Shown here: one piece after another, positions 1 to 64,000 of the stretch
Layout: each line of letters opens with the position of its first letter
How positions within the stretch are numbered: position 1 is the first letter of the stretch
Assembly (NCBI GenBank): GCA_018817425.1
Contig: JAHITX010000063.1
Span: 1 to 64,000, forward strand
Direction of reading: 5' to 3'
Length of the DNA: 64,000 nucleotides
Origin: Pseudomonadota bacterium
GTDB lineage: Bacteria; Desulfobacterota; Desulfobacteria; Desulfobacterales; RPRI01
Made by a program: the position numbers and the translations under genes
The notes under the pieces: generated by a model
Databases searched by the model: none
What the model was told of the DNA's origin: nothing
What the model saw: the letters and a program-made list of their open reading frames with translations, nothing else

Positions 1-2
1 AT

Positions 3-224
3 AATAATGGGAGTCCTGATGTTATTAATTTCACATCAAGTTACTCAGATATACTTGTTGACCAAGTGAGTTTCTTTGCCTGGGAATCTTATTACTATAA
101 AGACTTTGTTCTTGATGATTTTGAGTACAGTGAGGTGGGTAACCCTGTTCCCGTACCGGCTACCTTGCTTCTGTTTGGATCAGGCCTGTTTGGTTTGGTC
201 GGGCTCAGGCGACGATTTAATTGA
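3..224 (+). CDS. PEP-CTERM sorting-domain protein, C-terminal part (5' end outside window)
   Basis: An open frame enters from the left edge and stops at 222-224. It ends in a PEP-CTERM-type sorting tail: a VPVPAT motif, a hydrophobic segment (LLLFGSGLFGLVGL) and a terminal Arg cluster (RRRFN). In this family the tail directs secretion and processing by an exosortase; no exosortase lies in this window. About 70 residues are visible, and the part before the tail has no recognisable domain. The signal peptide and start are beyond the edge. Further genes with the same tail lie at 36-38.8 kb. A strong hairpin terminator follows 26 bases downstream. Confidence 0.85.
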   Translation, partial: NNGSPDVINFTSSYSDILVDQVSFFAWESYYYKDFVLDDFEYSEVGNPVPVPATLLLFGSGLFGLVGLRRRFN

Positions 225-250
225 TACTAAGCTTTCCATTCATATTATTA

Positions 251-296
251 AAAAGACAAGGCAGAACATTTCAAAATGTTCTGCCTTGTCTTTTTT
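251..296. terminator. Bidirectional intrinsic terminator
   Basis: A perfect inverted repeat of about 19 bp per arm (arms contain AAGACAAGGCAGAACATTT and its complement) is flanked by an A-run on the left and a T-run on the right. It can therefore end transcription of both the plus-strand PEP-CTERM gene and the convergent minus-strand CHAT gene that stops at 355. Confidence 0.9.
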
Positions 297-354
297 GCTA
301 ACCCCGCAAAAGCTACACAAACCACAATAGTGTTAGAATATGCACATTGTTTTT

Positions 355-2640
355 TTACATAGCACTTCCGGTAAGTAAAAATGCTGCCCAGAAATAGGGA
401 TTCGGGTATTGCTTTTTAACTTTGAGCTGCGCCTGCCGTAAAGCCTCATCTTTATTCATCTTCGATAAATTGGTATAAAAGTTGATCATTATATCTCGGG
501 TTGTTTCGTCATCAACCTGCCACAAGCTGGATATTAGCGAACGCGCTCCGGCATAGAGAAAGCCACGCGTTAAGCCAACAACATCATCGCCTGTAGCCAC
601 TTTCCCCAGAGCCGTTTCACAGGCGCTGAGAGTTACCAAATCGGCGTTCAAAGATAAATTATAAAGATCTCCTGCTCTCAATAGTCCGTCATTCATGTTA
701 TCTGCGGCCAGCAGCAGTGCTGAATTAAGCGGATTATCAATATCAAATATTCCATGGACAGCAAGATGGATTATGAAATATTTGCTCCCAAATTTTTGCA
801 GATTGGTTTTAGAAGCATCGCTGCGTAAAAGAACATTGGATTCAGGAATTATTCTGCTAATGGCCAGAGCCTCGTCCTGTGCAAATTTTAAATCATATTT
901 TGGGTCGTCCAGCTTAGGATTTCCGAAAATCAAAGCACCTCTATCTTCTTCTTTTGCCCGTTGTTTAAGAAAGCTCAGAACGCTGGCACTGGGCAGCATC
1001 CGAATGCTGAAGCGGTCAATCAGATATTCGTTGCCATCGAAAAGGGCGGCAAAAGGCAAATAATGCAAAGAGCCATGTGGAACGATAATCAATTTTTTTG
1101 TGTTAATTACAGGAGCTGCCAAAGAAAATAATTGGCGGTATAGCGCCTGACTATATTGTTTGAAATCCGGTAAGTCTTGAGCTGTAATGTTTTTGCGCAG
1201 AGCATCAATGTTATTTTCTAAATCCGCTACCGGCAGTTTCTTTGCCACAATTGTTTTGTCTGTTAAAATAAAAACATACCATTTACTGCCTGAACAATAA
1301 TATTCCAGAAGTGTTTCATCGTCTTTAATCTTTTCCTGGATTTCGGTCGTGGAAGGAGTAGTTACGGAAACCAGAGCGGATAGTTCCGGCGCATTTTCCT
1401 GCAGGTTTTTTTTCAGTTTCAGGACAACCGCCCGTGTTTTACTTTGGCTTTCTTTATCTTCAGCAGATTGCGCCACAACGGTGAGGTCATTTTCCGCTTT
1501 GCTAAGCTCGGCCAGTGTTATCTTGATCTGCTCAGCTTGTCCGCCTCGAACTTTTATGTCCTTTTGCGAAGCAAGCAAGTCCACCAGGGCGCGGGATTTG
1601 GCACGCTCCACGTAAGCAAATGCTTCTGCATAACGGTTGTCAGCAAGAAGCAGTGCCGTCAATTCTGCGTAAGCAGATTGTTTATCGCCAACAAACCCGA
1701 TGCGTCCCGCTTCGGAATTAATCGAAGAGCGCTGCTTTTCAATAACTTCGATTGTTTTTTTCAGCATGTCTTCTGCGGTACTTTTCCGGCCTTCGGCCAA
1801 AGCAATTTTTGCCCGATCCAGCAGTACAATCCAGTAAATACCCCCGATTTGCTCAATCTGCGGATGCCCTAAAAGCCGGTCATATCCATTTTTTGCTTCT
1901 ATTATGTTTCCTGTTTCGTAAAGGCTTTTTGATAAAATAAAAAGATTGGGTATCTCCTGAAAGGTCTGATCGTATAAAGCTGTTATTGCACCTGTTACTT
2001 TTGCATCAGGATTTCTTATGGCTTTTAGCGCATTGTCATATTCTTTCAAAGCCATGTAAATCCGCGCCAGAGCACTGTATTTTTCAGGACCGTTCATGAG
2101 TGTTATGCTTACATTTTGCAGTGAATTAACAATTCTTTGAGCATCCGCTTTATTCCCGGACAGAGCATAGGCAACACCAAGAAAATCGTAAATGGAGATC
2201 ATCTGTGATGTATAAAAACTTTGTTTTTCACGTCCAGCTTCATGCAAAAGTTTATAAGCAAGATGGCCTTCTTTGATTGCCTTCTGAAATTCGCCCTGAT
2301 CGAGATAAACAGAGCCACGCAAAATCTGGGGATAAACTGTGAGATCAGAGCCGACAAAAGCACTGTCGCCATTATCAATCTGCTTTTGAAGCAAGTCTGT
2401 TATGGCAAGTGCTTTGCTGTAATTGCGAATTCCGTTATAAGAGGATGCCAGCAAAAAAAGCTGAAAAGAAGACACCGAATCGCCATTTTCTACTCTTGGT
2501 TGAAGAGTATTAATTATTTCATGTATCTGTTGTTTTTGAGCATAACTGCTTAACCTTATATCCCTTGACAGGGAGCAGGCCATAAAAAAAGAAGCCAAAA
2601 GCAATATGGCTGATATGGTGAAATAATTTTTAAGTTTCAT
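355..2640 (-). CDS. CHAT-domain peptidase-like lipoprotein with TPR repeats
   Basis: The 761-residue protein starts with a lipoprotein signal (hydrophobic run ending in FMAC, predicted lipidated Cys about 22), so it should sit on the periplasmic face of a membrane. The middle (about 35-360) is helical with TPR-like repeats. The last about 290 residues form a CHAT domain, a caspase/gingipain-fold peptidase module. The predicted catalytic dyad is present: His629 in LAVHG and Cys674 in LSACETALG. CHAT-TPR proteins are common in Cyanobacteria and Desulfobacterota; a few act as proteases of defence systems (the gRAMP/Craspase partner), but this one has no such partner nearby. Substrate and role are unknown. 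A possible link to the neighbouring PEP-CTERM protein is only positional. Confidence 0.85.
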   Translation of the reverse strand: MKLKNYFTISAILLLASFFMACSLSRDIRLSSYAQKQQIHEIINTLQPRVENGDSVSSFQLFLLASSYNGIRNYSKALAITDLLQKQIDNGDSAFVGSDLTVYPQILRGSVYLDQGEFQKAIKEGHLAYKLLHEAGREKQSFYTSQMISIYDFLGVAYALSGNKADAQRIVNSLQNVSITLMNGPEKYSALARIYMALKEYDNALKAIRNPDAKVTGAITALYDQTFQEIPNLFILSKSLYETGNIIEAKNGYDRLLGHPQIEQIGGIYWIVLLDRAKIALAEGRKSTAEDMLKKTIEVIEKQRSSINSEAGRIGFVGDKQSAYAELTALLLADNRYAEAFAYVERAKSRALVDLLASQKDIKVRGGQAEQIKITLAELSKAENDLTVVAQSAEDKESQSKTRAVVLKLKKNLQENAPELSALVSVTTPSTTEIQEKIKDDETLLEYYCSGSKWYVFILTDKTIVAKKLPVADLENNIDALRKNITAQDLPDFKQYSQALYRQLFSLAAPVINTKKLIIVPHGSLHYLPFAALFDGNEYLIDRFSIRMLPSASVLSFLKQRAKEEDRGALIFGNPKLDDPKYDLKFAQDEALAISRIIPESNVLLRSDASKTNLQKFGSKYFIIHLAVHGIFDIDNPLNSALLLAADNMNDGLLRAGDLYNLSLNADLVTLSACETALGKVATGDDVVGLTRGFLYAGARSLISSLWQVDDETTRDIMINFYTNLSKMNKDEALRQAQLKVKKQYPNPYFWAAFLLTGSAM

Positions 2641-2694
2641 ATTGTTTTATCCGTTAGACAGCAGGTTTTTCGGCAATGCCACAGTAATGCAAGT

Positions 2695-2836
2695 GAGCTA
2701 GTTTCAAAACGTCCCATTTTGGCCGATCTCTGCGTTGGGTGAAAATTTTAATCCTCGAAATACTCCATGTATTCCTGTGGTTAAAATTTACACCCGCCTT
2801 GACCTTGACCAAACTGAAACGTTTTGAAAGTGGCTC
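2695..2836 (+). repeat. Dispersed 142-bp repeat with 16-bp inverted ends (family R1, copy 1)
   Basis: The ends are GAGCTAGTTTCAAAAC and GTTTTGAAAGTGGCTC, imperfect inverted repeats of each other. The interior (TTGGCCGATCT, GCGTTGGG, TCCTCGAAATACT, GTATTCCTGTGGTT, CTTGACCAAACTGAAAC) recurs in the same order at 38956-39143. The element fills most of the gap between the CHAT gene and the LTA-synthase-like gene. Open frames through it (for example 2654-2875 minus) are not credible genes. It could be a non-autonomous mobile element or a structured intergenic repeat. Confidence 0.8.
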
Positions 2837-2904
2837 AAGAATGTAGTTGTTTGATAGAATACCCCCAAACATCACCTGATGAAGTATCCGGTTTACTTCC
2901 TGTT

Positions 2905-4935
2905 TTATTTAGCCGACTGCATTTTTTCTGCCATAGTGCGACCTTGTTTCATATAATCGGCAAACTCATCCGCTTTCATGGCATTGTATAACCCATATTT
3001 ATAAAGATAGCTGGCAACTTGATAATAACTTATGGTTTCAGTAACCGCTTCCGCATCAAGAGGTATGTTTATCCTTGAGTGAGTCGCAAAGTCATAGTGG
3101 TATGCGACATTCTTTCTCACAGTTTTTAAAACGATGAGTTTATCTTTTTCAATGTGTCCCAGCTTCTGGTAATTGCCTATAATTGCAGCTCCATCGTCAG
3201 GGTGAATTGAACGAACATCATGGCCGAAAAAGCGGCTCGGATAGCTCCAATTCAGAAGTCCTAGCAAGGTAGGTGCGTAATCAATCTGACTTGAAATGGT
3301 CTTTATATGACCGGTCGGCAACTGTCCGCCGGGGGAATAGATAATGAGCGGTATATGATAGTTTTCAACAGGCAGCTCCGTTTTGCCCGCGCTTCCGGCG
3401 CAATGGTCGGCCACGATAACAAAGACCGTATTGTTAAACCATGGTTTTGATCTTGCTTCTTCGATGAATTTGCCGATGGCGTAGTCTGTATATTTTATGC
3501 CACCGCGGCGTTTCGATGTTTTGGACGGCAAGTCGATACGTCCTTCGGGGAAAGTGAAAGGACGGTGATTTGATGTAGTCATCAAAAAAAAGTAAAAGGG
3601 CTTCCCTTTTGCGTAGACTGCATCGGCTTCGCGTGTTGTCCAGCGATACAAATCTTCGTCGCAGGCACCCCAGACATTTGCAAATGTTACATCATCTGAG
3701 CTTACGGCACTACGGTCGATGACTTTATAACCATTATTGCCGAAGAAATAGTTCATATTATCGAAGTAACCGAATCCGCTATAAAGAAATGCTGTATCAT
3801 ACCCTTTCAATTGAAATATTGAACCAAGGCTAAATAATCCTTCATTATGCGGGCGTTTCACCAGAGAGCGGCCCGGTGTTGGCGGCAGCGATAGGACCAA
3901 AGCTTCCATTCCACGTACCGTGCGGGTTCCCGTGGCGTAAAAATTATCAAACACAAGACTTTTCTGTTCAATGGCCGATAAATTTGGCGTCAGATTTGCG
4001 TATTCGCCTGAATTATCCAGGAATTTAGCACTCAGGCTTTCCACTGTAATCTGAATTACATTCAACTTAAGTTCAGGGCCTTTTTTTGAATAGAATCTTA
4101 GTGTGTCTTTTTCTTTTGGTTTCAATAATACCGACCCGTCCTCCACTATTTCACTGCGCATGAATTGAAATGCCTTATCAACAGGAATAGTAGGGAAAAA
4201 CCGGTCAAAATCGAGTTCATTTTCTTTGAATGCAACAAATAATGACCATATGCCATTTTTCCCAAGTTCTTTATTGTAATTATTGGTAAAATCAGGCAGC
4301 CAGTTTTGATTGATGATTAAACCCACAACAATGACTACAGCGCATGCAACAGAGCCAAATTTATAACGGTTTTTGATAGGCGATGCCGAGTTTGCAGCCC
4401 ATGCGGCAGGAACCCCCGTGCGCCAGATGAATATCTGTAATATCAATGATAATAAAGCTATACCGCCCAGTATCAAGGGCATTGGATAGGACTCGAAAAT
4501 ATTGTCAATTACTTCTTTAGTATAGACAAGATAATCAACAGCGATGAAGTTAAATCTTACCCCGAATTCATCCCAGAATACCCACTCGGCGACCAGACAG
4601 AACAACAAAGAATAAAGAAAAATAAACAAGATTACCTGCATCACGAAACGGCCCCACAGGCGTTCGAAGAAATGTTCGGGCAGGATGGCCTGAAGCAGGA
4701 TAAAGGGTATAATTAACCAGGAAGCCGTGCCTATGTCATATATGAACCCCCATGCAAAAGCTGCCAACAGGCTTAAGTCCCATGAAATATCCTGAGCAGC
4801 CTTTATCATCAGCACAATCCTGGTTATGAATGCAAATCCGAAAAAAAGGAAAAATAACAAAGCGATGCCGCTGTTTCTCTTTTTGAGATATGCAGAAAAT
4901 AAAGTACGGGGTTGATTTAATGGGCTTATTTTCAT
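2905..4935 (-). CDS. LTA synthase / phosphoglycerol transferase-like sulfatase-family membrane protein
   Basis: The 676-residue protein has about five N-terminal membrane helices (roughly 24-48, 55-82, 98-118, 153-172, 195-210). An extracytoplasmic alkaline-phosphatase/sulfatase-fold domain follows. Family motifs are visible: VIQITVESL (metal-binding Glu299), ATGTRTVRGMEA around 334-345 (contains the Thr nucleophile position), TSNHRPF and VADHCAG with metal-binding His and Asp. Relatives include LtaS and MdoB/OpgB, which transfer phosphoglycerol or phosphoethanolamine from lipids to periplasmic glycans. In a Gram-negative bacterium a role in periplasmic glucan or LPS decoration is likelier than teichoic acid synthesis; this is inference. 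It stands alone between an R1 repeat and a DUF347 gene. Confidence 0.85.
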   Translation of the reverse strand: MKISPLNQPRTLFSAYLKKRNSGIALLFFLFFGFAFITRIVLMIKAAQDISWDLSLLAAFAWGFIYDIGTASWLIIPFILLQAILPEHFFERLWGRFVMQVILFIFLYSLLFCLVAEWVFWDEFGVRFNFIAVDYLVYTKEVIDNIFESYPMPLILGGIALLSLILQIFIWRTGVPAAWAANSASPIKNRYKFGSVACAVVIVVGLIINQNWLPDFTNNYNKELGKNGIWSLFVAFKENELDFDRFFPTIPVDKAFQFMRSEIVEDGSVLLKPKEKDTLRFYSKKGPELKLNVIQITVESLSAKFLDNSGEYANLTPNLSAIEQKSLVFDNFYATGTRTVRGMEALVLSLPPTPGRSLVKRPHNEGLFSLGSIFQLKGYDTAFLYSGFGYFDNMNYFFGNNGYKVIDRSAVSSDDVTFANVWGACDEDLYRWTTREADAVYAKGKPFYFFLMTTSNHRPFTFPEGRIDLPSKTSKRRGGIKYTDYAIGKFIEEARSKPWFNNTVFVIVADHCAGSAGKTELPVENYHIPLIIYSPGGQLPTGHIKTISSQIDYAPTLLGLLNWSYPSRFFGHDVRSIHPDDGAAIIGNYQKLGHIEKDKLIVLKTVRKNVAYHYDFATHSRINIPLDAEAVTETISYYQVASYLYKYGLYNAMKADEFADYMKQGRTMAEKMQSAK

Positions 4936-5033
4936 TTATTATAATATAAAGAATGAATTCGCTTTTTATGGGACGGACTATACAAAGATTGATCTTTTGA
5001 GTTAATATAATTGTACCCACAAATATTTGGTTG

Positions 5034-5792
5034 TCAATGTTTTCGTGTTGCCGGTTTATGCGAAAAGATAAAGATACACGACACGATTAACACAAGAAGG
5101 GTGGCCGACGCTGAGTAGCGGCTTAACTCCAAGCCGCCTTTGCTTATGGGTTTGTCAAGAAAATCGCCGATGACAGCGCCGAGCGGCCGCGTAAGGATGA
5201 ATGCTGCCCAAAACAGAGTAGTGCGGGATATGTTTGTTCGGTAGTACGCAACTGCGATTGCTGCCAACATTGCACCAAATACAATTGCACCACCAACATA
5301 CCCAATACCCGCTGTATCAGCTGTCCAATCGCCAAGGGCAGTGCCCAGGGTTTGCGAAAACATGATTGTTACCCAATAAAACATTTCAGCTTTTGGCGAA
5401 CTTACGGTATCAACGGCTATCGAACCAAGTGTACGATACCAGAGAAATAATGATACCATTAGTAATGTGAATAATATTGTCGTTCCACCCGCATAGCCAA
5501 TTCCAAGAGAACGATCCGCGAAATCTGCCAATGTCGTTCCCACTGTTGTTGTTGCAATAATTGTTGTCCAGTAAAGAACAGGATGGAATTTCTTCGCGTA
5601 AACCTGAGCTGTTACCGCTATTGCAAATATCGCGGCAAAGATTCCGGTACTTACGAGATAGCCGAGGTGCATTGACATGGACACGGCGTCCCCGCCAGTC
5701 TCACCAATGGTTGTAGCGAGAATCTTTATAATCCAGAAGATCAGGGTTACTTCCGGAACTTTACTTAAAATCTCTTGCTCTTTTATATTCAT
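5034..5792 (-). CDS. DUF347 / COG4705-type integral membrane protein
   Basis: A 252-residue polytopic membrane protein built of four internal repeats, each two helices with a conserved loop (T..GET/GTTLAD/GTALGDW/GAVIGDF, then GIGY.GG). This is the DUF347 (COG4705) repeat pattern. Function is not firmly established; conserved Asp, Glu and Thr in the helices suggest ion or metal transport. The ATG at 5792 (MNIKEQ) is preferred because GAGG lies 6 bases upstream. A longer frame from a TTG at 5804 would start inside that ribosome site. Only 98 bases separate it from the LTA-synthase-like gene downstream, so the two may be co-transcribed. Confidence 0.8.
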   Translation of the reverse strand: MNIKEQEILSKVPEVTLIFWIIKILATTIGETGGDAVSMSMHLGYLVSTGIFAAIFAIAVTAQVYAKKFHPVLYWTTIIATTTVGTTLADFADRSLGIGYAGGTTILFTLLMVSLFLWYRTLGSIAVDTVSSPKAEMFYWVTIMFSQTLGTALGDWTADTAGIGYVGGAIVFGAMLAAIAVAYYRTNISRTTLFWAAFILTRPLGAVIGDFLDKPISKGGLELSRYSASATLLVLIVSCIFIFSHKPATRKH

Positions 5793-6122
5793 AATTTTCC
5801 TCAATTCAATTGGAATAATGGTTTATGCTGCTACTTAGAAGTTGCTTTAACATATTATTATACCATATCGATTCTGTAGATTATTGCTATAATAAACACA
5901 GGCATCGTGAAGAATTAATGAAGATGTTCAATTTCCGGAGTAATAAGTGTGTTACATATATTTGTGCGAGAAATTTATAACAGAAAAAGAAAGCAAGAAA
6001 TACTTTTTAGCGTCCCAAAATCCGCTATTGATTTTTATCAAGGTGTAATTTTGGCATTATTTAATAAAAAATCAGCCAAGAAAACAAAAAACGCTTATTA
6101 TAAACCTTTGCATTAGAAGCAA
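5793..6122. other. Intergenic spacer, AT-rich
   Basis: No credible gene. The left part should hold the promoter of the minus-strand DUF347 gene. The right part borders the transposase remnant and may be IS-derived. No clear repeat or RNA was seen. Confidence 0.5.
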
Positions 6123-6518
6123 TCAGCCCATTTTAAATGGCATTCTTTTCATTCCAAAACCGATCTTGAGTTCTTTAATCATGTTCTCACTGCACTGACC
6201 ACGTTGGTTATACCACCGCACTACCTGCTCAATATCTTCTGTGAGGTTTGTCGCTATTACTGTGTATTTTTCTTTTTCATCAAATAACTTTTTCTGAATG
6301 GGTTGGCGGATTACTATCAAACGAAATGCTTGCTTTTGTGCCTCAATTCCGGTTGCATCTATATCCAGAGTATAACCTTTGACACCGGAATACTTAAGCC
6401 CACGGTTTATTATCTTTCCGTTTACCTTGGCAAGGCCTTTTTCCATGGGGTCGCTTTCTCAGTAACAAAATTATTGTTGCGACAGAAGTGATCAAGCAAC
6501 TGATGGGCCCGAAGCTGC
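6123..6518 (-). pseudogene. IS1380-like transposase remnant (deleted and frameshifted)
   Basis: Two pieces of a DDE transposase remain on the minus strand. The 5' piece (about 6445-6518) reads HQLLDHFCRN...NFVTEKATPWK and is out of frame with the main 107-codon piece (6123-6446). The main piece contains YTLDIDATG, the first catalytic-Asp motif, and WYNQRGQCSENMIKELK, the Y-(2)-R-(3)-E type motif. Normally well over 100 residues separate those motifs; here there are about 50, so the centre is deleted. Motif style fits IS1380. No intact ends were found. It marks the left border of the defence-type island. Confidence 0.7.
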
Positions 6519-6642
6519 CGTCAAAAAAAAGAGTTATTGGATTCTAAGCAGACTGCTCCCAACCAGGGTAGAACATTAGAGCGTTTATAAAATATACTTT
6601 TTACAGTATCAAAAAGAAAAATTTATTATGTACTCAAAATTC

Positions 6643-6717
6643 CACTTGAACCCTGGAATCCCCGAATCCTTGAACCCTTTAAAACCACCATCTCTTTCAC
6701 AGACAATCCAACTATGT
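6643..6717 (+). repeat. Dispersed intergenic repeat family R2, copy A
   Basis: It carries the string CTTGAACCCTGGAATCC, then CGAATCCTTGAACCCTT, followed by CACCATCTCTTTC and GCAATCC-like sequence. The same order recurs at 8081-8215 and, more diverged, at 8878-9025. It runs right up to the stop of the antitoxin gene at 6718. Confidence 0.7.
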
Positions 6718-7539
6718 TTATATCTCTGTCAGCTCTGATGCATCCGTATAGGGAATCAAAGCCCCAGTGTTTCTTTTTTTCCAAACTTGCTCTCGGTGGG
6801 CAGCATCATAAGCCATCTTTTTGCGTGGGAAGGCAGCAGCAACCTTAATAATTATTCTTTTTTCTTCCTCTGTCAAAGTTTCAGCTTTTGTTTCATCAGC
6901 GGCTCGGATTAAACTTATCAGTTCGTTGTAATTATTAAGTTGTGGCCCAAATGGCAATGCTGCATAGGTTGCACCGGTAACACTCTGGCCAATCTCTTTA
7001 AATGCAAGCATATCAACATACCACAAATACTTTACATCAAATAACAGCTTATCCCCATCAACAAGGAATTTACAGCCTACTTCTTCTTCAAGCGCTATCA
7101 TTACCAGTTTAATTCTTGGGATCGATATCGCAGCCCTGTTACCGGTATAGGGGTTTCCAACTTGTCTTCCATCGAAAGCGCTCTTGAGTGCCTTATCCAT
7201 TGATTTGGTTTGTATAATACCATTTTCCCATCTTTTAATGCTTACAACACCAACTCCGGCTTTTCTTGACAGTTCCTTTTGAGTCCACCCTAACTCTTTT
7301 CTTTTTCTTTTTATTTCATTGCCGGTTAATAAACCTTTTGTCTCTCTATAAGCATCAGCTATTGTATTTTGTATTGCAGCAGCCTGTTCTATTGTCCCAA
7401 CACTGATTCCGCATTCATCACATATATAAGTTTCTGCTTGATATTTAATCTTTATGCCCCTAAATGTTTTCTGTTTTTCAACTTTTTTTAGTGACATCTT
7501 CCCATGATCGTTTGGGCAATTAACAGTACTTTTCATCAT
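6718..7539 (-). CDS. MqsA-like antitoxin: zinc finger + XRE HTH + SocA/Panacea domain
   Basis: The 273-residue protein has three parts. Residues 1-50 form a YgiT-type zinc finger (C8, H12, C40, C43). Residues 73-122 form an XRE helix-turn-helix (LGWTQKELSRKAGVGVVSIKRWE). Residues about 135-273 match the SocA/Panacea (DUF4065) pattern, with YADML-like WYVDMLAF and LPFGPQLNNY. Panacea domains are known as interchangeable antitoxin neutralising domains. It lies 32 bases downstream of a small MqsR-like toxin gene in the same operon, toxin first, as in mqsRA. It should repress the operon through the palindromes at 7970-8013. A second system of the same architecture is at 44544-45925. Ribosome site: GGAGGG just before ATGATG. 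Confidence 0.85.
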   Translation of the reverse strand: MMKSTVNCPNDHGKMSLKKVEKQKTFRGIKIKYQAETYICDECGISVGTIEQAAAIQNTIADAYRETKGLLTGNEIKRKRKELGWTQKELSRKAGVGVVSIKRWENGIIQTKSMDKALKSAFDGRQVGNPYTGNRAAISIPRIKLVMIALEEEVGCKFLVDGDKLLFDVKYLWYVDMLAFKEIGQSVTGATYAALPFGPQLNNYNELISLIRAADETKAETLTEEEKRIIIKVAAAFPRKKMAYDAAHREQVWKKRNTGALIPYTDASELTEI

Positions 7540-7571
7540 TTTGCCCTCCTCCCTTCGTTGTTTTACTCTTC

Positions 7572-7925
7572 CTATACTCTATCTTTATGCAATGAAACCA
7601 AATAAAACTTATCGTTCTTTATGCAAAATTTAAGATAGACCTTACAACCTAATCTTTTACTCTTCCATTTAAACGCGAAAAGCTCAGAATTTATAATTTC
7701 TCTTTCATAAGACCTCTGTGGAGGATGATCTCCGGCATAATGTTGAATCTCAAGTTCGTCTAAAATCTGCATTAAAATTGATTCCAGGCTTTCAATTCTA
7801 TAACCCAATTCAATGGCATCCTCGGCAATCACATCTGGTTCTATTATTAATATGTCCACCTGCTCAACAATGGCTTTTGCCCGCTTTATTTTAAGATGGA
7901 TCTCCCTTTTGGACGGTCTTTGCAT
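7572..7925 (-). CDS. Predicted MqsR-superfamily toxin
   Basis: A 117-residue protein encoded directly upstream of the zinc-finger/HTH/Panacea antitoxin. The C-terminal half has the order expected of MqsR-type mRNA interferases: a helical ELGYRIESLESILMQIL segment, an aromatic/His region (QHYAGDHPPQRSY), then strands VYLKF and FYLVSLHKD. E. coli MqsR has VYLKI...LIVSFKE at the same place. Sequence similarity is weak, so the call rests on length, gene order and these blocks. RNase activity is inference. The ATG at 7925 sits unusually far (14 bases) from the AAGGAG upstream, which may keep translation low. Confidence 0.65.
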   Translation of the reverse strand: MQRPSKREIHLKIKRAKAIVEQVDILIIEPDVIAEDAIELGYRIESLESILMQILDELEIQHYAGDHPPQRSYEREIINSELFAFKWKSKRLGCKVYLKFCIKNDKFYLVSLHKDRV

Positions 7926-7969
7926 TTAATTGAACGTATCTCCTTCGAATAAAGGATTAAGAACGCTAA

Positions 7970-8022
7970 GTATCAATTGATACCTTTGTTCACATAATGG
8001 TATCAATTGATACTTATGTCAA
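7970..8022 (-). promoter_or_regulatory. Promoter and twin palindromic operator of the MqsRA-like operon
   Basis: Two identical perfect palindromes, GTATCAATTGATAC, lie at 7970-7983 and 8000-8013, 30 bp apart centre to centre (about three helical turns). On the minus strand a consensus -35 (TTGACA, 8017-8022) and a -10 (CATTAT, 7994-7999) are separated by exactly 17 bp, and the upstream palindrome occupies that spacer. A dimeric HTH antitoxin bound here would block RNA polymerase directly. Confidence 0.9.
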
Positions 8023-8080
8023 GAAAAAACTTTGCCAAGTTTAATCGTATTTACTAGATTTATTTAATTTTTATGCACTT

Positions 8081-8215
8081 CGCTTGAACCCTGGAACCCT
8101 CGAATCCTTGAACCCTTATAAGATCACCACCTCTATCGAAGGCAATCCAAATATTATTGCAAAAACTTTGTCATTAGGGTATAAAAAATTCAAATAAATT
8201 AAAATGATTGATGAT
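8081..8215 (+). repeat. Dispersed intergenic repeat family R2, copy B
   Basis: CGCTTGAACCCTGGAACCC and CGAATCCTTGAACCCTT match copy A. The tail (ACCACCTCT, GGCAATCCAAATATTATTGC, TTTGTCATTAGG, GATTGATGATTG) matches copy C at 8878-9025. It lies between the two toxin-antitoxin modules. Confidence 0.75.
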
Positions 8216-8317
8216 TGTTCAGGAGAATTATATTAGTTTTTACCTTTCTGGCTATTCTCCTTTAATGTTAACATCTCCAATACTTTAGAATTACCAGTAA
8301 AAATATGGAGCAATACT

Positions 8318-8533
8318 ATGGAATCAATAGATCAATTAGCAAAAAAGGCGATAGAACTTCGACCGATAGAACGAATTCGTTTGGTTGAGGCTATTTTATA
8401 CAGCCTCGATAAACCTGATCCGGATATCGAAAAAAGTTGGATTGCCGAATCCGAAGCCCGATATGAAGCTCATAAGCGAGGAGAGCTTGAGGCTATTGAT
8501 TGGGATGAAATTAAAAAGAGGTATGAAGTTTGA
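8318..8533 (+). CDS. Addiction-module antitoxin, Unstab_antitox family
   Basis: The 71-residue protein fits the putative addiction module component family (PF09720/TIGR02574): the N-terminal helix AKKAIELRPIERIRLVEAIL, then a W-containing acidic middle and IDWDEIKKRYEV at the C-terminus. Such proteins neutralise ParE/RelE-fold toxins. The ribosome site is GGAG, 7 bases before ATG. Its stop codon overlaps the toxin start (TTGA), implying translational coupling. Confidence 0.85.
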   Translation: MESIDQLAKKAIELRPIERIRLVEAILYSLDKPDPDIEKSWIAESEARYEAHKRGELEAIDWDEIKKRYEV

Positions 8534-8823
8534 AAGTCCGTTTTTTATCTCCTGCAAATAATGAATTAGATGAAGCAGTGCGATACTATAACCACCAATT
8601 GCCCGGGTTAGGCTTTCGCTTTTTTCAGGAAATTGCAGCAGCTATCGAACGAATAGAGTTTATGCCGGAAGCGTGGACGAAAACAGGTGAACGAACAAGA
8701 CGCTGCATTCTAAAGGGTTTTCCTTATGCTCTTCTCTATATTGTAGATCCAGAAGAAATTATCATCACTGCTGTAGCGCATCTACACAGAGATCCGGAAC
8801 ATTACAAAGATAGAATCAAGTAA
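8530..8823 (+). CDS. ParE/RelE-superfamily toxin
   Basis: A 97-residue toxin with the ParE/RelE pattern: VRFLSPANNELDEAVRYYN at the N-terminus, a central helix ending MPEAW, RRCILKGFPYALLYIV, and a final ITAVAHLHRDPEHYKDR. These toxins target gyrase (ParE) or ribosome-bound mRNA (RelE); which applies cannot be told. It begins with TTG overlapping the antitoxin stop by four bases. Confidence 0.85.
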   Translation: MKVRFLSPANNELDEAVRYYNHQLPGLGFRFFQEIAAAIERIEFMPEAWTKTGERTRRCILKGFPYALLYIVDPEEIIITAVAHLHRDPEHYKDRIK

Positions 8824-8877
8824 ATTTGCCATCAGGTTAAATACGCCTATCGATTAGAACCAGCCGAGTAGAAGGAA

Positions 8878-9025
8878 TGCTTGAATTTCTACAATCCTTG
8901 TAATATGGATCACTTAAATCCTCATAAAATCCCCACCTCTTTCGCAGGTAATCCAAATATTATTGCAAAAAACATGTCATTAGGTTATGTAAATTTTCAA
9001 ATTAATTTAATTGATTGCTGATTGA
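8878..9025 (+). repeat. Dispersed intergenic repeat family R2, copy C (diverged)
   Basis: Shares CCCACCTCTTTCGCAGG, TAATCCAAATATTATTGCA, ATGTCATTAGG and the ATTGATTGCTGATTG tail with copy B, while the left CTTGAACCC block is degraded. It occupies the gap before the large STAND gene; no promoter was resolved here. Confidence 0.65.
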
Positions 9026-9109
9026 TTAAAAGAAATGTGATAATTTTTTGATCTATTCAGATTTAAAACCCTAAATTGTTCTTAAGTTTTAGAAAATAAA
9101 TAATTTGGT

Positions 9110-12100
9110 GTGTTAAAAATGATACCAGGCGGAATAGCAGATAAATTAGGTAATCGATATGAAGCAAAGTGGCTTGTTCGTTCTTTTTTGGATGTCATTT
9201 CAAACAAGGCACATTGGTTGAAATTTGAAAGTGTTGAAACTGAATATCGGGGGTTCGAATTTGCTGTTGCACGTGAAGATATTATTGAGTGGCATCAAAC
9301 CAAGATAAATTCTCCTTCCGGAAACTGGACAATTAATGCTCTTAAAAAAGAAGGTGTGTTAAAAGCTTTTTTAAAGAGATTAATGGCCGATGAAATTAAT
9401 CATTGTTATTTTATATCCCAAGACAATGCTAACGATTTTAGAAGACTAACAGGCAAAGCGCAATTATCAAACTCTTATGATGAATATGTGCAAATTCTTT
9501 CGAAGGAACAAGAAGATTCTCTGCAGATATTAAAAAAAGAATGGCAACAATCTGATAAAATTATTTTCGACTGGCTTAAGCGAAGCCATGTTGAAATAAT
9601 TCCTGAAAGAGAATTAGAATCACTAATTGAATCCTATGGTGATCTATATTTCCATAATGGCAGTAAAACTGCTTTCCCAAATTTACGTGATATTTTAGAA
9701 AATCACTTTAATAAAACTCTTACCTGTGAAGCTGCACGTTCCGCTATCAAGCTAAGTGAAAAACTGAAATTCAAAGAATGGTCATTTGACCTGACGATTA
9801 GACAGCGCTTAATCGAAGAAACAGATGCTTATCTCCAAACATATACACCTTTTGGAACAGGTGGAGAAACAATTAAAAGAAATCAAACAAATAAGTTAAT
9901 TGATGAAATACTTACACCCGATTGTCCGGAATTAATAATGCTTACAGGTGTTGCAGGTTCTGGGAAATCCGGAATTGTACGAGGTGCAATAGATCTGCTT
10001 CGTAATAAAAATATCCCTCATTTGGCTTTTCGGATTGATCATTATTTATCATGTAGTACCAAAGAAGAACTCGGCAAAAATCTTACAGGTAGAGAAGAAA
10101 GTTCTGTCAGCACTTTAAAGGGAACCTTTCCAACCGTTCAATCAATTCTGTTTATTGATCAAGTGGATGCCATCAGCGAGGTTTCCGGAAGAGATGGGCA
10201 GGTAAAAGAAGTATTATTTCGACTAATAACTGATGCTCATAATTTTGGCGGTGTCACGGTTGTGGTTGCTTGCCGTACATTCGATCTGGATAGCGATCCG
10301 CGGCTAAAAAAATTAAAAGAATCTAATCAGGCAAAAACAATAGATATCCCTTTATTCGAATGGAGTGCAGAAGTTGAACCACTTTTAAAGAAGAAAGGCA
10401 TTGATGTCGCTTCGCTAACAAAATCACAGAGTCAATTACTTCTATTTCCGATTAATCTTGCCATTTTTATGGAAATAGATGACCCCAAACTTTCATTTCA
10501 TTCTCGTTCAAATTTATATGAAAAATTGATAGAGAAAAAACAACGTATCTTAACAAAGGAGCGAAAAACATCTTGGCCTTTGATCCGTCCTTTAAAAGCT
10601 TTATGTGATTGGATGAGCAAAAGGCAAAGGCTAAATGCTCCTGTATCCGTTATTGATGATTATCAGAATGCTGCTGATATTCTATCTTCCGAAGGAATGA
10701 TTATATCATCCCGTGGTCAAGTCAATTTTTTCCATGAAAGCTTTTTCGACCATGTTTATGCAAGGGCTTTTGCAAACAACAACCAAAACCTACTTGATCT
10801 GCTCACAGAAACAGAACAACATCTTTTCCGGCGAACACAGGTTAGACAAATTCTCGAAGCTTTGAGGCAAAATGACTTTAATCGCTATATAAAGGAACTT
10901 TCTATGGTTCTTGAAAGTAGCGATATACGCTTCCACATAAAAGCTGCTATCTGCCAATGGTTGAATTCTATTGATAACCCGACTGAGCAGGAATTTGACA
11001 TAATAACTAAATTTAATAACCCAAGCGGAAAGTTTGATCAATTTTTCCATAAAGCAGTTTTATCAACTTATATATGGTTTGATTTTTTAAATGAAAAAAA
11101 TTGGATTAGGCAACAAATCGAAGGAAAAGATGAAGTGCGTTCCGAAGAGGTGCTTTGGTGGCTTCGGAATATTGCAGGAGAAAAACCTACAGAAGTTGCT
11201 AAATTATTACGTTTTTGGTGGAATAATGACACTAAACGTTCAGAATATCTGCTTGACTGGTTTAGTTTAGTAAGGAGAACCAAACCTGATAATGATCTTT
11301 TCCTATTATGTGAAGATATAATTCAATTAAATCCAAAATATTTATTTAAAAATCATAAGGATGGTCGCGTTACTATGCTTCTGCACACATGGGGAGAAAA
11401 ATCACCTGAAAATTGTGGGCGTCTTCTTAATTTAATCTTCGAAGCTTGGTTCGCAATTAATCCCGGAAGGAATCCGTTCGATCGTAATGAATTAAAGGCA
11501 ATTGATATTCATTCACTTGCCCAGATTGCAAAAAAAATGCCCCAAAAATTTTTACAAGGAACTACTAATGCTTTTGCCCACTTAATTAATATGGCGGTTG
11601 CGGAAGTTCAAAACGGAAAAAATCGCTACGATTTTAATTATAGGACATATTCTGGACATCATTTTGGATTTGATGAATTTTTAGATATATACCGTTCAGC
11701 ACTTAATAAAATCGTTCAAGATGCTCCGGAAGCTGCTATCAAATATCTTGAAACACTTGACCCCTATAAGCATCAATGCTTCATGCATCTACATTTAGAA
11801 TCAATTAGAAATAACCCGAAATTTTTTGCGAATCGTTTGCCTGCGCTTTCCCCCAACAAAATACTATTTGATTCCGGCTGGAATGGAGCGGAATGGTTGC
11901 TGTTTGCTTATGCTTGCCGCGAGGCAATGCCTCACTTGACTTCTGAAGAAAAAAATGAGGTTGAACAGGCAATTCTTAATTACACCCCTGAAATCGACAA
12001 TGCTACTCAATTTATAAGAACAATTAATAAGAACGAGCAGGGGGAAAAACATGGCGCAAAAGAGAGTGTCATATACTACCTTAATCGTTCAGGATATGAG

Positions 12101-13705
12101 CAATTATGCATTTTAGAAACTATCGGTGAGAATTTTCTCAGTTCGGTTGCTTTATCACAAATTCACAAACTTCGTAAAAAATTTCCAAAAGCAAAAATTA
12201 AAGGGCCAAGTAATATTGAAATGCATTTAGTTGGTTCACCTATCAAGCATGATCATTGTGCCAAAATGAAAGATAGCCATTGGTTATCTGCTATAAGTTG
12301 CTATGATAATGATGATTTTAAACGCTATGGTCACGATTTTATAGATGGAGGAGCACGACAACTTGCTAATGAACTACAAGAGGCAACTAAAAAAGATCCT
12401 AAAAGATTTTGTAATCTTTGCCTGAAAATTCCTGACTCCGCTCATCATGCATATATTAATCATGTTTTATGGGGATTGGCAGATACTGAAAAGCTTCCCT
12501 CTGAGGAATTAATAACTCAGGTTATAAAAAGCGCTCATCAGCACCCAGATAGGCCTTTTGGCAAAAATATAGCCAGGTTGATAGAAAAGCACCCTCATAT
12601 TGCCACCGATTTAAGAGTAACAGAAATACTTATATGGTATGCTTTAAATGGAGAAGCGGTTGAAAACGAAAGTTCAGATACTGAAAAGACTGAAAACCAA
12701 ACAGTATCTATTGAAACACTAATTAAACAGGGCCGAGGTTTTTGCATTCGTACCAATAATACTCGCGGCTCCGCCTGGAAAGCATTGGGATCTATTTTAT
12801 GGCAAGTTAAAGAAGCAGAAAATTATATTTGGGATGCAATTGAAATAGCACTTAATAAAGAAAATTTAATAAGCGTTCGTTGCTGTATGATGAAACCTCT
12901 AATACCTTTATTTAATATGAACAAGGATCGTTTTTCCGATTCAATTAGCAGATTGTTAATTCTTCCTGATGGTTCACCATACAAATATGATTCATTACGG
13001 CTTTCGCCGCTTATAACCTATGAAGCTATTCACTTATTTCCATATATTTTTTATTGGTTGCCTAAGCTTGCTGAAAAACTTGTAGCAGAACTATTAAAAA
13101 GCAAAAATGAAACCCAAAAATTGATAGGTGCATGGCTTATATTTTGTGAAAGTTTCAAAAATAATGAATATATTTTTATAGCTGATGAACTTGCTACTAA
13201 AAGTATAAACCATAAACGCCTCTTAGCTCAAGTTGCATGTGATACAATAGCGTGGGCTGACAATAGGCATCGTGTTGATACTATTTTAATAAATTTCTTC
13301 TTTGATGACGATTCTGATGTCCGAAAAATAGCTGCACGTGTTTTTGGAAATGCTCAAGCGAAAGACGTTGAGTTATATAAAGATCTTGCTACCGTATTTT
13401 TGAAATCTCCAGCGTTTGCTGATAATAGCCTTCCTATATTGCATATGCTTGAAGATGCTACTTGTGATGTTCTATGTCTTGTCCTGGAAGCAACACAACA
13501 AATCATCACAGATATAACGGAAAAAGGTGAAAAGCATAAGCTTAGAATTGATGCATATAGACTTCCGGATCTTCTAAAACGCGAATATGTATCATCCGAA
13601 TTTAACCCTGATGCAAGAAAAAGAATTCTCGATCTAATCGATCTCATGCTTTATCATGAAATTTACGGAATAGACAGTATAACTGCTGTCCATGACCGAA
13701 TATAA
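9110..13705 (+). CDS. Predicted Avs-like defence protein: N-terminal nuclease, STAND NTPase, long helical-repeat C-terminus
   Basis: A 1531-residue protein in three parts. Residues about 5-110 look like a DUF4297/Cap4-type PD-(D/E)XK nuclease: GGIADKLGNRYEAKWLV, E43/E45, D57, then Q63-T-K65 in EWHQTK. Residues about 265-560 form a P-loop NTPase: Walker A GVAGSGKS (280-287), Walker B ILFIDQVD (Asp350, Asp353), VVACRTFDL as sensor region, and a STAND-like NFFHESFFDHVYARAF. The remaining about 950 residues are helical with repeat character and no known domain; in Avs proteins this part senses phage proteins. Effector activity and phage sensing are inference. Start is GTG 9110 or ATG 9119; neither has a good ribosome site. 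It stands alone among TA modules and repeats. Confidence 0.75.
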   Translation: MLKMIPGGIADKLGNRYEAKWLVRSFLDVISNKAHWLKFESVETEYRGFEFAVAREDIIEWHQTKINSPSGNWTINALKKEGVLKAFLKRLMADEINHCYFISQDNANDFRRLTGKAQLSNSYDEYVQILSKEQEDSLQILKKEWQQSDKIIFDWLKRSHVEIIPERELESLIESYGDLYFHNGSKTAFPNLRDILENHFNKTLTCEAARSAIKLSEKLKFKEWSFDLTIRQRLIEETDAYLQTYTPFGTGGETIKRNQTNKLIDEILTPDCPELIMLTGVAGSGKSGIVRGAIDLLRNKNIPHLAFRIDHYLSCSTKEELGKNLTGREESSVSTLKGTFPTVQSILFIDQVDAISEVSGRDGQVKEVLFRLITDAHNFGGVTVVVACRTFDLDSDPRLKKLKESNQAKTIDIPLFEWSAEVEPLLKKKGIDVASLTKSQSQLLLFPINLAIFMEIDDPKLSFHSRSNLYEKLIEKKQRILTKERKTSWPLIRPLKALCDWMSKRQRLNAPVSVIDDYQNAADILSSEGMIISSRGQVNFFHESFFDHVYARAFANNNQNLLDLLTETEQHLFRRTQVRQILEALRQNDFNRYIKELSMVLESSDIRFHIKAAICQWLNSIDNPTEQEFDIITKFNNPSGKFDQFFHKAVLSTYIWFDFLNEKNWIRQQIEGKDEVRSEEVLWWLRNIAGEKPTEVAKLLRFWWNNDTKRSEYLLDWFSLVRRTKPDNDLFLLCEDIIQLNPKYLFKNHKDGRVTMLLHTWGEKSPENCGRLLNLIFEAWFAINPGRNPFDRNELKAIDIHSLAQIAKKMPQKFLQGTTNAFAHLINMAVAEVQNGKNRYDFNYRTYSGHHFGFDEFLDIYRSALNKIVQDAPEAAIKYLETLDPYKHQCFMHLHLESIRNNPKFFANRLPALSPNKILFDSGWNGAEWLLFAYACREAMPHLTSEEKNEVEQAILNYTPEIDNATQFIRTINKNEQGEKHGAKESVIYYLNRSGYEQLCILETIGENFLSSVALSQIHKLRKKFPKAKIKGPSNIEMHLVGSPIKHDHCAKMKDSHWLSAISCYDNDDFKRYGHDFIDGGARQLANELQEATKKDPKRFCNLCLKIPDSAHHAYINHVLWGLADTEKLPSEELITQVIKSAHQHPDRPFGKNIARLIEKHPHIATDLRVTEILIWYALNGEAVENESSDTEKTENQTVSIETLIKQGRGFCIRTNNTRGSAWKALGSILWQVKEAENYIWDAIEIALNKENLISVRCCMMKPLIPLFNMNKDRFSDSISRLLILPDGSPYKYDSLRLSPLITYEAIHLFPYIFYWLPKLAEKLVAELLKSKNETQKLIGAWLIFCESFKNNEYIFIADELATKSINHKRLLAQVACDTIAWADNRHRVDTILINFFFDDDSDVRKIAARVFGNAQAKDVELYKDLATVFLKSPAFADNSLPILHMLEDATCDVLCLVLEATQQIITDITEKGEKHKLRIDAYRLPDLLKREYVSSEFNPDARKRILDLIDLMLYHEIYGIDSITAVHDRI

Positions 13706-13932
13706 TTTTATCCATGTAAGTATTATTAATTTGAAGATAACCGGTAGAACATTATGCTTATAATACGTATTGAAGAAGCAAAATAAATTTTCTCAATCAT
13801 CTTAAATCTTATTGCAATATTATTATTTACTTCTTTTTTTTATTCAAAGGATCAGACTATTGATGAAAAGCTTGAAGAGAATTAATCACCAATAAGCCCT
13901 GAGCTGGTTGGCAACAAAACCGGAGAATAAGT

Positions 13933-14790
13933 ATGCAGGAAAAATCCTTAGCAGTTTTTGAAAATAAAAAAATCCGAAGATATTATGACGAAACTACTGA
14001 AACCTGGTATTTTTCTGTGGTTGATGTTGTAGCAGTGCTTACCGATTCAATAAATCCGACCGATTATCTGAAGAAACTCAGAAAAAGGGATGCAGAGCTT
14101 GGTTTCTACCTGGGGACAAATTGTCCCCAGGTAGAAATGGAAACAGAAACAGGAAAAAAGAGAAAGACTCTTGGTGGATCGGTTCAACATATTTTGCGAC
14201 TCGTTCAATCCATACCATCGCCAAAAGCTGAACCTTTCAAGCAATGGTTGGCAAAGGTGGGTTATGAGCGTTTGCAGGACATGAGTGACCCCGAGCGCTC
14301 CCTCGATCGCGCCCGTGAATACTGGCAGCAACATGGTAGAAGTGAAAAATGGATCCAGCAGAGAATGATGGGACAGGAAACCCGCAATAAACTCACTGAT
14401 TACTGGAAAGACCACGAAATAACCAAAGAAAATGAATATGCCATTCTCACAGATATCATCCATAAGGAATGGAGTGGTGTTTCAGTTAAGAAGCATAAAG
14501 ATATCAAAGGGGTTAAAACTCAGAATCTGCGTGATCATATGAGTGAAGCGGAGCTGATTTTTACTGCACTGGCGGAACTTTCGACAAGGCAGATCGCTGA
14601 AAGCATTGATGCAACCGGAATGGCAGAAAATGCAGAAGCGGGAAAAAAGGGTGGTAAAATAGCAAAGAAAGCCCGATTGGAATTGGAATCAAAAACAGGC
14701 AAAAGTGTCGTTACTTCTGAAAACTTTCTGCCACCAGCAAAGAAACAAAAACAAATACAACGAAAAACGGATATTGCAGAAAACGAATAA
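13933..14790 (+). CDS. Bro-N domain protein, DinD/phage-antirepressor-like
   Basis: The 285-residue protein has a Bro-N domain at about 8-110 (IRRYYDETTETWYFSVVDVVAVL; LVQSIPSPKAEPFKQWLAKVGYERL), found in phage antirepressors and baculovirus BRO proteins. The second half (SLDRAREYWQQHGRSEKWI; HMSEAELIFTALAE; EAGKKGGKIAKKARLEL near 240-253) resembles the DinD-like C-terminal region. It is probably a DNA-binding or SOS-associated protein of phage ancestry; its partner is unknown. The coding sequence contains a perfect 17-bp-arm palindrome at 14103-14137. It follows the STAND gene by 227 bases in the same orientation and may belong to the same island. Confidence 0.75.
   Translation: MQEKSLAVFENKKIRRYYDETTETWYFSVVDVVAVLTDSINPTDYLKKLRKRDAELGFYLGTNCPQVEMETETGKKRKTLGGSVQHILRLVQSIPSPKAEPFKQWLAKVGYERLQDMSDPERSLDRAREYWQQHGRSEKWIQQRMMGQETRNKLTDYWKDHEITKENEYAILTDIIHKEWSGVSVKKHKDIKGVKTQNLRDHMSEAELIFTALAELSTRQIAESIDATGMAENAEAGKKGGKIAKKARLELESKTGKSVVTSENFLPPAKKQKQIQRKTDIAENE
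14103..14137. repeat. Perfect 35-bp palindrome inside the Bro-N gene
   Basis: Two 17-base arms (TTTCTACCTGGGGACAA and its complement) are separated by one base. It encodes FYLGTNCPQVE within the Bro-N domain, so it lies in translated sequence. It could be an operator, a recombination hot spot, or a consequence of codon choice around a symmetric segment. Confidence 0.9.
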
Positions 14791-14866
14791 TGATTCGTTT
14801 CACAGTTTAATATGGTTATATAATAGCTTACACCCTATAAGTTATCATGATTAAGGAGGATATAAA

Positions 14867-15793
14867 ATGTTAATGAAACACAAAAATATTTTCACAATAA
14901 TCTCAACCCTTGTTACCTTTTTGGTATTTACTTCTTTTTTGTATGCTAAAGAGCAAGCTGAAGTTCAGGTAAGTGCCCAGAAAATTGCTGATAATATTTA
15001 TATGTTTACCGATTCCGGCGGCATGGGCAATAGTACTGTTTTAGCGGGTAATGACGGTGTTTTGATGATCGATACTAAAGTTGCAGACTCTGTTGATAAG
15101 CTTCTTTCCAAAATCGCGGAATTAAGCAGTAAACCTGTCCGTTTTGCAATTATTACCCATTGGCATTATGATCATGTTGGGGGAAACCAAAAAGTCGCTG
15201 AAACCGGAGCAACTATTCTTGCCCATGAAAATGTTCGAAAGCAAATGGGCATAGAGCACGAGATGAAAATATTTAACAAGAAGGTTCCGCCTGCATCACA
15301 GATAGCACTGCCGCTTCTTACGTATGAGAAAGAAATAACATTTCATATGGACAGCGAAGTAGTAAAAGTATTTCATCTGGAAGCCGGACATACTGATGGC
15401 GACTCTGTAATATATTTTAAAAATGCTAATGTACTTTGCACGGGCGATCTTTATTTTGAAGGGATTTATCCTTATATCGGAATCTATTCCGGCGGAACAA
15501 TCAACGGTATGATTAAGGTCATTAATCAAATTCTTCCGATGATTGATGAAAATACCAAAGTTGTTCCGGGTCATGGCCCGTTGTCAAATAAAGCAAAACT
15601 TGAGCAGTACGTTTCAATGTTGACCACAATCAGAGATAACGTGAGCAAGCTTATGCAGGAAGGCAAAACAACGGAAGAAGTTGTTGCCGCAAAACCTACT
15701 CAGGCATATGATGAAAAATGGGGAAAAGGATTTCTGCCGCCGGATAAATTCGCCGGTTTAGTATATATGGATCTATCACCGGAATTGCCATAA
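14867..15793 (+). CDS. Secreted metallo-beta-lactamase-fold hydrolase
   Basis: The 308-residue protein has a Sec signal peptide (cut predicted after LYA, about residue 27) and an MBL fold. The zinc motif THWHYDHVGG gives H98, H100, D102 and H103; further ligands are in EAGHTDGDS and CTGDLYF, with VPGHG near the end. It resembles periplasmic subclass-B-like or quinoprotein-relay-like hydrolases rather than a resistance enzyme. The ribosome site is AAGGAGG. A TM2-domain gene follows 21 bases after its stop and is probably co-transcribed. Confidence 0.85.
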   Translation: MLMKHKNIFTIISTLVTFLVFTSFLYAKEQAEVQVSAQKIADNIYMFTDSGGMGNSTVLAGNDGVLMIDTKVADSVDKLLSKIAELSSKPVRFAIITHWHYDHVGGNQKVAETGATILAHENVRKQMGIEHEMKIFNKKVPPASQIALPLLTYEKEITFHMDSEVVKVFHLEAGHTDGDSVIYFKNANVLCTGDLYFEGIYPYIGIYSGGTINGMIKVINQILPMIDENTKVVPGHGPLSNKAKLEQYVSMLTTIRDNVSKLMQEGKTTEEVVAAKPTQAYDEKWGKGFLPPDKFAGLVYMDLSPELP

Positions 15794-15814
15794 CATATGA
15801 TAGGAGAAAAGCTC

Positions 15815-16213
15815 ATGAACAATTCAAACGACACACATCTCAAGTCTATCGGCTACATCCTCTGGATCTTCGGATTCATGGGCGGCCACCGGTTTTACTA
15901 TGGAAAACCCGTTACGGGGACAATATGGTTTTTCACCTTAGGGCTTTGCTTTATCGGCTGGATTATTGATCTTTTTCTTATCCCGTCTATGGACCGAGAA
16001 GCCGATCTAAGATTTCCAGCCGGAAAGCTCGATTATACTATCGCCTGGATTCTATTAACCTTTCTTGGATTATTCGGTATACACCGTTTCTATATGGGAA
16101 AGTGGATAAGCGGAATAATTTACCTGCTTACGGGCGGCTTACTCGGAATAGGTTATCTTTATGATCTATGGACACTTAATGATCAGGTTTCAGCTATAAA
16201 TACCGAAACCTGA
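15815..16213 (+). CDS. Double TM2-domain membrane protein
   Basis: A protein of 132 residues containing two TM2 modules in tandem (GFMGGHRFYYGKPVTG and GLFGIHRFYMGKWISG, each followed by a second helix and a D-L-W/D-L-F end). TM2 proteins have no settled function. The ATG at 15815 is preferred: AGGAG lies 8 bases upstream, whereas an upstream ATG at 15797 has no ribosome site. Confidence 0.85.
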   Translation: MNNSNDTHLKSIGYILWIFGFMGGHRFYYGKPVTGTIWFFTLGLCFIGWIIDLFLIPSMDREADLRFPAGKLDYTIAWILLTFLGLFGIHRFYMGKWISGIIYLLTGGLLGIGYLYDLWTLNDQVSAINTET

Positions 16214-16300
16214 CTTTATAATCGGAAGAACTGGCTGGGTATTTATTCAGGCAGATAAGTTTTTCGTATTATACAATGATAAAATGATAAGAGGTGCTAT

Positions 16301-17437
16301 GTGAAAACTATCCGAATAATCTTTTGCATAATTATTGTATTTTTTGTTGCAGATACCACATTTACAAAAATCTATTGTTCACAAGGTGATGATGATAATT
16401 ATTACTCTGAAGACTTAACCGAAGAAGATGATTATGAAGAAATATCAGAAGCAGACGACTATGAAGAAATATCAGAAGAAGATGACGTTGATGATATATC
16501 CTTTCAGTCTGACTCCTTCTCAGTCAACTCGGGAGCAAAAGATTTGGAGGCAGAACTATTTGACCGCTATAATCCGACCGGAGCTGTAGAAAAGGCATCT
16601 ATAGCTACCGTTACCGTCAAAACATCTATGGGAACCGGATCGGGTTTTTTTATAACTTCAAACGGCTATATTATAACGAATAAACATGTTCTGCGTGGTG
16701 ATAAAAACCAACTGGCTAAAGCTAAGAAGCATATTAATAAAATAGATTCAGACGCAAAAAAGTACAAAAAGCTGTTTGCCGCCGAGGAAAAATTGCTTGA
16801 AAAGCGCGAAAAGCAACTGAAAGACTACAAAGAAAAGATTGACAAGCTGACTTATATACCGCTGAAAGAAGCCGAAACTGAAAAATATAAAATGGCTTAC
16901 GATAACTATCTTAGGCGGAAAGAAAATTTCAGTTCTCAAAAACAGGAATTTCTTTCAAATCTCGATTCCTATTCAAACGCAAAAGATGATTACTCATATA
17001 ATGTTGCAGTTGGTGCTCTTTCAAGCAATTTTACTATTATAATCAAGGATGGCCGTGAATTCGATGTTTACTTAGTTGCAGAAAGCAAAGATGCTGATTT
17101 GGCACTGCTTAAGATAGATGATATTATAACACCCTTTATCAAACCGGCCATGTCTCGCCAAACAAGTCAAGGACAAGATGTATATGCGATTGGGAGTCCA
17201 ATTGGTTTAAGAGATTCCGTAAGCTCAGGCATTATTTCAGGCTATGAAAATGGTTATATTAAAACCAACGCCCAAATTTATCCTGGCAACAGCGGTGGCC
17301 CGCTTATAACTGATGATGGAAAAGTAATCGGCGTAAATACTTTAAAAATGCTTACTCGCAACTTTGAAGGTCTTGGTTTTGCTATACCCATTGAAATAGC
17401 TGTTTCAGAATTTGAAAGTTATTTAAACAATCCGTAA
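16301..17437 (+). CDS. Exported S1C trypsin-like serine protease with acidic repeats and a coiled-coil insertion
   Basis: The 378-residue protein starts at GTG (the overlapping ATG is followed at once by TGA). After a signal peptide an acidic stretch (about 34-67) repeats DDYEEIS-like units. The catalytic triad is H129 (TNKHVL), D266 (ADLALL) and S331 (GNSGGP). An insertion of about 105 residues, rich in Lys and Glu and predicted coiled coil (about 135-230), separates His from Asp. No PDZ domain follows, unlike DegP/HtrA. The insertion may be a regulatory or oligomerisation arm; target unknown. Confidence 0.85.
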   Translation: MKTIRIIFCIIIVFFVADTTFTKIYCSQGDDDNYYSEDLTEEDDYEEISEADDYEEISEEDDVDDISFQSDSFSVNSGAKDLEAELFDRYNPTGAVEKASIATVTVKTSMGTGSGFFITSNGYIITNKHVLRGDKNQLAKAKKHINKIDSDAKKYKKLFAAEEKLLEKREKQLKDYKEKIDKLTYIPLKEAETEKYKMAYDNYLRRKENFSSQKQEFLSNLDSYSNAKDDYSYNVAVGALSSNFTIIIKDGREFDVYLVAESKDADLALLKIDDIITPFIKPAMSRQTSQGQDVYAIGSPIGLRDSVSSGIISGYENGYIKTNAQIYPGNSGGPLITDDGKVIGVNTLKMLTRNFEGLGFAIPIEIAVSEFESYLNNP

Positions 17438-17531
17438 CAACATTAAGATAAAAAATGATATTATTTTCCAGCACTATTTTTGATGATGTAAAGTTTTATT
17501 TGATTAACAATTTCCCGGAGATCTCCAGAAC

Positions 17532-18920
17532 ATGATCGAGCGCTGGTCTAAGCCCAATGGCTATCGAAGTGTTATGGCCATCAGTCTTCCTCTGGTGGCC
17601 TCCATGGGTTCTATTACGCTTATGCAGTTTACGGACAGGATATTTCTGTCCAATTATTCGGTAGACAGTATTTCGGCTGCTTTGCCTGCCGGCTTAGCAT
17701 CTTTTACCTGCTTTTCAATTTTTCTGGGCGCTGTCCATTACACCAACGCCTTCGTGGCTCAGTATACCGGAGCAAACGCCCTTGATCGTGTAGGAGCATC
17801 GGTCTGGCAGGGTATCTATTTCTCAATTTTTGCCGCTTTACTAGTGGCTTCATTTGTTTTTATATCCGGTCACCTTTTCGATATGATTGGTCATTCTCCG
17901 CATGTCCGTGCTCTTGAAATAAAATATTTTAATATTCTTATACTGGGTGCTGTATTTCCTCTACTGGGCTCTGCCATGGCATGTTTTTATACGGGCAGAG
18001 GTCTGACGCGTGTGGTTATGTTTATCCACATGGCAGGTGCAATGGTAAACATACCTTTGGATTACTGCCTGATAAACGGTATCGGCCCTTTTCCGGAAAT
18101 GGGTATTACAGGAGCTGCCATAGCCACAGTTGCGTCTTCAGCCGTTATTGTACTGATCCTTGGGTTTTTTTTCTTCAGCTCATATAATCGGTCTCGATTC
18201 GGCACATGGAATAACAGAGGTTTTGATAAAGAGCTTTTTAGCCGCCTTATGCGGTATGGTCTGCCAAGCGGCATACAGTTTTTTCTTGAAATATTCGGGT
18301 TCACTTTCTTCATTCAGATGCTGGGGCGGCTTGGGGATCTGGAGATGGCTGCATCCAACATCGTGCTTTCTTTAGAATCGCTTGCTTTTTTGCCGATGGT
18401 AGGATTTCACATCGGTAATGCCACACTGGTGGGCCAAGCAATCGGTCGCGGCTATCCGGAAGATGGAGTATATGCAACCACAAGCTCTTTGCATGTCACT
18501 CTTGTTTACATGGCAATCATTTCATTCTTTTTCGTATTTCTGCCTGAGCCCTTACTCTATCTTTTTAAGGCAAGGAATTACAGCCCTGAACAATTTGCAG
18601 CAATAATGGATCTGGGTATAGTTCTATTACGTTTTGTAGCGGTCTTCTGCTTTTTCGATGCTCTGAACCTTATTTATTCCGGAGCAATAAAGGGGGCAGG
18701 CGACACACGATTTATCATGTGGACCATTGCAGCTCTTTCTTTGGGGGGAATGATTATTCCGGTTTACATTGCAATAGAATTCTTAGGTGCGGGGATTTAT
18801 ACTGCGTGGACAATTGCCGCATTCTATGCCTGCCTCCTTGGAATGGCTTTTATGCTGCGCTATCGCCACGGCAAGTGGAAAAAAATGCGGATAATCGAGT
18901 CCAGCCCTGTTTCGTCATAG
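17532..18920 (+). CDS. MATE-family efflux transporter
   Basis: A 462-residue protein with about 12 membrane helices in two related halves, typical MATE length. Family features include PLVASMGSITLMQFTDRIFL in helix 1, GxxGAAIATV near 195, and a second-half TM7 region beginning RYGLPSGIQFFLE. MATE proteins export cationic compounds in exchange for Na+ or H+. Substrate is not predictable. It ends 28 bases before the convergent DUF4384 gene. Confidence 0.9.
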   Translation: MIERWSKPNGYRSVMAISLPLVASMGSITLMQFTDRIFLSNYSVDSISAALPAGLASFTCFSIFLGAVHYTNAFVAQYTGANALDRVGASVWQGIYFSIFAALLVASFVFISGHLFDMIGHSPHVRALEIKYFNILILGAVFPLLGSAMACFYTGRGLTRVVMFIHMAGAMVNIPLDYCLINGIGPFPEMGITGAAIATVASSAVIVLILGFFFFSSYNRSRFGTWNNRGFDKELFSRLMRYGLPSGIQFFLEIFGFTFFIQMLGRLGDLEMAASNIVLSLESLAFLPMVGFHIGNATLVGQAIGRGYPEDGVYATTSSLHVTLVYMAIISFFFVFLPEPLLYLFKARNYSPEQFAAIMDLGIVLLRFVAVFCFFDALNLIYSGAIKGAGDTRFIMWTIAALSLGGMIIPVYIAIEFLGAGIYTAWTIAAFYACLLGMAFMLRYRHGKWKKMRIIESSPVSS

Positions 18921-18948
18921 GGCTTAATATGCAACACTTTGATCGTTA

Positions 18949-19824
18949 TTATTTGCCGGTTTTAACTGGTGTACCTGTTTCAAAAAATTCGGCGGTTTCG
19001 GCCCTTGACTCATTTGTTTTTGCTTTAATTTTCACACCTCTGGTTTTTATTCCGGTATCTTTTGTTTTTACCTGGTAGACACCACCCGTAGCCGCCAAAT
19101 CAAGTCCACCAAGAGGTGATGTACTTGCATATACTATTATATTTTCCTCGCCAAAAGGAGGGGTTACCTCAAGATCGTACCTGTCTTCTCCGGAAGGCAG
19201 GGTATAGACTGCACCACCGTTGAAATAGTGTTCTCTTCTGTAAGGATTCGGTAAAAGCTGGAGCATGGCCCCATTTACGTCCTTGTATAATACAGAAGCA
19301 TAAAACGGTTTATTTCCCTTGATATAAATTATAATTTTGTCACCTAAGCTGTACTTTTTCTTATTTGTCCAAACAGCAACTTTAAGCGGCATATCGGGAT
19401 TTTCAAGGCTATCTTCTTTTTCTGTGGCTTTAAGAATTTTTACATCAGGAATAACTTCAGCCTTAACACTAACCTTGAAACAATCACCGGCAGAAGCGTT
19501 GTTGTACCAGACACCATTTATCTGTTGAATTATTTTTACTTTGGCATTGCTGTAAGCAGAAATAACGTCCTTTTCGAGTTCAAAATTCTTAATGCTTGTT
19601 TCACTGCTAATATGTGTCATTACTGTTTCTGCTGCGTTACGTTTGGAATCGGCAACAGCACTTTGTTCCGTTTCTTTTCTTGACTTGTCATCTCCCATAC
19701 AGGCATAGCCCTCTGCTTCCGTAATAAAGGACTGTGCGGCATAAACTGATTTACCGGATATAATGCAAGTGCTTATCAACAGAAAAAAAATTATTGCAAA
19801 ATTTTTAGCAGCATAAAATTTCAT
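18949..19824 (-). CDS. Exported DUF4384-domain protein
   Basis: A 291-residue protein with a signal peptide (ends about VYA). The central part matches DUF4384: VAVWTNKKKYSLGDKIIIYI, then FYASVLYKDVNGAMLQLLPN and DLEVTPPFGEENIIVYAS. DUF4384 proteins are periplasmic or surface-associated, often near caspase- or CHAT-like proteins; function is unclear. The N-terminal half (about 30-140) resembles LPP20-type domains. ATG 19824 is preferred because AAGGA is 8 bases upstream; an ATG at 19833 overlaps that site. Confidence 0.8.
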   Translation of the reverse strand: MKFYAAKNFAIIFFLLISTCIISGKSVYAAQSFITEAEGYACMGDDKSRKETEQSAVADSKRNAAETVMTHISSETSIKNFELEKDVISAYSNAKVKIIQQINGVWYNNASAGDCFKVSVKAEVIPDVKILKATEKEDSLENPDMPLKVAVWTNKKKYSLGDKIIIYIKGNKPFYASVLYKDVNGAMLQLLPNPYRREHYFNGGAVYTLPSGEDRYDLEVTPPFGEENIIVYASTSPLGGLDLAATGGVYQVKTKDTGIKTRGVKIKAKTNESRAETAEFFETGTPVKTGK

Positions 19825-19959
19825 GTAAACCATCCTTTTTGGAATCGATAAGAATCAATTGATATTCATAATTTCTTTTTGTCATAATTTACTTTACAGA
19901 TCAATCCCGTATTTTATATTCTTGGTATATTTTGAATAATATTCATATATCATTCTATA

Positions 19960-19988
19960 TTGACATATATCTTCTCATAGTTTATATT
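19960..19988 (+). promoter_or_regulatory. Sigma-70-type promoter of the Phd/VapC operon
   Basis: TTGACA (19960-19965) and TATATT (19983-19988) are separated by 17 bp, leading into the antitoxin ATG at 20024 with AGGAG at 20011-20015. Confidence 0.75.
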
Positions 19989-20023
19989 TCATAGTGTAAA
20001 CTTTGATAGAAGGAGATGGTGTT

Positions 20024-20257
20024 ATGAAAGCAACTGCAAAAGATCTCAGGTTTCATTCAAAAGGACTGCTTGATACCGTCAAGAAGGGTGAAGAAGTTAT
20101 AATTACCTTTCGCGGCAAACCTCGCGCCAAACTTATTCCCTATACAGAGAAAAAGAAGGAAATCACTAAAAATGAGTTGTTTGGAATTTGGAAAGATAAT
20201 GATGTAATTAAAGACGTAGATGAATATGTCAGGAAGTTAAGAAAAGGAAGATATTAA
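20024..20257 (+). CDS. Phd/YefM-family antitoxin
   Basis: A 77-residue antitoxin with the Phd/YefM N-terminal DNA-binding pattern (KATAKDLRFHSKGLLDTVKKGEEVIITFRGKPRAKLIP) and a charged C-terminal tail that should wrap the toxin. ATG 20024 is chosen for its AGGAG; an upstream TTG at 20003 lies before the ribosome site. The stop codon abuts the toxin ATG at 20258. Confidence 0.85.
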   Translation: MKATAKDLRFHSKGLLDTVKKGEEVIITFRGKPRAKLIPYTEKKKEITKNELFGIWKDNDVIKDVDEYVRKLRKGRY

Positions 20258-20635
20258 ATGCTTCTCGATACGGATATCCTCATTTGGTATATGAAAGGAA
20301 ATGAAAAAGCATTTAAAGCTATTGAAGGCTCAAAGGATTTCTTTATTTCAGTAATCACATACATGGAATTAGTCCAGGGTATGAGAAACAAGATTGAGCT
20401 TAACCATCTTCGTAAGGCCCTGCATATTTGGAACTCGAAAATTCTTTATCTTTCAGAAGAGATATCCGCCAAAGCAATGTTTTTTGTAGAACAACATTAT
20501 TTAAGCCATTCTATTCAACTTGCGGATGCTTTGATAGGTGCTACAGCAATTGTTTATGGGCTTCCAATTCTAACAGGAAACGACAAACATTATAAGATAT
20601 TCAAAAATTTACAAATCAAAAAATTCCGGCCTTAA
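20258..20635 (+). CDS. vapC: VapC-like PIN-domain ribonuclease toxin
   Basis: A 125-residue PIN-domain protein. The acidic metal-binding residues are visible: D4 and D6 (LLDTDILIW), E37 (ITYMELVQG), D90 (LADALIGATA) and D109 (LTGNDKHY). VapC toxins cleave tRNA or rRNA. It forms an operon with the Phd/YefM-like antitoxin just upstream. Confidence 0.88.
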   Translation: MLLDTDILIWYMKGNEKAFKAIEGSKDFFISVITYMELVQGMRNKIELNHLRKALHIWNSKILYLSEEISAKAMFFVEQHYLSHSIQLADALIGATAIVYGLPILTGNDKHYKIFKNLQIKKFRP

Positions 20636-20674
20636 CAAAGAAACATGGGTTTTTGTTAGTGCTAAAGCAACCAT

Positions 20675-21565
20675 ATGATAATAAGCGCAAGCAGAAGAAC
20701 TGATATCCCGGCTTTTTACAGCAGATGGTTTATGAATCGCATTCGTGCTGAATTTTGCACAGTTGCAAACCCCTTCAATCCGGCTCAAATTTCAAATATT
20801 TCTCTATCTCCTGAAAACGTTGATCTTATTGTGTTCTGGACACGCAATCCAGGCCCAATTATTCCTTATCTAAAAGAACTTAATCAAAGAGGCTATCGTT
20901 TTTATTTTTTATATACTCTTATGAATAACCCGAAACTTCTTGACCCTAAATCTCCTTCAGTGAAACACTCGCTTAATATATTCAAAAAGCTGTCCGATCT
21001 TATCGGCCCCCAAAAGATTATTTGGCGCTATGACCCAATTGTTTTAAGCAATATTACAGATATTAATTTTCACAAAAACAACTATGAAAATATAGCAAAA
21101 TCTTTGCGCGGTTATACGCAACGCTGCATAATAAGTTATTTAGATATTTACCGAAAGATAAAGGGCAGGCTTAACAAGCTGTCTGATAACGGTTTTATTT
21201 TCAATGAATGCGATGATAATATATTTGATCTTTCCGGTTTTTTAGCTCAAATTGCTGCTGAAAATAATATGCAAATACAAAGCTGTGCCTTAAAAAAAGA
21301 TCTTAAAAAATTCGGCATTTTTCCTGGTAAATGTATAGATGATGATTATATTAAAAAAGTTTTTGGAATAGATCTTGATCTGAAAAAAGATCCTTCTCAA
21401 AGAAAAGAATGCGGATGTGTTTCAAGTAAAGATATTGGAATGTATAATTCCTGTCTCTATGAATGCCAATATTGTTATGCAACAACCAGCTTCGAAAAAG
21501 CGGGAATTAATTATCGCAGCCATAACCCTTGTGCATCTTCGCTGCTTAAAACTGATATAAAATGA
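20675..21565 (+). CDS. DUF1848 family protein with C-terminal CxxxCxxC motif
   Basis: A 296-residue member of DUF1848, recognised by the N-terminus IISASRRTDIPAFYSRWF, the FWTRNP motif and WRYDPI. Cysteines cluster at the end: CGCVSS, then C260-LYE-C264-QY-C267-Y, spaced as in radical-SAM [4Fe-4S] proteins but located C-terminally, plus a later Cys. Related proteins are annotated near spore-photolyase-like enzymes; biochemical role unknown. Its last four bases overlap the following Smr gene, so the two are probably co-translated. Confidence 0.85.
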   Translation: MIISASRRTDIPAFYSRWFMNRIRAEFCTVANPFNPAQISNISLSPENVDLIVFWTRNPGPIIPYLKELNQRGYRFYFLYTLMNNPKLLDPKSPSVKHSLNIFKKLSDLIGPQKIIWRYDPIVLSNITDINFHKNNYENIAKSLRGYTQRCIISYLDIYRKIKGRLNKLSDNGFIFNECDDNIFDLSGFLAQIAAENNMQIQSCALKKDLKKFGIFPGKCIDDDYIKKVFGIDLDLKKDPSQRKECGCVSSKDIGMYNSCLYECQYCYATTSFEKAGINYRSHNPCASSLLKTDIK

Positions 21566-21834
21566 AACCGGTTAAAATACCTATTGAAGATTCAATCGAT
21601 TTACATACATTCAGGCCCCAGGATGTTTCCGATCTTCTTTCCGAATATTTCGAAGAATGTATTGCAAACGGCATCTATACTGTGCGTATAATACACGGTA
21701 AGGGCAAAGGAATACTTAAAAATAATGTTGCGCAAATTTTAAAGAAAAGTCCTTATGTTGTATCATTTAGCGATTCGCCGCCTGAAAGAGGGGGCTGGGG
21801 CTCTACTATAGCCGAACTTAAAAGGAGTAAATAA
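21562..21834 (+). CDS. Small Smr-domain protein
   Basis: The 90-residue protein consists of a single Smr (MutS2 C-terminal) domain: IDLHTFRPQDV, then VRIIHGKGKGILKNNV. Smr domains are nicking endonucleases or act in ribosome rescue; LDLH and HGKG are the conserved motifs. Start overlaps DUF1848 by 4 bp; TraB-family gene follows 8 bases later. Confidence 0.88.
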   Translation: MKPVKIPIEDSIDLHTFRPQDVSDLLSEYFEECIANGIYTVRIIHGKGKGILKNNVAQILKKSPYVVSFSDSPPERGGWGSTIAELKRSK

Positions 21835-21842
21835 ATATAATA

Positions 21843-23009
21843 ATGGAATCCAACAACCACAATATGGTGCATCGCCTGTTTGCCGGAGATAAGGAAATCA
21901 TTCTTGTAGGAACCGCTCATGTGTCAAAAGATAGCGCTGAACTTGTCAATTCGGTAATTAACGAAGAAAAGCCCGATACCGTATGTGTAGAACTATGTGA
22001 ATCAAGGTATCAGGCTATAGAAAAAAAGGACATGTGGCAAAATACCAATATTGTAAAAGTTATAAAGGAAAAAAAGACTTTTCTTCTTCTTTCAAATCTA
22101 ATTCTCGCATCATTTCAGAAAAGAATTGCAAAAAAATTTGATATAATTCCGGGAATGGAAATGGTTCAGGCCATCATAGCGGGAAAATCCATCGGTGCCA
22201 AGATACATACAGCAGATAGGGATATAAGAGTAACTCTTACAAGAGTATGGCGTAATATCGGATTTTGGGGAAAAGCAAAGCTTATTTTCCAACTGATTCT
22301 TTCATTAGGAGATGTTGGAGATATCACGGAAAATGATATTGAAAAGATGAAACAGGAAGACGTGCTTGAAACTCTTCTTGCAGAAGTAGGGCAATCTCTT
22401 CCTGCTTTAAAAAAGATATTGATAGATGAAAGAGATATGTATCTTGCCGAAAAAATTAAAACAGCTCCGGGAAACAAAATTGTAGCTGTAGTAGGAGCCG
22501 GTCATGTAAAAGGTATAAAAGCTAATTGGGACGATGATATTGATATAGAATCACTTGAAACAATTCCTCCCAAAAGTAATATATCAAATGCTTTCCAATG
22601 GATTTTCACAGCCGGTATCTTAATACTGTTTGTTTATGGTTTTTATTACGGCGGAGCAAAGGCCGGTGCGGATATGATAACCTGGTGGATACTTATAACA
22701 GGTGTCCTTGCAGGGATAGGCGCAGTTGTCGCCATGGCTCACCCTCTTACGATTTTATCTTCCATGCTTGCTGCACCATTAACTACTCTGCATCCGCTTA
22801 TAGCTGTTGGATGGGTTTCAGGGCTGGTGGAAGCCTATTTCAGCAAACCTAAAGTTAAAGATATAGAAAGCTTACCTGAAGATATTCTTTCTATACGAGG
22901 CTTCTGGAAAAATAAAGTTACCAGAATACTTCTTGTAGTTGCCTTTACGAACTTAGGCGCTTCTATAGGAACGTTTGTTGCGGTACCTCTGATGATAAAA
23001 ATGCTTTAA
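21843..23009 (+). CDS. TraB/PrgY-family membrane protein
   Basis: A 388-residue TraB-domain protein. The N-terminus has the GTAHVSKDS motif with conserved Glu (CVELCESRY), further motifs HTADRDI and VVGAGHVKGI, then four or five C-terminal membrane helices. TraB/PrgY in enterococci restrains pheromone signalling; bacterial and mitochondrial relatives are proposed metalloproteases. It ends one base before the convergent degradative operon (ferredoxin stop at 23010). A short remnant of a second TraB-like gene lies at 34455-34535, at the other edge of that block. Confidence 0.85.
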   Translation: MESNNHNMVHRLFAGDKEIILVGTAHVSKDSAELVNSVINEEKPDTVCVELCESRYQAIEKKDMWQNTNIVKVIKEKKTFLLLSNLILASFQKRIAKKFDIIPGMEMVQAIIAGKSIGAKIHTADRDIRVTLTRVWRNIGFWGKAKLIFQLILSLGDVGDITENDIEKMKQEDVLETLLAEVGQSLPALKKILIDERDMYLAEKIKTAPGNKIVAVVGAGHVKGIKANWDDDIDIESLETIPPKSNISNAFQWIFTAGILILFVYGFYYGGAKAGADMITWWILITGVLAGIGAVVAMAHPLTILSSMLAAPLTTLHPLIAVGWVSGLVEAYFSKPKVKDIESLPEDILSIRGFWKNKVTRILLVVAFTNLGASIGTFVAVPLMIKML

Positions 23010-23204
23010 TCATTTCGTTATGTAAACTACCACAGTAATCGCCTGGAACTCACAGACCGAACGGCATGCATTGCATCCACTGCAACGGGATATATCGATA
23101 ACAGGCGGCTGTTTAACTTCACAGCCAATAATTGCACCCTCTGGGCATTGTTTCACACACAGCATACAGCATGTGCACTTATCCGCATCGATTTTCACAG
23201 GCAA
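23010..23204 (-). CDS. 2[4Fe-4S] ferredoxin
   Basis: A 64-residue protein with two cluster motifs, CTCCMLCVKQCP and CSGCNACRSVCEF. It is the last gene of the minus-strand degradative operon, 15 bases after the FAD enzyme. It is likely the electron carrier for one of the operon's flavoproteins. Confidence 0.92.
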   Translation of the reverse strand: MPVKIDADKCTCCMLCVKQCPEGAIIGCEVKQPPVIDISRCSGCNACRSVCEFQAITVVVYITK

Positions 23205-23219
23205 CTCCGCAATGTTGTT

Positions 23220-24722
23220 TTATTTTACAAAAAGTTTACGCCCAAGAACGCGCTCGGCTACTTCAGCTCCGGTTCGCAATGCACCGTCTGCCGTTACCCT
23301 TCCGGTAAACATTCCTGCAAAATAGAAGTTATCTACAGGCGTAACATTTTCAAACTTTGCATGACTTGAAAACATTTGCTGATTATATTCTGCGTAAACA
23401 ACAGGCGAAAAGCCTGCCATCATCCACTCGACATTCTCATCAAAATCACTAATCCAGCTTCTCAAAACAGGAAGCACGGTATCTGCTGCATATTTTTCAA
23501 CAACACTAAACTCTCTCGGTACCTTGTAGAGAAACGTATTTATGTAAAGTAATTGCTTACCTTTTGGAGCTGAAGCAGGATTTAGATTCGAGTATGTTTG
23601 TATACCTCCGATCGCATGTCCATGGTCATCAAGGATTACAATCCAGGCTTCGGTATTTACCAGCTTATGCTTTAAGCCAATGTGTACATTGACAATTTGC
23701 ACGTCATATCTTTTTGCGCCATCTTCAATCGTTTTGACTCGCTGAGTAAAATCGTCACGATATGGATTTGGGAAGCTTCCCATATCCAACAGTCCGATTC
23801 TATAAGCAACTTGCGGCGAAACATTGCAGACAACAGAATCGGCAGCAATGAACTGATCTTTGCCACCACGCTCCACAATGACACCTGTGGTCTTACCACC
23901 TTCAATTGTAATCTTCTTTACCAAAGCGCGCGTGTGTATTTCACCACCGCTTTCTCTTATGACATCTGCATAGGGCTCATACATAGCAGCAAAACCACCA
24001 TACCGCGGATGAGTTGGATAACAATACGAAAATTGATTTGTGGTAAGACCGGCAAAAAGCACAAGAACCAGATATGTTGAACATGTGGCAACTGATTCTG
24101 CCGGGATTAAAATGCATATAGTTGCAAGATTGATGACCCATGACACGACTTTTTCATTGCTTGTTCTTTGCCTGATGAATTCCTCAATGGGGATATAGGG
24201 AAGGTTCTCCAACAAGTCATTATATGTCTCAAAATTAACTGTTGCAATGGCTTTTCCGAGATCGACCATCATTAAGGCAACAAAGCGTTCTATTTCATTA
24301 ATGTCTTCATCAATCAACTCAGTATAGATTTTCTTTAGAGTCGCTCTGTCGTAATCTGGAGACAATGGCCATAGTTTTGTAATTGGCATCTCCTTACCCT
24401 TCCAAAGCAGGAACATGGATTGGCCTTTAATTACATTACATGTGGTAGTTATCCCGGCAAGCTTCGCTACTTTGTCTCTATCCGGAGTCTGGCCAGGCAC
24501 GTGAATCACATAATGTCCGCCTTCATCCAGCCAGTAGTCATTAAACTCTATTGCACGGGCAACACCGCCAACAGTATTGTTTCTCTCAAATACTAAAGTT
24601 TTAAAGCCATTTTTGGCCAAAACTGCACCGCAAGCTAAGCCGCCCATGCCGGCACCAACAATCACACAAGTTTTCTGACTCTTCTTTGTTATGTCCTCTT
24701 CCTCAAAAGATTTTATTTCCAT
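23220..24722 (-). CDS. FAD-dependent oxidoreductase, phytoene-desaturase-like
   Basis: A 500-residue protein with an N-terminal dinucleotide-binding motif GAGMGGLACGAVLAKNG (about 22-38), followed by the ER..VGG motif, and the C-terminal FAD motif FYFAGMFTGRVTADGALRTG. This is the phytoene dehydrogenase/amine oxidase fold. In this operon it probably oxidises or isomerises an alicyclic intermediate; the substrate cannot be read from sequence. The ribosome site is GGGAG. Confidence 0.8.
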   Translation of the reverse strand: MEIKSFEEEDITKKSQKTCVIVGAGMGGLACGAVLAKNGFKTLVFERNNTVGGVARAIEFNDYWLDEGGHYVIHVPGQTPDRDKVAKLAGITTTCNVIKGQSMFLLWKGKEMPITKLWPLSPDYDRATLKKIYTELIDEDINEIERFVALMMVDLGKAIATVNFETYNDLLENLPYIPIEEFIRQRTSNEKVVSWVINLATICILIPAESVATCSTYLVLVLFAGLTTNQFSYCYPTHPRYGGFAAMYEPYADVIRESGGEIHTRALVKKITIEGGKTTGVIVERGGKDQFIAADSVVCNVSPQVAYRIGLLDMGSFPNPYRDDFTQRVKTIEDGAKRYDVQIVNVHIGLKHKLVNTEAWIVILDDHGHAIGGIQTYSNLNPASAPKGKQLLYINTFLYKVPREFSVVEKYAADTVLPVLRSWISDFDENVEWMMAGFSPVVYAEYNQQMFSSHAKFENVTPVDNFYFAGMFTGRVTADGALRTGAEVAERVLGRKLFVK

Positions 24723-24832
24723 AGCTCTCCCTCTTTAAAGCCTAATTGAAACATTAATTAATTATTTGGTAACGTTAATAAAATTCTGGTAGTTAATAGT
24801 TCTTAAAAAAAATATCTTAATTATTCCTTTCA

Positions 24833-25597
24833 TCAGGATAAAAGCATTCCGCCATCAACTGCCTGCACGCTTCCATAAACAAAGGATGCCGAATCGGAGC
24901 AAAGCCAGATTACTGCTTCGGCGATATCTTCCGGTGTACCAAACCGCTTTGCGGGAGTCCTATCCATGAGCCATTTTTCAACTTCAGGTTTACTGGCCAT
25001 ATACTCCTTCATCATAACTGTTGGGATAACACCAGGGCATACCACATTGATCCTGATTCCATCCTTGGCATATTCCAATTGAGCGGTCCTGTTAAGGCCA
25101 ACCACCCCATACTTGGCAGCCACGTAATCGGATGCTCCAGGTGAAGGGAATCCCAAAGCTGCAGCCGATGCGGTATTGACAATTACTCCTCCCCCTTGTT
25201 TGAGAAATTGAAGGATTTGATACTTCATGCCCAACCAGACTCCTATAAGATCTACGCTTATGGTACGCATAAACATCTCTACCGTGCGTTCGGCCGTTGG
25301 AACAATTGCCGAGTTGTGGGCTGCATTGTTAAAAGCGCAATCCAGACGGCCATAGGAGGAAACAGCCTTTCCAACCATTGCCTCAGCATCTTTTTCCTGC
25401 GAGACATCGGCTTCAAAAAAGACTGCTTCTCCGCCGGAATCCCTGATCATTGCTACGGTTTCTTCACCTCCTGTCACATTTATGTCTGCGACAACGATAT
25501 TTGCTCCTTCATTGCTGAAGGCAAGGCTGGTGGCTCTACCAATCCCTGAGCCTCCCCCCGTTACCAAGGCTACTTTATCTTGAAATTTTAAACTCAT
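24833..25597 (-). CDS. Short-chain dehydrogenase/reductase (SDR)
   Basis: The 254-residue classical SDR has the NAD(P) motif VTGGGSGIGRA (about 12-22), DINV after beta-2 suggesting NAD preference, NNAAHN, and the catalytic Ser with Y-x-x-x-K (YVAAKYG). It resembles 3-hydroxyacyl or hydroxysteroid dehydrogenases. Likely step: oxidation of a ring or side-chain hydroxyl in the operon's pathway. Confidence 0.9.
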   Translation of the reverse strand: MSLKFQDKVALVTGGGSGIGRATSLAFSNEGANIVVADINVTGGEETVAMIRDSGGEAVFFEADVSQEKDAEAMVGKAVSSYGRLDCAFNNAAHNSAIVPTAERTVEMFMRTISVDLIGVWLGMKYQILQFLKQGGGVIVNTASAAALGFPSPGASDYVAAKYGVVGLNRTAQLEYAKDGIRINVVCPGVIPTVMMKEYMASKPEVEKWLMDRTPAKRFGTPEDIAEAVIWLCSDSASFVYGSVQAVDGGMLLS

Positions 25598-25634
25598 GTT
25601 AATACCTCGTTATAAATTGTTAACCCCCTTCTTG

Positions 25635-26027
25635 TTATCCGTATAAAATCTCCTTAACATGCAAGGTATCCATATACTCCCTGATCGCCCGAACACTTCC
25701 TTCCTTAACCTCAAATAACCAGTGATATGTATTTTGGTAGATCTTATCTTTCGCTATCTCCGCGTATGAGCTGCCCCCAACCGCAACATAATCTCCTTCT
25801 CCGATTAAGTGGGTAACAGTTATCTCTATACCTTTAGGAAAAGCCGAGCTTAAAAAAGACATTATTTCCGGAATTTTTTCTTTTGGATATATACCGGAAC
25901 CGGGAAGATTTCCGGCAACCCACCATGTGGCATCGTCTGCCAGCAAATTAAACGCTTTATCATAGTTGCCCTTTGAAATGTTTCCGATAAAAGCCAATAC
26001 AATACTTTTGTTCTCTTCTATGCTCAT
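25635..26027 (-). CDS. NTF2-like / SnoaL-like protein
   Basis: A protein of 130 residues with the cone-like NTF2 pattern (DDATWWVAGNLPGSGIY; VTHLIGEGDYVAVGGSSYAE; NTYHWLFEVKEGSVRAIREYMDT). Family members include ketosteroid isomerase, limonene-epoxide hydrolase and SnoaL cyclases. Start ATG 26027 has AAGGAG seven bases upstream; a frame open from 26060 would overlap the VOC gene and lacks a ribosome site. Confidence 0.8.
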   Translation of the reverse strand: MSIEENKSIVLAFIGNISKGNYDKAFNLLADDATWWVAGNLPGSGIYPKEKIPEIMSFLSSAFPKGIEITVTHLIGEGDYVAVGGSSYAEIAKDKIYQNTYHWLFEVKEGSVRAIREYMDTLHVKEILYG

Positions 26028-26038
26028 ATCCAATCTCC

Positions 26039-26527
26039 TTAAGGTTTGTCGGCCTGCCAACCGGATGGGGGTTTATATAGTTCTATACGGGTACCATCCG
26101 GATCGGTACAGAAAATCAACACAGCGGGATCACCACCGGTAGTAGAGTCAAGAACAGTTCTGGTTGTATGTAAAATCCGGGCGCCACAGGCTTCAAGATG
26201 CGCCGCAGCTTTGTCTACATCTTCCACAATAAAGGACAGATGAGTTAGCCCACACTGGTTCATCGGCCTTAAATTGCCGGATGCAAAGGCATCGGGTTCC
26301 TTAAAGTAGATTAACTCTATTATTATACTTCCAAGAGTCAGCATTTGGCTTGTCATTTCCACTTTGCCTGAAAGGCCCAATAGATCATTAATATCGTTTT
26401 TCGATTCAAAAACAGCGCCTTCCATAAAGCCAAAGGCATCTTTGTAAAAATGTTTGGCACGCTTGATATCTGAAACACAAATGCCGATATGGGAAAAAGT
26501 AGCGTTAAGTACAGACGTAGTTGTCAT
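26039..26527 (-). CDS. VOC (glyoxalase/extradiol) superfamily protein
   Basis: The 162-residue protein shows two beta-alpha-beta-beta-beta VOC modules (HIGICVSDIKRAKHFYKDAFGF; LTHLSFIVEDVDKAAAHLEACGA, ending FCTDPDGTRIELY). It resembles methylmalonyl-CoA epimerase/glyoxalase types. Metal ligands would be His12 region, Glu and His. Twelve bases separate it from the downstream NTF2-like gene. Confidence 0.85.
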   Translation of the reverse strand: MTTTSVLNATFSHIGICVSDIKRAKHFYKDAFGFMEGAVFESKNDINDLLGLSGKVEMTSQMLTLGSIIIELIYFKEPDAFASGNLRPMNQCGLTHLSFIVEDVDKAAAHLEACGARILHTTRTVLDSTTGGDPAVLIFCTDPDGTRIELYKPPSGWQADKP

Positions 26528-26596
26528 TTTATCACCTTCCTTTTAGAAGAAGCATTAAACTATTTAACGGTAAAAATAGTATAAATGTTATAAGTT

Positions 26597-28591
26597 TCAG
26601 ATACTACAGGCTATATTAAATCCATCATGGATCGATGAATGCAGGTATCGGTGGCTGCTGCAATCGCCTATGAGTTCAACCCGCCCGTTGAAAGCGGATT
26701 TTTGAAGCTGTTCAAATAATTCGTCATTGGGCAGATTATAGCCTGCGTATACCACATGATCTGCATTTATAAGTTTTGCAGCTTGGCCAACAAAAGAGCC
26801 AACTTTTACAGCCCCATGTGCCGAGACATCAGCCAAATAACTGTGGGTATGCAAAGTAAATCGTCCAGAAGCATTGAGCCGACGCAATGCAGGGCGTGAT
26901 CGCCAGGATACTGCCATCTGCGGTGCCAAATCGCCGAAACGGGTAACATATTCTACTGAAACTTTATTTTGAAGCAAATATTCAGCCACACCCACAGCTT
27001 CATAATGACCTCTATCATCCACAAGCACCACAGTTTTACCGGAATCAATAACAGCGCGTTTTTCCAGAAGGTCGGGAACATTTACCAATAGCGGCGTCTT
27101 AAGGTTTTCCAGTACTACAACTGGTGCCCCTATTTGCCATACATCATCACGCGGCCTCGATCCGGTTGCCAGCAAAACAACATCGGGGTTTGCTGCCAGT
27201 ATGTCATCGAGATCTATATAGGTACCGGTATGAACGTTAACCCCCAGACTGTAAATCTGGTCTTGCAACCAATGACACACGTCGTAAAAGCCCCCCAGAT
27301 AAGGGATAGTCTTCACCAGTTTTAATGCACCGCCAAGAGTAGGAGTCGCCTCATACAGGTGTATCTGATGGCCTGCCAGGGCAGCCACTCGCGCGGCCTC
27401 CATACCCGCAGGGCCGCCGCCAACCACCAGCACCTTTTTAGGAGTACTCGTTTTTGGGATCGCTGTTTGAGGAAATTCCGACTCCCGCCCTACCTGGACA
27501 TTTACTGTGCATTGCAGAGGTTGTCCGGAAAAAATATTACCCACACACAATTGATTACAGCCAATACATGCCCGAACCGATTCTGCTCCCTGCTCTATAG
27601 TTTTTTTAACCAGGTATGGATCAGCAATGGTAGCACGGGTCATGCCTACCATGTCGGCTTCACCCTGAGAAATAACCTGCTCCGCTTCTTCCAAAGTGCG
27701 GAAACGGCCCGAGATAAAAGTTGTCAGTCCGGTTTTCTCCCGTACACCACTGTTCCAGTTCAGTTCCACTCCGGTTGGAGTATGGACGGCAGGAACCATA
27801 GCTTCCGGGTTGTGGTATCCACCCATAGACATATTAATATAGTCAACCAGTCCGTCAGCCTTGAGCATTTTAAGCACATCGACAATTTCGTCTATGATCA
27901 AACCGCCTTCAAGAGCTTCGGGACCTAGGCGCAGACCAACAATAAAGCTGTTCGATACCGATCTGCGTATGCCGGTCAGGATTTCGCGCAGGAACCTGGA
28001 TCGGTTTTCCAGACTGCCGCCATACTCATCTGTCCGTCGATTGCTCCATGGAGAAAGAAATTGCATAACCAGGTAACCGTGAGAACCGGCTATCTCACAA
28101 CCATGAAGGCCTCCTTTTTCACAGCGTACTGCCGCTGAAGTATAAGCATTCACCAGTTCACGGATTTCCTCATGATTGAATGCCCTTGTCGGCATTCCCG
28201 TGTACATGCCCGGCAATGCAGATGGTCCCTTTTTCACATCGCGCCAGTCTGCATAAATGCCACCACCATGCCAGATTTGTTGAATAATTCTCATGCCCGT
28301 CGGTTTGATCGCCTTCATCAACTTTTGGTAACCTGGAATAACATCGTCACTCCAGCATAATATTGTGCACGGAACGAAGTTTGAAGATTTATGCACAAAA
28401 CCGGGAGCCAAAACTTCCAACCCCACTCCGCCTTCAGCCCTAGCCATATGATAAGCAATGTACTGATCGCTGATAAGTCCATCGGTACCAGCAAAAAAGG
28501 TGGCATGAGCAGTACGAACAATACGGTTTTTAATGGTCAGCCCCCGAATTGTGAGAGGCGACAAAACGCGCTTATAATTTTCATGTACCAT
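26597..28591 (-). CDS. Old Yellow Enzyme-type NADH:flavin oxidoreductase, 2,4-dienoyl-CoA reductase-like
   Basis: The 664-residue protein joins an N-terminal FMN barrel (LSPLTIRGLTIKNRIVRTAH; EIAGSHGYLVMQFLSPWSNRRTDEYGG split over about 165-195) to a C-terminal FAD/NADPH module (VLVVGGGPAGMEAARVAAL). Between them is the [4Fe-4S] motif CIGCNQLCVG....LQC. This is the FadH/BaiCD/trimethylamine dehydrogenase architecture. It probably reduces a conjugated double bond of a CoA thioester or ring ketone. The ribosome site is AAGGAG. Confidence 0.9.
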   Translation of the reverse strand: MVHENYKRVLSPLTIRGLTIKNRIVRTAHATFFAGTDGLISDQYIAYHMARAEGGVGLEVLAPGFVHKSSNFVPCTILCWSDDVIPGYQKLMKAIKPTGMRIIQQIWHGGGIYADWRDVKKGPSALPGMYTGMPTRAFNHEEIRELVNAYTSAAVRCEKGGLHGCEIAGSHGYLVMQFLSPWSNRRTDEYGGSLENRSRFLREILTGIRRSVSNSFIVGLRLGPEALEGGLIIDEIVDVLKMLKADGLVDYINMSMGGYHNPEAMVPAVHTPTGVELNWNSGVREKTGLTTFISGRFRTLEEAEQVISQGEADMVGMTRATIADPYLVKKTIEQGAESVRACIGCNQLCVGNIFSGQPLQCTVNVQVGRESEFPQTAIPKTSTPKKVLVVGGGPAGMEAARVAALAGHQIHLYEATPTLGGALKLVKTIPYLGGFYDVCHWLQDQIYSLGVNVHTGTYIDLDDILAANPDVVLLATGSRPRDDVWQIGAPVVVLENLKTPLLVNVPDLLEKRAVIDSGKTVVLVDDRGHYEAVGVAEYLLQNKVSVEYVTRFGDLAPQMAVSWRSRPALRRLNASGRFTLHTHSYLADVSAHGAVKVGSFVGQAAKLINADHVVYAGYNLPNDELFEQLQKSAFNGRVELIGDCSSHRYLHSSIHDGFNIACSI

Positions 28592-28630
28592 CTATTTACT
28601 CCTTCCATCTTTTGATTATCTTCTTAAGAC

Positions 28631-29077
28631 TTATGCTTGAAGCCTCTCTATCTCTTTCGAAATATTTTCTGCCATCTCAACGGTTACAGGCTTGAGCATT
28701 GGTTTTAACATCACATTAACAAGCGGTCCTATCATCCCACCTGCATTAAGAGTAAGCTTGAAATTTAGTTCAGTATTATTATCCGGAATGGGTAAAGCTA
28801 AGAACCTGCCTTCTCCGGTTAAACGTTCATTTATTCCCTCAAGTATAAACTTTACTTTTTCCGGTTCAGACCACTCCGTTATAAACACTTTGAAGTGCAC
28901 CACCCGGCACAAAACACCTACATCTCCTTTCAGCGTCCATACAGATTCTTTTTCGTTAAGCTCTTCGTGCTTCTGGTAACCTTTCAAATATTTTGCCCAA
29001 TTATTCATCACACAAATAAAATCCCATACCGATTTCAATGGCGCCTTCACAAACGCTTTATGTTCAACCCAAGGCAT
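28631..29077 (-). CDS. SRPBCC (START/polyketide cyclase-like) family protein
   Basis: A 148-residue protein with the SRPBCC pattern: FVKAPLKSVWDFICVMNNWAKYL near the N-terminus, alternating strands, and a long C-terminal helix. The fold binds hydrophobic ligands such as sterols, polyketides or aromatics. In this operon it may bind a hydrophobic substrate or help a cyclisation or isomerisation. Confidence 0.8.
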   Translation of the reverse strand: MPWVEHKAFVKAPLKSVWDFICVMNNWAKYLKGYQKHEELNEKESVWTLKGDVGVLCRVVHFKVFITEWSEPEKVKFILEGINERLTGEGRFLALPIPDNNTELNFKLTLNAGGMIGPLVNVMLKPMLKPVTVEMAENISKEIERLQA

Positions 29078-29092
29078 ACAATAACCTCCTGT

Positions 29093-30724
29093 TCATTTTG
29101 TCATATGCTTTGCGGCGATGTAACCGAAAGTCATGCTCTGTGCAAGAGTCTGACCGCTTGTCATTCCACGACCTAATGCCAGATGTGCTGCCGTGTTCGG
29201 TACAGCGTACAAACCCTGGATCGGCTCTCCGCGAACATTTATAACTTGAGCGTTAGCGTTAGTGACAAGACCACTTTTGGTGCCCAACACAGATCGAATT
29301 GCCTTAAACCCATAGAAAGGTGGTTTTTCAATTGTTCCAAGCGAAGGATTCGGCTTATGGAAAGGGTCCCCCCAAAATCGAGCATAGGCAGAATCCCCCC
29401 GATGAAATTCCGGGTCTTTTCCTTTTCTGGCATAAGAGTTGAAATTATTCACTGTTTCATCAAGTGTATCAGGATTAATTGCCAGTTTCAGCGCAAGCTC
29501 CCTAAGACTCGATGAACAGTTCATCCACTCCGGGGCATTGTCATCAGGCATAACAGAGCCAAAGACATACTTTGTTTTGTGGTTATGATCGTAGATCAGG
29601 TAGCAGGGCAAGTTAGGATAGATCTGCTTTGAACCATCAAACCTTACCATATCCTCCTCAGCGGTTTTGTACATACCTTCATTCGTGAACCGCTTACCTT
29701 GTTGGTTAACCATAATCATGCCCGGGCGAGCCGGCTCTTCAACAAAAATACGGTAAAGAGTTTTGCCTTCATGTGTCTCACCGGGAATGGCAAGACAGGT
29801 TCCTGCTGATTCATCCAGATGTGCCCAAGCCGCTCCTGCCTCCAAAGCCATAATATGGCCGTCACCGCAGTTTGAGGGTGGAGTTGAAGCTTCGAGTGTC
29901 GGTGAACAATTAAGGCGTCTCAAATTCTCATTCCACTCGTAACCCCCGCATGCCAATATAATACCAAGCCGCCCTTGAATAAATACTGTTCGGCCCTCCT
30001 GTTCCGCTTTGATCCCGACAATCCGGTTGGTATCATCCCGGACAAGTTCAATGCCCCTCGTCTGCAACATTATATTTACTTCTCGATCAAGACATGCTTT
30101 CATAAGATGTCCTATCAAAGAAGAACCAAAGCCGACGATGCCATCTTCCATTCGTTTTGCAAGGAGCCCCCAATCCCAATTGCTTATCTTGCAATAACCA
30201 CCCCATTTAATCAGTTCGGGAATATTACTGGGTATCGGAAGATGGGGCGAAAGTCGTAATTTATTTTGCCAATCTCCCAAACGCTTGCTGTCAAAGATTT
30301 TGGGTTGGAGGGCTCTGCCTTCAGTGGTACCGCCCGGATGCTCAGGATAATAGTCAGGGCAAGGGCGAATTACTTCCATTTCCATGCCTGCCTTCTCTTC
30401 AATATACTCCAGCATCTCCGGCGCGGTATCGATAAAAGCCACCGTAAGATCCTCGACATGATGTCCACCGCCCGTGTGGCGTATATAAGTCAAAGCATTT
30501 TCTCTTGAATCTTTAATGCCAAGTTTTAACATATGTGGATTGTTGGCAATCCACAGCATGCCTCCGGAATATGCGGTTCCACCGCCTATTTTATCGGTAG
30601 TTTCCAGCAAAAACACTTCTGCCCCACATTCCCGGCCAACAATGGCTGAAGTTAAGGCCCCACTTCCCGAACCCACAACGATAATGTCGGTTTTCACATC
30701 CCAAGAATCTTTTGTATTCAGCAT
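29093..30724 (-). CDS. FAD-binding dehydrogenase, 3-ketosteroid-dehydrogenase/fumarate-reductase family
   Basis: The 543-residue flavoprotein has VVGSGSGALTSAIVGRECG (about 17-35), GGGTAYSGGMLWIANN, and the C-terminal GLYAVPNTAAHLALGRGMTSGQTLAQS. This is the pattern of the fumarate reductase flavoprotein superfamily that includes 3-oxosteroid 1-dehydrogenase (KstD). No signal peptide. It likely introduces or removes a ring double bond alpha-beta to a carbonyl. Placed second in the operon. Confidence 0.82.
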   Translation of the reverse strand: MLNTKDSWDVKTDIIVVGSGSGALTSAIVGRECGAEVFLLETTDKIGGGTAYSGGMLWIANNPHMLKLGIKDSRENALTYIRHTGGGHHVEDLTVAFIDTAPEMLEYIEEKAGMEMEVIRPCPDYYPEHPGGTTEGRALQPKIFDSKRLGDWQNKLRLSPHLPIPSNIPELIKWGGYCKISNWDWGLLAKRMEDGIVGFGSSLIGHLMKACLDREVNIMLQTRGIELVRDDTNRIVGIKAEQEGRTVFIQGRLGIILACGGYEWNENLRRLNCSPTLEASTPPSNCGDGHIMALEAGAAWAHLDESAGTCLAIPGETHEGKTLYRIFVEEPARPGMIMVNQQGKRFTNEGMYKTAEEDMVRFDGSKQIYPNLPCYLIYDHNHKTKYVFGSVMPDDNAPEWMNCSSSLRELALKLAINPDTLDETVNNFNSYARKGKDPEFHRGDSAYARFWGDPFHKPNPSLGTIEKPPFYGFKAIRSVLGTKSGLVTNANAQVINVRGEPIQGLYAVPNTAAHLALGRGMTSGQTLAQSMTFGYIAAKHMTK

Positions 30725-30824
30725 AAATTTTCCTTTCTTATCATCTCATTTAATAGTTCATGCTTACATTGAAATTCTGCTTTGAGTTTTTACTACAAGT
30801 GCAAACATTATGTTTGCTCAGACA

Positions 30825-32147
30825 CTACTTAGACAGCAGCAAGAAATTACTTACGCTAAAAAAACTGGGGTCCAGTTTTGAAGCTGGCATATATAAAAAA
30901 ACTTCAGGATCGGGAGCACGGGATGATATTGTAGCATGACGGATTTTTTCATCTACAAAGAGCACAGAATCATAATCCCCTGTATTATTTTTACCGGTCG
31001 GAGCCTCACTATAATGCACGAAAAAAGTTACCCAGGTACGAAATTCACCGGATTTTTCATATATCTCCTTATACCAGATAGTATAAGTCTCCTGATCAAT
31101 ATAATTTACGTGCAATCCCCAGTTATAATACGGATCTTTAGGCATTTGCTCCACGACCCACACCTTTCTGGGAACATAGGTTACAACACCCGGCGCAGGC
31201 GCCCAGGCAGCGCCTTTAAATCCCGGTACTTCATAATTTAATTTGAAAAACCAGCCTGTGAAAGGATATTTCATAGTAAGTCTTCCATCAGGTAATTCTT
31301 CCGCAGGAATCATTTCAGTGCTTGTAAACGAAACAAGTATTGTCTTCTCTCCCACACACTTCCATTTCATGGAACGGTCTTTGCCACTCCACCCGTAACT
31401 AACATCCAGCCAAGCATCAGAACCCATATATGGATCCGACCTTGCCGTCGAGGGTGTCTGTCGAATCCTCCGAATGGCAGGGACATAGGCATAATTGGTA
31501 TCGTTCCTCGCATCCATAAAGATGTATGCCAGTGTGTTAGTTCCTTTCATACTCATCGGCACCAAAGCATTTAGAAGTTCATACCATTTAACATGATCAG
31601 TATTCCTGGTTATTTCCTGACCCGGCGGTCTGCCTGTTGCATAAAGACGGTAATCATAACCACCAACATAACGTTCCTCTCCTGATGTAGTTATCCACCT
31701 TGTATGCTGAAGTACGCGCGTACCCATAAAACGAAATAACTGATAATCAAAGTTCGATATAATTCTACTTCCGGCCTTGGGATCTATTTGATCAATTTTG
31801 GGAAAAGGATACCCGTAGATATTGTATAGTGGAATCTTCCCCGTATTCTTTTCAACTAAATCACCATCGGGACTTATGTCGAATTTCCCGGCATTCTTCA
31901 TGCCTGCAGCAATAAAACTGTCCTGATGCTTGTATTTAAAGTTTATAGCCCCCGGCGTAATAATAAAATCGCCCCTTTCAACAGCACGGTACATAGCCGG
32001 AATTAGAAGATCTTTGTACTGAGCACAGTTGGTCTTGTCGATCACTTTCGGTAGATACACAGCCTGAACTGTAGCTCCACAAAAAAACAGAACAAGCAAG
32101 GAACACAGTGAGCCCCCTATATACTTTAATATTCTATTTCTTTTCAT
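30825..32147 (-). CDS. Exported DUF1329 protein
   Basis: A protein of 440 residues with an N-terminal signal peptide (ends about TVQA). It matches DUF1329 (outer-membrane lipoprotein-sorting-like beta proteins), with RRIRQTPSTARSDPYMGSD and VWVVEQMPKDPYYNWGLHV. DUF1329 genes often accompany uptake or degradation of hydrophobic compounds (steroids, terpenes, alkanes). It is the first gene of the nine-gene operon. Start is ATG 32147 or GTG 32153, both served by AAGGAGGAAAAGG; a TTG at 32177 lies upstream of that site. Confidence 0.82.
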   Translation of the reverse strand: MKRNRILKYIGGSLCSLLVLFFCGATVQAVYLPKVIDKTNCAQYKDLLIPAMYRAVERGDFIITPGAINFKYKHQDSFIAAGMKNAGKFDISPDGDLVEKNTGKIPLYNIYGYPFPKIDQIDPKAGSRIISNFDYQLFRFMGTRVLQHTRWITTSGEERYVGGYDYRLYATGRPPGQEITRNTDHVKWYELLNALVPMSMKGTNTLAYIFMDARNDTNYAYVPAIRRIRQTPSTARSDPYMGSDAWLDVSYGWSGKDRSMKWKCVGEKTILVSFTSTEMIPAEELPDGRLTMKYPFTGWFFKLNYEVPGFKGAAWAPAPGVVTYVPRKVWVVEQMPKDPYYNWGLHVNYIDQETYTIWYKEIYEKSGEFRTWVTFFVHYSEAPTGKNNTGDYDSVLFVDEKIRHATISSRAPDPEVFLYMPASKLDPSFFSVSNFLLLSK

Positions 32148-32203
32148 TTTCACCTTTTCCTCCTTCTCCCTTTTCAATTGTTATAATTAACTTTCTCTTG
32201 GGA

Positions 32204-32283
32204 ACTAAACAGCCCTTTTGAGGATCGCATTAACTTATAAGCGCTGTCAGGCAAGACATGAAGCAACAAAAGGGCTGTTTAGT
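32204..32283. repeat. 80-bp inverted repeat in the leader of the degradative operon
   Basis: Perfect 17-bp arms (ACTAAACAGCCCTTTTG at 32204-32220; complement at 32267-32283) flank a 46-bp centre. It begins 56 bases upstream of the DUF1329 start, in the divergent region facing the XRE regulator. It could be an operator, a leader RNA stem, or a small insertion with terminal inverted repeats. Confidence 0.85.
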
Positions 32284-32680
32284 GCCCGAGAGCGTCTCTA
32301 ACACGACTTTAGCTGATAATTGTAGAAATTTTCCACATATCCCCGGATGTAAAAGCAAGAAGGGAGATAGCGTTTTCAACCGTTATATTACTGGACGTTG
32401 CAAACACTTTCGGGTCAGTCGGCGCAGGGATATATTCCGGAACGTCTATTGTACCAAACTGATACCAACCTTACCTTATGGCAGAAGTATAATAGGAACT
32501 TGCTCTAAAGCACTTTAAGCATTCTTCCTGCATAACAAATCTCATATTTTTCTAAATAAGAAGACATGGCAGGCATTATTGTTTTCCTGTTACCTTTATT
32601 GAACCGATCTTGAGATGGAAAAAAATATTATTAATTTGTTCTCCATATGCTCCTTTCCATACTTCTCGTTTATTGGATTC
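32284..32680. other. Divergent intergenic region without recognisable genes
   Basis: About 400 bases between the inverted repeat and the regulator promoter. A plus-strand frame (32258-32518) begins inside the inverted repeat and shows no protein-like features. The minus-strand promoter of the operon should lie here but no convincing -35/-10 pair was picked out. Confidence 0.5.
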
Positions 32681-32709
32681 TTGACAATAAAATATCAGCA
32701 AATTATAAT
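32681..32709 (+). promoter_or_regulatory. Consensus sigma-70 promoter of the XRE regulator
   Basis: TTGACA (32681-32686), a 17-bp spacer and TATAAT (32704-32709) form a perfect consensus promoter. The predicted transcript start near 32716 favours translation from ATG 32756 over the TTG at 32723. Confidence 0.85.
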
Positions 32710-32755
32710 ATATAAAAATTAATTGATTATTGTTGACCTGCTAAATACTATTATT

Positions 32756-34444
32756 ATGAATTATCGTATATTGCCAAAGGTTCCTGATGAATTAAACCTG
32801 CGAGCTTGTAGTTGGCGAGATTATAGATACTTCATGGAGCAGAGACAAGGAACAATGTTTTCCCCCAATAATATCGTCCTTTATAAATCACTCGGTTTTC
32901 TGCTGAAGGATTATCGAAAATGGCAAAAACTAAGTCAGGAAATCCTTTCAGAATCGATAGGAGTGAGTGTTCGTGAATTGCGGAATTGGGAAGCAGGTCG
33001 CCGCCGCGCAGGTATTGAAAATCTTCACGATATTTCAGAAGTTACCGGCATCCCGATGCAGGTTTGCCTAGCTCTCAATGCAGATCAGCCCATTTGGTAT
33101 TCACTGCGAAAAAGGCTATTCATGTATTCTTCGTTAGAAGAAGCGCAATTTTATTCCTTCGATTTACTCGAATACAGCGAAAAATCCGAAGACAATACCC
33201 TGCTGAAGAAAGTTGCTATTACAAAAAACAAGCACATTGACCTGATTCTTTCATGTCACAAGGATCTTTACGATCCCAAAAGGCCTTTGCAACGAGATGT
33301 GTTTAAGGCCGCTAGTTTTATTCTTCCTGATTTGAATTACATTTTAACAGATTACTGGAACCATTATATAGCCCATGAAGTATGTTTGCCCATAACATTG
33401 GATGCATATAACAAGCTTAAGAAACAAGATAACATTGAAAATTACCTAAAAAGTGAAATGATCAGTGATATTATCGCTCAGGGTGAAGGGGTTTTTTTCT
33501 ATTATTCTTCATTCGCTAGCAACATTAGCGCCTCTTTCTGGGTAATCATGGATGCTATGCGAGCCCTCTCCAAAATAAAACAAAAAGAACGATACCTGCT
33601 TGCCAGCCATACGGTCATAAAAGAATCGGCTATAATCCAGAATAATTTGGGCATGAGCTTAGGAAGGGACTATAGGCATTTGCAAAACGAACTTTGTCCT
33701 GCAATCTATGAAATGGGATTGGATTTTCATCCGAAAATAAATGTGCCTGACAGATGGGATGTTGAGAAGATTGCAGCGGAAGGTCATGCAATGAATGTAG
33801 CAAGAAGAACCAAACAATTATGGTCACCAGCAAATCCCAGTAATAAACAAAAAAATATTATCCATTCCTTTAAGGAACATTCTCCAAATAAAATTGATCA
33901 GCACGCTGTATTAACTGTTGATAAAAATGCTGTATTAACTGTTGACGCTTCCTCTTCAAATAGTAAAAAACGAAACTGCCAAAAAAAATTAAAACCGCAA
34001 CTGCCTAAACATAAGATTGGAATTAACGTATGCCCTAACACAAAATGCGCACTATATGCTAAATCAGATAAAGCGAATATTATTTCCAATGGTACATTCC
34101 GATTAAAAGATGGAACCAACTTACGCCGATATATTTGCAAAGAATGCGGCAAATCATTTTGCAGTAAAACATCGGGCATCTTTTATGGATTAAGGTCTCC
34201 CGATGAAAAAATTTTGAACGCTCTCAAACTTTTAATTAAAGGAATGTCCTTACGAGGCGTGGCAAAAACTATTGGGGTTGAGTTCCGCACCGTAAGTTTA
34301 TGGCTCAAAGTTGCTTCCAAACAAAATAAAAAAATAAACACCATACTCATAAAAGAACCGGATGTCTCTCAGGATGAACTGGATGCTTTTTGGGCTTTTT
34401 ACGAAAAGCAACTCTCTTTGGCGAAGAGCAAAGTCTTTGAATAG
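32756..34444 (+). CDS. XRE-family regulator with C-terminal IS1-type zinc ribbon/HTH
   Basis: A protein of 562 residues. An XRE helix-turn-helix lies near residues 45-100 (KLSQEILSESIGVSVRELRNWE). The middle (about 110-370) is helical and unrecognised. A Lys/Ser-rich linker contains a short tandem duplication (AVLTVDKNAVLTVD). The last about 140 residues look like the start of an IS1-type transposase: zinc ribbon (CPNTKC...YICKECGKSFCSK), HTH (MSLRGVAKTIGVEFRTVSLWL) and SQDELDAFWAFYEKQ, which resembles the first catalytic-Asp region, then it stops. It probably controls the divergent degradative operon. Either the transposase DNA-binding half was captured as a second DNA-reading domain or it is an IS scar. 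Confidence 0.7.
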   Translation: MNYRILPKVPDELNLRACSWRDYRYFMEQRQGTMFSPNNIVLYKSLGFLLKDYRKWQKLSQEILSESIGVSVRELRNWEAGRRRAGIENLHDISEVTGIPMQVCLALNADQPIWYSLRKRLFMYSSLEEAQFYSFDLLEYSEKSEDNTLLKKVAITKNKHIDLILSCHKDLYDPKRPLQRDVFKAASFILPDLNYILTDYWNHYIAHEVCLPITLDAYNKLKKQDNIENYLKSEMISDIIAQGEGVFFYYSSFASNISASFWVIMDAMRALSKIKQKERYLLASHTVIKESAIIQNNLGMSLGRDYRHLQNELCPAIYEMGLDFHPKINVPDRWDVEKIAAEGHAMNVARRTKQLWSPANPSNKQKNIIHSFKEHSPNKIDQHAVLTVDKNAVLTVDASSSNSKKRNCQKKLKPQLPKHKIGINVCPNTKCALYAKSDKANIISNGTFRLKDGTNLRRYICKECGKSFCSKTSGIFYGLRSPDEKILNALKLLIKGMSLRGVAKTIGVEFRTVSLWLKVASKQNKKINTILIKEPDVSQDELDAFWAFYEKQLSLAKSKVFE

Positions 34445-34454
34445 CAGAGAGGGA

Positions 34455-34535
34455 ACAAAGCAATTAACAGCACCAACAATATTATCTTCCATGCTTGCCG
34501 CATCATTAGCTACTCTTCAGCCGCTTGCAGCGGGA
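34455..34535 (+). pseudogene. Remnant of a TraB-like gene
   Basis: A short stretch translates as APTILSSMLAASLATLQPL, closely matching the membrane segment LTILSSMLAAPLTTLHPL of the intact TraB gene at 21843-23009 (about 80% identity over 60 bases). Nothing else of the gene remains. It sits directly after the regulator, that is, at the far edge of the degradative block whose other edge abuts the intact traB. Confidence 0.6.
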
Positions 34536-34544
34536 CTAACAAGC

Positions 34545-34600
34545 GGTGGGAAAGAGAAAACTCTTTCCCACCAAGCAAAAAGACGCTTTTTATTTTTGAA
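34545..34600 (+). terminator. Hairpin terminator after the regulator
   Basis: A perfect 12-bp stem (GGTGGGAAAGAG, AAAA loop, complement; 34545-34572) is followed by a second small stem AAAAAG-ACG-CTTTTT that runs into ATTTTT. It lies between the plus-strand regulator and the convergent GlcG-like gene. Confidence 0.75.
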
Positions 34601-34647
34601 ATAAACCAACTAATATATTGATGTTCCCGATATCTATTTTCTGCGGC

Positions 34648-35397
34648 TTACTTTTTCGATTGAACAGGGCGTGTTTTTGGCAAACCTTTGGCTATTTCTA
34701 CTGCTTCAGGTGAGCATGCAGGATGCCCCCATCCGCCTGAACTAACACCATCAGTAATATCATAAACTATATTATCATCCTTATTTGGGCTCACACCAGC
34801 AGGCACATAGTCTAATTCGAGATTATGCCTGACTTTCCATGCAATGTTATGATCAGCGCATGAACTATCGCCACTAACCCCGATTGCTCCTATAAGCTTT
34901 CCATCTTTATTATACAGAGCCAAACCGCCGCCAAAAACGTTAACTCCTCCGATTTTCTTGCCAACCATAGGATCTTTTTTTGTACCGATTTCATCCGATG
35001 CCCCGCCATATGCTACTTTAGTATCAACCGGATTACTATGCTGTAAGCCATACAAACTGCCACCAGGCTGAACGGCAGTAAAAAGGTTTGCTGTAGATAA
35101 TGATAAGCCAGGAAGGCTGAATCCATTTGCAGTATTTGCTTTTTGTGCTGAAATGGCACGGCTTCCCGGCCACTGGTCGCCTCTGTCATTACCGGAGAAC
35201 ACAACTGCTTTTACGACACCATCCCTGTCAACTATCGTTGCCCACATATTTAAACTAAACCCGCCGTTTTGTTCTTTTACAACATCTTTAAGAACTTTTT
35301 GAAGTTTGGAATATTTTGGTAATTCACCAGCATAACCGGTTGATACCAAAAAAATAAACGCTACCACAACAAAACTCGCAATTGTCTTTAACCGCAT
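34648..35397 (-). CDS. Exported GlcG/HbpS-family (heme-binding-like) protein
   Basis: A 249-residue protein with a Sec signal peptide (ends GYAG). The mature part matches the GlcG/DUF336 family, with DRDGVVKAVVFSGNDRGDQWPGSR..SAQKA, GGVNVFGGGLALYNKDGKLIGAIGVSGDSSC and DHNIAW. HbpS relatives bind heme in the extracellular space. The ribosome site is AAAGGAG, 9 bases before ATG. It is transcribed alone, convergent to the regulator. Confidence 0.85.
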   Translation of the reverse strand: MRLKTIASFVVVAFIFLVSTGYAGELPKYSKLQKVLKDVVKEQNGGFSLNMWATIVDRDGVVKAVVFSGNDRGDQWPGSRAISAQKANTANGFSLPGLSLSTANLFTAVQPGGSLYGLQHSNPVDTKVAYGGASDEIGTKKDPMVGKKIGGVNVFGGGLALYNKDGKLIGAIGVSGDSSCADHNIAWKVRHNLELDYVPAGVSPNKDDNIVYDITDGVSSGGWGHPACSPEAVEIAKGLPKTRPVQSKK

Positions 35398-35581
35398 GAA
35401 TCATTTCTCCTTTTAATTTATTAATATATTTAATATCAAACCCTATCTGTTTATATTTTTTATAGAATCACATTATTTTATTAACATTTTCTTATGCTAT
35501 AATCTTCATCACCTCCTTTACTCCTTTATGCCGCTATAACCGCATTCTACTTCTTTTGTCAATATCTGCGTGAAAGCATCT

Positions 35582-35745
35582 CAGGGTAACCGCATTTAGA
35601 AATCAACCTGCCAGGACTTTCATAAGATAATCATTATCCCAACCAGCCCTATGTCGTTTTGATTTTATGCTCTTTTTCGGTGTTGCTTCTTTTTTAATCA
35701 TATTCAAGGCAATATGTCTGAGCACAGCAAAGTTTTCCGGTTTTA
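35582..35745 (-). pseudogene. ISAs1-family transposase C-terminal remnant with IS end
   Basis: The minus strand encodes the last about 46 residues of an ISAs1-type transposase: PENFAVLRHIALNMIKKE, then KRHRAGWDNDYLMKVLAG and a stop at 35603-35605. Twenty bases beyond the stop is the presumed IS end CAGGGTAACCGCATTTA (35582-35598, plus-strand reading). The rest of the element is gone. The same end sequence bounds the MITE at 39749-39867. Confidence 0.78.
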
Positions 35746-36020
35746 AGTTGGCTGATAGCCTGAATCCAACTTAAAAAAGACAGCTCTGCAGGAAGCATAG
35801 TGGATAGGGTAAAACATCAGTTGAAAACCGTTCTTGTTGCCATGGCTGGCTTTGCCCTTTTCGATTGTGAAGTTTGCAACAAAACCCAAAAGGAGGTTGT
35901 ATGAAAAGATATTTGTTTGTAGCATTTTAACCCGAAGCTACGTACTGGGTTATTACCGGGTTATTAATGGAAGAAACTTGCTCTTTCAATACGGTCTATC
36001 AGTGTTGTTTCTTAGGAGGT
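35746..36020. other. Degraded intergenic sequence before a broken PEP-CTERM gene
   Basis: No credible gene. A ten-codon start-to-stop frame at about 35901 (MKRYLFVAF) follows GGAGG and resembles the beginning of a signal peptide. It may be the broken 5' end of the pseudogene at 36021. Confidence 0.4.
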
Positions 36021-36316
36021 ATGCTCATCGGCATGTTTTTGTTCTATTCCGCAAGTGCATCGGTTTCCCTTGTTACAGCGACATTTACTGTTCCTGTGGA
36101 TTATACGAATGATCCAACGGGTTATATTTCTTCTCTTGGCATTTATCAAGGAATGCCAGCGGAAATCTTATAGTATCTTTTCCGGACATCGATCCAAATG
36201 CCTGCATTATTGGAAGTATGCCCTCAACCACTGTGCCTGTATCTGCTACAATATATCTCGTTGGTTCGGGTTTGCTCAGTCTTGTAGGATTGAGAAAAAG
36301 ATTGAGAAAGGGGTAA
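36021..36316 (+). pseudogene. Frameshifted small PEP-CTERM protein gene
   Basis: Reading from ATG 36021 gives a signal-peptide-like start (MLIGMFLFYSASAS) and TATFTVPVDYTND. The frame must shift near 36150 (a GGAATG that would be GGAAATG if intact) to continue as GNLIVSFPDIDPN and end in TTVPVSATIYLVGSGLL..GLRKRLRKG, a complete PEP-CTERM tail stopping at 36314-36316. A one-base deletion or sequencing error explains the break. Confidence 0.65.
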
Positions 36317-36913
36317 CCAAATCTATAAAGCCTGATACAACCGTTATTATGGAAAACCCACGTCTTATTTATAAGACAATCTATGAGATCCAAACGTAAA
36401 TATCAGAAGTATAAACCATTAGTTTCAGATTTTGTAACATCCAGGCCTGCTTAAACTGCTGAGGCCGCCTGCTTCAGAAAATGCTTCTATTTGAGTGCCG
36501 ATTTCACCGGCTATCTTGCTTCTGGGGACATGGCTTATTGAATTAGTTGCTATCCGCAGAAGTGCCTGAAACTAACGGAATTTTTTGTTTCAGATCTGTT
36601 GACTCTTGTTGTGTTGCCTGTTTTGTATAATCTTTTTATCCGTAATATTCACTGAAAGATAAAGGAAAAATAGGAATTTTGGAAGTAATAATCTTCTTTG
36701 AGGTTGGAGTGATGCCCTTGACCATATGGAGCAATATAATCTTCATTGATAAAAAAATTCCCATTTTTTGCTAATCTGTAAGCTATCTGTAGGTACCTTT
36801 GTATTATGTATACTTAAGCACATGGCGAAAAATCAGGTATTTCCAAACCTGTGTTGTTTTGGAGGGACTACCAATGTACTGAATGTAAATCTTAAATATA
36901 ATGGAGGAAGAAA
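36317..36913. other. Intergenic region, no recognised gene
   Basis: About 600 bases. The minus strand holds an unassigned open stretch (about 36440-36560) reading ISHVPRSKIAGEIGTQIEAF, possibly a decayed gene. The last 100 bases should carry the promoter and the GGAGG ribosome site of the gene at 36914. Confidence 0.4.
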
Positions 36914-37630
36914 ATGAAAAAGTTGATAATGGCAGTATTTCTAACTAGTTTGGTTATCGGTGTTGTTTCCCCTGCCTTTGCAGTTAATTTAACCAGTCTT
37001 ACACTGGAGAAATCAACGGCTATAGGAGCCTGGACTAACGCGCCTGGCGGAATTTGGTCGTCAAACCTTGGTGATCCTTTTGCTCAGTTGGGTGTGAGGC
37101 AAAATGGGGTTTTCCTAAACACTCCTGGAAACGGGCTTGATCTCGGTGAAATTTCAATTGATCTATTGCCGGGACTTAACACTTTTGAGCTTTTCGGGAC
37201 GTCAAGTACCGGTGGAAGCGATTATTACGGTTTAGCATTGTTTTTTGATCATAATGCTTCCCCTCCTGATATGGCCGTTTATAATTCAAATGGTTCATCA
37301 GGACCTTTTGCAGTGACTCCGGCAGGCACAACTATTTCGGGAAGCGCAAACGGTGGAATGTTTCCGGACATTGCGCCTGGCTCATCGATTTTCTCAGCCC
37401 CAGACGGCTCTACAGTGGAATTAGTTGGTTTTAATGTTGTATATGACGCATCAAACATAGTAGATATAGTTAGCTGGGGAAATATTGCAGCTGATGGTTA
37501 TGTCGATACACATGCAGTTCTGGAACTGAACTATACCCCAGTACCCGTGCCTGGTACTATGCTCCTTTTGAGTTCTGGGCTAATTAGTCTTATAGGATTC
37601 AGAAAAAAATTTAAGAATAATTGTAAATAA
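36914..37630 (+). CDS. PEP-CTERM sorting-domain protein
   Basis: A 238-residue exported protein: signal peptide to about AFA (residue 23), a beta-rich, Gly/Ser-rich body without a named domain, and a C-terminal VPVPGTMLLLSSGLISL helix followed by GFRKKFKNNCK. Exosortase substrates of this type are surface or biofilm-matrix proteins. GGAGG lies eight bases before ATG. Confidence 0.88.
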   Translation: MKKLIMAVFLTSLVIGVVSPAFAVNLTSLTLEKSTAIGAWTNAPGGIWSSNLGDPFAQLGVRQNGVFLNTPGNGLDLGEISIDLLPGLNTFELFGTSSTGGSDYYGLALFFDHNASPPDMAVYNSNGSSGPFAVTPAGTTISGSANGGMFPDIAPGSSIFSAPDGSTVELVGFNVVYDASNIVDIVSWGNIAADGYVDTHAVLELNYTPVPVPGTMLLLSSGLISLIGFRKKFKNNCK

Positions 37631-37646
37631 TCGTAATAGCAACTAA

Positions 37647-37805
37647 GGCTATGGCGATAAAGGGTATAACAACTACGGCTACGCTTTAGCCGTTACGATG
37701 GCAGTTCGTCCCGGCGATGTATCCGCCGTGCCCATACCTGGAGCGGTCTGGCTATTTGGTTCTGGCTTAGCTGGTCTCATCGGCGAACGCAGGAAGAAAA
37801 AGTAG
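37647..37805 (+). pseudogene. C-terminal fragment of a DUF1566-type PEP-CTERM protein
   Basis: After an in-frame stop the sequence reads GYGDKGYNNYGYALAV...VRPGDVSAVPIPGAVWLFGSG and ends AGLIGERRKKK. YGYALAVRPGD is the usual end of Lcl/DUF1566 domains, followed here by a PEP-CTERM tail. No 5' part is present; only the last about 50 codons survive. Confidence 0.7.
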
Positions 37806-37820
37806 AAATATTTTTAACCC

Positions 37821-37849
37821 AAAGGCAGCCTCAAGGAAGCCCTGCCTTT
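37821..37849 (+). terminator. Possible hairpin terminator
   Basis: AAAGGCAG and CTGCCTTT form an 8-bp stem 15 bases after the broken PEP-CTERM fragment. No long T-run follows, so the call is tentative. Confidence 0.45.
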
Positions 37850-38048
37850 CGTATTTATCGGCATTGCCGAGCGGGTCAACGCAGACGGCGGGAAGCAGCG
37901 TTGCGATAGTCGCGTCCAAGTTCAGTGGACGCCACTGGTTACTCTTGGGTTGCACATAAGTAATTACAGTTATAGTATTGCATAATATATTTATTTAGCT
38001 TCACTCCGTATATAATCTTTATTGTTAGCCTTTGAAAGGAGGAATGAT

Positions 38049-38846
38049 ATGTGTAAGAAATTTGTGTGCTTTTGCTTCGTATTAGTTATCGTTTCTTTTG
38101 CAGGTAGTGTTATGGCTGCCCCATCTCCATATGCCTATAGTCTGGATCGCTTCCAGGTTATAGGTAATCTCCCTGGAAACATCATTGATGAGTTCAATGA
38201 TGAGAGTATCGCCCCCAATTGGGAGGTTTATGATCCTACAGTGGTTGAATCAGGCGACATGGTAACCTTTAGAAATCCAGGAACTGTTGGTCAAATCACC
38301 CCCAATATCTCTTCAGAAATGAGCTATATTGGCTCTATGTTCAATATGGAAGACGGAGCCGGCGACTATGAAGGGACCTCAACATGGACGAATGGTATTC
38401 CTGGTATTAACCAATTTTACCTTATGGGTATGAGTGGCTCTGAAGAAGATATTAGTATTAGCTTTGCCAATTTTGGCCCTGCGATGTCGGAATTATTTGG
38501 CATTCCCACAGGTCCTGTGATCTTGTTTGACAGATTCAAAGATGTTGAAACTGGGGACTTTGACACACAAGCGATGCGGGTCATGCCAAGTGATATCACA
38601 GGTAACATTCTACTACGATTAAGCTTTGATGATGTTGATAAACTTTACACAGGAACATATAGTCTCGATGGTGGCGCGACGTTTCTCGAACCATTCGCAC
38701 CGATTGCCCCGAGTGATGCCAGTTCGGCTCCCAACTGGTATCTTGGTGCAGAGTCGTTTGAAGTGCAAGCTGTCCCTATTCCTTCCACTCTGCTCTTATT
38801 AGGCTCTGGATTAGTATTCATGTTTTCTAAGCGGAATAAGCGTTAG
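38049..38846 (+). CDS. PEP-CTERM sorting-domain protein
   Basis: A protein of 265 residues with a signal peptide (Cys-containing, cut about VMAA), a body of about 210 residues resembling carbohydrate-binding beta-sandwich proteins (IDEFNDESIAPNWEVYDP; GTYSLDGGATFLEPF), and the tail AVPIPSTLLLLGSGLVFMF with SKRNKR. ATG 38049 is chosen because AGGAGG lies six bases upstream; the frame is open further to 38022 without a ribosome site. Confidence 0.85.
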   Translation: MCKKFVCFCFVLVIVSFAGSVMAAPSPYAYSLDRFQVIGNLPGNIIDEFNDESIAPNWEVYDPTVVESGDMVTFRNPGTVGQITPNISSEMSYIGSMFNMEDGAGDYEGTSTWTNGIPGINQFYLMGMSGSEEDISISFANFGPAMSELFGIPTGPVILFDRFKDVETGDFDTQAMRVMPSDITGNILLRLSFDDVDKLYTGTYSLDGGATFLEPFAPIAPSDASSAPNWYLGAESFEVQAVPIPSTLLLLGSGLVFMFSKRNKR

Positions 38847-38955
38847 AGAGATGTCATTATTATGTTGTGAGCTAACATGGGGCTTGATTGAGACCGCTCG
38901 TAACCTCGCGTCTCATAAGCCCCTGCGTTAGATTCTAAAATATGGTTAATCAAAT

Positions 38956-39143
38956 GAGCCAGTTTCAAAACTCCCCTTTTTGGCCGATCTTAAGCGTTGG
39001 GCTCAAATTTCGCACGAAGTGACACGTAGTGAAGCATAAGCGCTAACCTTTAGCGCTATCCTCGAAATACTAAATGTATTCCTGTGGTTGAAATTTTCGC
39101 TCGCCTTGAGCTTGACCAAACTGAAACGTTTTGAAAGTGGCTC
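38956..39143 (+). repeat. Dispersed repeat family R1, copy 2 (188 bp)
   Basis: Ends GAGCCAGTTTCAAAAC (38956-38971) and GTTTTGAAAGTGGCTC (39128-39143). Same interior order as copy 1 at 2695-2836, but with about 46 extra bases in the middle, including a small perfect hairpin AGCGCTAA-CCT-TTAGCGCT. Both copies are in the same orientation. Confidence 0.82.
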
Positions 39144-39653
39144 AAGCAATTAACTGAGCGCCATAACCTGCAAACTCAAATCAATTTATAAGTAAAATTC
39201 ATGTTATTCGGGATGTAAAGGTTATGCTGGAATGACCTTGTGTTTCATACAGAGGAGCCGTATTATAAACTGTTTTATTGTTTTCGGCACAACGAAGCTG
39301 TTCTTTGATGATTACTTTGGAATAGTGTTTGGCAAGTGTTGCAATCAATGGATTTTTGTCTGTTTTTGTCGAACTTGGGTTAAGGACATTGAATCCCCCT
39401 GGTCCCTGGCAGAGATTGTCTACCAGCACCATGAATTATATAATCACAGCTATTTGATTATAATGGTAATTTTCACCGGACTGCGGAATCCAAACTCACA
39501 GCTTTCGATGTCTTTCAGCATCCTGATCGTCGGTGTCGGCGCCGTTTTTATGAATCATCAGCTTAATTTCTGCCTAAACGGAATCCGGGCAACATAATCG
39601 AGGGCGTGGTGATCACAAAGCATATTTATGACAATCGCTATAAACTTATTAAT
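39144..39653. other. Decayed or non-coding stretch
   Basis: Overlapping frames exist on both strands (plus 39232-39597, minus 39199-39432) but none has a ribosome site, domain or compositional support. The minus strand near 39600 reads MLCDHHALDYVARIPFRQ before a stop, which may be the tail of a lost gene. Confidence 0.4.
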
Positions 39654-39686
39654 TTCTAACTATACCTTAATTCTTTTCTAACAATC
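39654..39686 (+). promoter_or_regulatory. Possible outlying Pho-box-like repeat
   Basis: TTCTAAC at 39654-39660 and again at 39676-39682 lie exactly 22 bp apart (two 11-bp steps), with a diverged unit between. The spacing matches the main array at 39909-39952. The MITE at 39749 now lies between the two. Confidence 0.5.
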
Positions 39687-39748
39687 ATACTCTATATTCA
39701 TTGATATCAAATCACTTTGGATTTTGAAACCAGAGGGATTATAAGCAA

Positions 39749-39867
39749 CAGGGTAACCGCATTTAGCTTTTTCTTAAAAATTAATTTGATTAACTTATTA
39801 TTGTTGGGTTCATTTAAAATCGGAAAAACTATTAAAGAACATATTAATTCCAATTGCGGTTACCCTG
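39749..39867. mobile_element. 119-bp MITE with ISAs1-type ends and 10-bp target duplication
   Basis: Perfect 13-bp terminal inverted repeats CAGGGTAACCGCA / TGCGGTTACCCTG bound a 119-bp AT-rich element. It is flanked by TTATAAGCAA (39739-39748) and TTATAGGCAA (39868-39877), a 10-bp target duplication with one mismatch. The ends match the IS end next to the ISAs1 transposase remnant at 35582. It therefore looks like a non-autonomous derivative mobilised by an ISAs1-family transposase, inserted in the pst leader. Confidence 0.85.
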
Positions 39868-39908
39868 TTATAGGCAATGATATTATGAAATAAGGGGGGT
39901 GGTAATGA

Positions 39909-39952
39909 TTTTAACTCATATCTAATACTATTCTAACAAAATTCTAACAAAT
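39909..39952 (+). promoter_or_regulatory. Pho-box-like array upstream of pstS
   Basis: Four consecutive 11-bp units start at 39909, 39920, 39931 and 39942: TTTTAACTCAT, ATCTAATACTA, TTCTAACAAAA, TTCTAACAAAT. The 11-bp period is the hallmark of PhoB/PhoP binding; TTCTAACA resembles the Gram-positive TTAACA half-site more than E. coli CTGTCAT. The array ends 42 bases before the pstS ATG. Confidence 0.75.
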
Positions 39953-39994
39953 AACTGTAATATTGCCATCTAAATAATTGGAGGAGAAATTATT

Positions 39995-40810
39995 ATGAAA
40001 AAATCAGTTTTTATAAGTGTTATTTTAGTAGTGTTGTTTTGTACAGCCGGTATTGTTTTTGCCGGTAAAGTGGTTATCAAAGGCTCAACAACGGTTTTGC
40101 CGATAGCCCAAAAAACAGCCGAAGCTTTTATGAAAGAAAATCCTGAGGTTTCCATTTCAATTTCAGGCGGTGGTTCAGGTAACGGCATGAAAGCCCTTAT
40201 TGACAAAACAACAGATATTGCAGACAGCTCGCGGTTTATTAAAGATAAAGAAGTAAAGCTGGCTATGGAAAAAGGCGTTTATCCGGTTCCTTTTGCAGTT
40301 GCTTATGATTGTATTGTGCCTGTAGTACATACCTCAAATCCGGTTAAAGATATCAGCATAGATAAACTGAAAGATGTTTATCAGGGCAAAATTAAGAACT
40401 GGAAGGAATTAGGCGGAGACGACAGGAAGGTAGTGGTAATTTCCCGCGATACTTCTTCAGGTACTTATGAAGTATGGGAAGACAAAGTAATGAAAAAGGA
40501 AAGAGTGTATCCCGGCGCTTTATTGCAGGCCTCCAATGGCGCTGTTGCCCAGGCTGTTTCCAAAAATAAAAATGCTATCGGATACATCGGTGTAGGGTAT
40601 ATAAACAAGGATGTAAAGCCTTTGACGGTAAACGGTATACAAGGCAATCCCAAAACCACTCTTGAAGGTTCATACCCTATAAGCAGAGCTCTTTATATGT
40701 TTACGCCTGGCTGGCCGGAAGGTGATGTGGCTAATTTTATCAACTATGTTTTAAATCCGGAAAAAGGTCAAAAACTGGTTGAAGAAGTTGGATTTGTACC
40801 TTTATATTAG
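39995..40810 (+). CDS. pstS: Periplasmic phosphate-binding protein PstS
   Basis: A 271-residue protein with a signal peptide (ends VFAG) and the PstS family motifs KGSTTVLPIAQKTAEAF, ISGGGSGNGMKALI and SRDTSSGTYEVWED. It binds inorganic phosphate and delivers it to PstCA. The ribosome site is GGAGGAG. First gene of pstSCAB-phoU, behind the Pho-box-like array. Confidence 0.95.
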   Translation: MKKSVFISVILVVLFCTAGIVFAGKVVIKGSTTVLPIAQKTAEAFMKENPEVSISISGGGSGNGMKALIDKTTDIADSSRFIKDKEVKLAMEKGVYPVPFAVAYDCIVPVVHTSNPVKDISIDKLKDVYQGKIKNWKELGGDDRKVVVISRDTSSGTYEVWEDKVMKKERVYPGALLQASNGAVAQAVSKNKNAIGYIGVGYINKDVKPLTVNGIQGNPKTTLEGSYPISRALYMFTPGWPEGDVANFINYVLNPEKGQKLVEEVGFVPLY

Positions 40811-40816
40811 AGAATT

Positions 40817-41716
40817 ATGGAAATGATAAATATCCGGCAATTTAAAGATAAATGGCTGCATCGCTTGTTTTTTTGTATTGCGACAGCATCTATTGCAATT
40901 CTTGTTATGATTTCATTGTTTCTTTTTATGGAAGGGCTGCCAATTTTTCAAAAGGTAAGTGTCACCGATTTTATATTTGGTAAATACTGGTATCCCACTT
41001 CAGATCCACCGGATTTTGGAATATTCCCATTAATTATAGGTTCAATTGCAGTTACTGTTATTTCGGCCATGATGTCAATCCCTTTAGGGGTGATGACTGC
41101 AATATATCTGGCCGAAATAGCTTCAAGTAAAGTCAGAGAAATCGTAAAACCTGTTGTAGAGCTTCTTGCCGCTTTACCTTCTGTAGTAATTGGATTTTTT
41201 GGAATGGTTGTTGTTGCTCCATTTTTACAAAACATTTTAGATGTTCCAACCGGCTTGAATTTATTTAATGCCGCTTTAATGCTTGCCTTTATGTCGATAC
41301 CTACAATTTGCAGCATATCCGAAGATGCCATTTTCAGTGTTCCTGTAGCATTAAAAGAAGCCTCATTATCTTTAGGCGCCACACACTGGGAAACGATTAT
41401 CAGGGTTATTTTGCCGGCCTCAATTTCAGGGATCAGTACAGCAGTTATACTTGGTATGTCACGGGCAATCGGAGAAACTATGGTTGTATTAATGGTAGCA
41501 GGCGGCGCTGCAATGATTCCAACCGGCATTTTTGATCCGGTTCGACCGATGCCGGCAAGTATAGCAGCTGAAATGGCGGAAGCGCCATTTCGCGGCGATC
41601 ATTACTATGCCCTTTTTGCAACCGGAATCGTGCTTTTTCTTTTTACTCTTATGTTTAACCTGATTGCCGATCATATTGCAAATAAGTATAGGCAAACGGG
41701 TGAGGCATCCCTATAA
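40817..41716 (+). CDS. pstC: Phosphate ABC transporter permease PstC
   Basis: The 299-residue permease has about six membrane helices and the binding-protein-dependent transport motif (EASLSLGATHWETIIRVILPAS, the EAA loop). The family region PSVVIGFFGM is present. Six bases after pstS. Confidence 0.93.
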   Translation: MEMINIRQFKDKWLHRLFFCIATASIAILVMISLFLFMEGLPIFQKVSVTDFIFGKYWYPTSDPPDFGIFPLIIGSIAVTVISAMMSIPLGVMTAIYLAEIASSKVREIVKPVVELLAALPSVVIGFFGMVVVAPFLQNILDVPTGLNLFNAALMLAFMSIPTICSISEDAIFSVPVALKEASLSLGATHWETIIRVILPASISGISTAVILGMSRAIGETMVVLMVAGGAAMIPTGIFDPVRPMPASIAAEMAEAPFRGDHYYALFATGIVLFLFTLMFNLIADHIANKYRQTGEASL

Positions 41717-41736
41717 ACCGATAATAGGAAACAGGC

Positions 41737-42636
41737 ATGGATGCCAAAGCAGACCGGAACATAGCCAAAAAAGCAGCACCCTATTTAAGGCGAAAACGTG
41801 TACTTACTCAAACAATCACGTTTTTTTTCTTTCGCTCTGCTGCATTGATTAATGGATTGGCGTTAATTATTATACTCTATTTTGTTATATCCAATGGCTG
41901 GAGGGCTATTAACTGGACGTTTTTATCACAGCCGCCTATGGATTCCATGACAAAAGGAGGTATATTCCCCTGTATTGTAGGTACATTGGCTTTAAGTATC
42001 GGGGCTTTGATTTTCTCTTTTCCAATCGGGGTGTCATCTGCTATTTATCTTAATGAATATGCACGACCGGGGCGCGTCTTAAGAATAATCCGCCTTGGAA
42101 TTAATAATCTTGCAGGTGTGCCATCAGTGGTTTTCGGACTTTTCGGGCTTGCATTCTTTGTAATTTATCTTAAACTTGGAGTCAGCCTGCTGGCTGGTGC
42201 TCTTACATTGGGCGTGATGAATCTTCCCATAGTTATCGGAGCATCAGAAGAAGCATTAAAGGGTGTTCCGAAATCATACAGGGAAGCTTCGCTGGGTTTG
42301 GGTGCCACTAAACTGCAAACAATATTTAGAGTAGTATTGCCTGCGGCGCTACCAGGCATCTTAACAGGCGCGATACTTGGAATAGGAAGGGCGGCAGGTG
42401 AAACTGCCCCGATTATGTTTACAGCCGCCGTCTTTTTTTCACCGCGCCTGCCCAAATCGGTTTTTGATGAAATCATGGCATTACCCTATCATATTTATGT
42501 TCTTGCTACTGCCGGAACGGAAATTGAAAAAACCCGGCCTTTGCAATATGGTACTTCTTTAGTGCTGATAGCGCTTGTGCTTGGGATAAATCTTGTGGCA
42601 ATTATTTACCGTTCACGTCTCAGGCGAAAAAGATAG
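41737..42636 (+). CDS. pstA: Phosphate ABC transporter permease PstA
   Basis: The 299-residue permease has six helices, the region [15 protein letters not shown] and the EAA loop [20 protein letters not shown]. It pairs with PstC to form the channel. Twenty bases after pstC. Confidence 0.93.
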
Positions 42637-42661
42637 TAATCATAAAATAAGGAACGGAATT

Positions 42662-43447
42662 TTGAGTATAACTGATAAAACAGATACGAATAAGACTTTA
42701 AAAATAGCATCAAAAAACCTTAATTTTTTTTATGGTAAATTTAAAGCTCTTAATAACATATCACTGGAATTTTATGAAAATCAGGCTTTTGCCCTTATAG
42801 GGCCGTCCGGCTGCGGGAAAAGTACATTTCTTCGGTGTTTAAACCGTATGAATGATTTGATTCCGCATTCGCGTGTGGAAGGCGAGTTGCTTTTGGACGG
42901 AGAAAATATTTATGCACCTTCTGTTGATGTGGTTTCCCTGAGAAGCCGCATTGGTATGGTTTTTCAGAAGCCAAATCCTTTTCCCAAAACCATTTTTGAA
43001 AATGTAGCTTATGGGCTCAGAGTCCAGGGTATTCGCGATAAGGCTTTTCTCGAAGAAAGTGTTATCAAATCTCTCAAACGCTCGGCATTGTGGGATGAAG
43101 TAAAAGACAGATTGCATGCATCTGCGTTAGGGCTATCGGGCGGGCAGCAGCAGCGTTTATGTATTGCAAGAGCTTTAGCGGTTGAGCCTGAAGTACTGCT
43201 TATGGATGAGCCCTGTTCGGCCTTAGATCCGATTGCCACACAGAAGATTGAAGAACTGATTAATGAATTAAAAGAATTCTTTACCATTATAATTGTTACC
43301 CATAACATGCAGCAAGCTGCAAGAGTTTCCGATATTACCGCATTTTTTTATATGGGAGAACTCATCGAGGTCGGAGATACGGATACACTTTTTACCCGGC
43401 CGAAATTAAAAAAAACGCAAGATTATATTACAGGTCGATTCGGTTGA
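42662..43447 (+). CDS. pstB: Phosphate ABC transporter ATPase PstB
   Basis: A protein of 261 residues with Walker [10 protein letters not shown], signature LSGGQQQR and Walker B VLLMDEP. It energises PstCA. TTG 42662 is chosen: AAGGA lies 8 bases upstream and length then matches the family; the frame is open back to 42593 inside pstA. Confidence 0.93.
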
Positions 43448-43462
43448 AAATGAGGTGATTAA

Positions 43463-44119
43463 ATGACTAAACGTTTTGAAAAAGAACTTGAAAAGATTAA
43501 AAAACTGATTCTTTCTCTTGGCGCCATGGCTGAAGAAGAATTTCGGATGGCTGTTAAAGCCATCGAATTAAAGGATGCTGAAATTGCCCAAAAAATTATT
43601 AAAAATGATTATAAAATAGATGATATGGAAGTAGAGATTGAAGAAGAATGCCTTAAAGTTTTGGCACTGCATCAGCCTGTGGCAGTTGATTTGCGATTTA
43701 TTGTAGCAGTGATAAAAATAAATAATGACCTTGAAAGAATTGGCGATGAAGCAGTCAATATAGCCGAGCGTGTAGAAAGTCTGGCAAAACGTAAAAGCAC
43801 AAGCTATTACTATGATTATTCTACAATGTCTGCAAAAGTTGAAACAATGTTAAAAATGAGCCTGGATGCGCTGGTAAATCTGGATATAGATATAGCCTTT
43901 AAAGTACTGACAAAAGATGATGAAGTTGATGCTATTCAAAGTGAGGTTTACCGGATTACAAAACAGGCCCTGCAAAAAAATAACGATGATGTAGCTTATT
44001 TAATTAATCAGTTTTTAATTTCACGTCATCTTGAAAGAATTGCAGATCATGCCACAAATATTGCAGAAGAAGTAATCTATCTTGTTGAGGGTGAAATAGT
44101 AAGGCACGGGAGATATTAG
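43463..44119 (+). CDS. phoU: PhoU phosphate-signalling regulator
   Basis: A 218-residue protein with two PhoU repeats; E/DRIGDEAVNIAERV in the first and LERIADHATNIAEEVIYL in the second are the metal-binding motifs. PhoU links Pst activity to the PhoR/PhoB sensor system. No phoB or phoR lies in this window. Confidence 0.94.
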   Translation: MTKRFEKELEKIKKLILSLGAMAEEEFRMAVKAIELKDAEIAQKIIKNDYKIDDMEVEIEEECLKVLALHQPVAVDLRFIVAVIKINNDLERIGDEAVNIAERVESLAKRKSTSYYYDYSTMSAKVETMLKMSLDALVNLDIDIAFKVLTKDDEVDAIQSEVYRITKQALQKNNDDVAYLINQFLISRHLERIADHATNIAEEVIYLVEGEIVRHGRY

Positions 44120-44277
44120 CGTCATATTTTATATTCCTTGAATCCCTCCAGTAATTGCCGGAATGAAGAGGGCTTGGATTTTTCAAAGCTCACTTCGACC
44201 ATGTAAGCAAAGTCGTATTTTATATCTCTTTGTGCCAAGTTGATGTCTTCACATCATTGCTACTTCTTCCTTGTAGT

Positions 44278-44307
44278 GATCATTTCGGTGACGCCAACGA
44301 AATGATC
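44278..44307. repeat. 10-bp-arm inverted repeat downstream of phoU
   Basis: GATCATTTCG, a 10-base loop, and CGAAATGATC form a perfect stem 160 bases after phoU. No T-run follows, so a factor-independent terminator is unlikely. The surrounding 44120-44440 holds no credible gene. Confidence 0.6.
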
Positions 44308-44444
44308 TTCGATTCGGAACCACCGTTAATACAGGGAAGCTTTACCTTTTTAATGCAACCTTGAAATTGCGGTACTTATCGAATAGGACTCTGATATCAA
44401 TCTGATTTTATCAGTTATTCCTTCATCCTTAACATAATTTAATA

Positions 44445-44504
44445 TATGATAATATATCATATGATAAATCTGTTGACTTATTTATCATATGATATATTAT
44501 CATA
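44445..44504 (+). promoter_or_regulatory. 60-bp palindromic promoter-operator of the second MqsRA-like operon
   Basis: Two perfect 25-bp inverted arms (44445-44469 and 44480-44504), each with nested TATCATATGATA palindromes, flank a 10-bp centre CTGTTGACTT. The centre supplies the -35 (TTGACT, 44473-44478) and the right arm the -10 (TATTAT, 44495-44500; 16-bp spacer). A repressor filling the arms would cover the whole promoter. It leads to the toxin start at 44544. Confidence 0.88.
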
Positions 44505-44543
44505 ATAAACGTTCACATTATTCAATCAAACGGAGATTGCTTT

Positions 44544-44906
44544 TTGGAAATACCGCTCGAATTCAGAGTTGCACTATTTTTAAAAGAATTCAAAGAGATA
44601 GTTACGACAGGAAGAGGTTTGGACATCGTTGACCGCCGGGAGAATATTAAATCTTTATTGGAGCTTGGGCTTACCAAAAAGCATTGTGTAGAGGAAATTT
44701 TAAGTCTTTCTGTGGAAAATTATTATGGTGGTCCTAAGCAAGATACAGATCGACCTGGAACTATCTGGAAATTTGGCAAAAAAATTGATGGGGATAAGAT
44801 TTATATCAAATTAAAAATAGCTGCGGTGGGTACTGAAAAAATTGCCAAGTGCATCTCATTTCATAAGGCAAAATCACCATTAAGTTTTCCATTGGAAAAG
44901 AAATAA
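44544..44906 (+). CDS. Predicted MqsR-superfamily toxin
   Basis: A 120-residue protein starting at TTG with CGGAG upstream. Block order fits MqsR: a short N-terminal region, LLELGLTKKHCVEEILSLSV (MqsR has ELGL...IIGLSESDF), a region with TIWKFG (MqsR TIWQDVY), strands IYIKLKI and CISFHKAK (MqsR VYLKI, IVSFKE). It precedes a zinc-finger/HTH/Panacea antitoxin by 23 bases. mRNA-interferase activity is inferred. Confidence 0.72.
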   Translation: MEIPLEFRVALFLKEFKEIVTTGRGLDIVDRRENIKSLLELGLTKKHCVEEILSLSVENYYGGPKQDTDRPGTIWKFGKKIDGDKIYIKLKIAAVGTEKIAKCISFHKAKSPLSFPLEKK

Positions 44907-44929
44907 TAAATATAGAAAGGAGGGTAGAG

Positions 44930-45925
44930 ATGAAAGGTCTGTGCCCAAATTGTGAAAAAATTACTGATTTGAATGTAATGAAAACAAAAGAAACATTCAA
45001 TGTTAAAAATGAACCTATAGAAGTTGATGTTGAATACTACAAATGTATGGAATGTGAAAAAGAATTTGAAGATCCCCGTGCGAAAAATGACCCGTTAGAA
45101 AAAGCCTACAGAGAATATAGAAATAGGCATAAAATGGTACACCCTGAAGAAATTCGTAATTTACGAAAGCATTATGGTCTGACACAAAGAGAATTGAGTA
45201 GAATAATCGGATGGGGAGGCGCTACACTAAGCCGTTATGAAAATGGCGCACTACAAGATGTAACACATGATAGATTCTTGCAACTATTAAAAAAACCGGA
45301 GAATCTGCAAAGTCTTATTGTAAATAATATTGATTTACTGCTTGATGAAAAAAAAGAACATATCTTGTCAGTGCTTTCATCTGAAATTGGAGAATCGTGT
45401 TCTATACCGGAATTTGTAAATGAACATTTTAGTAAATATGAGCCTGAAATTGATAGCGGATTTAATAAACTGAATTTGGATAAACTGTTTGAAGCGATAA
45501 AGTTTTTCGCAACTGGAGGTGTATTTAAAACAAAGCTTAATAAGCTATTATACTATGCAGATTTCAAACATTATAAAGAATATGCTGTTTCAATTACCGG
45601 TGTAAGATATAAACATCTTCCTCATGGTCCTGTTCCGGATAATTACGAACATTATTTTGCAATTTTAATTCATAATGAAAAAGTAATCCAACCCAGAGAA
45701 GTTGAATACGATGATTTTGTCGGCGAAGAATTGCATTCACAAAAGGAACCGGATACATCTGTTTTTAAAACAAGTGAATTGGAGATACTTGGCTTTGTAA
45801 AAAGTTATTTCAAAAAATATACTACCAAAGCTATTAGAGATTTTTCGCACAACGAGAGAGGATATAAAGAGACCGAAAACGGGGAAACAATTTCATATAA
45901 ATATGCGGATGATCTTCAAATTTAA
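44930..45925 (+). CDS. MqsA-like antitoxin: zinc finger + XRE HTH + SocA/Panacea domain
   Basis: A 331-residue protein with zinc ligands C5, C8, C39 and C42, an XRE HTH at about 73-120 (YGLTQRELSRIIGWGGATLSRYE), and a SocA/Panacea domain from about 180 (KTKLNKLLYYADFKHYKEY; YKHLPHGPVPDNYEHYF). Same architecture as the protein at 6718-7539 but with a longer linker. The ribosome site is AAAGGAGGG. It should repress from the palindrome at 44445-44504 and neutralise the upstream toxin. Confidence 0.87.
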   Translation: MKGLCPNCEKITDLNVMKTKETFNVKNEPIEVDVEYYKCMECEKEFEDPRAKNDPLEKAYREYRNRHKMVHPEEIRNLRKHYGLTQRELSRIIGWGGATLSRYENGALQDVTHDRFLQLLKKPENLQSLIVNNIDLLLDEKKEHILSVLSSEIGESCSIPEFVNEHFSKYEPEIDSGFNKLNLDKLFEAIKFFATGGVFKTKLNKLLYYADFKHYKEYAVSITGVRYKHLPHGPVPDNYEHYFAILIHNEKVIQPREVEYDDFVGEELHSQKEPDTSVFKTSELEILGFVKSYFKKYTTKAIRDFSHNERGYKETENGETISYKYADDLQI

Positions 45926-46023
45926 CATATGGCATCTCACATAAAGGCAATATATTCTTGCTCCTTCTGGCTTTTGAAAGAGAGTGGAAGATTATTGTTC
46001 AGTTCTGATGCTTCTTCCATGGC

Positions 46024-48534
46024 TCACGCCTTTGCCTGGGCCGGTTTATCCTCGCCCCAAATTCGGGATAAGGTGTTCTGGATCTTTTTCTCGAAACAGG
46101 CAATCAACTTACGGTTGGCACCGACCAGCTTTTGCTCGGTTTCGATTTCAGTGACAATGGCTTGTTGCGTGGCGAGGGGTGGGAGTGCAATCTTGAACTT
46201 GCGAATCTGATCGGTTGTTAGGTTCTTAAATACTGCTCCTACTGATTGAGAACCATGGCTGGCGTGGAGAGCTAACAACGCAAAGTAGAGATACTCAGGG
46301 AGCACATCTTTTCTCAATTCACGAAGGCCCACGAAACCGTCATGAATACACGCGTCGATTGCCAATATCGTAGGTAGCCCAGGATTTCCGCTCACAGTAA
46401 TGATTACCTCGCCCTTCTCCATTGGGCGGCTTTTTGTGGCCCCTTCCTCAGTGAGTGAGTCTATTCTTGGGGTAGTATACATGCCATCGCGAGTGATGTC
46501 TGCCACCATCAATCGTGGAACGGGGCCTCCGAAAAACTTCGGATCGCCTTGCGGGCGCGGAGAACTTCCGCGTACGATGGTACTAATTGTCTCAAGCTCT
46601 ACTATCGGCCAGTCGGGATGGATGGGGATGTGGGGGCGGTAGTTGTCTATGACAGCTTTGGCACCATCGATGACTTTCTGGTAACCCTTGATTTCCGCCA
46701 CGATCTCCTTCTGCACCTCCAGCGGCGGCAGGGGGATTTTAACTTCACGCACAATTTTGCTGTTAAGATTGTTGACTACCCCACCCGTGGCAGTCCTCTC
46801 GAATTGGGCGAATATTGGTTTTGAACCGAGGATGTTATAGAGAAAGTCTTGGTCCAAACTTTCAGACTGATCGCGAAGAAGAAGCCAACCGTCATGAATA
46901 TACCCCTCTATGGCCATGATATAGGGTCGCCCGAAACTCATTGAATTAGAGAGGATAAAGTCTCCCGGTTTTACACGTCGCGACTTCGTTGCACCGTCTG
47001 GAGTAATCCGCTCCTTTGTTGTAGTGATGTATTTAGAGCCGATTTCAGCATCTCCTATCTTGATCCAGTTCACGCCGTTAGGGGCATCGGTAATGAAGTC
47101 GTGAATTGGCCGGGGGGAAGCTCCTCTTTCCACCACACAAAGATCGCCGATTGAAACAAGTGGCCACTTCAAACCCACATTGGTTAAAGCATCCCGATAC
47201 CTTTCCCTACTTAGGTTGTGTTCCCCATTCGCCATGATTTTTTTCTTCTCCACGATTAGCCCAAACGAGAGCTGAAGATCTTCGACCGATTCTCCGGCCT
47301 GAAGGCGTTGCAGGTATTCTCCAATTTCGGCTTGGGCTTGTGGCAGATCGTTCTTATTTATCTCACGCCGTTGTGCACCAAGGCCGAAGCCATCATTTTC
47401 GACTTTGAAGAAGGCGATGGTGTTAATTCTTTTAGCCAATGACTTGTCGAGGATCAGAATCGAGGTTTTAACGCCTGAATAGGGTTGAAATACACCTGCC
47501 GGGAGTGAAACCACGACGACAAGGGACTCCTCCATCAGCATCTTACGTAATTGTTTGTAAGCATTCTGGCTTTGGAAGATAATTCCCTCCGGCACAATGA
47601 TACCGGCGCGGCCTGTGGGCGTGAGGTGTTCGGCCATATAATCCACAAACAAAACCTCGCTACGCTTGGACTGCACTGAAAAGCGGTTGTGCGGCTTGAT
47701 ACCGCCTTTTGGTGACATGAAAGGCGGATTAGCAAGGATCACGTCAGCGTATTCATTCCAGCGATCCTGGCTGGTAAGAGTATCATACTCATAAATATGC
47801 GGATCGGCAAAGCCATGCAGATAGAGGTTTACCAAAGACAGGCGAACCATGTCGGGTGAAATGTCATAGCCTTTAAAGTTTTGTGCCAGACGCCCTTTGT
47901 CATCAGGTGTCAGGTTAGTATTGCCCTTTGCATCAGTATTGGCCTTGAGGATGTGCTTGTAGGACGAGATCAGAAATCCGGCGGTGCCGCAGGCCGGGTC
48001 AAGCACGGTCTCAGTCTTCTTCGGGTCTATAATTTCGACCATAAAATCTATGATGTGACGAGGGGTGCGGAACTGACCGGCATCACCCTGGGAACCAAGC
48101 ACAGAAAGTAAATACTCGAATGCATCTCCTAATCGTTCGCTGTGGTCATAAGAGAACTCATCAATGACCTTAAGAAACATCTTTAGAGTTTCAGGGTCGC
48201 GGTAGGGTAGATAGGCGTTTTTAAATATATCGCGGAAAAGGAGCGGTATGCCGGGATTTTCCGGCATTTTGGTAATGGCTTCGGCATAGAGGTTCAGGAT
48301 CTCAAAGCCCCCCAGGCCGGAGTGCATAAGCTTGGCCCATCCGTATCGGGAAAACTCACCCTCAAAAAATTTGCGCTTGCCGCCTAACTCCTCACTCCCA
48401 GCATCCATGTCATCCATGAATTTGTAAATCAGAGCAATGGTGATCTGTTCTACCTGGCTTTTGGGGTCGGGCACTTTTCCCACGAGGATGTCTCGGGCTG
48501 TATCAATTCGGCGTTTGGTGTCGGTATCAAGCAT
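46024..48534 (-). CDS. hsdM: Fused type I restriction-modification HsdM-HsdS protein
   Basis: An 836-residue protein. Residues 1 to about 440 form the adenine methyltransferase subunit: DPACGTAGF (179-187, SAM binding) and NPPF (269-272, catalytic). From about 455 it continues without a break into a specificity subunit with two target-recognition regions, each opening with a similar motif (VSIGDLCVVERGASPRP and ELETISTIVRGSSPRP) and closing with PPLEVQKEIV / PPLATQQAIV helices. M and S are usually separate genes. It is the last gene of the hsdR operon, 8 bases after the four-helix-bundle gene. Confidence 0.9.
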   Translation of the reverse strand: MLDTDTKRRIDTARDILVGKVPDPKSQVEQITIALIYKFMDDMDAGSEELGGKRKFFEGEFSRYGWAKLMHSGLGGFEILNLYAEAITKMPENPGIPLLFRDIFKNAYLPYRDPETLKMFLKVIDEFSYDHSERLGDAFEYLLSVLGSQGDAGQFRTPRHIIDFMVEIIDPKKTETVLDPACGTAGFLISSYKHILKANTDAKGNTNLTPDDKGRLAQNFKGYDISPDMVRLSLVNLYLHGFADPHIYEYDTLTSQDRWNEYADVILANPPFMSPKGGIKPHNRFSVQSKRSEVLFVDYMAEHLTPTGRAGIIVPEGIIFQSQNAYKQLRKMLMEESLVVVVSLPAGVFQPYSGVKTSILILDKSLAKRINTIAFFKVENDGFGLGAQRREINKNDLPQAQAEIGEYLQRLQAGESVEDLQLSFGLIVEKKKIMANGEHNLSRERYRDALTNVGLKWPLVSIGDLCVVERGASPRPIHDFITDAPNGVNWIKIGDAEIGSKYITTTKERITPDGATKSRRVKPGDFILSNSMSFGRPYIMAIEGYIHDGWLLLRDQSESLDQDFLYNILGSKPIFAQFERTATGGVVNNLNSKIVREVKIPLPPLEVQKEIVAEIKGYQKVIDGAKAVIDNYRPHIPIHPDWPIVELETISTIVRGSSPRPQGDPKFFGGPVPRLMVADITRDGMYTTPRIDSLTEEGATKSRPMEKGEVIITVSGNPGLPTILAIDACIHDGFVGLRELRKDVLPEYLYFALLALHASHGSQSVGAVFKNLTTDQIRKFKIALPPLATQQAIVTEIETEQKLVGANRKLIACFEKKIQNTLSRIWGEDKPAQAKA

Positions 48535-48542
48535 GGTTTTCC

Positions 48543-49223
48543 TTAATCATTAGTGGACGGAGTTGACTTAGTGGACCGGATGGACACAGGGCGTGATGAC
48601 CGTTTTTGTGAACGCACGCGGTAGAGTCGTTCGGTGAAACCACCTTCAGTTTCGAAGGCTTTTGCCTGTGCGGCAATTTGGCGGTCAAGCAGGCTACAGG
48701 CGACCGCAAGCAGTACCAGAGCAGCGTTGGCAGCAAGCTCGGGATAAGTGGACATTGTGGACTTTGTTGACGGGGTGGACGGTTGTTTCAGTCCATTCTG
48801 TCCACTGTGTCGACTTCGTCTACAATCATGCTCTTCCTTCACCCAGGCAGCCACTTCATCGGCTGTTTTACACCTGCGGTCAATCAGGCTCTGCCTGCGG
48901 GGATCGCTACGATCCCATATAGGCAGACCGCGCTGGCGCAAAAAATCTTCATAGTCAAGCTTTAGTTCTTCCAGACTGGCGCGCGCTACATTAGTGAGCT
49001 TGAGTTCGGTTTTCTTCGAAGTTCCGGAAGCCTGGCTTCCTTCGGCGATATTCTGGACACCAGATCGTGCGGCTTGTACCATCTGGTCGCGGGTACGGCT
49101 GTACTTGTCGATATAACGGTCACAAAAACGTGCTGTGATGTCGAAAACCAGTTGCGCCACCTGAAAGCTCTTGAGTTTTCGGTAGCCGCCATGCTTTGGA
49201 ATTAAAGGTTCATTGGTAGCCAT
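48543..49223 (-). CDS. Four-helix-bundle suffix protein of the type I RM locus
   Basis: A protein of 226 residues. The N-terminal about 110 residues are the S23/four-helix-bundle fold (FQVAQLVFDITARFCDRYI; QMVQAARSGVQNIAEGSQA). The C-terminus (CSLLDRQIAAQAKAFETEGGF) matches the four-helix-bundle suffix domain often found next to restriction systems. Between and after are Ser/Thr/Lys runs (STPSTKSTMST; RSTKSTPST) encoded by tandem GTCCAC-type 9-mers. ATG 49223 lies 14 bases after the hsdR stop. Function is unknown; a structural helper or anti-toxin role is speculation. Confidence 0.82.
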   Translation of the reverse strand: MATNEPLIPKHGGYRKLKSFQVAQLVFDITARFCDRYIDKYSRTRDQMVQAARSGVQNIAEGSQASGTSKKTELKLTNVARASLEELKLDYEDFLRQRGLPIWDRSDPRRQSLIDRRCKTADEVAAWVKEEHDCRRSRHSGQNGLKQPSTPSTKSTMSTYPELAANAALVLLAVACSLLDRQIAAQAKAFETEGGFTERLYRVRSQKRSSRPVSIRSTKSTPSTND

Positions 49224-49236
49224 ATCTTTCAATCTC

Positions 49237-51777
49237 TCATGCCGCAAACTGGTTCAGGGAAACATAGTCCTTGACGTATTCCGGTATGATTTTGCGGTAC
49301 TTTTCAGGTACGGCGCGAAAGTCGCGGGTGGAAAAGACCGGGTTGGTGGCCAGATCTGTGAAATGCTTGCTTTCGATGATATGTCGCACCTGATCGCTGG
49401 TAACGTAAGCCTTGAAGAAGGTCTTAATGGCCGGGATAGCTTCAGGTTCTTCGGGTTTAGTATCGGCAACAAACTTGGCGAATTCTTCTTCAAGTAGCTC
49501 ATCCTTGGATTTGAAACTCGGAATGAGGCCGAAAATCTTTTCGAGAATCTCCCGCAATGTCAGACGGCGATCCACAGCAGCGGCTTTGCGCAACTTATCG
49601 AGATTATAATATTCCTCAGGTTTGTCGAATACCTCGCGGTTTACATAGTCAATTACACGATCCCACTGTCCTGCTTCTACGCTTTTTATTATGAAATCAT
49701 TTTCCCGCACCGTATCCCCGAATTTTTCGAAGAACATCCGGTCGATTTTCATTCCCTCAAAACCGATAACCTCTTCCTTTATAGATGCGAGAATGTCCGC
49801 ACCCAAATGCTCGTAAGCGCCGCAAACCACCACCGGACCGTCTTTTCCTTCTCTTTCTTTACTTTTGTTTTTGAACTTGGGAAGCTTCAGAACCTCATCG
49901 TAGTTGAATTTCTCCTCGAAATACTCGCAGGTTGCGAAGAAATCGAAGAGCTTGAATGTGGTTTTCTGCGGCTGCACTATGCCATCCTTGAAGCTATCGT
50001 CGAAAAGCTGTTCAAGAAAATTGTGCTTGCGGGTTCCGCGGCCTTTGATCTGAATGAAGTCGGTTGGTGAAAAAATTGGCCGAAACAGACCAAGGTTTAA
50101 GATATCAGTACAATCATACCCGGTAGTCATCATACCGACTGTAACGCAGATACGTGCCTTGCTGGTCTTATATGCGGGCAAAAAATTAGCTGAACCGAGC
50201 AGGTTGTTGTTGGTAAAATTGATGGTGAATTGCTGGGCATCGGGAATCTTTGAGGTGACCTGCACGGCAAAGTCAGACTGGTATTTGCCTGGAAACATAC
50301 GGTTGGCCATTTGGTTGAGAATCTGCACAAGTTTAGATGCATGATCCTGGCTTACAGCGAAGATTATGGACTTTCCTATTTCGCTGCTGACCGGATCACG
50401 CAGAGCGTTTTCCAGGAAAGTCTTGCAGAATAACTGGTTGGTGGCTTCGGCAAAGAAGCGTTTCTCAAACTCACGCTGTTTGAAGGCTTCCTTTTGGTCT
50501 TCACCGGCATCGTCGGTGAAAGAGACGATAAACCCTTCTTTGGAAAGCAATTCAGTAGTGATCTCGGTACGGGCATCCACTACTGTTGGGTTAATCAAAA
50601 AACCCTCTTTTACTCCATCAAGCAACGAATAGCGGTAAGTAGGCTGACTATTTTCACAACCGAATGTGCGGTATGTATCCAGCATCAGCCGTCGCTCTGC
50701 TTCGCGCGGATCTCGGGTAGTGGAAGTTGTCTTGTTAAATCGTTTGAGATAGTCGCGTGGAGTGGCGGTTAGACCGAGTTTATAACCAATGAAATAGTCG
50801 AATACGGCACGGGCATTACCGCCGATGGAACGGTGAGCCTCATCAGAGATTACAAGGTCAAAATCGGTCGGTGAGAAGAGCCTCTGGTATTTGTTGTTGA
50901 AGAGCAGCGACTGCACCGTGGTAACAACGATTTCAGCCCGCCGCCAGTCATCACGATTTTCTTTGTAAATTACTGTCTGAAAATCGGCAGACAGCAGCGC
51001 CTTAAAGGCCTTTCTGGCCTGGTCTTCCAGTTCTAAACGATCCACCAGAAAAAGAACGCGCCTGGCATTGCCGGACTTAAGAAAGAGCTTGATTACTGCG
51101 GCGGCTGTGAGCGTCTTTCCCGTACCTGTAGCCATCTCGAAAAGGAATCGGTCTTTACCATCCTTAACTGCCCTTTGCAGGGAATAAATAGCCTTCAATT
51201 GATAGGGCCGCAAAAAACGCAATTTGTTGGTCTGGATATATCCGGGACGCTCAGCCTCGTTACGCCACGCTGCTTCAGATTGGTAGTTCGGGCGTTGGGT
51301 CAGCACGATGTAGTCATCGCCGACCTGATCATTGACGAGGCGTTTCGGGTTGGGGGTCACTTGCTGATAGCCGGTCACAGAATCCGGTGTGGGAAAGGAT
51401 GTAATAATGTATGGGTTGCCTCGCTCCAGATCCCAGAAGTAATGCAGGTTGCCGTTTGAAAGGATCACGAAGCGGCAATTCATGGATCTGGCATATTTGC
51501 GGGCCTGTTCCTTACCAATGAGTGGATTCTTGTCTTCTGATTTGGCCTCAAGAATAATGAGAGGAAAGCCTTTTGCATCCAGCATCAAAAAATCAATAAA
51601 GCCCTTCTTCGTCTTCTCGAAGTTTTCTCCAAGCGCTTCAAGATCTGAGGACTTGATTGTCACGCTTGGTTCAAGGCAGATGTTGGCGGGTATATTCCCC
51701 TCCGCAAAAAAACGCCAACCTGCTGATTCGAGCAGCTTGTTTATCTTGATACGGGCTGTGGCTTCTTTGTTTGCCAT
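49237..51777 (-). CDS. hsdR: Type I restriction enzyme R subunit
   Basis: An 846-residue EcoEI-type R subunit. The N-terminal nuclease has D62 and E77-A-K79 (IDFLMLDAKGFPLIILEAK). The SF2 helicase shows Walker A ATGTGKT (216-222), DEAH (312-315), and later motifs GLTATPRDY and QIKGRGTR. It translocates DNA and cleaves unmethylated sites in complex with M and S. First gene of the operon. Confidence 0.93.
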   Translation of the reverse strand: MANKEATARIKINKLLESAGWRFFAEGNIPANICLEPSVTIKSSDLEALGENFEKTKKGFIDFLMLDAKGFPLIILEAKSEDKNPLIGKEQARKYARSMNCRFVILSNGNLHYFWDLERGNPYIITSFPTPDSVTGYQQVTPNPKRLVNDQVGDDYIVLTQRPNYQSEAAWRNEAERPGYIQTNKLRFLRPYQLKAIYSLQRAVKDGKDRFLFEMATGTGKTLTAAAVIKLFLKSGNARRVLFLVDRLELEDQARKAFKALLSADFQTVIYKENRDDWRRAEIVVTTVQSLLFNNKYQRLFSPTDFDLVISDEAHRSIGGNARAVFDYFIGYKLGLTATPRDYLKRFNKTTSTTRDPREAERRLMLDTYRTFGCENSQPTYRYSLLDGVKEGFLINPTVVDARTEITTELLSKEGFIVSFTDDAGEDQKEAFKQREFEKRFFAEATNQLFCKTFLENALRDPVSSEIGKSIIFAVSQDHASKLVQILNQMANRMFPGKYQSDFAVQVTSKIPDAQQFTINFTNNNLLGSANFLPAYKTSKARICVTVGMMTTGYDCTDILNLGLFRPIFSPTDFIQIKGRGTRKHNFLEQLFDDSFKDGIVQPQKTTFKLFDFFATCEYFEEKFNYDEVLKLPKFKNKSKEREGKDGPVVVCGAYEHLGADILASIKEEVIGFEGMKIDRMFFEKFGDTVRENDFIIKSVEAGQWDRVIDYVNREVFDKPEEYYNLDKLRKAAAVDRRLTLREILEKIFGLIPSFKSKDELLEEEFAKFVADTKPEEPEAIPAIKTFFKAYVTSDQVRHIIESKHFTDLATNPVFSTRDFRAVPEKYRKIIPEYVKDYVSLNQFAA

Positions 51778-51998
51778 TCGGTTTCCCAGTTGTTGCTATG
51801 TTTGCTTAAGCGTATAACATGCTAAATATATATAGTATTTCAAATCAGATTCTGAAAAAATATGTTCATAGAGCAGCCTGTTCTTTACACCAATATTAAA
51901 TTATAAGCAAATAAGTTCTATTGAAAGAGGATGATAGCTATAGGTTGGTAAACTAATAAAGGTAAGGGGGAAGGGTTATTATGATAATCGCTATAATA

Positions 51999-52032
51999 AA
52001 AAATCCCGTGTAAACCGATACACGGGATTTTT
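51999..52032 (-). terminator. Intrinsic terminator of the porin gene
   Basis: AAAAATCCCGTGT, an 8-base loop, and ACACGGGATTTTT form a 13-bp stem with T-run on the minus strand, 38 bases after the porin stop. Confidence 0.9.
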
Positions 52033-52069
52033 AAAGTACGTCAAGGGCACATCTTTACTATTCTTATAT

Positions 52070-53341
52070 TTAAAATTTTACAACAAGATCAGCCTGAAGT
52101 ATCTGCTGGTCTTTATCATCTGCTGCGGATTTTTTGATTTCTTTTGTGTTGTAGTAATCAAGACCCAAGCTGACATTTTTGCTTATACCGAATACAAGTT
52201 CAGCTTCATGTCCCTTTGCATTTGTTGCACCGCCATAAAAATCACTGTCAGGCATAAAATCAGGCCATGCATCTCTTTCAAGACGTCTGTAATTATATTT
52301 TACCTGCCAGTCACCAAGTTCTTTTACCTTTTTATGGCCGAATTTAAAACCGGCCAGCCAGCCTTTGTCATCTTTTTTGCCGTAAATATTTTTATCATCC
52401 ACATTTATGGCTTGAACATATTGTCCAAATACTGCCGCATAAGGAATGGGGCCGGGTATCTTAGTTATGCCGAATTCAAGATCCGCTGCCAATGCGTCAT
52501 GGTCATATTCCCAGTTTCCGGCTGTATCTGTTGAGTTAGTGCCGATTCCGGCAGCACCACCTGCAGTCCAGTCATTGCCATGTACATCCTGAAATTCATA
52601 ATAGCTTGCTGCTGCTTTAATATACATGCTGGCGGGCAGCTTCACTTTTATACCAGGCTGGACAACAATCATATAAGGGTCATTGGCTTTACTGCTGAAT
52701 TCTTCCAATACGAAACCGCCTAATGTTCCGAATATTTCTATGGTCTCTGACGCATCATAATTAAAAGCAATTGCGGCTCCTTCCGGAGTTATATCACCGT
52801 CCCACATAAGATCTTTTGTTCCCCATATAGGATTTTTAAATTTTCCAAGCCACAGGTTTGCCCATTTGACCGGACTGTATTTAGCATATGCGTAATCAAG
52901 CATGATATCCTTAGAGCTGAAATCATCCTGGAGAGTCTGGTTGGTTGAACGCGGATCATCTGATCCGGTTGCCAGGCCAAAGCCAGCTGTCCATTGATCG
53001 TTTACTTTTGATTCAACTCCAAATCTTAATCTTACACGACCTCTGTTCCGGTCAACTTTACTATCATTTGTTTTATCTTCGTGCTGATATCTGGCTCTTA
53101 CATCCCCTTTGAATTTTGTGTTTTCTACCCATTTGGGCAGGTCAAAACCTGAGGCTGCAACCACCTTTTTTTCTTCCTCTGCCTGCATTTGTGTTATAAG
53201 TTCTTCGGCTTCGGATCTTGTAAGAATGTTTTTTTCAACCAGTTTGTTTATCAGCTTGTCATTACTACCCGCCCATGATGGACTGATGACGAATACCGAT
53301 AATGCAATTAAAGATAATACCGTTAAACATAATTTTTTCAT
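52070..53341 (-). CDS. Outer-membrane putative porin
   Basis: A 423-residue protein with a signal peptide (ends SWAG), a short helix region with SRSEAEELITQMQ-like sequence, then a beta-barrel. Alternating strands are visible (KGDVRARYQHEDK; WTAGFGLATGSDDPR; LQADLVVKF ending in Phe). It resembles the putative-porin family of deltaproteobacteria. The terminal Phe fits BAM recognition. Substrate not predictable. It has its own terminator. Confidence 0.85.
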   Translation of the reverse strand: MKKLCLTVLSLIALSVFVISPSWAGSNDKLINKLVEKNILTRSEAEELITQMQAEEEKKVVAASGFDLPKWVENTKFKGDVRARYQHEDKTNDSKVDRNRGRVRLRFGVESKVNDQWTAGFGLATGSDDPRSTNQTLQDDFSSKDIMLDYAYAKYSPVKWANLWLGKFKNPIWGTKDLMWDGDITPEGAAIAFNYDASETIEIFGTLGGFVLEEFSSKANDPYMIVVQPGIKVKLPASMYIKAAASYYEFQDVHGNDWTAGGAAGIGTNSTDTAGNWEYDHDALAADLEFGITKIPGPIPYAAVFGQYVQAINVDDKNIYGKKDDKGWLAGFKFGHKKVKELGDWQVKYNYRRLERDAWPDFMPDSDFYGGATNAKGHEAELVFGISKNVSLGLDYYNTKEIKKSAADDKDQQILQADLVVKF

Positions 53342-53374
53342 CTTCCTTTACTCCTTATATAGTTTATTATAAAT

Positions 53375-54112
53375 TTAAGAAACCTCAAGAAATGAGGTAA
53401 CTTCCACCCCCTCATTATTTTTCAAAAGCGCTTTTGCATTCATGATCGCTTTGTTCATATCTTCTTCAGGAGACATTGATATGTCTCCGTGACCCGGGTA
53501 AAGCTCGTTTATTTTTCTTGTTTCCAATAGACTGATTGAGTTTATATAATCGCCAACGCTTCCTGATTCTCCGATATATGAGAGAGTTCCACCCGAAAAG
53601 AGGGTGTCTCCGGTAAAAAGTAATTTTCGGGTAAATTCATAGATACATATTGATCCTGAAGTATGTCCCGGCGTATGCACCACCTCCAGACTATAGTTCC
53701 CAAGATCAAAACGGAATCTGTTTTCCAGCCAGAGATGTACTCGAAGAGGAGGTTCGTTTAAGTCTCCTGATTTATACATGGTGACGTATCTGTCTTCTGT
53801 TGTGATTTTAGTGGCGGCAAATCGATGAGCGGCAATAAGAGCATAATCCTGAAAATAACGGTTCGCACCTAAGTGATCAAAGTGTTCATGGGTATTAATA
53901 ACTATATCGATATCACTAACCTTGAGTCTAATTGCGAGCAAATACTCCTGTAATTTTGAAAAGTTTCTGTCTACCCCGGAATCGATGAGAACATTTTTGT
54001 AATCACCTCTTATCAGGTAGCTGTGGCTGCTTGTATCCTCTCCCTTAAACCAGAAGATATTGGGATGTAATTCAGTAATTCGGTTATTTTCCGGCACGTT
54101 TATTAAACTCAC
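53375..54112 (-). CDS. Cytoplasmic metallo-beta-lactamase-fold hydrolase
   Basis: A 245-residue MBL-fold protein without a signal peptide. Zinc motifs are NTHEHFDHLGAN, HTPGHTSGS, FTGDTLFSGG and YPGHGD, as in glyoxalase II-like hydrolases. It overlaps the upstream STAS gene by 29 bases, so the pair is translationally linked. Confidence 0.87.
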   Translation of the reverse strand: MSLINVPENNRITELHPNIFWFKGEDTSSHSYLIRGDYKNVLIDSGVDRNFSKLQEYLLAIRLKVSDIDIVINTHEHFDHLGANRYFQDYALIAAHRFAATKITTEDRYVTMYKSGDLNEPPLRVHLWLENRFRFDLGNYSLEVVHTPGHTSGSICIYEFTRKLLFTGDTLFSGGTLSYIGESGSVGDYINSISLLETRKINELYPGHGDISMSPEEDMNKAIMNAKALLKNNEGVEVTSFLEVS

Positions 54113-54440
54113 TTTTTTTGGCTGTTTCGATGTCTTCGCAAATCTGAAAGAAATGGTCCATACGATTTTGTTTTAAATAATTTAAAATCTTTGAATTTAA
54201 AGAGCATAACTTTATATCTCCTCTTAGAAGATGAACTTCTTTTTTTATGCTATTTAAAACTCCAAAAAGATTAGCCGGTTCAAACTTTTCTAATTCCTGA
54301 AGATCCACAATAATTTTAATCCCTTCTTCTTTCAAATAAGGAGAGAGAACTTCCTTTGCCTGTATTGCTTCATTCTTTCTGGTATCACCGGAAATTTTTA
54401 TCAGGCAAAAACCGTCTTCTTTAGTAATATGGTACTTCAA
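54084..54440 (-). CDS. STAS-domain (anti-sigma-factor antagonist-like) protein
   Basis: A 118-residue single STAS domain: ISGDTRKNEAIQAKEVLSPYL, IIVDLQELEKFEPANLFGVLNSI, then LCSLNSKI and a C-terminal helix. The usual phosphorylatable Ser after DL is not clearly present (DLQELEKFEPA), so it may not be a classic SpoIIAA-type switch. It overlaps the MBL gene, suggesting a shared process. Confidence 0.78.
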   Translation of the reverse strand: MKYHITKEDGFCLIKISGDTRKNEAIQAKEVLSPYLKEEGIKIIVDLQELEKFEPANLFGVLNSIKKEVHLLRGDIKLCSLNSKILNYLKQNRMDHFFQICEDIETAKKSEFNKRAGK

Positions 54441-54711
54441 TTCGCTATAAACCCTTCTTGTATGCTTCTTTTTTAATTAGATTGATTTATATTGGACTTT
54501 TATTATGATTTTATTACGGGCAAGTTAGAATTTAGTTAAATTGATTGGCCTGCAAGATCTTTTAAGAAGGTATCAAATATCAGTCCGTAAATTACTCTTA
54601 ATAAACAGAGGAGTTAACTTGTTGACAAAATATCGTATAAAAAATATTATCTGAAAAAAATTACCAAACTTGTGTTGAGGGCAAATTGTTTTATTGTGAG
54701 TGTTACTTGCC

Positions 54712-54957
54712 ATGATAGATTTTGATGGAAAACAACCCGGAACGGGGGCAAAGAAAAAAAATAATTTGGATGCGTTTGAAGAATTTGATGCATCGCAATT
54801 ATATTGTCCGAAATGCAAGCAGGCTGTTTCCGTGCGTAAGCGCCTGCTTGTTGTGCTTTCCGAAGGAGATAAATATGAATATCTGTGTGTGTTTTGTGCA
54901 GAGACGCTTGGAACAAAAATAAACAGAAACACTAAACCTGTTACAATAATTGATTAA
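54712..54957 (+). CDS. Small zinc-ribbon protein
   Basis: A protein of 81 residues with two Cys pairs (YCPKCKQ and CVFCAE) forming a probable zinc ribbon, and an acidic N-terminus. No known function. It precedes the PpiD-like gene by 49 bases in the same orientation. The ribosome site is weak; GTG 54700 is an alternative start. Confidence 0.65.
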   Translation: MIDFDGKQPGTGAKKKNNLDAFEEFDASQLYCPKCKQAVSVRKRLLVVLSEGDKYEYLCVFCAETLGTKINRNTKPVTIID

Positions 54958-55006
54958 ACTTTAATAAACATCGAAATTTTACAAGATAAAAAGTGAGGGG
55001 ATTAAT

Positions 55007-56905
55007 ATGCTCGACTTTATGCGGAAAAATGCCGGCTCCTGGATGATAAAAGCCATTTTGGGAATTATTGTTATAGTGTTTGTGTTCTGGGGAGTTGGAA
55101 GCTTTAGCTCAAAACGTACAAACAGAGTGGCGAAGGTAAATGGAGAGGTTATTGATATCCGGGAATATCAGGAAGCATATAATAAACTTGTTGAGCAGGT
55201 ACGGGCTAAATTGGGAAGTAATTTTAATGAAGATATAATGAAGGCCCTTAATATCAAGAAAAGAGCTTTAGACAATATAATTTTTAAAAGACTTCTTATC
55301 CAGGAAGCAAAAAAGCTGAAATTCAGTGTTTCGGATAGTGAGCTTAGGCAGGTTATCGTCAGTATTAGAGATTTCCAAAAAGGGGGGGCTTTTAATAAAA
55401 ATGTATATGAAAAAGTATTAAGCCTCAATCATATGGTTCCCGATGAATTTGAAGCTTCGGTTAGAGAATCTATTATTATAGAAAGATTAATGTCTTTTAT
55501 AACCGGTAGTGTTAAAGTTACAGAAAATGAAGCTCTAAAGTGGTTTAACTGGAAAGGCGCTTTAGTTAATGTTGATTATGTTTTTTTTGATCAGGATAAA
55601 TATAAGGATATTAATCCTTCGACAGAAGAGTTAAATAATTTCTTTGATAAAAATAAGGAATCTTATAAAACCGAAAAAAAAGTAAAAGTTGCTTATACTT
55701 TGTTTGGCCCTGATGCTTATTTTGACCAGGTAAAAGTTGGAGATGATGAGATAAAAGAGTATTATGAAAGTAATATTGAAGAATTTATGAAACCCAAAAC
55801 AGTTGATGCAAGCCACATCCTTTGCAAGGTTGATGAGGGAGCAAGCCCGGAGCAGATTGAACTTGCAAAACAAAAAGCAGATAAGGTTTCAAAAATGATA
55901 GAGGAAGGGCAACCTTTTCCGAAACTTGCAAAAAAATATTCGGATTGTCCAAGCAAGGCAAACGGAGGCCATCTGGGAGCTTTTGAAAAAAAAGCTATGG
56001 TTGAACCTTTTGCCAGCAAGGCTTTTTCTATGAAGGAAGGCGAAATAAGTGAGCCGATCTTAACACGATTCGGATGGCATATCATAAAAGTTGAAAAAAT
56101 AATTCAAGAAAAAACGCTCTCTCTGAAAGAAGAGGAGCATAAAATCAGAACAATACTGATCAATGAAAAAGCAAAAAAACTTGCTTATGATGAAGCTGAA
56201 CAATTATGCAGTATGGCAATAGACATAAAAAGTTTATCAAAGGCATCTGAAAAATTAGGTATTAAAATTAAAACAACCGATTTCTTTTCTAAAGATGATG
56301 CTTCCGATGCAAAAGATGCCGATAAGCAGGCTTTAGTGGAATCAGGAGTCTTTGTTATGCCGGACAAGGAAATAAGTGATGTTAAAGAAATCGAAGATAG
56401 ATATTGTGTTGCTCAGGTTATGGAAACAATGCTGCCTAAAATACCTGATCTCGATGATGTAAAAGATGCAGTAAAAGTTGATCTCATAAAAGAGATAAAG
56501 AGGGAAAAGGCAAAAAAAGACGCCGAAGATCTGCTTGCTGCTCTTAAAAAGGATGATGATTTAATAAAGGAAAGCAAAAAATACAGACTTACACCTTCTC
56601 AAACAGGGTTTTTCGGGCGCAACGGAACCATAGGAAGTATCGGATATGAGCCGCAACTATCAGAGACTGCTTTTAAACTTTCAGGCAACAAACAATATAC
56701 CGAAAGCCCTGTAAAGGGTAATAACGGCTTTTATGTAATACGTTTTAAAGAAAGAAAGTATCCTTTGGAGCAAGACTTTGCTAAAGAAAAGGAAAAAATT
56801 GAAAAAGCTTTGCTTGAGCAGAAAAAAGAGACTACTTTTAGTTCATGGCTTTCCGAGGTTAAAAGTAATAGTGAAATAATAATTGAAAAAGAATTTCAGG
56901 AATAA
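55007..56905 (+). CDS. PpiD/SurA-like membrane-anchored peptidyl-prolyl isomerase
   Basis: A 632-residue protein with an N-terminal anchor (IKAILGIIVIVFVFWGVG, about 14-31), a SurA-like chaperone region, and a parvulin domain (DASHILCKV; LAKKYSDCPSKANGGHLGAF; ISEPILTRFGWHIIKVE, about 265-365). A degenerate second parvulin-like segment lies near 530-610. PpiD helps fold outer-membrane and periplasmic proteins at the Sec translocon. The ribosome site is GTGAGGGG. Confidence 0.87.
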   Translation: MLDFMRKNAGSWMIKAILGIIVIVFVFWGVGSFSSKRTNRVAKVNGEVIDIREYQEAYNKLVEQVRAKLGSNFNEDIMKALNIKKRALDNIIFKRLLIQEAKKLKFSVSDSELRQVIVSIRDFQKGGAFNKNVYEKVLSLNHMVPDEFEASVRESIIIERLMSFITGSVKVTENEALKWFNWKGALVNVDYVFFDQDKYKDINPSTEELNNFFDKNKESYKTEKKVKVAYTLFGPDAYFDQVKVGDDEIKEYYESNIEEFMKPKTVDASHILCKVDEGASPEQIELAKQKADKVSKMIEEGQPFPKLAKKYSDCPSKANGGHLGAFEKKAMVEPFASKAFSMKEGEISEPILTRFGWHIIKVEKIIQEKTLSLKEEEHKIRTILINEKAKKLAYDEAEQLCSMAIDIKSLSKASEKLGIKIKTTDFFSKDDASDAKDADKQALVESGVFVMPDKEISDVKEIEDRYCVAQVMETMLPKIPDLDDVKDAVKVDLIKEIKREKAKKDAEDLLAALKKDDDLIKESKKYRLTPSQTGFFGRNGTIGSIGYEPQLSETAFKLSGNKQYTESPVKGNNGFYVIRFKERKYPLEQDFAKEKEKIEKALLEQKKETTFSSWLSEVKSNSEIIIEKEFQE

Positions 56906-56934
56906 CAGATTTATATAATTTATGGTGAGCAATA

Positions 56935-57165
56935 ATGAGCACTGACAAAGAAGATACTTATGGGCATCTATCAAAAAAGTGTCCTGAATGCCTGACTTAT
57001 ATCCCACTTGATGTGGTAATATGTCCTGCATGTAAAGAACGGGTTGGGAAAGTTACCATGACCGGAATGGCCGGGAGACCTACTAACTGGTATTCTTATG
57101 TGATGCTCATTATTGCAGTTGCCGCCTTCACTTTGTATATCTGGTGGGCTTTTATCAGAGATTAA
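56935..57165 (+). CDS. Small zinc-ribbon single-pass membrane protein
   Basis: A 76-residue protein with CPEC...CPAC (a zinc ribbon) and one C-terminal helix (YSYVMLIIAVAAFTLYIWW). It follows the PpiD-like gene by 29 bases. Function unknown. Confidence 0.7.
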   Translation: MSTDKEDTYGHLSKKCPECLTYIPLDVVICPACKERVGKVTMTGMAGRPTNWYSYVMLIIAVAAFTLYIWWAFIRD

Positions 57166-57277
57166 ACAGAGGATACCGATAGCAATTGTCATAACCAAAC
57201 AACTACAACTTGAATCGGAATATTATTTTGGCTATCGCTATATGCCTTTATGAAAAACAGTTTTGGTATTGTTTATT

Positions 57278-59230
57278 TTAGAAATCATAATCGTAGGTAT
57301 TGAGCGAATATTTGCCAAGAACATTGCTGTTTATTAAATCAAGAAATCGGGAAGGGCGATTAAGAACCATTCCGGAGCTTCTGTCGTAAACTCTTCTGGG
57401 ATAAGTAAAGTAAAGACTTTTTTTCGCACGGGTAGCCGCAACATACATGAGCCTCAGTTCTTCTTCAAGCTCTTCCGGGTTATTGATTGAATGCATCGAA
57501 GGAAACCTTCCGTCAAGCGCCCATATTATAAATACAGTGTGCCATTCAAGGCCTTTGGCAGAATGAATGGTTGAAAGGACAAGAAGGTTATCCTTGGTTG
57601 AATTTTCGGACAAGGAATTATCAACAGCAGTGTTTGGCGGCTCAAGCGCCATATCCGTGAGAAATTCCACCAGGCTGTTATATCTTTCCATTATCAGGAT
57701 AAGCTGTTCAACGTCCTTTTCTCTTTTCGGGTAGTCATCAAATCGCTGTTTTAAAACAGGCAGGTAATATTCGGCTATTTCTTTTCCCATTTCATAAACA
57801 GACATATTGTCCGGATCAATTTTACCGAAAAGTTCTTTTAAACGTTTAAAATTTTCCGAAACACCTTTTTGTAGCTTGGCAGTCAAAAGACCCATATGCC
57901 CTGAATTTTCCGCCTGTATTGCATCAAATATGTTTTTTGCCGTTTTAGGGCCTATTTTATCTATAAGAAGAAGCAGCCTTTGCCAGCTTACCCTGTCTTT
58001 AGGGTTTGCAATAACTTTCATGTGAGCCAGAATGTCTTTTATATGAGCGGATTCAACAAATTTAAATCCCCCCACTTTTTTAAATGAGATGCCATTTCTT
58101 GCAAGCTCGATTTCAAGATCAAAGGAATAATAACCGGCTCTGAAAAGAACGGCGATTTCGTCTAAGGGAACATTGTCTTTTATAAGCTCTTTTATCTTTT
58201 CAACAACATATATTGACTGGCCGTTTTCGGTTGAACTTCTGATAAGAAGTGGCTTTGCACCACCTTTTTTTTTTGTGAAAAGATTTTTGGAATATTTTTC
58301 AGATGCTCTGTCAATAATGATATTAGTTAAATCAAGGATAGGTTGATCGCTTCGGTAGTTTTCTTCAAGAGCAATAACACGGGTGCCAGGAAATAATTTG
58401 GGGAATTCCAAAATGTTTTTAAAATTAGCGCCTCTGAAAGCATATATGCTCTGGGAATCATCCCCGACAACCATTATGTTTTTATTGCTACCGGTAAGAA
58501 GGCATACTATGTCTGCCTGTATCTTGTTTGTATCCTGGTATTCATCAACCATTATATGTTCATAAGAGGAAGAAATCTTGTCTTTCAAATCGGGATTTTC
58601 CTCCATAAGTCTTTTGAAATATATCAGCAGGTCATCATAATCCAGATATGAATGCAGACGTTTTCGACTGATATATTCGTTGTAGATCTTTGTGATCATC
58701 TGTGTATCATCTGTAAAATGGATATAATCATTTAGTACAATATCCTCGATAGTCAAAACCTTGTTTACGGCTTTGCCGAAAATATTTGCAAGGGTCTGTT
58801 TTCTGGGAAAGGAAGAATGTTTGGAAGTATTCAGTAATTCCTTCCTGACTAGGCCGATAAGTGTTTCAGAGTCATCCCGATCTAAAATATTAAACCCTGA
58901 ATCGAATCCTATGTAACGAGAGTATTTGCGGAGATTATAATTGGCAAATGAATGGAAAGTACCACCTGAGACATTTTCGCAGCGGTTATCAAGAAGATTT
59001 GTTGCTCTTTTCAACATTTCCTGTGCAGCTCTGCGGGTAAAAGTAAGAAGTAAAATAGTATCTGGCTCTGTTCCTTCTTCAACTAGACGTGCGACCCGGT
59101 ATGTAAGTGTTCTGGTTTTACCGCTTCCGGCTCCGGCAATTACAAGAAGAGGTCCTTTTGTATGGTTTACCGCATCATACTGTGAAGGATTAAGCTCATT
59201 TTTATAATTAATACAATAGTTTTGCTGCAT
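57278..59230 (-). CDS. UvrD/PcrA-family superfamily I DNA helicase
   Basis: A 650-residue helicase. Motifs: LNPSQYDAV (Q motif), Walker A GAGSGKT (33-39), motif II DEYQDTN, VVGDDSQSIYAFRGA, ALEENYRS, and SAKGLEWHTVFIIWALDGRFP near the C-terminus. It is somewhat shorter than UvrD/PcrA (about 720) and may lack the C-terminal RNA-polymerase-interaction region. Likely role: repair or replication restart. Transcribed alone. Confidence 0.9.
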   Translation of the reverse strand: MQQNYCINYKNELNPSQYDAVNHTKGPLLVIAGAGSGKTRTLTYRVARLVEEGTEPDTILLLTFTRRAAQEMLKRATNLLDNRCENVSGGTFHSFANYNLRKYSRYIGFDSGFNILDRDDSETLIGLVRKELLNTSKHSSFPRKQTLANIFGKAVNKVLTIEDIVLNDYIHFTDDTQMITKIYNEYISRKRLHSYLDYDDLLIYFKRLMEENPDLKDKISSSYEHIMVDEYQDTNKIQADIVCLLTGSNKNIMVVGDDSQSIYAFRGANFKNILEFPKLFPGTRVIALEENYRSDQPILDLTNIIIDRASEKYSKNLFTKKKGGAKPLLIRSSTENGQSIYVVEKIKELIKDNVPLDEIAVLFRAGYYSFDLEIELARNGISFKKVGGFKFVESAHIKDILAHMKVIANPKDRVSWQRLLLLIDKIGPKTAKNIFDAIQAENSGHMGLLTAKLQKGVSENFKRLKELFGKIDPDNMSVYEMGKEIAEYYLPVLKQRFDDYPKREKDVEQLILIMERYNSLVEFLTDMALEPPNTAVDNSLSENSTKDNLLVLSTIHSAKGLEWHTVFIIWALDGRFPSMHSINNPEELEEELRLMYVAATRAKKSLYFTYPRRVYDRSSGMVLNRPSRFLDLINSNVLGKYSLNTYDYDF

Positions 59231-59521
59231 AATATTATTCTCTATCCTTATTATTTTATCTTATTAAATATGTCTTAAAGCCAGATAATATAGTAGTACA
59301 AAAGAACTATAATCAGGAAATGATCAATCTTCTGAATGTAAATTTCTTTCACAAGAAATCTTCTTTGTCAATATTTGTCCTTATCCTACAGAATTTGTTG
59401 ACTTTATTTGTTGACTTTTATAAAAAAATATTGTAGTAAAGAAAAGAAAGGATTTAAAAGGACGCTTAAAATGCCGTGGCTGTAAGCAATGCCTTCAAAA
59501 CAAACAAAGGAGAACAAAATT

Positions 59522-59926
59522 ATGAAAACAGTAAAAAAAGCAAAACCGGTAAAAAAACCAGCCGTTAAAAAAGCAGCAGCAAAAAAACCAGCCGTTAAAA
59601 AAGCAGCAGCAAAAAAACCAGCCGTTAAAAAAGCAGTAGCAAAAAAACCAGCCGTTAAAAAAGCAGTAGCAAAAAAACCAGCCGTAAAGAAAACAGCAGT
59701 TAAAACAGTAAAAGCAATAGTTGCAAAAAAACCTTCCAACCCTCAGGTAACCATTCTTGGTTCCGTACTTACAACTGTCAAGAGGAGCAAAAACGGAATA
59801 GCTATTGCAAAAATTAAGGAAAAAACAGGTCTGGAGCAAAGACAACTTAGCAATGCTCTTTATAAGCTTTTAAAGAATGGCAAAGTAGCACTGAAAGAAC
59901 GCGGCGTATATATTGCAGCAAGTTAA
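59522..59926 (+). CDS. Histone H1-like DNA-binding protein with winged-helix-like tail
   Basis: A protein of 134 residues. Residues 12-61 consist of five tandem decapeptides KPAVKKAxAK (30-bp DNA repeats at 59555-59704), the lysine/alanine pattern of eukaryotic histone H1 tails. The C-terminal about 62 residues (VTILGSVLTTVKRSKNGIAIAKIKEK split; GLEQRQLSNALYKLLKNGKV) resemble a winged-helix fold. It probably condenses or coats DNA. ATG 59522 is preferred for the AAAGGAG just upstream. Confidence 0.85.
   Translation: MKTVKKAKPVKKPAVKKAAAKKPAVKKAAAKKPAVKKAVAKKPAVKKAVAKKPAVKKTAVKTVKAIVAKKPSNPQVTILGSVLTTVKRSKNGIAIAKIKEKTGLEQRQLSNALYKLLKNGKVALKERGVYIAAS
59555..59704 (+). repeat. Five tandem 30-bp repeats in the H1-like gene
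   Basis: Unit AAACCAGCCGTTAAAAAAGC plus ten further bases, repeated five times with a few substitutions. Copy number is likely to vary by slippage in steps of ten residues. Confidence 0.9.
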
Positions 59927-60645
59927 ACCGTATGGTATTTTCTCTTCCGCTTTTTTTTGTCGGGGGAGCTATTCTTACGTTTTTTAAAAGATAAAAGAGC
60001 AGAATGATATATCCTTTATTAATTTTTTGTTTTAACGAATTTGCTTTATATTTTTTGTGCGTAGGAACGGAAGAGAGTTTTGCGCTTTATATATAGAGCA
60101 TTCAATGTTTGTTTTTTTGCCTTAAATAAGTTTTGAAGGACTTATAAGAATCGTAATTTACAGGCTTCGTTAAAAAAATATTTGCATAGCGTGGGAATGA
60201 AGTACAAACTTGGCAGATGGACTTTTTTGCGAAGCCGTAAAGTTTAATTCGCTAAAAGTAAAAGCATGACTTTTAAGCAGGGAAATATTTTGCTTGCATT
60301 TCCCGCAAATAAGCGGGAGTTGTTATGCTTGCTTTTGAATTTCAAGTGGGTTCTTCCTTTGGTCTGTTGCCGTTTTTTTTCGGCCCTCTCTTTTTTACAC
60401 TGTACCTTTATTTCTAAAATCCATATTTCACTTCATATTGATTCCTTTTGAAACTGGCTCTATTGTTTAAAATTGCCGGTAAAGCTGCTGGAAAATAATT
60501 GCATGTTTATCTTGTTATAGTGGCAACATTATGATAGGTATAACAAATTATTACTATTATATTGTTGTGTTATGGAGAATGAAGAGTTAATCCAAAAATA
60601 TATAAACCATATTACACCAAGATTAAATAATCAAAATCGGGATTA
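59927..60645. other. 719-bp intergenic region with inverted repeats
   Basis: No credible gene. An imperfect inverted repeat pairs ACAGGCTTCGTTAAAAAA (about 60160-60178) with TTTTTTGCGAAGCCGTAA (60223-60240). A small stem CCCGC-AAATAA-GCGGG lies near 60302. At 60446-60460 TTTTGAAACTGGCTC matches one end of repeat family R1; the remainder of that element was not found. Confidence 0.6.
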
Positions 60646-60840
60646 GTGCTTTTGAAATACATTCCAAAATTAGATGCCATGAGTTATAAGTTTGACTTTG
60701 AAATCGGTCACCTTGTTAAAAGCCCATGCAGAGAATGCCAGGAGATAGTAAATTTTCCTGAATGCGCCGAAACATGCATTGTTTTAGGCAGACTTCAGTC
60801 TATTTTATCCGAAGGTATATCCTGCACTAGAAGAATCTAA
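60646..60840 (+). CDS. Small cysteine-rich protein
   Basis: A protein of up to 64 residues (GTG 60646; ATG 60679 would give 53). Six cysteines: SPCRECQE, FPECAETCIVL, and GISCTRR at the end. The Cys pattern suggests metal binding. It lies 46 bases before the MlaE-like gene. No recognised family. Confidence 0.55.
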   Translation: MLLKYIPKLDAMSYKFDFEIGHLVKSPCRECQEIVNFPECAETCIVLGRLQSILSEGISCTRRI

Positions 60841-60886
60841 CGCCAGCTTGTTTTTGTCCATGATTGTTAAATAATCAGGTTTTACA

Positions 60887-62032
60887 ATGAATAAACCGGA
60901 GCAGAACAAATCCAGAAGCTACAATATATCAGAAGATAAGAAAGGCTTATTTACCGTTCATTTTAATGGAAGAATGGATGCGCAAACATCTCCCGCTATA
61001 ATCAGGCAACTCCTTGTCGAAATAGATTCATTCCCTTTTATAAACGTTACAGCCGATCTTGATCATGTATCATATTTTGATGATTTTGGCCTGTTGGTTC
61101 TTATAGAGTTAAAAAAAACCGTAAAAAAGAAAAAAGGCACTTTTGCTATCACTGATAACAGCGGGAAAGCAAAAAATATGCTCTCTCTGCTGGAATCGAA
61201 TTTTATCAGGCCAGCATTAACTGTTAAGAAGAAGGGGCTGCAAAGAGTTATTGAGCATTTAGGTGAGTCTGTATTAAACAACGCTTCAAGCTTCAGTGCG
61301 GGTACCTCTTTTATAGGTTCTGTTGTCTTATCATTTTATCATATATGCCGTCATCCGAAGTCTCTTCGAATTAATGACACGATATTATTAATGGAAAAAA
61401 CAGGGGTAAATGCACTGCCCATAATAGCTCTTATCAGTTTTCTCTTAGGCCTTGTTATTGCTTTTATGTCTTCTCTTCAGCTTGAGCAGTTCGGTGCTAA
61501 TTTATATGTTGCTTCTCTTGTATCTATCGGTATGGTTTCGGAACTTGGTCCTATAATGACTGCCATAGTAGTTGCCGGAAGATCAGGATCTGCTTTTGCT
61601 GCTGAAATCGGTACTATGAAAATATCGGAAGAAGTTGATGCACTGTTTGTTATGGGGTTTGATCCCACTCTTTTTCTTGCGATTCCCAGAATGCTTGCAT
61701 CAATAATTGTGGTGCCGCTTCTTACACTTTTTTCTGACATTTTTGCGATTGCAGGCGGTCTTGTGGTTGGAGTTTTTATCTTAGATCTTACAACAAGTTC
61801 ATACCTGACACAGACAATGAAAGTGCTGGATCTTTTTGAAATATGCTGGGGGATTTCCAAAAGTATTGTGTTTGCCATTATAATATCATGGGTTGGATGC
61901 TTAAGAGGTTTTCAGGCAAAAGGAGGGGCAGATGCAGTAGGAAATGCTGCCACATCCGCTGTTGTGAGCAGTATTTTTCTTATTATCCTGTTTGATTCGA
62001 TATTTGCTATAGGACGAAGCTACTGGAGGTAA
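60887..62032 (+). CDS. STAS-MlaE-type phospholipid ABC transporter permease
   Basis: The 381-residue protein fuses an N-terminal STAS-like domain (about 15-115; FINVTADLDHVSYFDDFGLLVL) to an MlaE permease (about 135-381; ISFLLGLVIAFMSSLQLEQFG; GSAFAAEIGTMKISEEVDAL). In E. coli STAS is a separate protein (MlaB). It carries lipids between membranes with MlaF and MlaD, encoded next. Confidence 0.9.
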   Translation: MNKPEQNKSRSYNISEDKKGLFTVHFNGRMDAQTSPAIIRQLLVEIDSFPFINVTADLDHVSYFDDFGLLVLIELKKTVKKKKGTFAITDNSGKAKNMLSLLESNFIRPALTVKKKGLQRVIEHLGESVLNNASSFSAGTSFIGSVVLSFYHICRHPKSLRINDTILLMEKTGVNALPIIALISFLLGLVIAFMSSLQLEQFGANLYVASLVSIGMVSELGPIMTAIVVAGRSGSAFAAEIGTMKISEEVDALFVMGFDPTLFLAIPRMLASIIVVPLLTLFSDIFAIAGGLVVGVFILDLTTSSYLTQTMKVLDLFEICWGISKSIVFAIIISWVGCLRGFQAKGGADAVGNAATSAVVSSIFLIILFDSIFAIGRSYWR

Positions 62033-62043
62033 AACTATCGTTT

Positions 62044-62796
62044 ATGGGTGATATAATTCTCAGAGTAAGAAATCTTGTTGCCCGTTATGGCGAAGAACTG
62101 ATTTTGAATAATATCAGTCTGGATGTTTATAAAGGTGAGATTCTTGTTATTTTAGGAGGAAGCGGTTGCGGAAAAAGCACCCTTTTAAGGCATATGGTAG
62201 GACTTTCCAGACCTTCTTCCGGAAGTATCTATATCGATGAAACCGATATTGCTAAATGCGATACAAAAATACTCCACGACATCTTAAAGACAATCGGCGT
62301 TCTGTTCCAAAACAGTGCTCTTTTGGGCTCAATGACTATAGGAGAAAATATTGCTTTACCAATTACCGAATATTCCGGACTTCCCAAAAACAATGTTGAT
62401 ATTCTTGTAAGTTTAAAGCTTAATTCGGTTGAGCTTGAAGGTTATGAAGACTATCTGCCTTCCCAGTTAAGTGGCGGGATGAAAAAAAGAGCCGGGCTTG
62501 CGCGTGCGCTTGCATTAAATCCGAAAATATTATTCCTTGATGAACCAACAGCAGGACTGGACCCGGTTATTTCATCCGAAATTGATGAACTTGTGCTGCA
62601 AATCAATAAAAAATATAATACAACGATAGTAATTGTTACTCATGATCTTGATACGATATTTAAAGTTGCAAAACGGGTTATAATGCTTGATAAAAAAACA
62701 AAAAGTATAATTGCCGAAGGTGATCCGAAAGATTTACAAGATAACAGTCAGGATTCTTCTGTAAGACAATTTTTTAACCGTAATGCAAAAGTATAG
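62044..62796 (+). CDS. MlaF-type ABC transporter ATPase
   Basis: A 250-residue ATPase with Walker A GGSGCGKST, signature LSGGMKKR (the lysine-rich MlaF form) and Walker B ILFLDEP. It energises the MlaE permease. Eleven bases after it. Confidence 0.92.
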   Translation: MGDIILRVRNLVARYGEELILNNISLDVYKGEILVILGGSGCGKSTLLRHMVGLSRPSSGSIYIDETDIAKCDTKILHDILKTIGVLFQNSALLGSMTIGENIALPITEYSGLPKNNVDILVSLKLNSVELEGYEDYLPSQLSGGMKKRAGLARALALNPKILFLDEPTAGLDPVISSEIDELVLQINKKYNTTIVIVTHDLDTIFKVAKRVIMLDKKTKSIIAEGDPKDLQDNSQDSSVRQFFNRNAKV

Positions 62797-62814
62797 ACTT
62801 CCAATGGAAACAAC

Positions 62815-63792
62815 ATGGCTACAATAAAAACAAAATTCAGTGTAGGGCTTTTTGTTCTGATAGGGATGATTCTCGCTTTTGTTGCGATAATATGGGTTGG
62901 CATGTCACACTATTTTGAACAGGGGCGTTTGTATTCAGCCTATTTCAATGATTCGGTACAGGGACTGTCGAAAGATTCGCCTGTGAAATTCAGAGGAGTC
63001 ACGATTGGAAGGGTTTCTTATATTGGTGTTGCCCCGGATGGCAAGCTTATAGAAGTTGTATTAAAAATTGAAACCGATACGAAACCGGATAAAGATATAG
63101 TTGCTCAATTAAGATCTGTCGGTATTACAGGCATTATGTTTGTGGAACTGGATTTAAAGAAACAAGATGAGCCTGATCTTTCTCCATCGCTAAGCTTTGT
63201 ACCCGATCATACGGTTATAGATACAAAACCATCTGAGATAACCCGCTTTTTAGACAAATTAACAGATGTTTTAGATCAAATTAACAAGCTTGGTTTGGAA
63301 GAGATATCAGTTAAAACAAAACTTACTTTGGATGAAATCAACAGTGCAATTAGCGAAGCAAAACTTGCCAAATTATCTTCCGACATAAGAACATCTTTAG
63401 ATAAATGGAACAGAGCAGTCAGTGCTGTGGATGATGCGGCAGGTACATTTAAAACATTTACATTAAACACCGACAATGCTGTATCAAATTTTAATAATAC
63501 TGTTACAAAAATAGATGATATAATAACCGGAAACAAGGACAGCGTTGCTGAAGCAATTAAAAATTTAAATCATGCTGTTGACAATGCAGGATCGCTGGTG
63601 ATTGAAGGAACGGAATTTATTAAAAACACGGATCAGAATCTTTCATCCATGCAACAGCAGATCCTTTCCACCATGCAAAGCATAGAAAAAACCAGTGAAA
63701 CTTTAAACCGCTCAGTTGATCAAATTTCGGATCAGCCGTCAGTTCTTCTTTTTGGTGACCCACAGCCTGAAAAAGAAATTGAAAAGGATTAA
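62815..63792 (+). CDS. MlaD-type MCE-domain lipid-binding protein
   Basis: A 325-residue protein with an N-terminal anchor helix (VGLFVLIGMILAFVAIIWVG), one MCE domain (about 38-115; DSPVKFRGVTIGRVSYIGV; GITGIMFVELD), and a long helical C-terminal tail typical of periplasm-spanning MCE proteins. It forms the periplasmic hexamer of the transporter. Confidence 0.92.
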   Translation: MATIKTKFSVGLFVLIGMILAFVAIIWVGMSHYFEQGRLYSAYFNDSVQGLSKDSPVKFRGVTIGRVSYIGVAPDGKLIEVVLKIETDTKPDKDIVAQLRSVGITGIMFVELDLKKQDEPDLSPSLSFVPDHTVIDTKPSEITRFLDKLTDVLDQINKLGLEEISVKTKLTLDEINSAISEAKLAKLSSDIRTSLDKWNRAVSAVDDAAGTFKTFTLNTDNAVSNFNNTVTKIDDIITGNKDSVAEAIKNLNHAVDNAGSLVIEGTEFIKNTDQNLSSMQQQILSTMQSIEKTSETLNRSVDQISDQPSVLLFGDPQPEKEIEKD

Positions 63793-63820
63793 GAGCGGCA
63801 ATAATTTTACAGGAGTTATT

Positions 63821-64000
63821 ATGAAGATTTCATTGAAAGCTTTTCCAAAGATTTATTTTGTATTTTTAGTTTTAAGTATATTTTTTATTTTAAGCGGATG
63901 CGGTGGTTTTGGCGGATCTGAAAAGAAAATTGATTATTATACACTTGAATATTCTGCGCCACTGCCTGCCGGATCAAATAACCTTCCTTTTGTTATAAAT
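63821..64000 (+). CDS. ABC-type transport auxiliary lipoprotein (PqiC/MlaA-side), 5' part
   Basis: The first 60 codons are visible; the gene runs off the right edge. A lipoprotein signal ends in LSGC (about residue 27), followed by a glycine-rich stretch and the sequence IDYYTLEY. YYTL just after the lipobox is typical of PqiC/DUF330 auxiliary lipoproteins that partner MCE transporters. AGGAG precedes ATG 63821. Confidence 0.8.
   Translation, partial: MKISLKAFPKIYFVFLVLSIFFILSGCGGFGGSEKKIDYYTLEYSAPLPAGSNNLPFVIN

Follow-up and report, generated by a model that had tools for sequence, protein, structure and literature searches.

A predicted nuclease-STAND-HEAT protein, a possible bacterial analogue of the NLR immune receptors

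Based on fold models, a single gene was predicted to encode one large protein consisting of a Cap4/HamA-like nuclease head, a STAND/NACHT switch and a long α-solenoid/HEAT-repeat arm. With its DNA-cutting head, ATP-driven switch and HEAT-repeat arm, the protein looks like a bacterial counterpart of the NLR immune receptors, and its family is widespread and mobile and probably detects phages. We consider it likely that this one gene product senses phage infection inside the cell in an NLR-like (Avs-like) manner and acts by abortive infection, a phage product being sensed by the tail and the nuclease thereby released. The observations comprised the three-part architecture, the predicted folds, conserved catalytic and nucleotide-binding residues, effector exchange, a mobile and patchy distribution, and defence genes beside several copies.

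In the window, which was the whole analysed stretch of 64,000 nucleotides, the gene was one uninterrupted open reading frame at 9110-13705 (forward strand), encoding 1531 aa from GTG 9110. Judged from the sequence, ATG 9119 is the likelier start, giving a protein of 1528 aa, since the first residue of the closest relatives corresponds to residue 4 of the window protein. The GC3 of the gene was 0.25, whereas two genes lying farther away had values of 0.43 and 0.45. A promoter and terminator scan returned fewer matches than were found in shuffles, and its result was not used.

Table 1. Coordinates of the gene, its predicted domains and motifs, and the neighbouring genes in the window.
Feature	Coordinates	Strand	Basis
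Nuclease-STAND-HEAT protein gene (called from GTG 9110, likely ATG 9119)	9119..13705	+	ORF, sequence, relatives' starts
PD-(D/E)XK nuclease domain, Cap4/HamA type, residues 1-222 (predicted effector)	9110..9775	+	AlphaFold2, VIA
Putative active-site span: E18 (9161), E40 (9227), E50 (9257), Q63-x-K65 (9296-9304)	9161..9304	+	Column counts, 53 rows
STAND/NACHT NTPase switch with winged-helix part, residues 250-560; F540, H542 invariant	9857..10789	+	Pfam, VIA, alignment
Walker A, G280-S287	9947..9970	+	Alignment
Walker B, residues 345-354 (D350, Q351, D353 invariant)	10142..10171	+	Alignment
HD2-like and first solenoid segment, residues 561-990, least conserved region	10790..12079	+	AlphaFold2; median identity 18.5% to relatives
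HEAT/ARM-like solenoid, residues 991-1531 (predicted sensor)	12080..13702	+	AlphaFold2, Foldseek, VIA, Pfam, conservation
DDE transposase C-terminal remnant (neighbour)	6123..6446	-	Domain match
MqsA-family HTH antitoxin with SocA/Panacea domain and 117-aa partner (neighbour)	6718..7925	-	ORFs, domain matches
Unstab_antitox and ParE-type toxin-antitoxin pair (neighbour)	8318..8823	+	ORFs, domain matches
Bro-N gene, PADLOC phage-defence candidate PDC-S13, E 1.6e-118 (neighbour, not part of protein)	13933..14790	+	Pfam, PADLOC

In the AlphaFold2 model, the first ~220 residues were found to fold like Cap4 and HamA. VIA matched the model to Cap4 (7yia, Z 14.2, 208 aligned, rmsd 3.5, model range 8-379) and to Hachiman HamA (8zue, Z 13.8, 190 aligned, rmsd 3.7, model range 13-223). 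The core fold (VIA) was accompanied by acidic residues and an (E/Q)xK motif (alignment), as in PD-(D/E)XK nucleases of the Cap4/DUF4297 type. Across the 53 rows of the alignment, window included, E18 and E40 were each invariant and position 50 was always acidic (33 E, 20 D); the QxK motif of the original prediction held, Q63 being present in 48 rows (S in the other 5) and K65 in 52 (R in one). By analogy with PD-(D/E)XK enzymes, E18, E40, E50 and Q63-x-K65 form a putative active site. The remaining residues proposed earlier fared worse: position 43 (E43) was mostly G (35/53), as was position 57 (D57; 39/53), and both were rejected as catalytic residues, while position 45 was acidic in only 36 of 53 rows. 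The 46 profile-scan rows had been retrieved with the patterns ADKLGNR[YF] and a stretch ending HQ[TC]K, so that the conservation of residues 10-17 and about 57-65 is in part a product of the retrieval. The patterns did not include E18, E40, residue 50, W73 or the STAND motifs. No Pfam nuclease model matched the window N-terminus, and none was present among the 25 of 27 families listed for 49 relatives.

The Walker A/B STAND-like core noticed at the outset was borne out, as P-loop residues G283, G285 and K286 and Walker B residues D350, Q351 and D353 were invariant in all 53 rows (window included). Pfam placed AAA above its cut-off on the core, and NACHT, nSTAND1 and nSTAND_NTPase5 below theirs; the NACHT score was 19.7 bits against a gathering cut-off of 26.7, although the fold was NACHT-like. 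The animal NLR NLRP9 was superimposed on residues 225-684 (Z 18.2, 391 aligned, rmsd 4.6), and the NACHT-WHD-HD2 fold of NLRP9, NLRP3 and NOD2 was shared over residues ~225-684 with Z of 16-18. Animal NLRs carry an LRR sensor and adaptor-recruiting domains, whereas a HEAT tail and a built-in nuclease were predicted here. The window protein matched no SAVED model at E values of up to 1, and its residues ~225-684 form the STAND/NACHT part instead; in this it differs from CBASS Cap4, where SAVED follows the nuclease. The likeness to Cap4 and to HamA concerns the fold of the N-terminal ~220 residues, but here the nuclease is fused to a STAND switch.

The very long helical tail was recovered by AlphaFold2 (residues 560-1531, mean pLDDT 88.2). 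It had been described as unrecognised, which held for Pfam in so far as the window's own tail had no match at E<=0.01; however, HEAT (PF02985) matched 32 of 49 tails at the same threshold and the fold was HEAT/ARM-like. The last ~490 residues were grouped by Foldseek and VIA with PP2A-A, importin and CAND-type solenoids, and no TPR family was present among all 11 Pfam families matching the 49 tails (E<=0.01). Conserved positions in residues 991-1531 were W1058, P1097-x-R1099, N1216-x-x-R1219-G1220, D1399, L1507 and D1511. Avs chains were absent from the best 50 tail fold matches listed (Foldseek, VIA), which was not counted as evidence.

The same switch was found behind other effectors, namely a caspase (L016), a SEFIR/TIR domain (L017) and a nucleoside phosphorylase (L086). 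Throughout the wider superfamily the effector varied among nuclease, caspase, SEFIR/TIR and nucleoside phosphorylase, while the switch persisted. The caspase-type L016, from a Tolypothrix plasmid, carries its caspase on a nuclease remnant that has lost QxK. Its identity to L015, which is of the nuclease type, was 67% across 676 residues and 62% across 708 residues of the tail; the tree joined the two with a support of 100/99. This near-pair, in which a nuclease in one protein and a caspase in the other precede a switch and tail of 62-67% identity, would allow a direct test of effector exchange.

Altogether 52 relatives from at least 14 phyla were aligned, residing on chromosomes, plasmids and virus-like contigs, and 51 of them were uninterrupted, L085 (1381 aa) being broken by an in-frame stop. 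The distribution was patchy and some copies were decayed. Matches were obtained in 9 of 395 genomes of the phylum, own genome included, and the tail profile matched 8 of 390, all among these nine; among the genomes listed, the only one of the same genus and the 15 of the same order had no relatives. Four plasmid records carried copies that covered 95-100% of the query, and two copies sat on virus-like contigs with integrases. In the tree the nearest relatives of the window were labelled Aminicenantes, Desulfobacterales and Deltaproteobacteria, and phyla were intermixed. Single-sequence scans of genome contigs and viral contigs gave no relatives, whereas profile scans of both did; phage records gave no match, nor did L089 searched as DNA in E. 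coli genomes. The profile scan yielded 63 loci, of which 46 entered the 53-row alignment. Among the 17 left out, L050 duplicated L084, seven copies were broken, split or truncated (L021, L024, L029, L064, L066, L069, L075), L054 was a contig-end copy, L067 was matched only to residue 729 with no ORF picked up, and seven were short N-terminal matches (L070, L072, L073, L076, L078, L079, L080). L082 was outside the alignment and was included in the tree.

The neighbours named beforehand, two toxin-antitoxin-like pairs, a DDE transposase remnant and a Bro-N gene, were all present in the window, and a survey of relatives' loci, also suggested in advance, revealed mobile elements and a range of defence genes, Gabija, type I R-M and TIR-like ones among them. 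A Gabija pair adjoined L081, TIR-like and PDC-S02 genes L020, and a type I methylase L043; multiubiquitin, ThiF and DUF6527 genes flanked L011, AAA ATPase and UvrD helicase genes L018, and metabolic genes L012 of Rhizobium phaseoli. For comparison, 293 neighbouring ORFs of 100-999 aa were picked greedily at 59 loci, with at most three on each side. The control set came from 18 stretches of sampled genomes with 154 ORFs of this kind, of which 147 were drawn and 145 used after two long ones had been removed. At E<=1e-20, the neighbours matched 200 and 105 PADLOC models (147 and 146 proteins) and the 145 controls 10, with 25 rows listed. The enrichment in defence genes was regarded as only qualitative, because one Gabija pair alone accounted for 139 redundant models at 1e-5, because of the 25 rows listed, and because a few defence-type genes (a type II R-M pair, mad3, PDC-S68) also occur among the controls. 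Ten neighbours were scanned one by one, and four of them matched nothing in PADLOC or a CARF-type model only. All-against-all comparison of the 293 proteins placed the commonest neighbour family in 4 of 59 loci and the next in 3, and the gene was therefore treated as stand-alone. Nine window neighbours gave no match to the relatives' loci at E 1e-6 and one weak match at 1e-3. No helicase domain was detected in the six adjacent window genes scanned, and hence no counterpart of the Hachiman partner HamB.

We proposed that at rest the STAND domain would hold ADP, the protein being closed with its solenoid folded against the switch. Binding of a phage-made product to the HEAT/ARM solenoid (residues ~620-1531) would act as the trigger, whereupon the STAND domain would swap ADP for ATP and the protein would open and oligomerise. 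Once clustered, the N-terminal Cap4-type nuclease domains would cleave double-stranded DNA of any origin, which would halt the replication of the phage and probably the cell as well. Ligand-driven oligomerisation, the DNA substrate, abortive infection and the phage-protein trigger are suggested by analogy with known STAND and Cap4/Avs proteins.

The closeness of the nuclease fold to Cap4 and HamA would also suit a DNA-targeting, restriction-like or anti-plasmid system, in which foreign DNA or its ends are sensed directly and the NTPase licenses cutting, in the manner of Hachiman, Lamassu or type IV restriction. Lamassu LmuA matched the N-terminus of sister-clade L089 (1.1e-6) and L087 (3.8e-13), and those copies that lie on conjugative plasmids might have a part in competition between plasmids. 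Such a system was nevertheless judged improbable, as no partner gene recurs widely, the core best fits signalling NACHT/STAND proteins, and residues 991-1531, net negative in the nine sequences checked, are ill-suited to DNA binding. The chances are equally slim that the protein is a guard that senses host damage or disturbed host functions rather than a phage protein, for example by being triggered through a chaperone. DnaJ-mediated phage sensing, reported for the bacterial NLR-related protein bNACHT25 (PMC12169576), and the resemblance of the tail to general scaffold solenoids agree with a guard; against it, the HEAT-repeat region of DSR2 takes part in binding a phage tail tube protein (PMC11263360), providing a precedent for phage-protein binding by such a region. 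A role outside defence, as a STAND NTPase with housekeeping or regulatory duties, is very improbable: the family matches were generic AAA-type ones only and one locus (L012) had metabolic neighbours, but the patchy distribution with phyla mixed in the tree, the plasmid and virus-like contexts with decayed copies and the swapping of effectors all speak against such a role.

The phage sensor favoured here was compared with known systems, of which Avs3 and Avs4 share the nuclease-STAND-solenoid order. The Avs layout of an effector, a central STAND NTPase and a C-terminal solenoid was present (AlphaFold2, folds), the solenoid being the presumed sensor. Avs3 (E 2.3e-13) and Avs4 (6.1e-12, 9.2e-12) were the top three PDB matches of Foldseek for residues 1-760, followed by NLRs; these three had TM-scores of 0.23-0.27, and for the Avs3/Avs4 matches in general the global TM-scores were low (0.10-0.27) and the rmsd large (8dgf_B, Z 16.9 but rmsd 27.8), so the domains agree with Avs3/Avs4 and the arrangement does not. 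The solved Avs structures 8dgc and 8dgf were absent from all 33 PDB matches of the N-terminus and switch profile (E<=0.1), and Avs3/Avs4 from the 60 of 66 tail-profile PDB matches listed (E<=1). No PADLOC Avs model matched the window protein up to E 1, though PADLOC may not cover every Avs type; weak core matches to Avs2 occurred in two of six relatives (5.9e-4, 2.4e-3). An Avs-like nuclease-STAND defence protein, as originally predicted, is supported by the folds, defence neighbours, mobile elements and effector swaps; known Avs membership was not borne out, the protein not being recognisable as Avs by sequence. The C-terminal sensor tails of Avs are of the TPR type, and phage terminase or portal is recognised by them before oligomerisation and DNA cleavage, whereas the tail here was HEAT-like (Pfam, 49 tails). 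The predicted sensor scaffold differs from that of known Avs proteins, and the identity of the trigger would show if a sensor of the HEAT type, like the Avs tails, responds to a conserved phage fold.

With this protein, bacterial NLR-like immunity would gain a large and mobile family of single-gene receptors. A broader proposal, tentative and rather doubtful, is that of a pan-bacterial STAND-HEAT class of NLR-like receptors distinct from Avs1-5, with a HEAT/ARM instead of a TPR sensor and with killer domains that can replace one another (nuclease, caspase, TIR/SEFIR, nucleoside phosphorylase). Its trigger would be some conserved phage protein, neither terminase nor portal, recognised by a tail with an N-x-x-R-G signature. 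DSR2, a SIR2 protein with HEAT repeats, has a SIR2 effector and lacks a STAND switch. In the parts of the literature covered by the search, no published HEAT-tailed STAND defence protein was recognised. The claim of an undescribed system was softened, because a distant full-length relative with solved structures is already in the PDB (9n00, 9n01 and 9yix, 'AAA family ATPase', 1523 aa); no paper behind these entries was found by entry code. Homology extended over nuclease, STAND and tail (profile E 3.1e-56 for N-terminus and switch, 5e-22 for the tail) and a QCK motif was present, but the relationship was distant (single-sequence E 6.7e-15, best stretch residues 260-644), and L089, a close homologue of 9n00, fell in the other, effector-variable clade. 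9n00 was not among the best 50 fold matches listed (fold library to 2026-04-08). The STAND core also matched the PADLOC phage-defence candidate PDC-M54A (E 5e-11), over residues 274-557 only of the window protein against a profile of 1621 positions.

The window protein was modeled with AlphaFold2 using 49 sequences, and the model of residues 1-760 was obtained with a mean pLDDT of 88.8 and a pTM of 0.82 (residues are numbered from the GTG at 9110). Fold alignment (VIA) with the nuclease Cap4 (7yia) gave a Z of 14.2 at an rmsd of 3.5 for 208 residues aligned within model range 8-379, and HamA of Hachiman (8zue) matched residues 13-223 with a Z of 13.8 (190 aligned, rmsd 3.7). Pfam nuclease models did not match the window N-terminus, nor did any occur among the best 25 of the 27 families found for the 49 sequences. 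An alignment was built from the window protein and 52 relatives, namely 46 of the 63 genome-contig loci, 3 plasmid, 2 phylum-genome and 1 viral. E18 and E40 were invariant in all 53 rows, and position 50 was always acidic (E in 33, D in 20). Among the nuclease-like residues named in the original prediction, neither E43 nor D57 was conserved, and E45 held only in part, being acidic in 36 of 53 rows. Q63 and K65 were borne out (Q in 48 rows, S in 5; K in 52, R in 1), although this conservation was partly built in, because HQxK and ADKLGNR both stood in the search patterns of the genome-contig profile scan. Both motifs were also present in the plasmid and phylum-genome loci, which were picked without these patterns.

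Residues ~225-684 matched NLRP9 (VIA; Z 18.2, 391 aligned, rmsd 4.6) and also NLRP3, NOD2 and NLRC4. Walker A G283/G285/K286, Walker B D350/Q351/D353, R389, D392, F540 and H542 were invariant in all 53 rows; F540/H542 is presumably the counterpart of the NACHT winged-helix histidine motif. When the whole 1-760 model was searched with Foldseek, Avs3 (2.3e-13) and Avs4 (6.1e-12) ranked first, and their low TM-scores on the query (0.23-0.27) point to the same domains being differently arranged in the predicted structure.

The tail model (residues 560-1531; mean pLDDT 88.2, pTM 0.70) was an almost entirely helical solenoid. Its residues 479-971 (protein ~1038-1530) matched HEAT/ARM solenoids such as PP2A-A, integrator and importin, the Z reaching 16.8 at rmsd 8.2 and, for PP2A-A 8u89, 16.1 at rmsd 5.4; for repeats a Z below ~13 may mean little, and the rest of the tail model was barely tested. 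Pfam matches agreed by sequence, as HEAT (PF02985) was found in 32 and HEAT_2 in 20 of 49 tails; no TPR family was among all 11 families found, and the window's own tail had no Pfam match. Median identity to relatives was 28.5% for the switch, 25% for the nuclease, 21.5% for 991-1531 and 18.5% for 561-990, the least conserved part. Conserved tail positions included W1058, P1097, R1099, N1216, R1219, G1220, D1399, L1507 and D1511.

The closest solved relative by sequence was the 1523-aa AAA family ATPase 9n00/9n01/9yix (single sequence E 6.7e-15; profiles 3.1e-56 for nuclease and switch, 5e-22 for the tail), and no paper naming these entries was found in the literature search. Avs3 and Avs4 were not recovered by sequence when the PDB was searched with the nuclease and switch profile. 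The window protein was not recognisable by sequence as one of Avs1-5, and it differed in tail type, which is HEAT-like here and TPR in Avs. By these two measures it would not be counted as a member of Avs1-5, and it likely works like Avs/NLR proteins. According to PMC12724215, terminase is recognised by Avs1-3 and portal by Avs4; PMC11263360 deals with HEAT repeats and tail tube binding in DSR2. STAND immunity and defence are treated in PMC12931631, PMC10286901, PMC12799240, PMC13245274, PMC7159879, PMC8195603, PMC13092281 and PMC10952713.

In more distant relatives the switch was kept and in several the tail was detectable too, while the N-terminus was a caspase (L016, Peptidase_C14 1.6e-12), SEFIR/TIR (L017, 1.2e-13) or nucleoside phosphorylase (L086, 1.9e-14). 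The caspase protein, the clearest example, shared 67% identity over 676 residues, and 62% over 708 tail residues, with the nuclease-type Nostoc protein L015, and the two were joined in the tree at 100/99. Between its caspase and switch a nuclease remnant aligned as far as the Q of QxK, the remainder being absent. This pair is direct sequence evidence that the N-terminus is an exchangeable effector, the rest being the predicted switch and sensor. The nine effector-variable rows lay on long branches, and joins with L018 may be false.

Coordinates of window features and of features at related loci
Location	Feature	Positions	Strand	Remark
Window	DDE transposase	6123-6446	-	C-terminal remnant
Window	MqsA-family HTH antitoxin with SocA/Panacea domain	6718-7925	-	adjoining 117-aa protein without confident family
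Window	Unstab_antitox and ParE-type toxin pair	8318-8823	+	directly upstream of STAND gene
Window	Predicted nuclease-STAND-HEAT gene	9110-13705	+	single long ORF
Window	Bro-N gene	13933-14790	+	matches PDC-S13, a phage-defence candidate in PADLOC, over nearly the full length (E 1.6e-118)
Window	Putative metallo-beta-lactamase-fold protein	14867-15793	+	by eye
Window	Putative trypsin-like protease	16301-17437	+	by eye
L016	Caspase, decayed Cap4-type nuclease, STAND-HEAT body	6744-11870		Tolypothrix plasmid
L088	STAND-HEAT-type protein	7301-11692		~180-residue N-terminus without confident Pfam effector match
L033	Most recurrent neighbour family	7971-9569
L044	Same family	8567-9958
L062	Same family	7386-8864
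L085	Same family	14498-15943
L021	Second neighbour family	5682-6761		directly upstream
L029	Same family	25-606		directly upstream
L061	Same family	8564-9652		directly upstream
L073	Short N-terminal nuclease frame	9956-10609
L090	49-residue piece (genome G259)	11199-11345		84% identical to window residues 366-414

The profile scan gave 63 loci in genome contigs and two in viral contigs. By tblastn, relatives with 42% identity over the whole protein were found on three Sinorhizobium/Rhizobium plasmid records, and a planctomycete plasmid relative had 23% over 95% of the protein. The tree labels covered 14 phyla. The window protein grouped with MAG copies labelled Aminicenantes, Desulfobacterales and Deltaproteobacteria, to which its domains are 62-74% identical. 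The group falls in a clade of 11 rows (100/100), and the remaining rows there carry Pseudomonadota labels or derive from rhizobial plasmids. Individual MAG labels may be mistaken, but phyla are mixed throughout the tree. Of 395 genomes sampled from the phylum, nine matched, including the window's own, where the gene was single copy; two of the nine held only a short fragment (G259) or a contig-end piece (G349). The tail was present in 8 of 390 phylum genomes, all within these nine. No match came from the genomes listed for the same genus (one) or the same order (15). The G259 contig was otherwise without a match, and its piece is possibly the remnant of a close copy.

All but one of the 52 aligned relatives were uninterrupted, L085 having an in-frame stop. 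Copies damaged by a frameshift, a split, a stop codon or an internal deletion were seen at L021, L024, L029, L064, L066, L069, L075 and L085, some of which may be assembly errors; L029 and L069 kept both ends and lacked the middle. Short frames at L070, L072, L073, L076, L078, L079 and L080 matched only the nuclease start and could be either stand-alone nuclease modules or debris.

Defence genes attributed to the neighbourhood of relatives were complete GajA/GajB (adjoining L081), TIR-like and PDC-S02 genes (adjoining L020), a type I methylase (adjoining L043) and a mad8 match (near L030). Multiubiquitin, ThiF and DUF6527 genes adjoined L011; AAA ATPase and UvrD genes lay near L018 and cas1-cas2 near L015, and L012 had metabolic neighbours. 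L082 and L083 were on virus-like contigs with integrases, the former's stretch also having a tail sheath gene. The 293 neighbour proteins, in sets of 147 and 146, matched 200 and 105 PADLOC models respectively at E<=1e-20, and 145 control proteins taken from sampled genomes matched 10. This enrichment is qualitative, since the counts are redundant and only the best 25 rows were listed. Among ten neighbour proteins scanned, those of L019 and L025 and one of two of L022 had no PADLOC match at 1e-5. The commonest neighbour family occurred in just 4 of 59 loci, so there was no general partner gene; a second occurred in three.

The closest relatives start at window residue 4 (ATG 9119, preceded by a GGTG stretch), and therefore the protein is probably 1528 aa long. 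The gene was AT-rich at third positions (GC3 0.25 versus 0.37 for Bro-N and 0.43 and 0.45 for two genes further out). It was flanked on the left by two toxin-antitoxin-like pairs and the transposase remnant and on the right by the Bro-N gene, a second candidate defence gene, which begins 227 bases downstream. The putative metallo-beta-lactamase-fold protein and protease recall the MBL nuclease/protease pairs of PMC12799240, but those of the window have signal-peptide-like N-terminal stretches and look exported.
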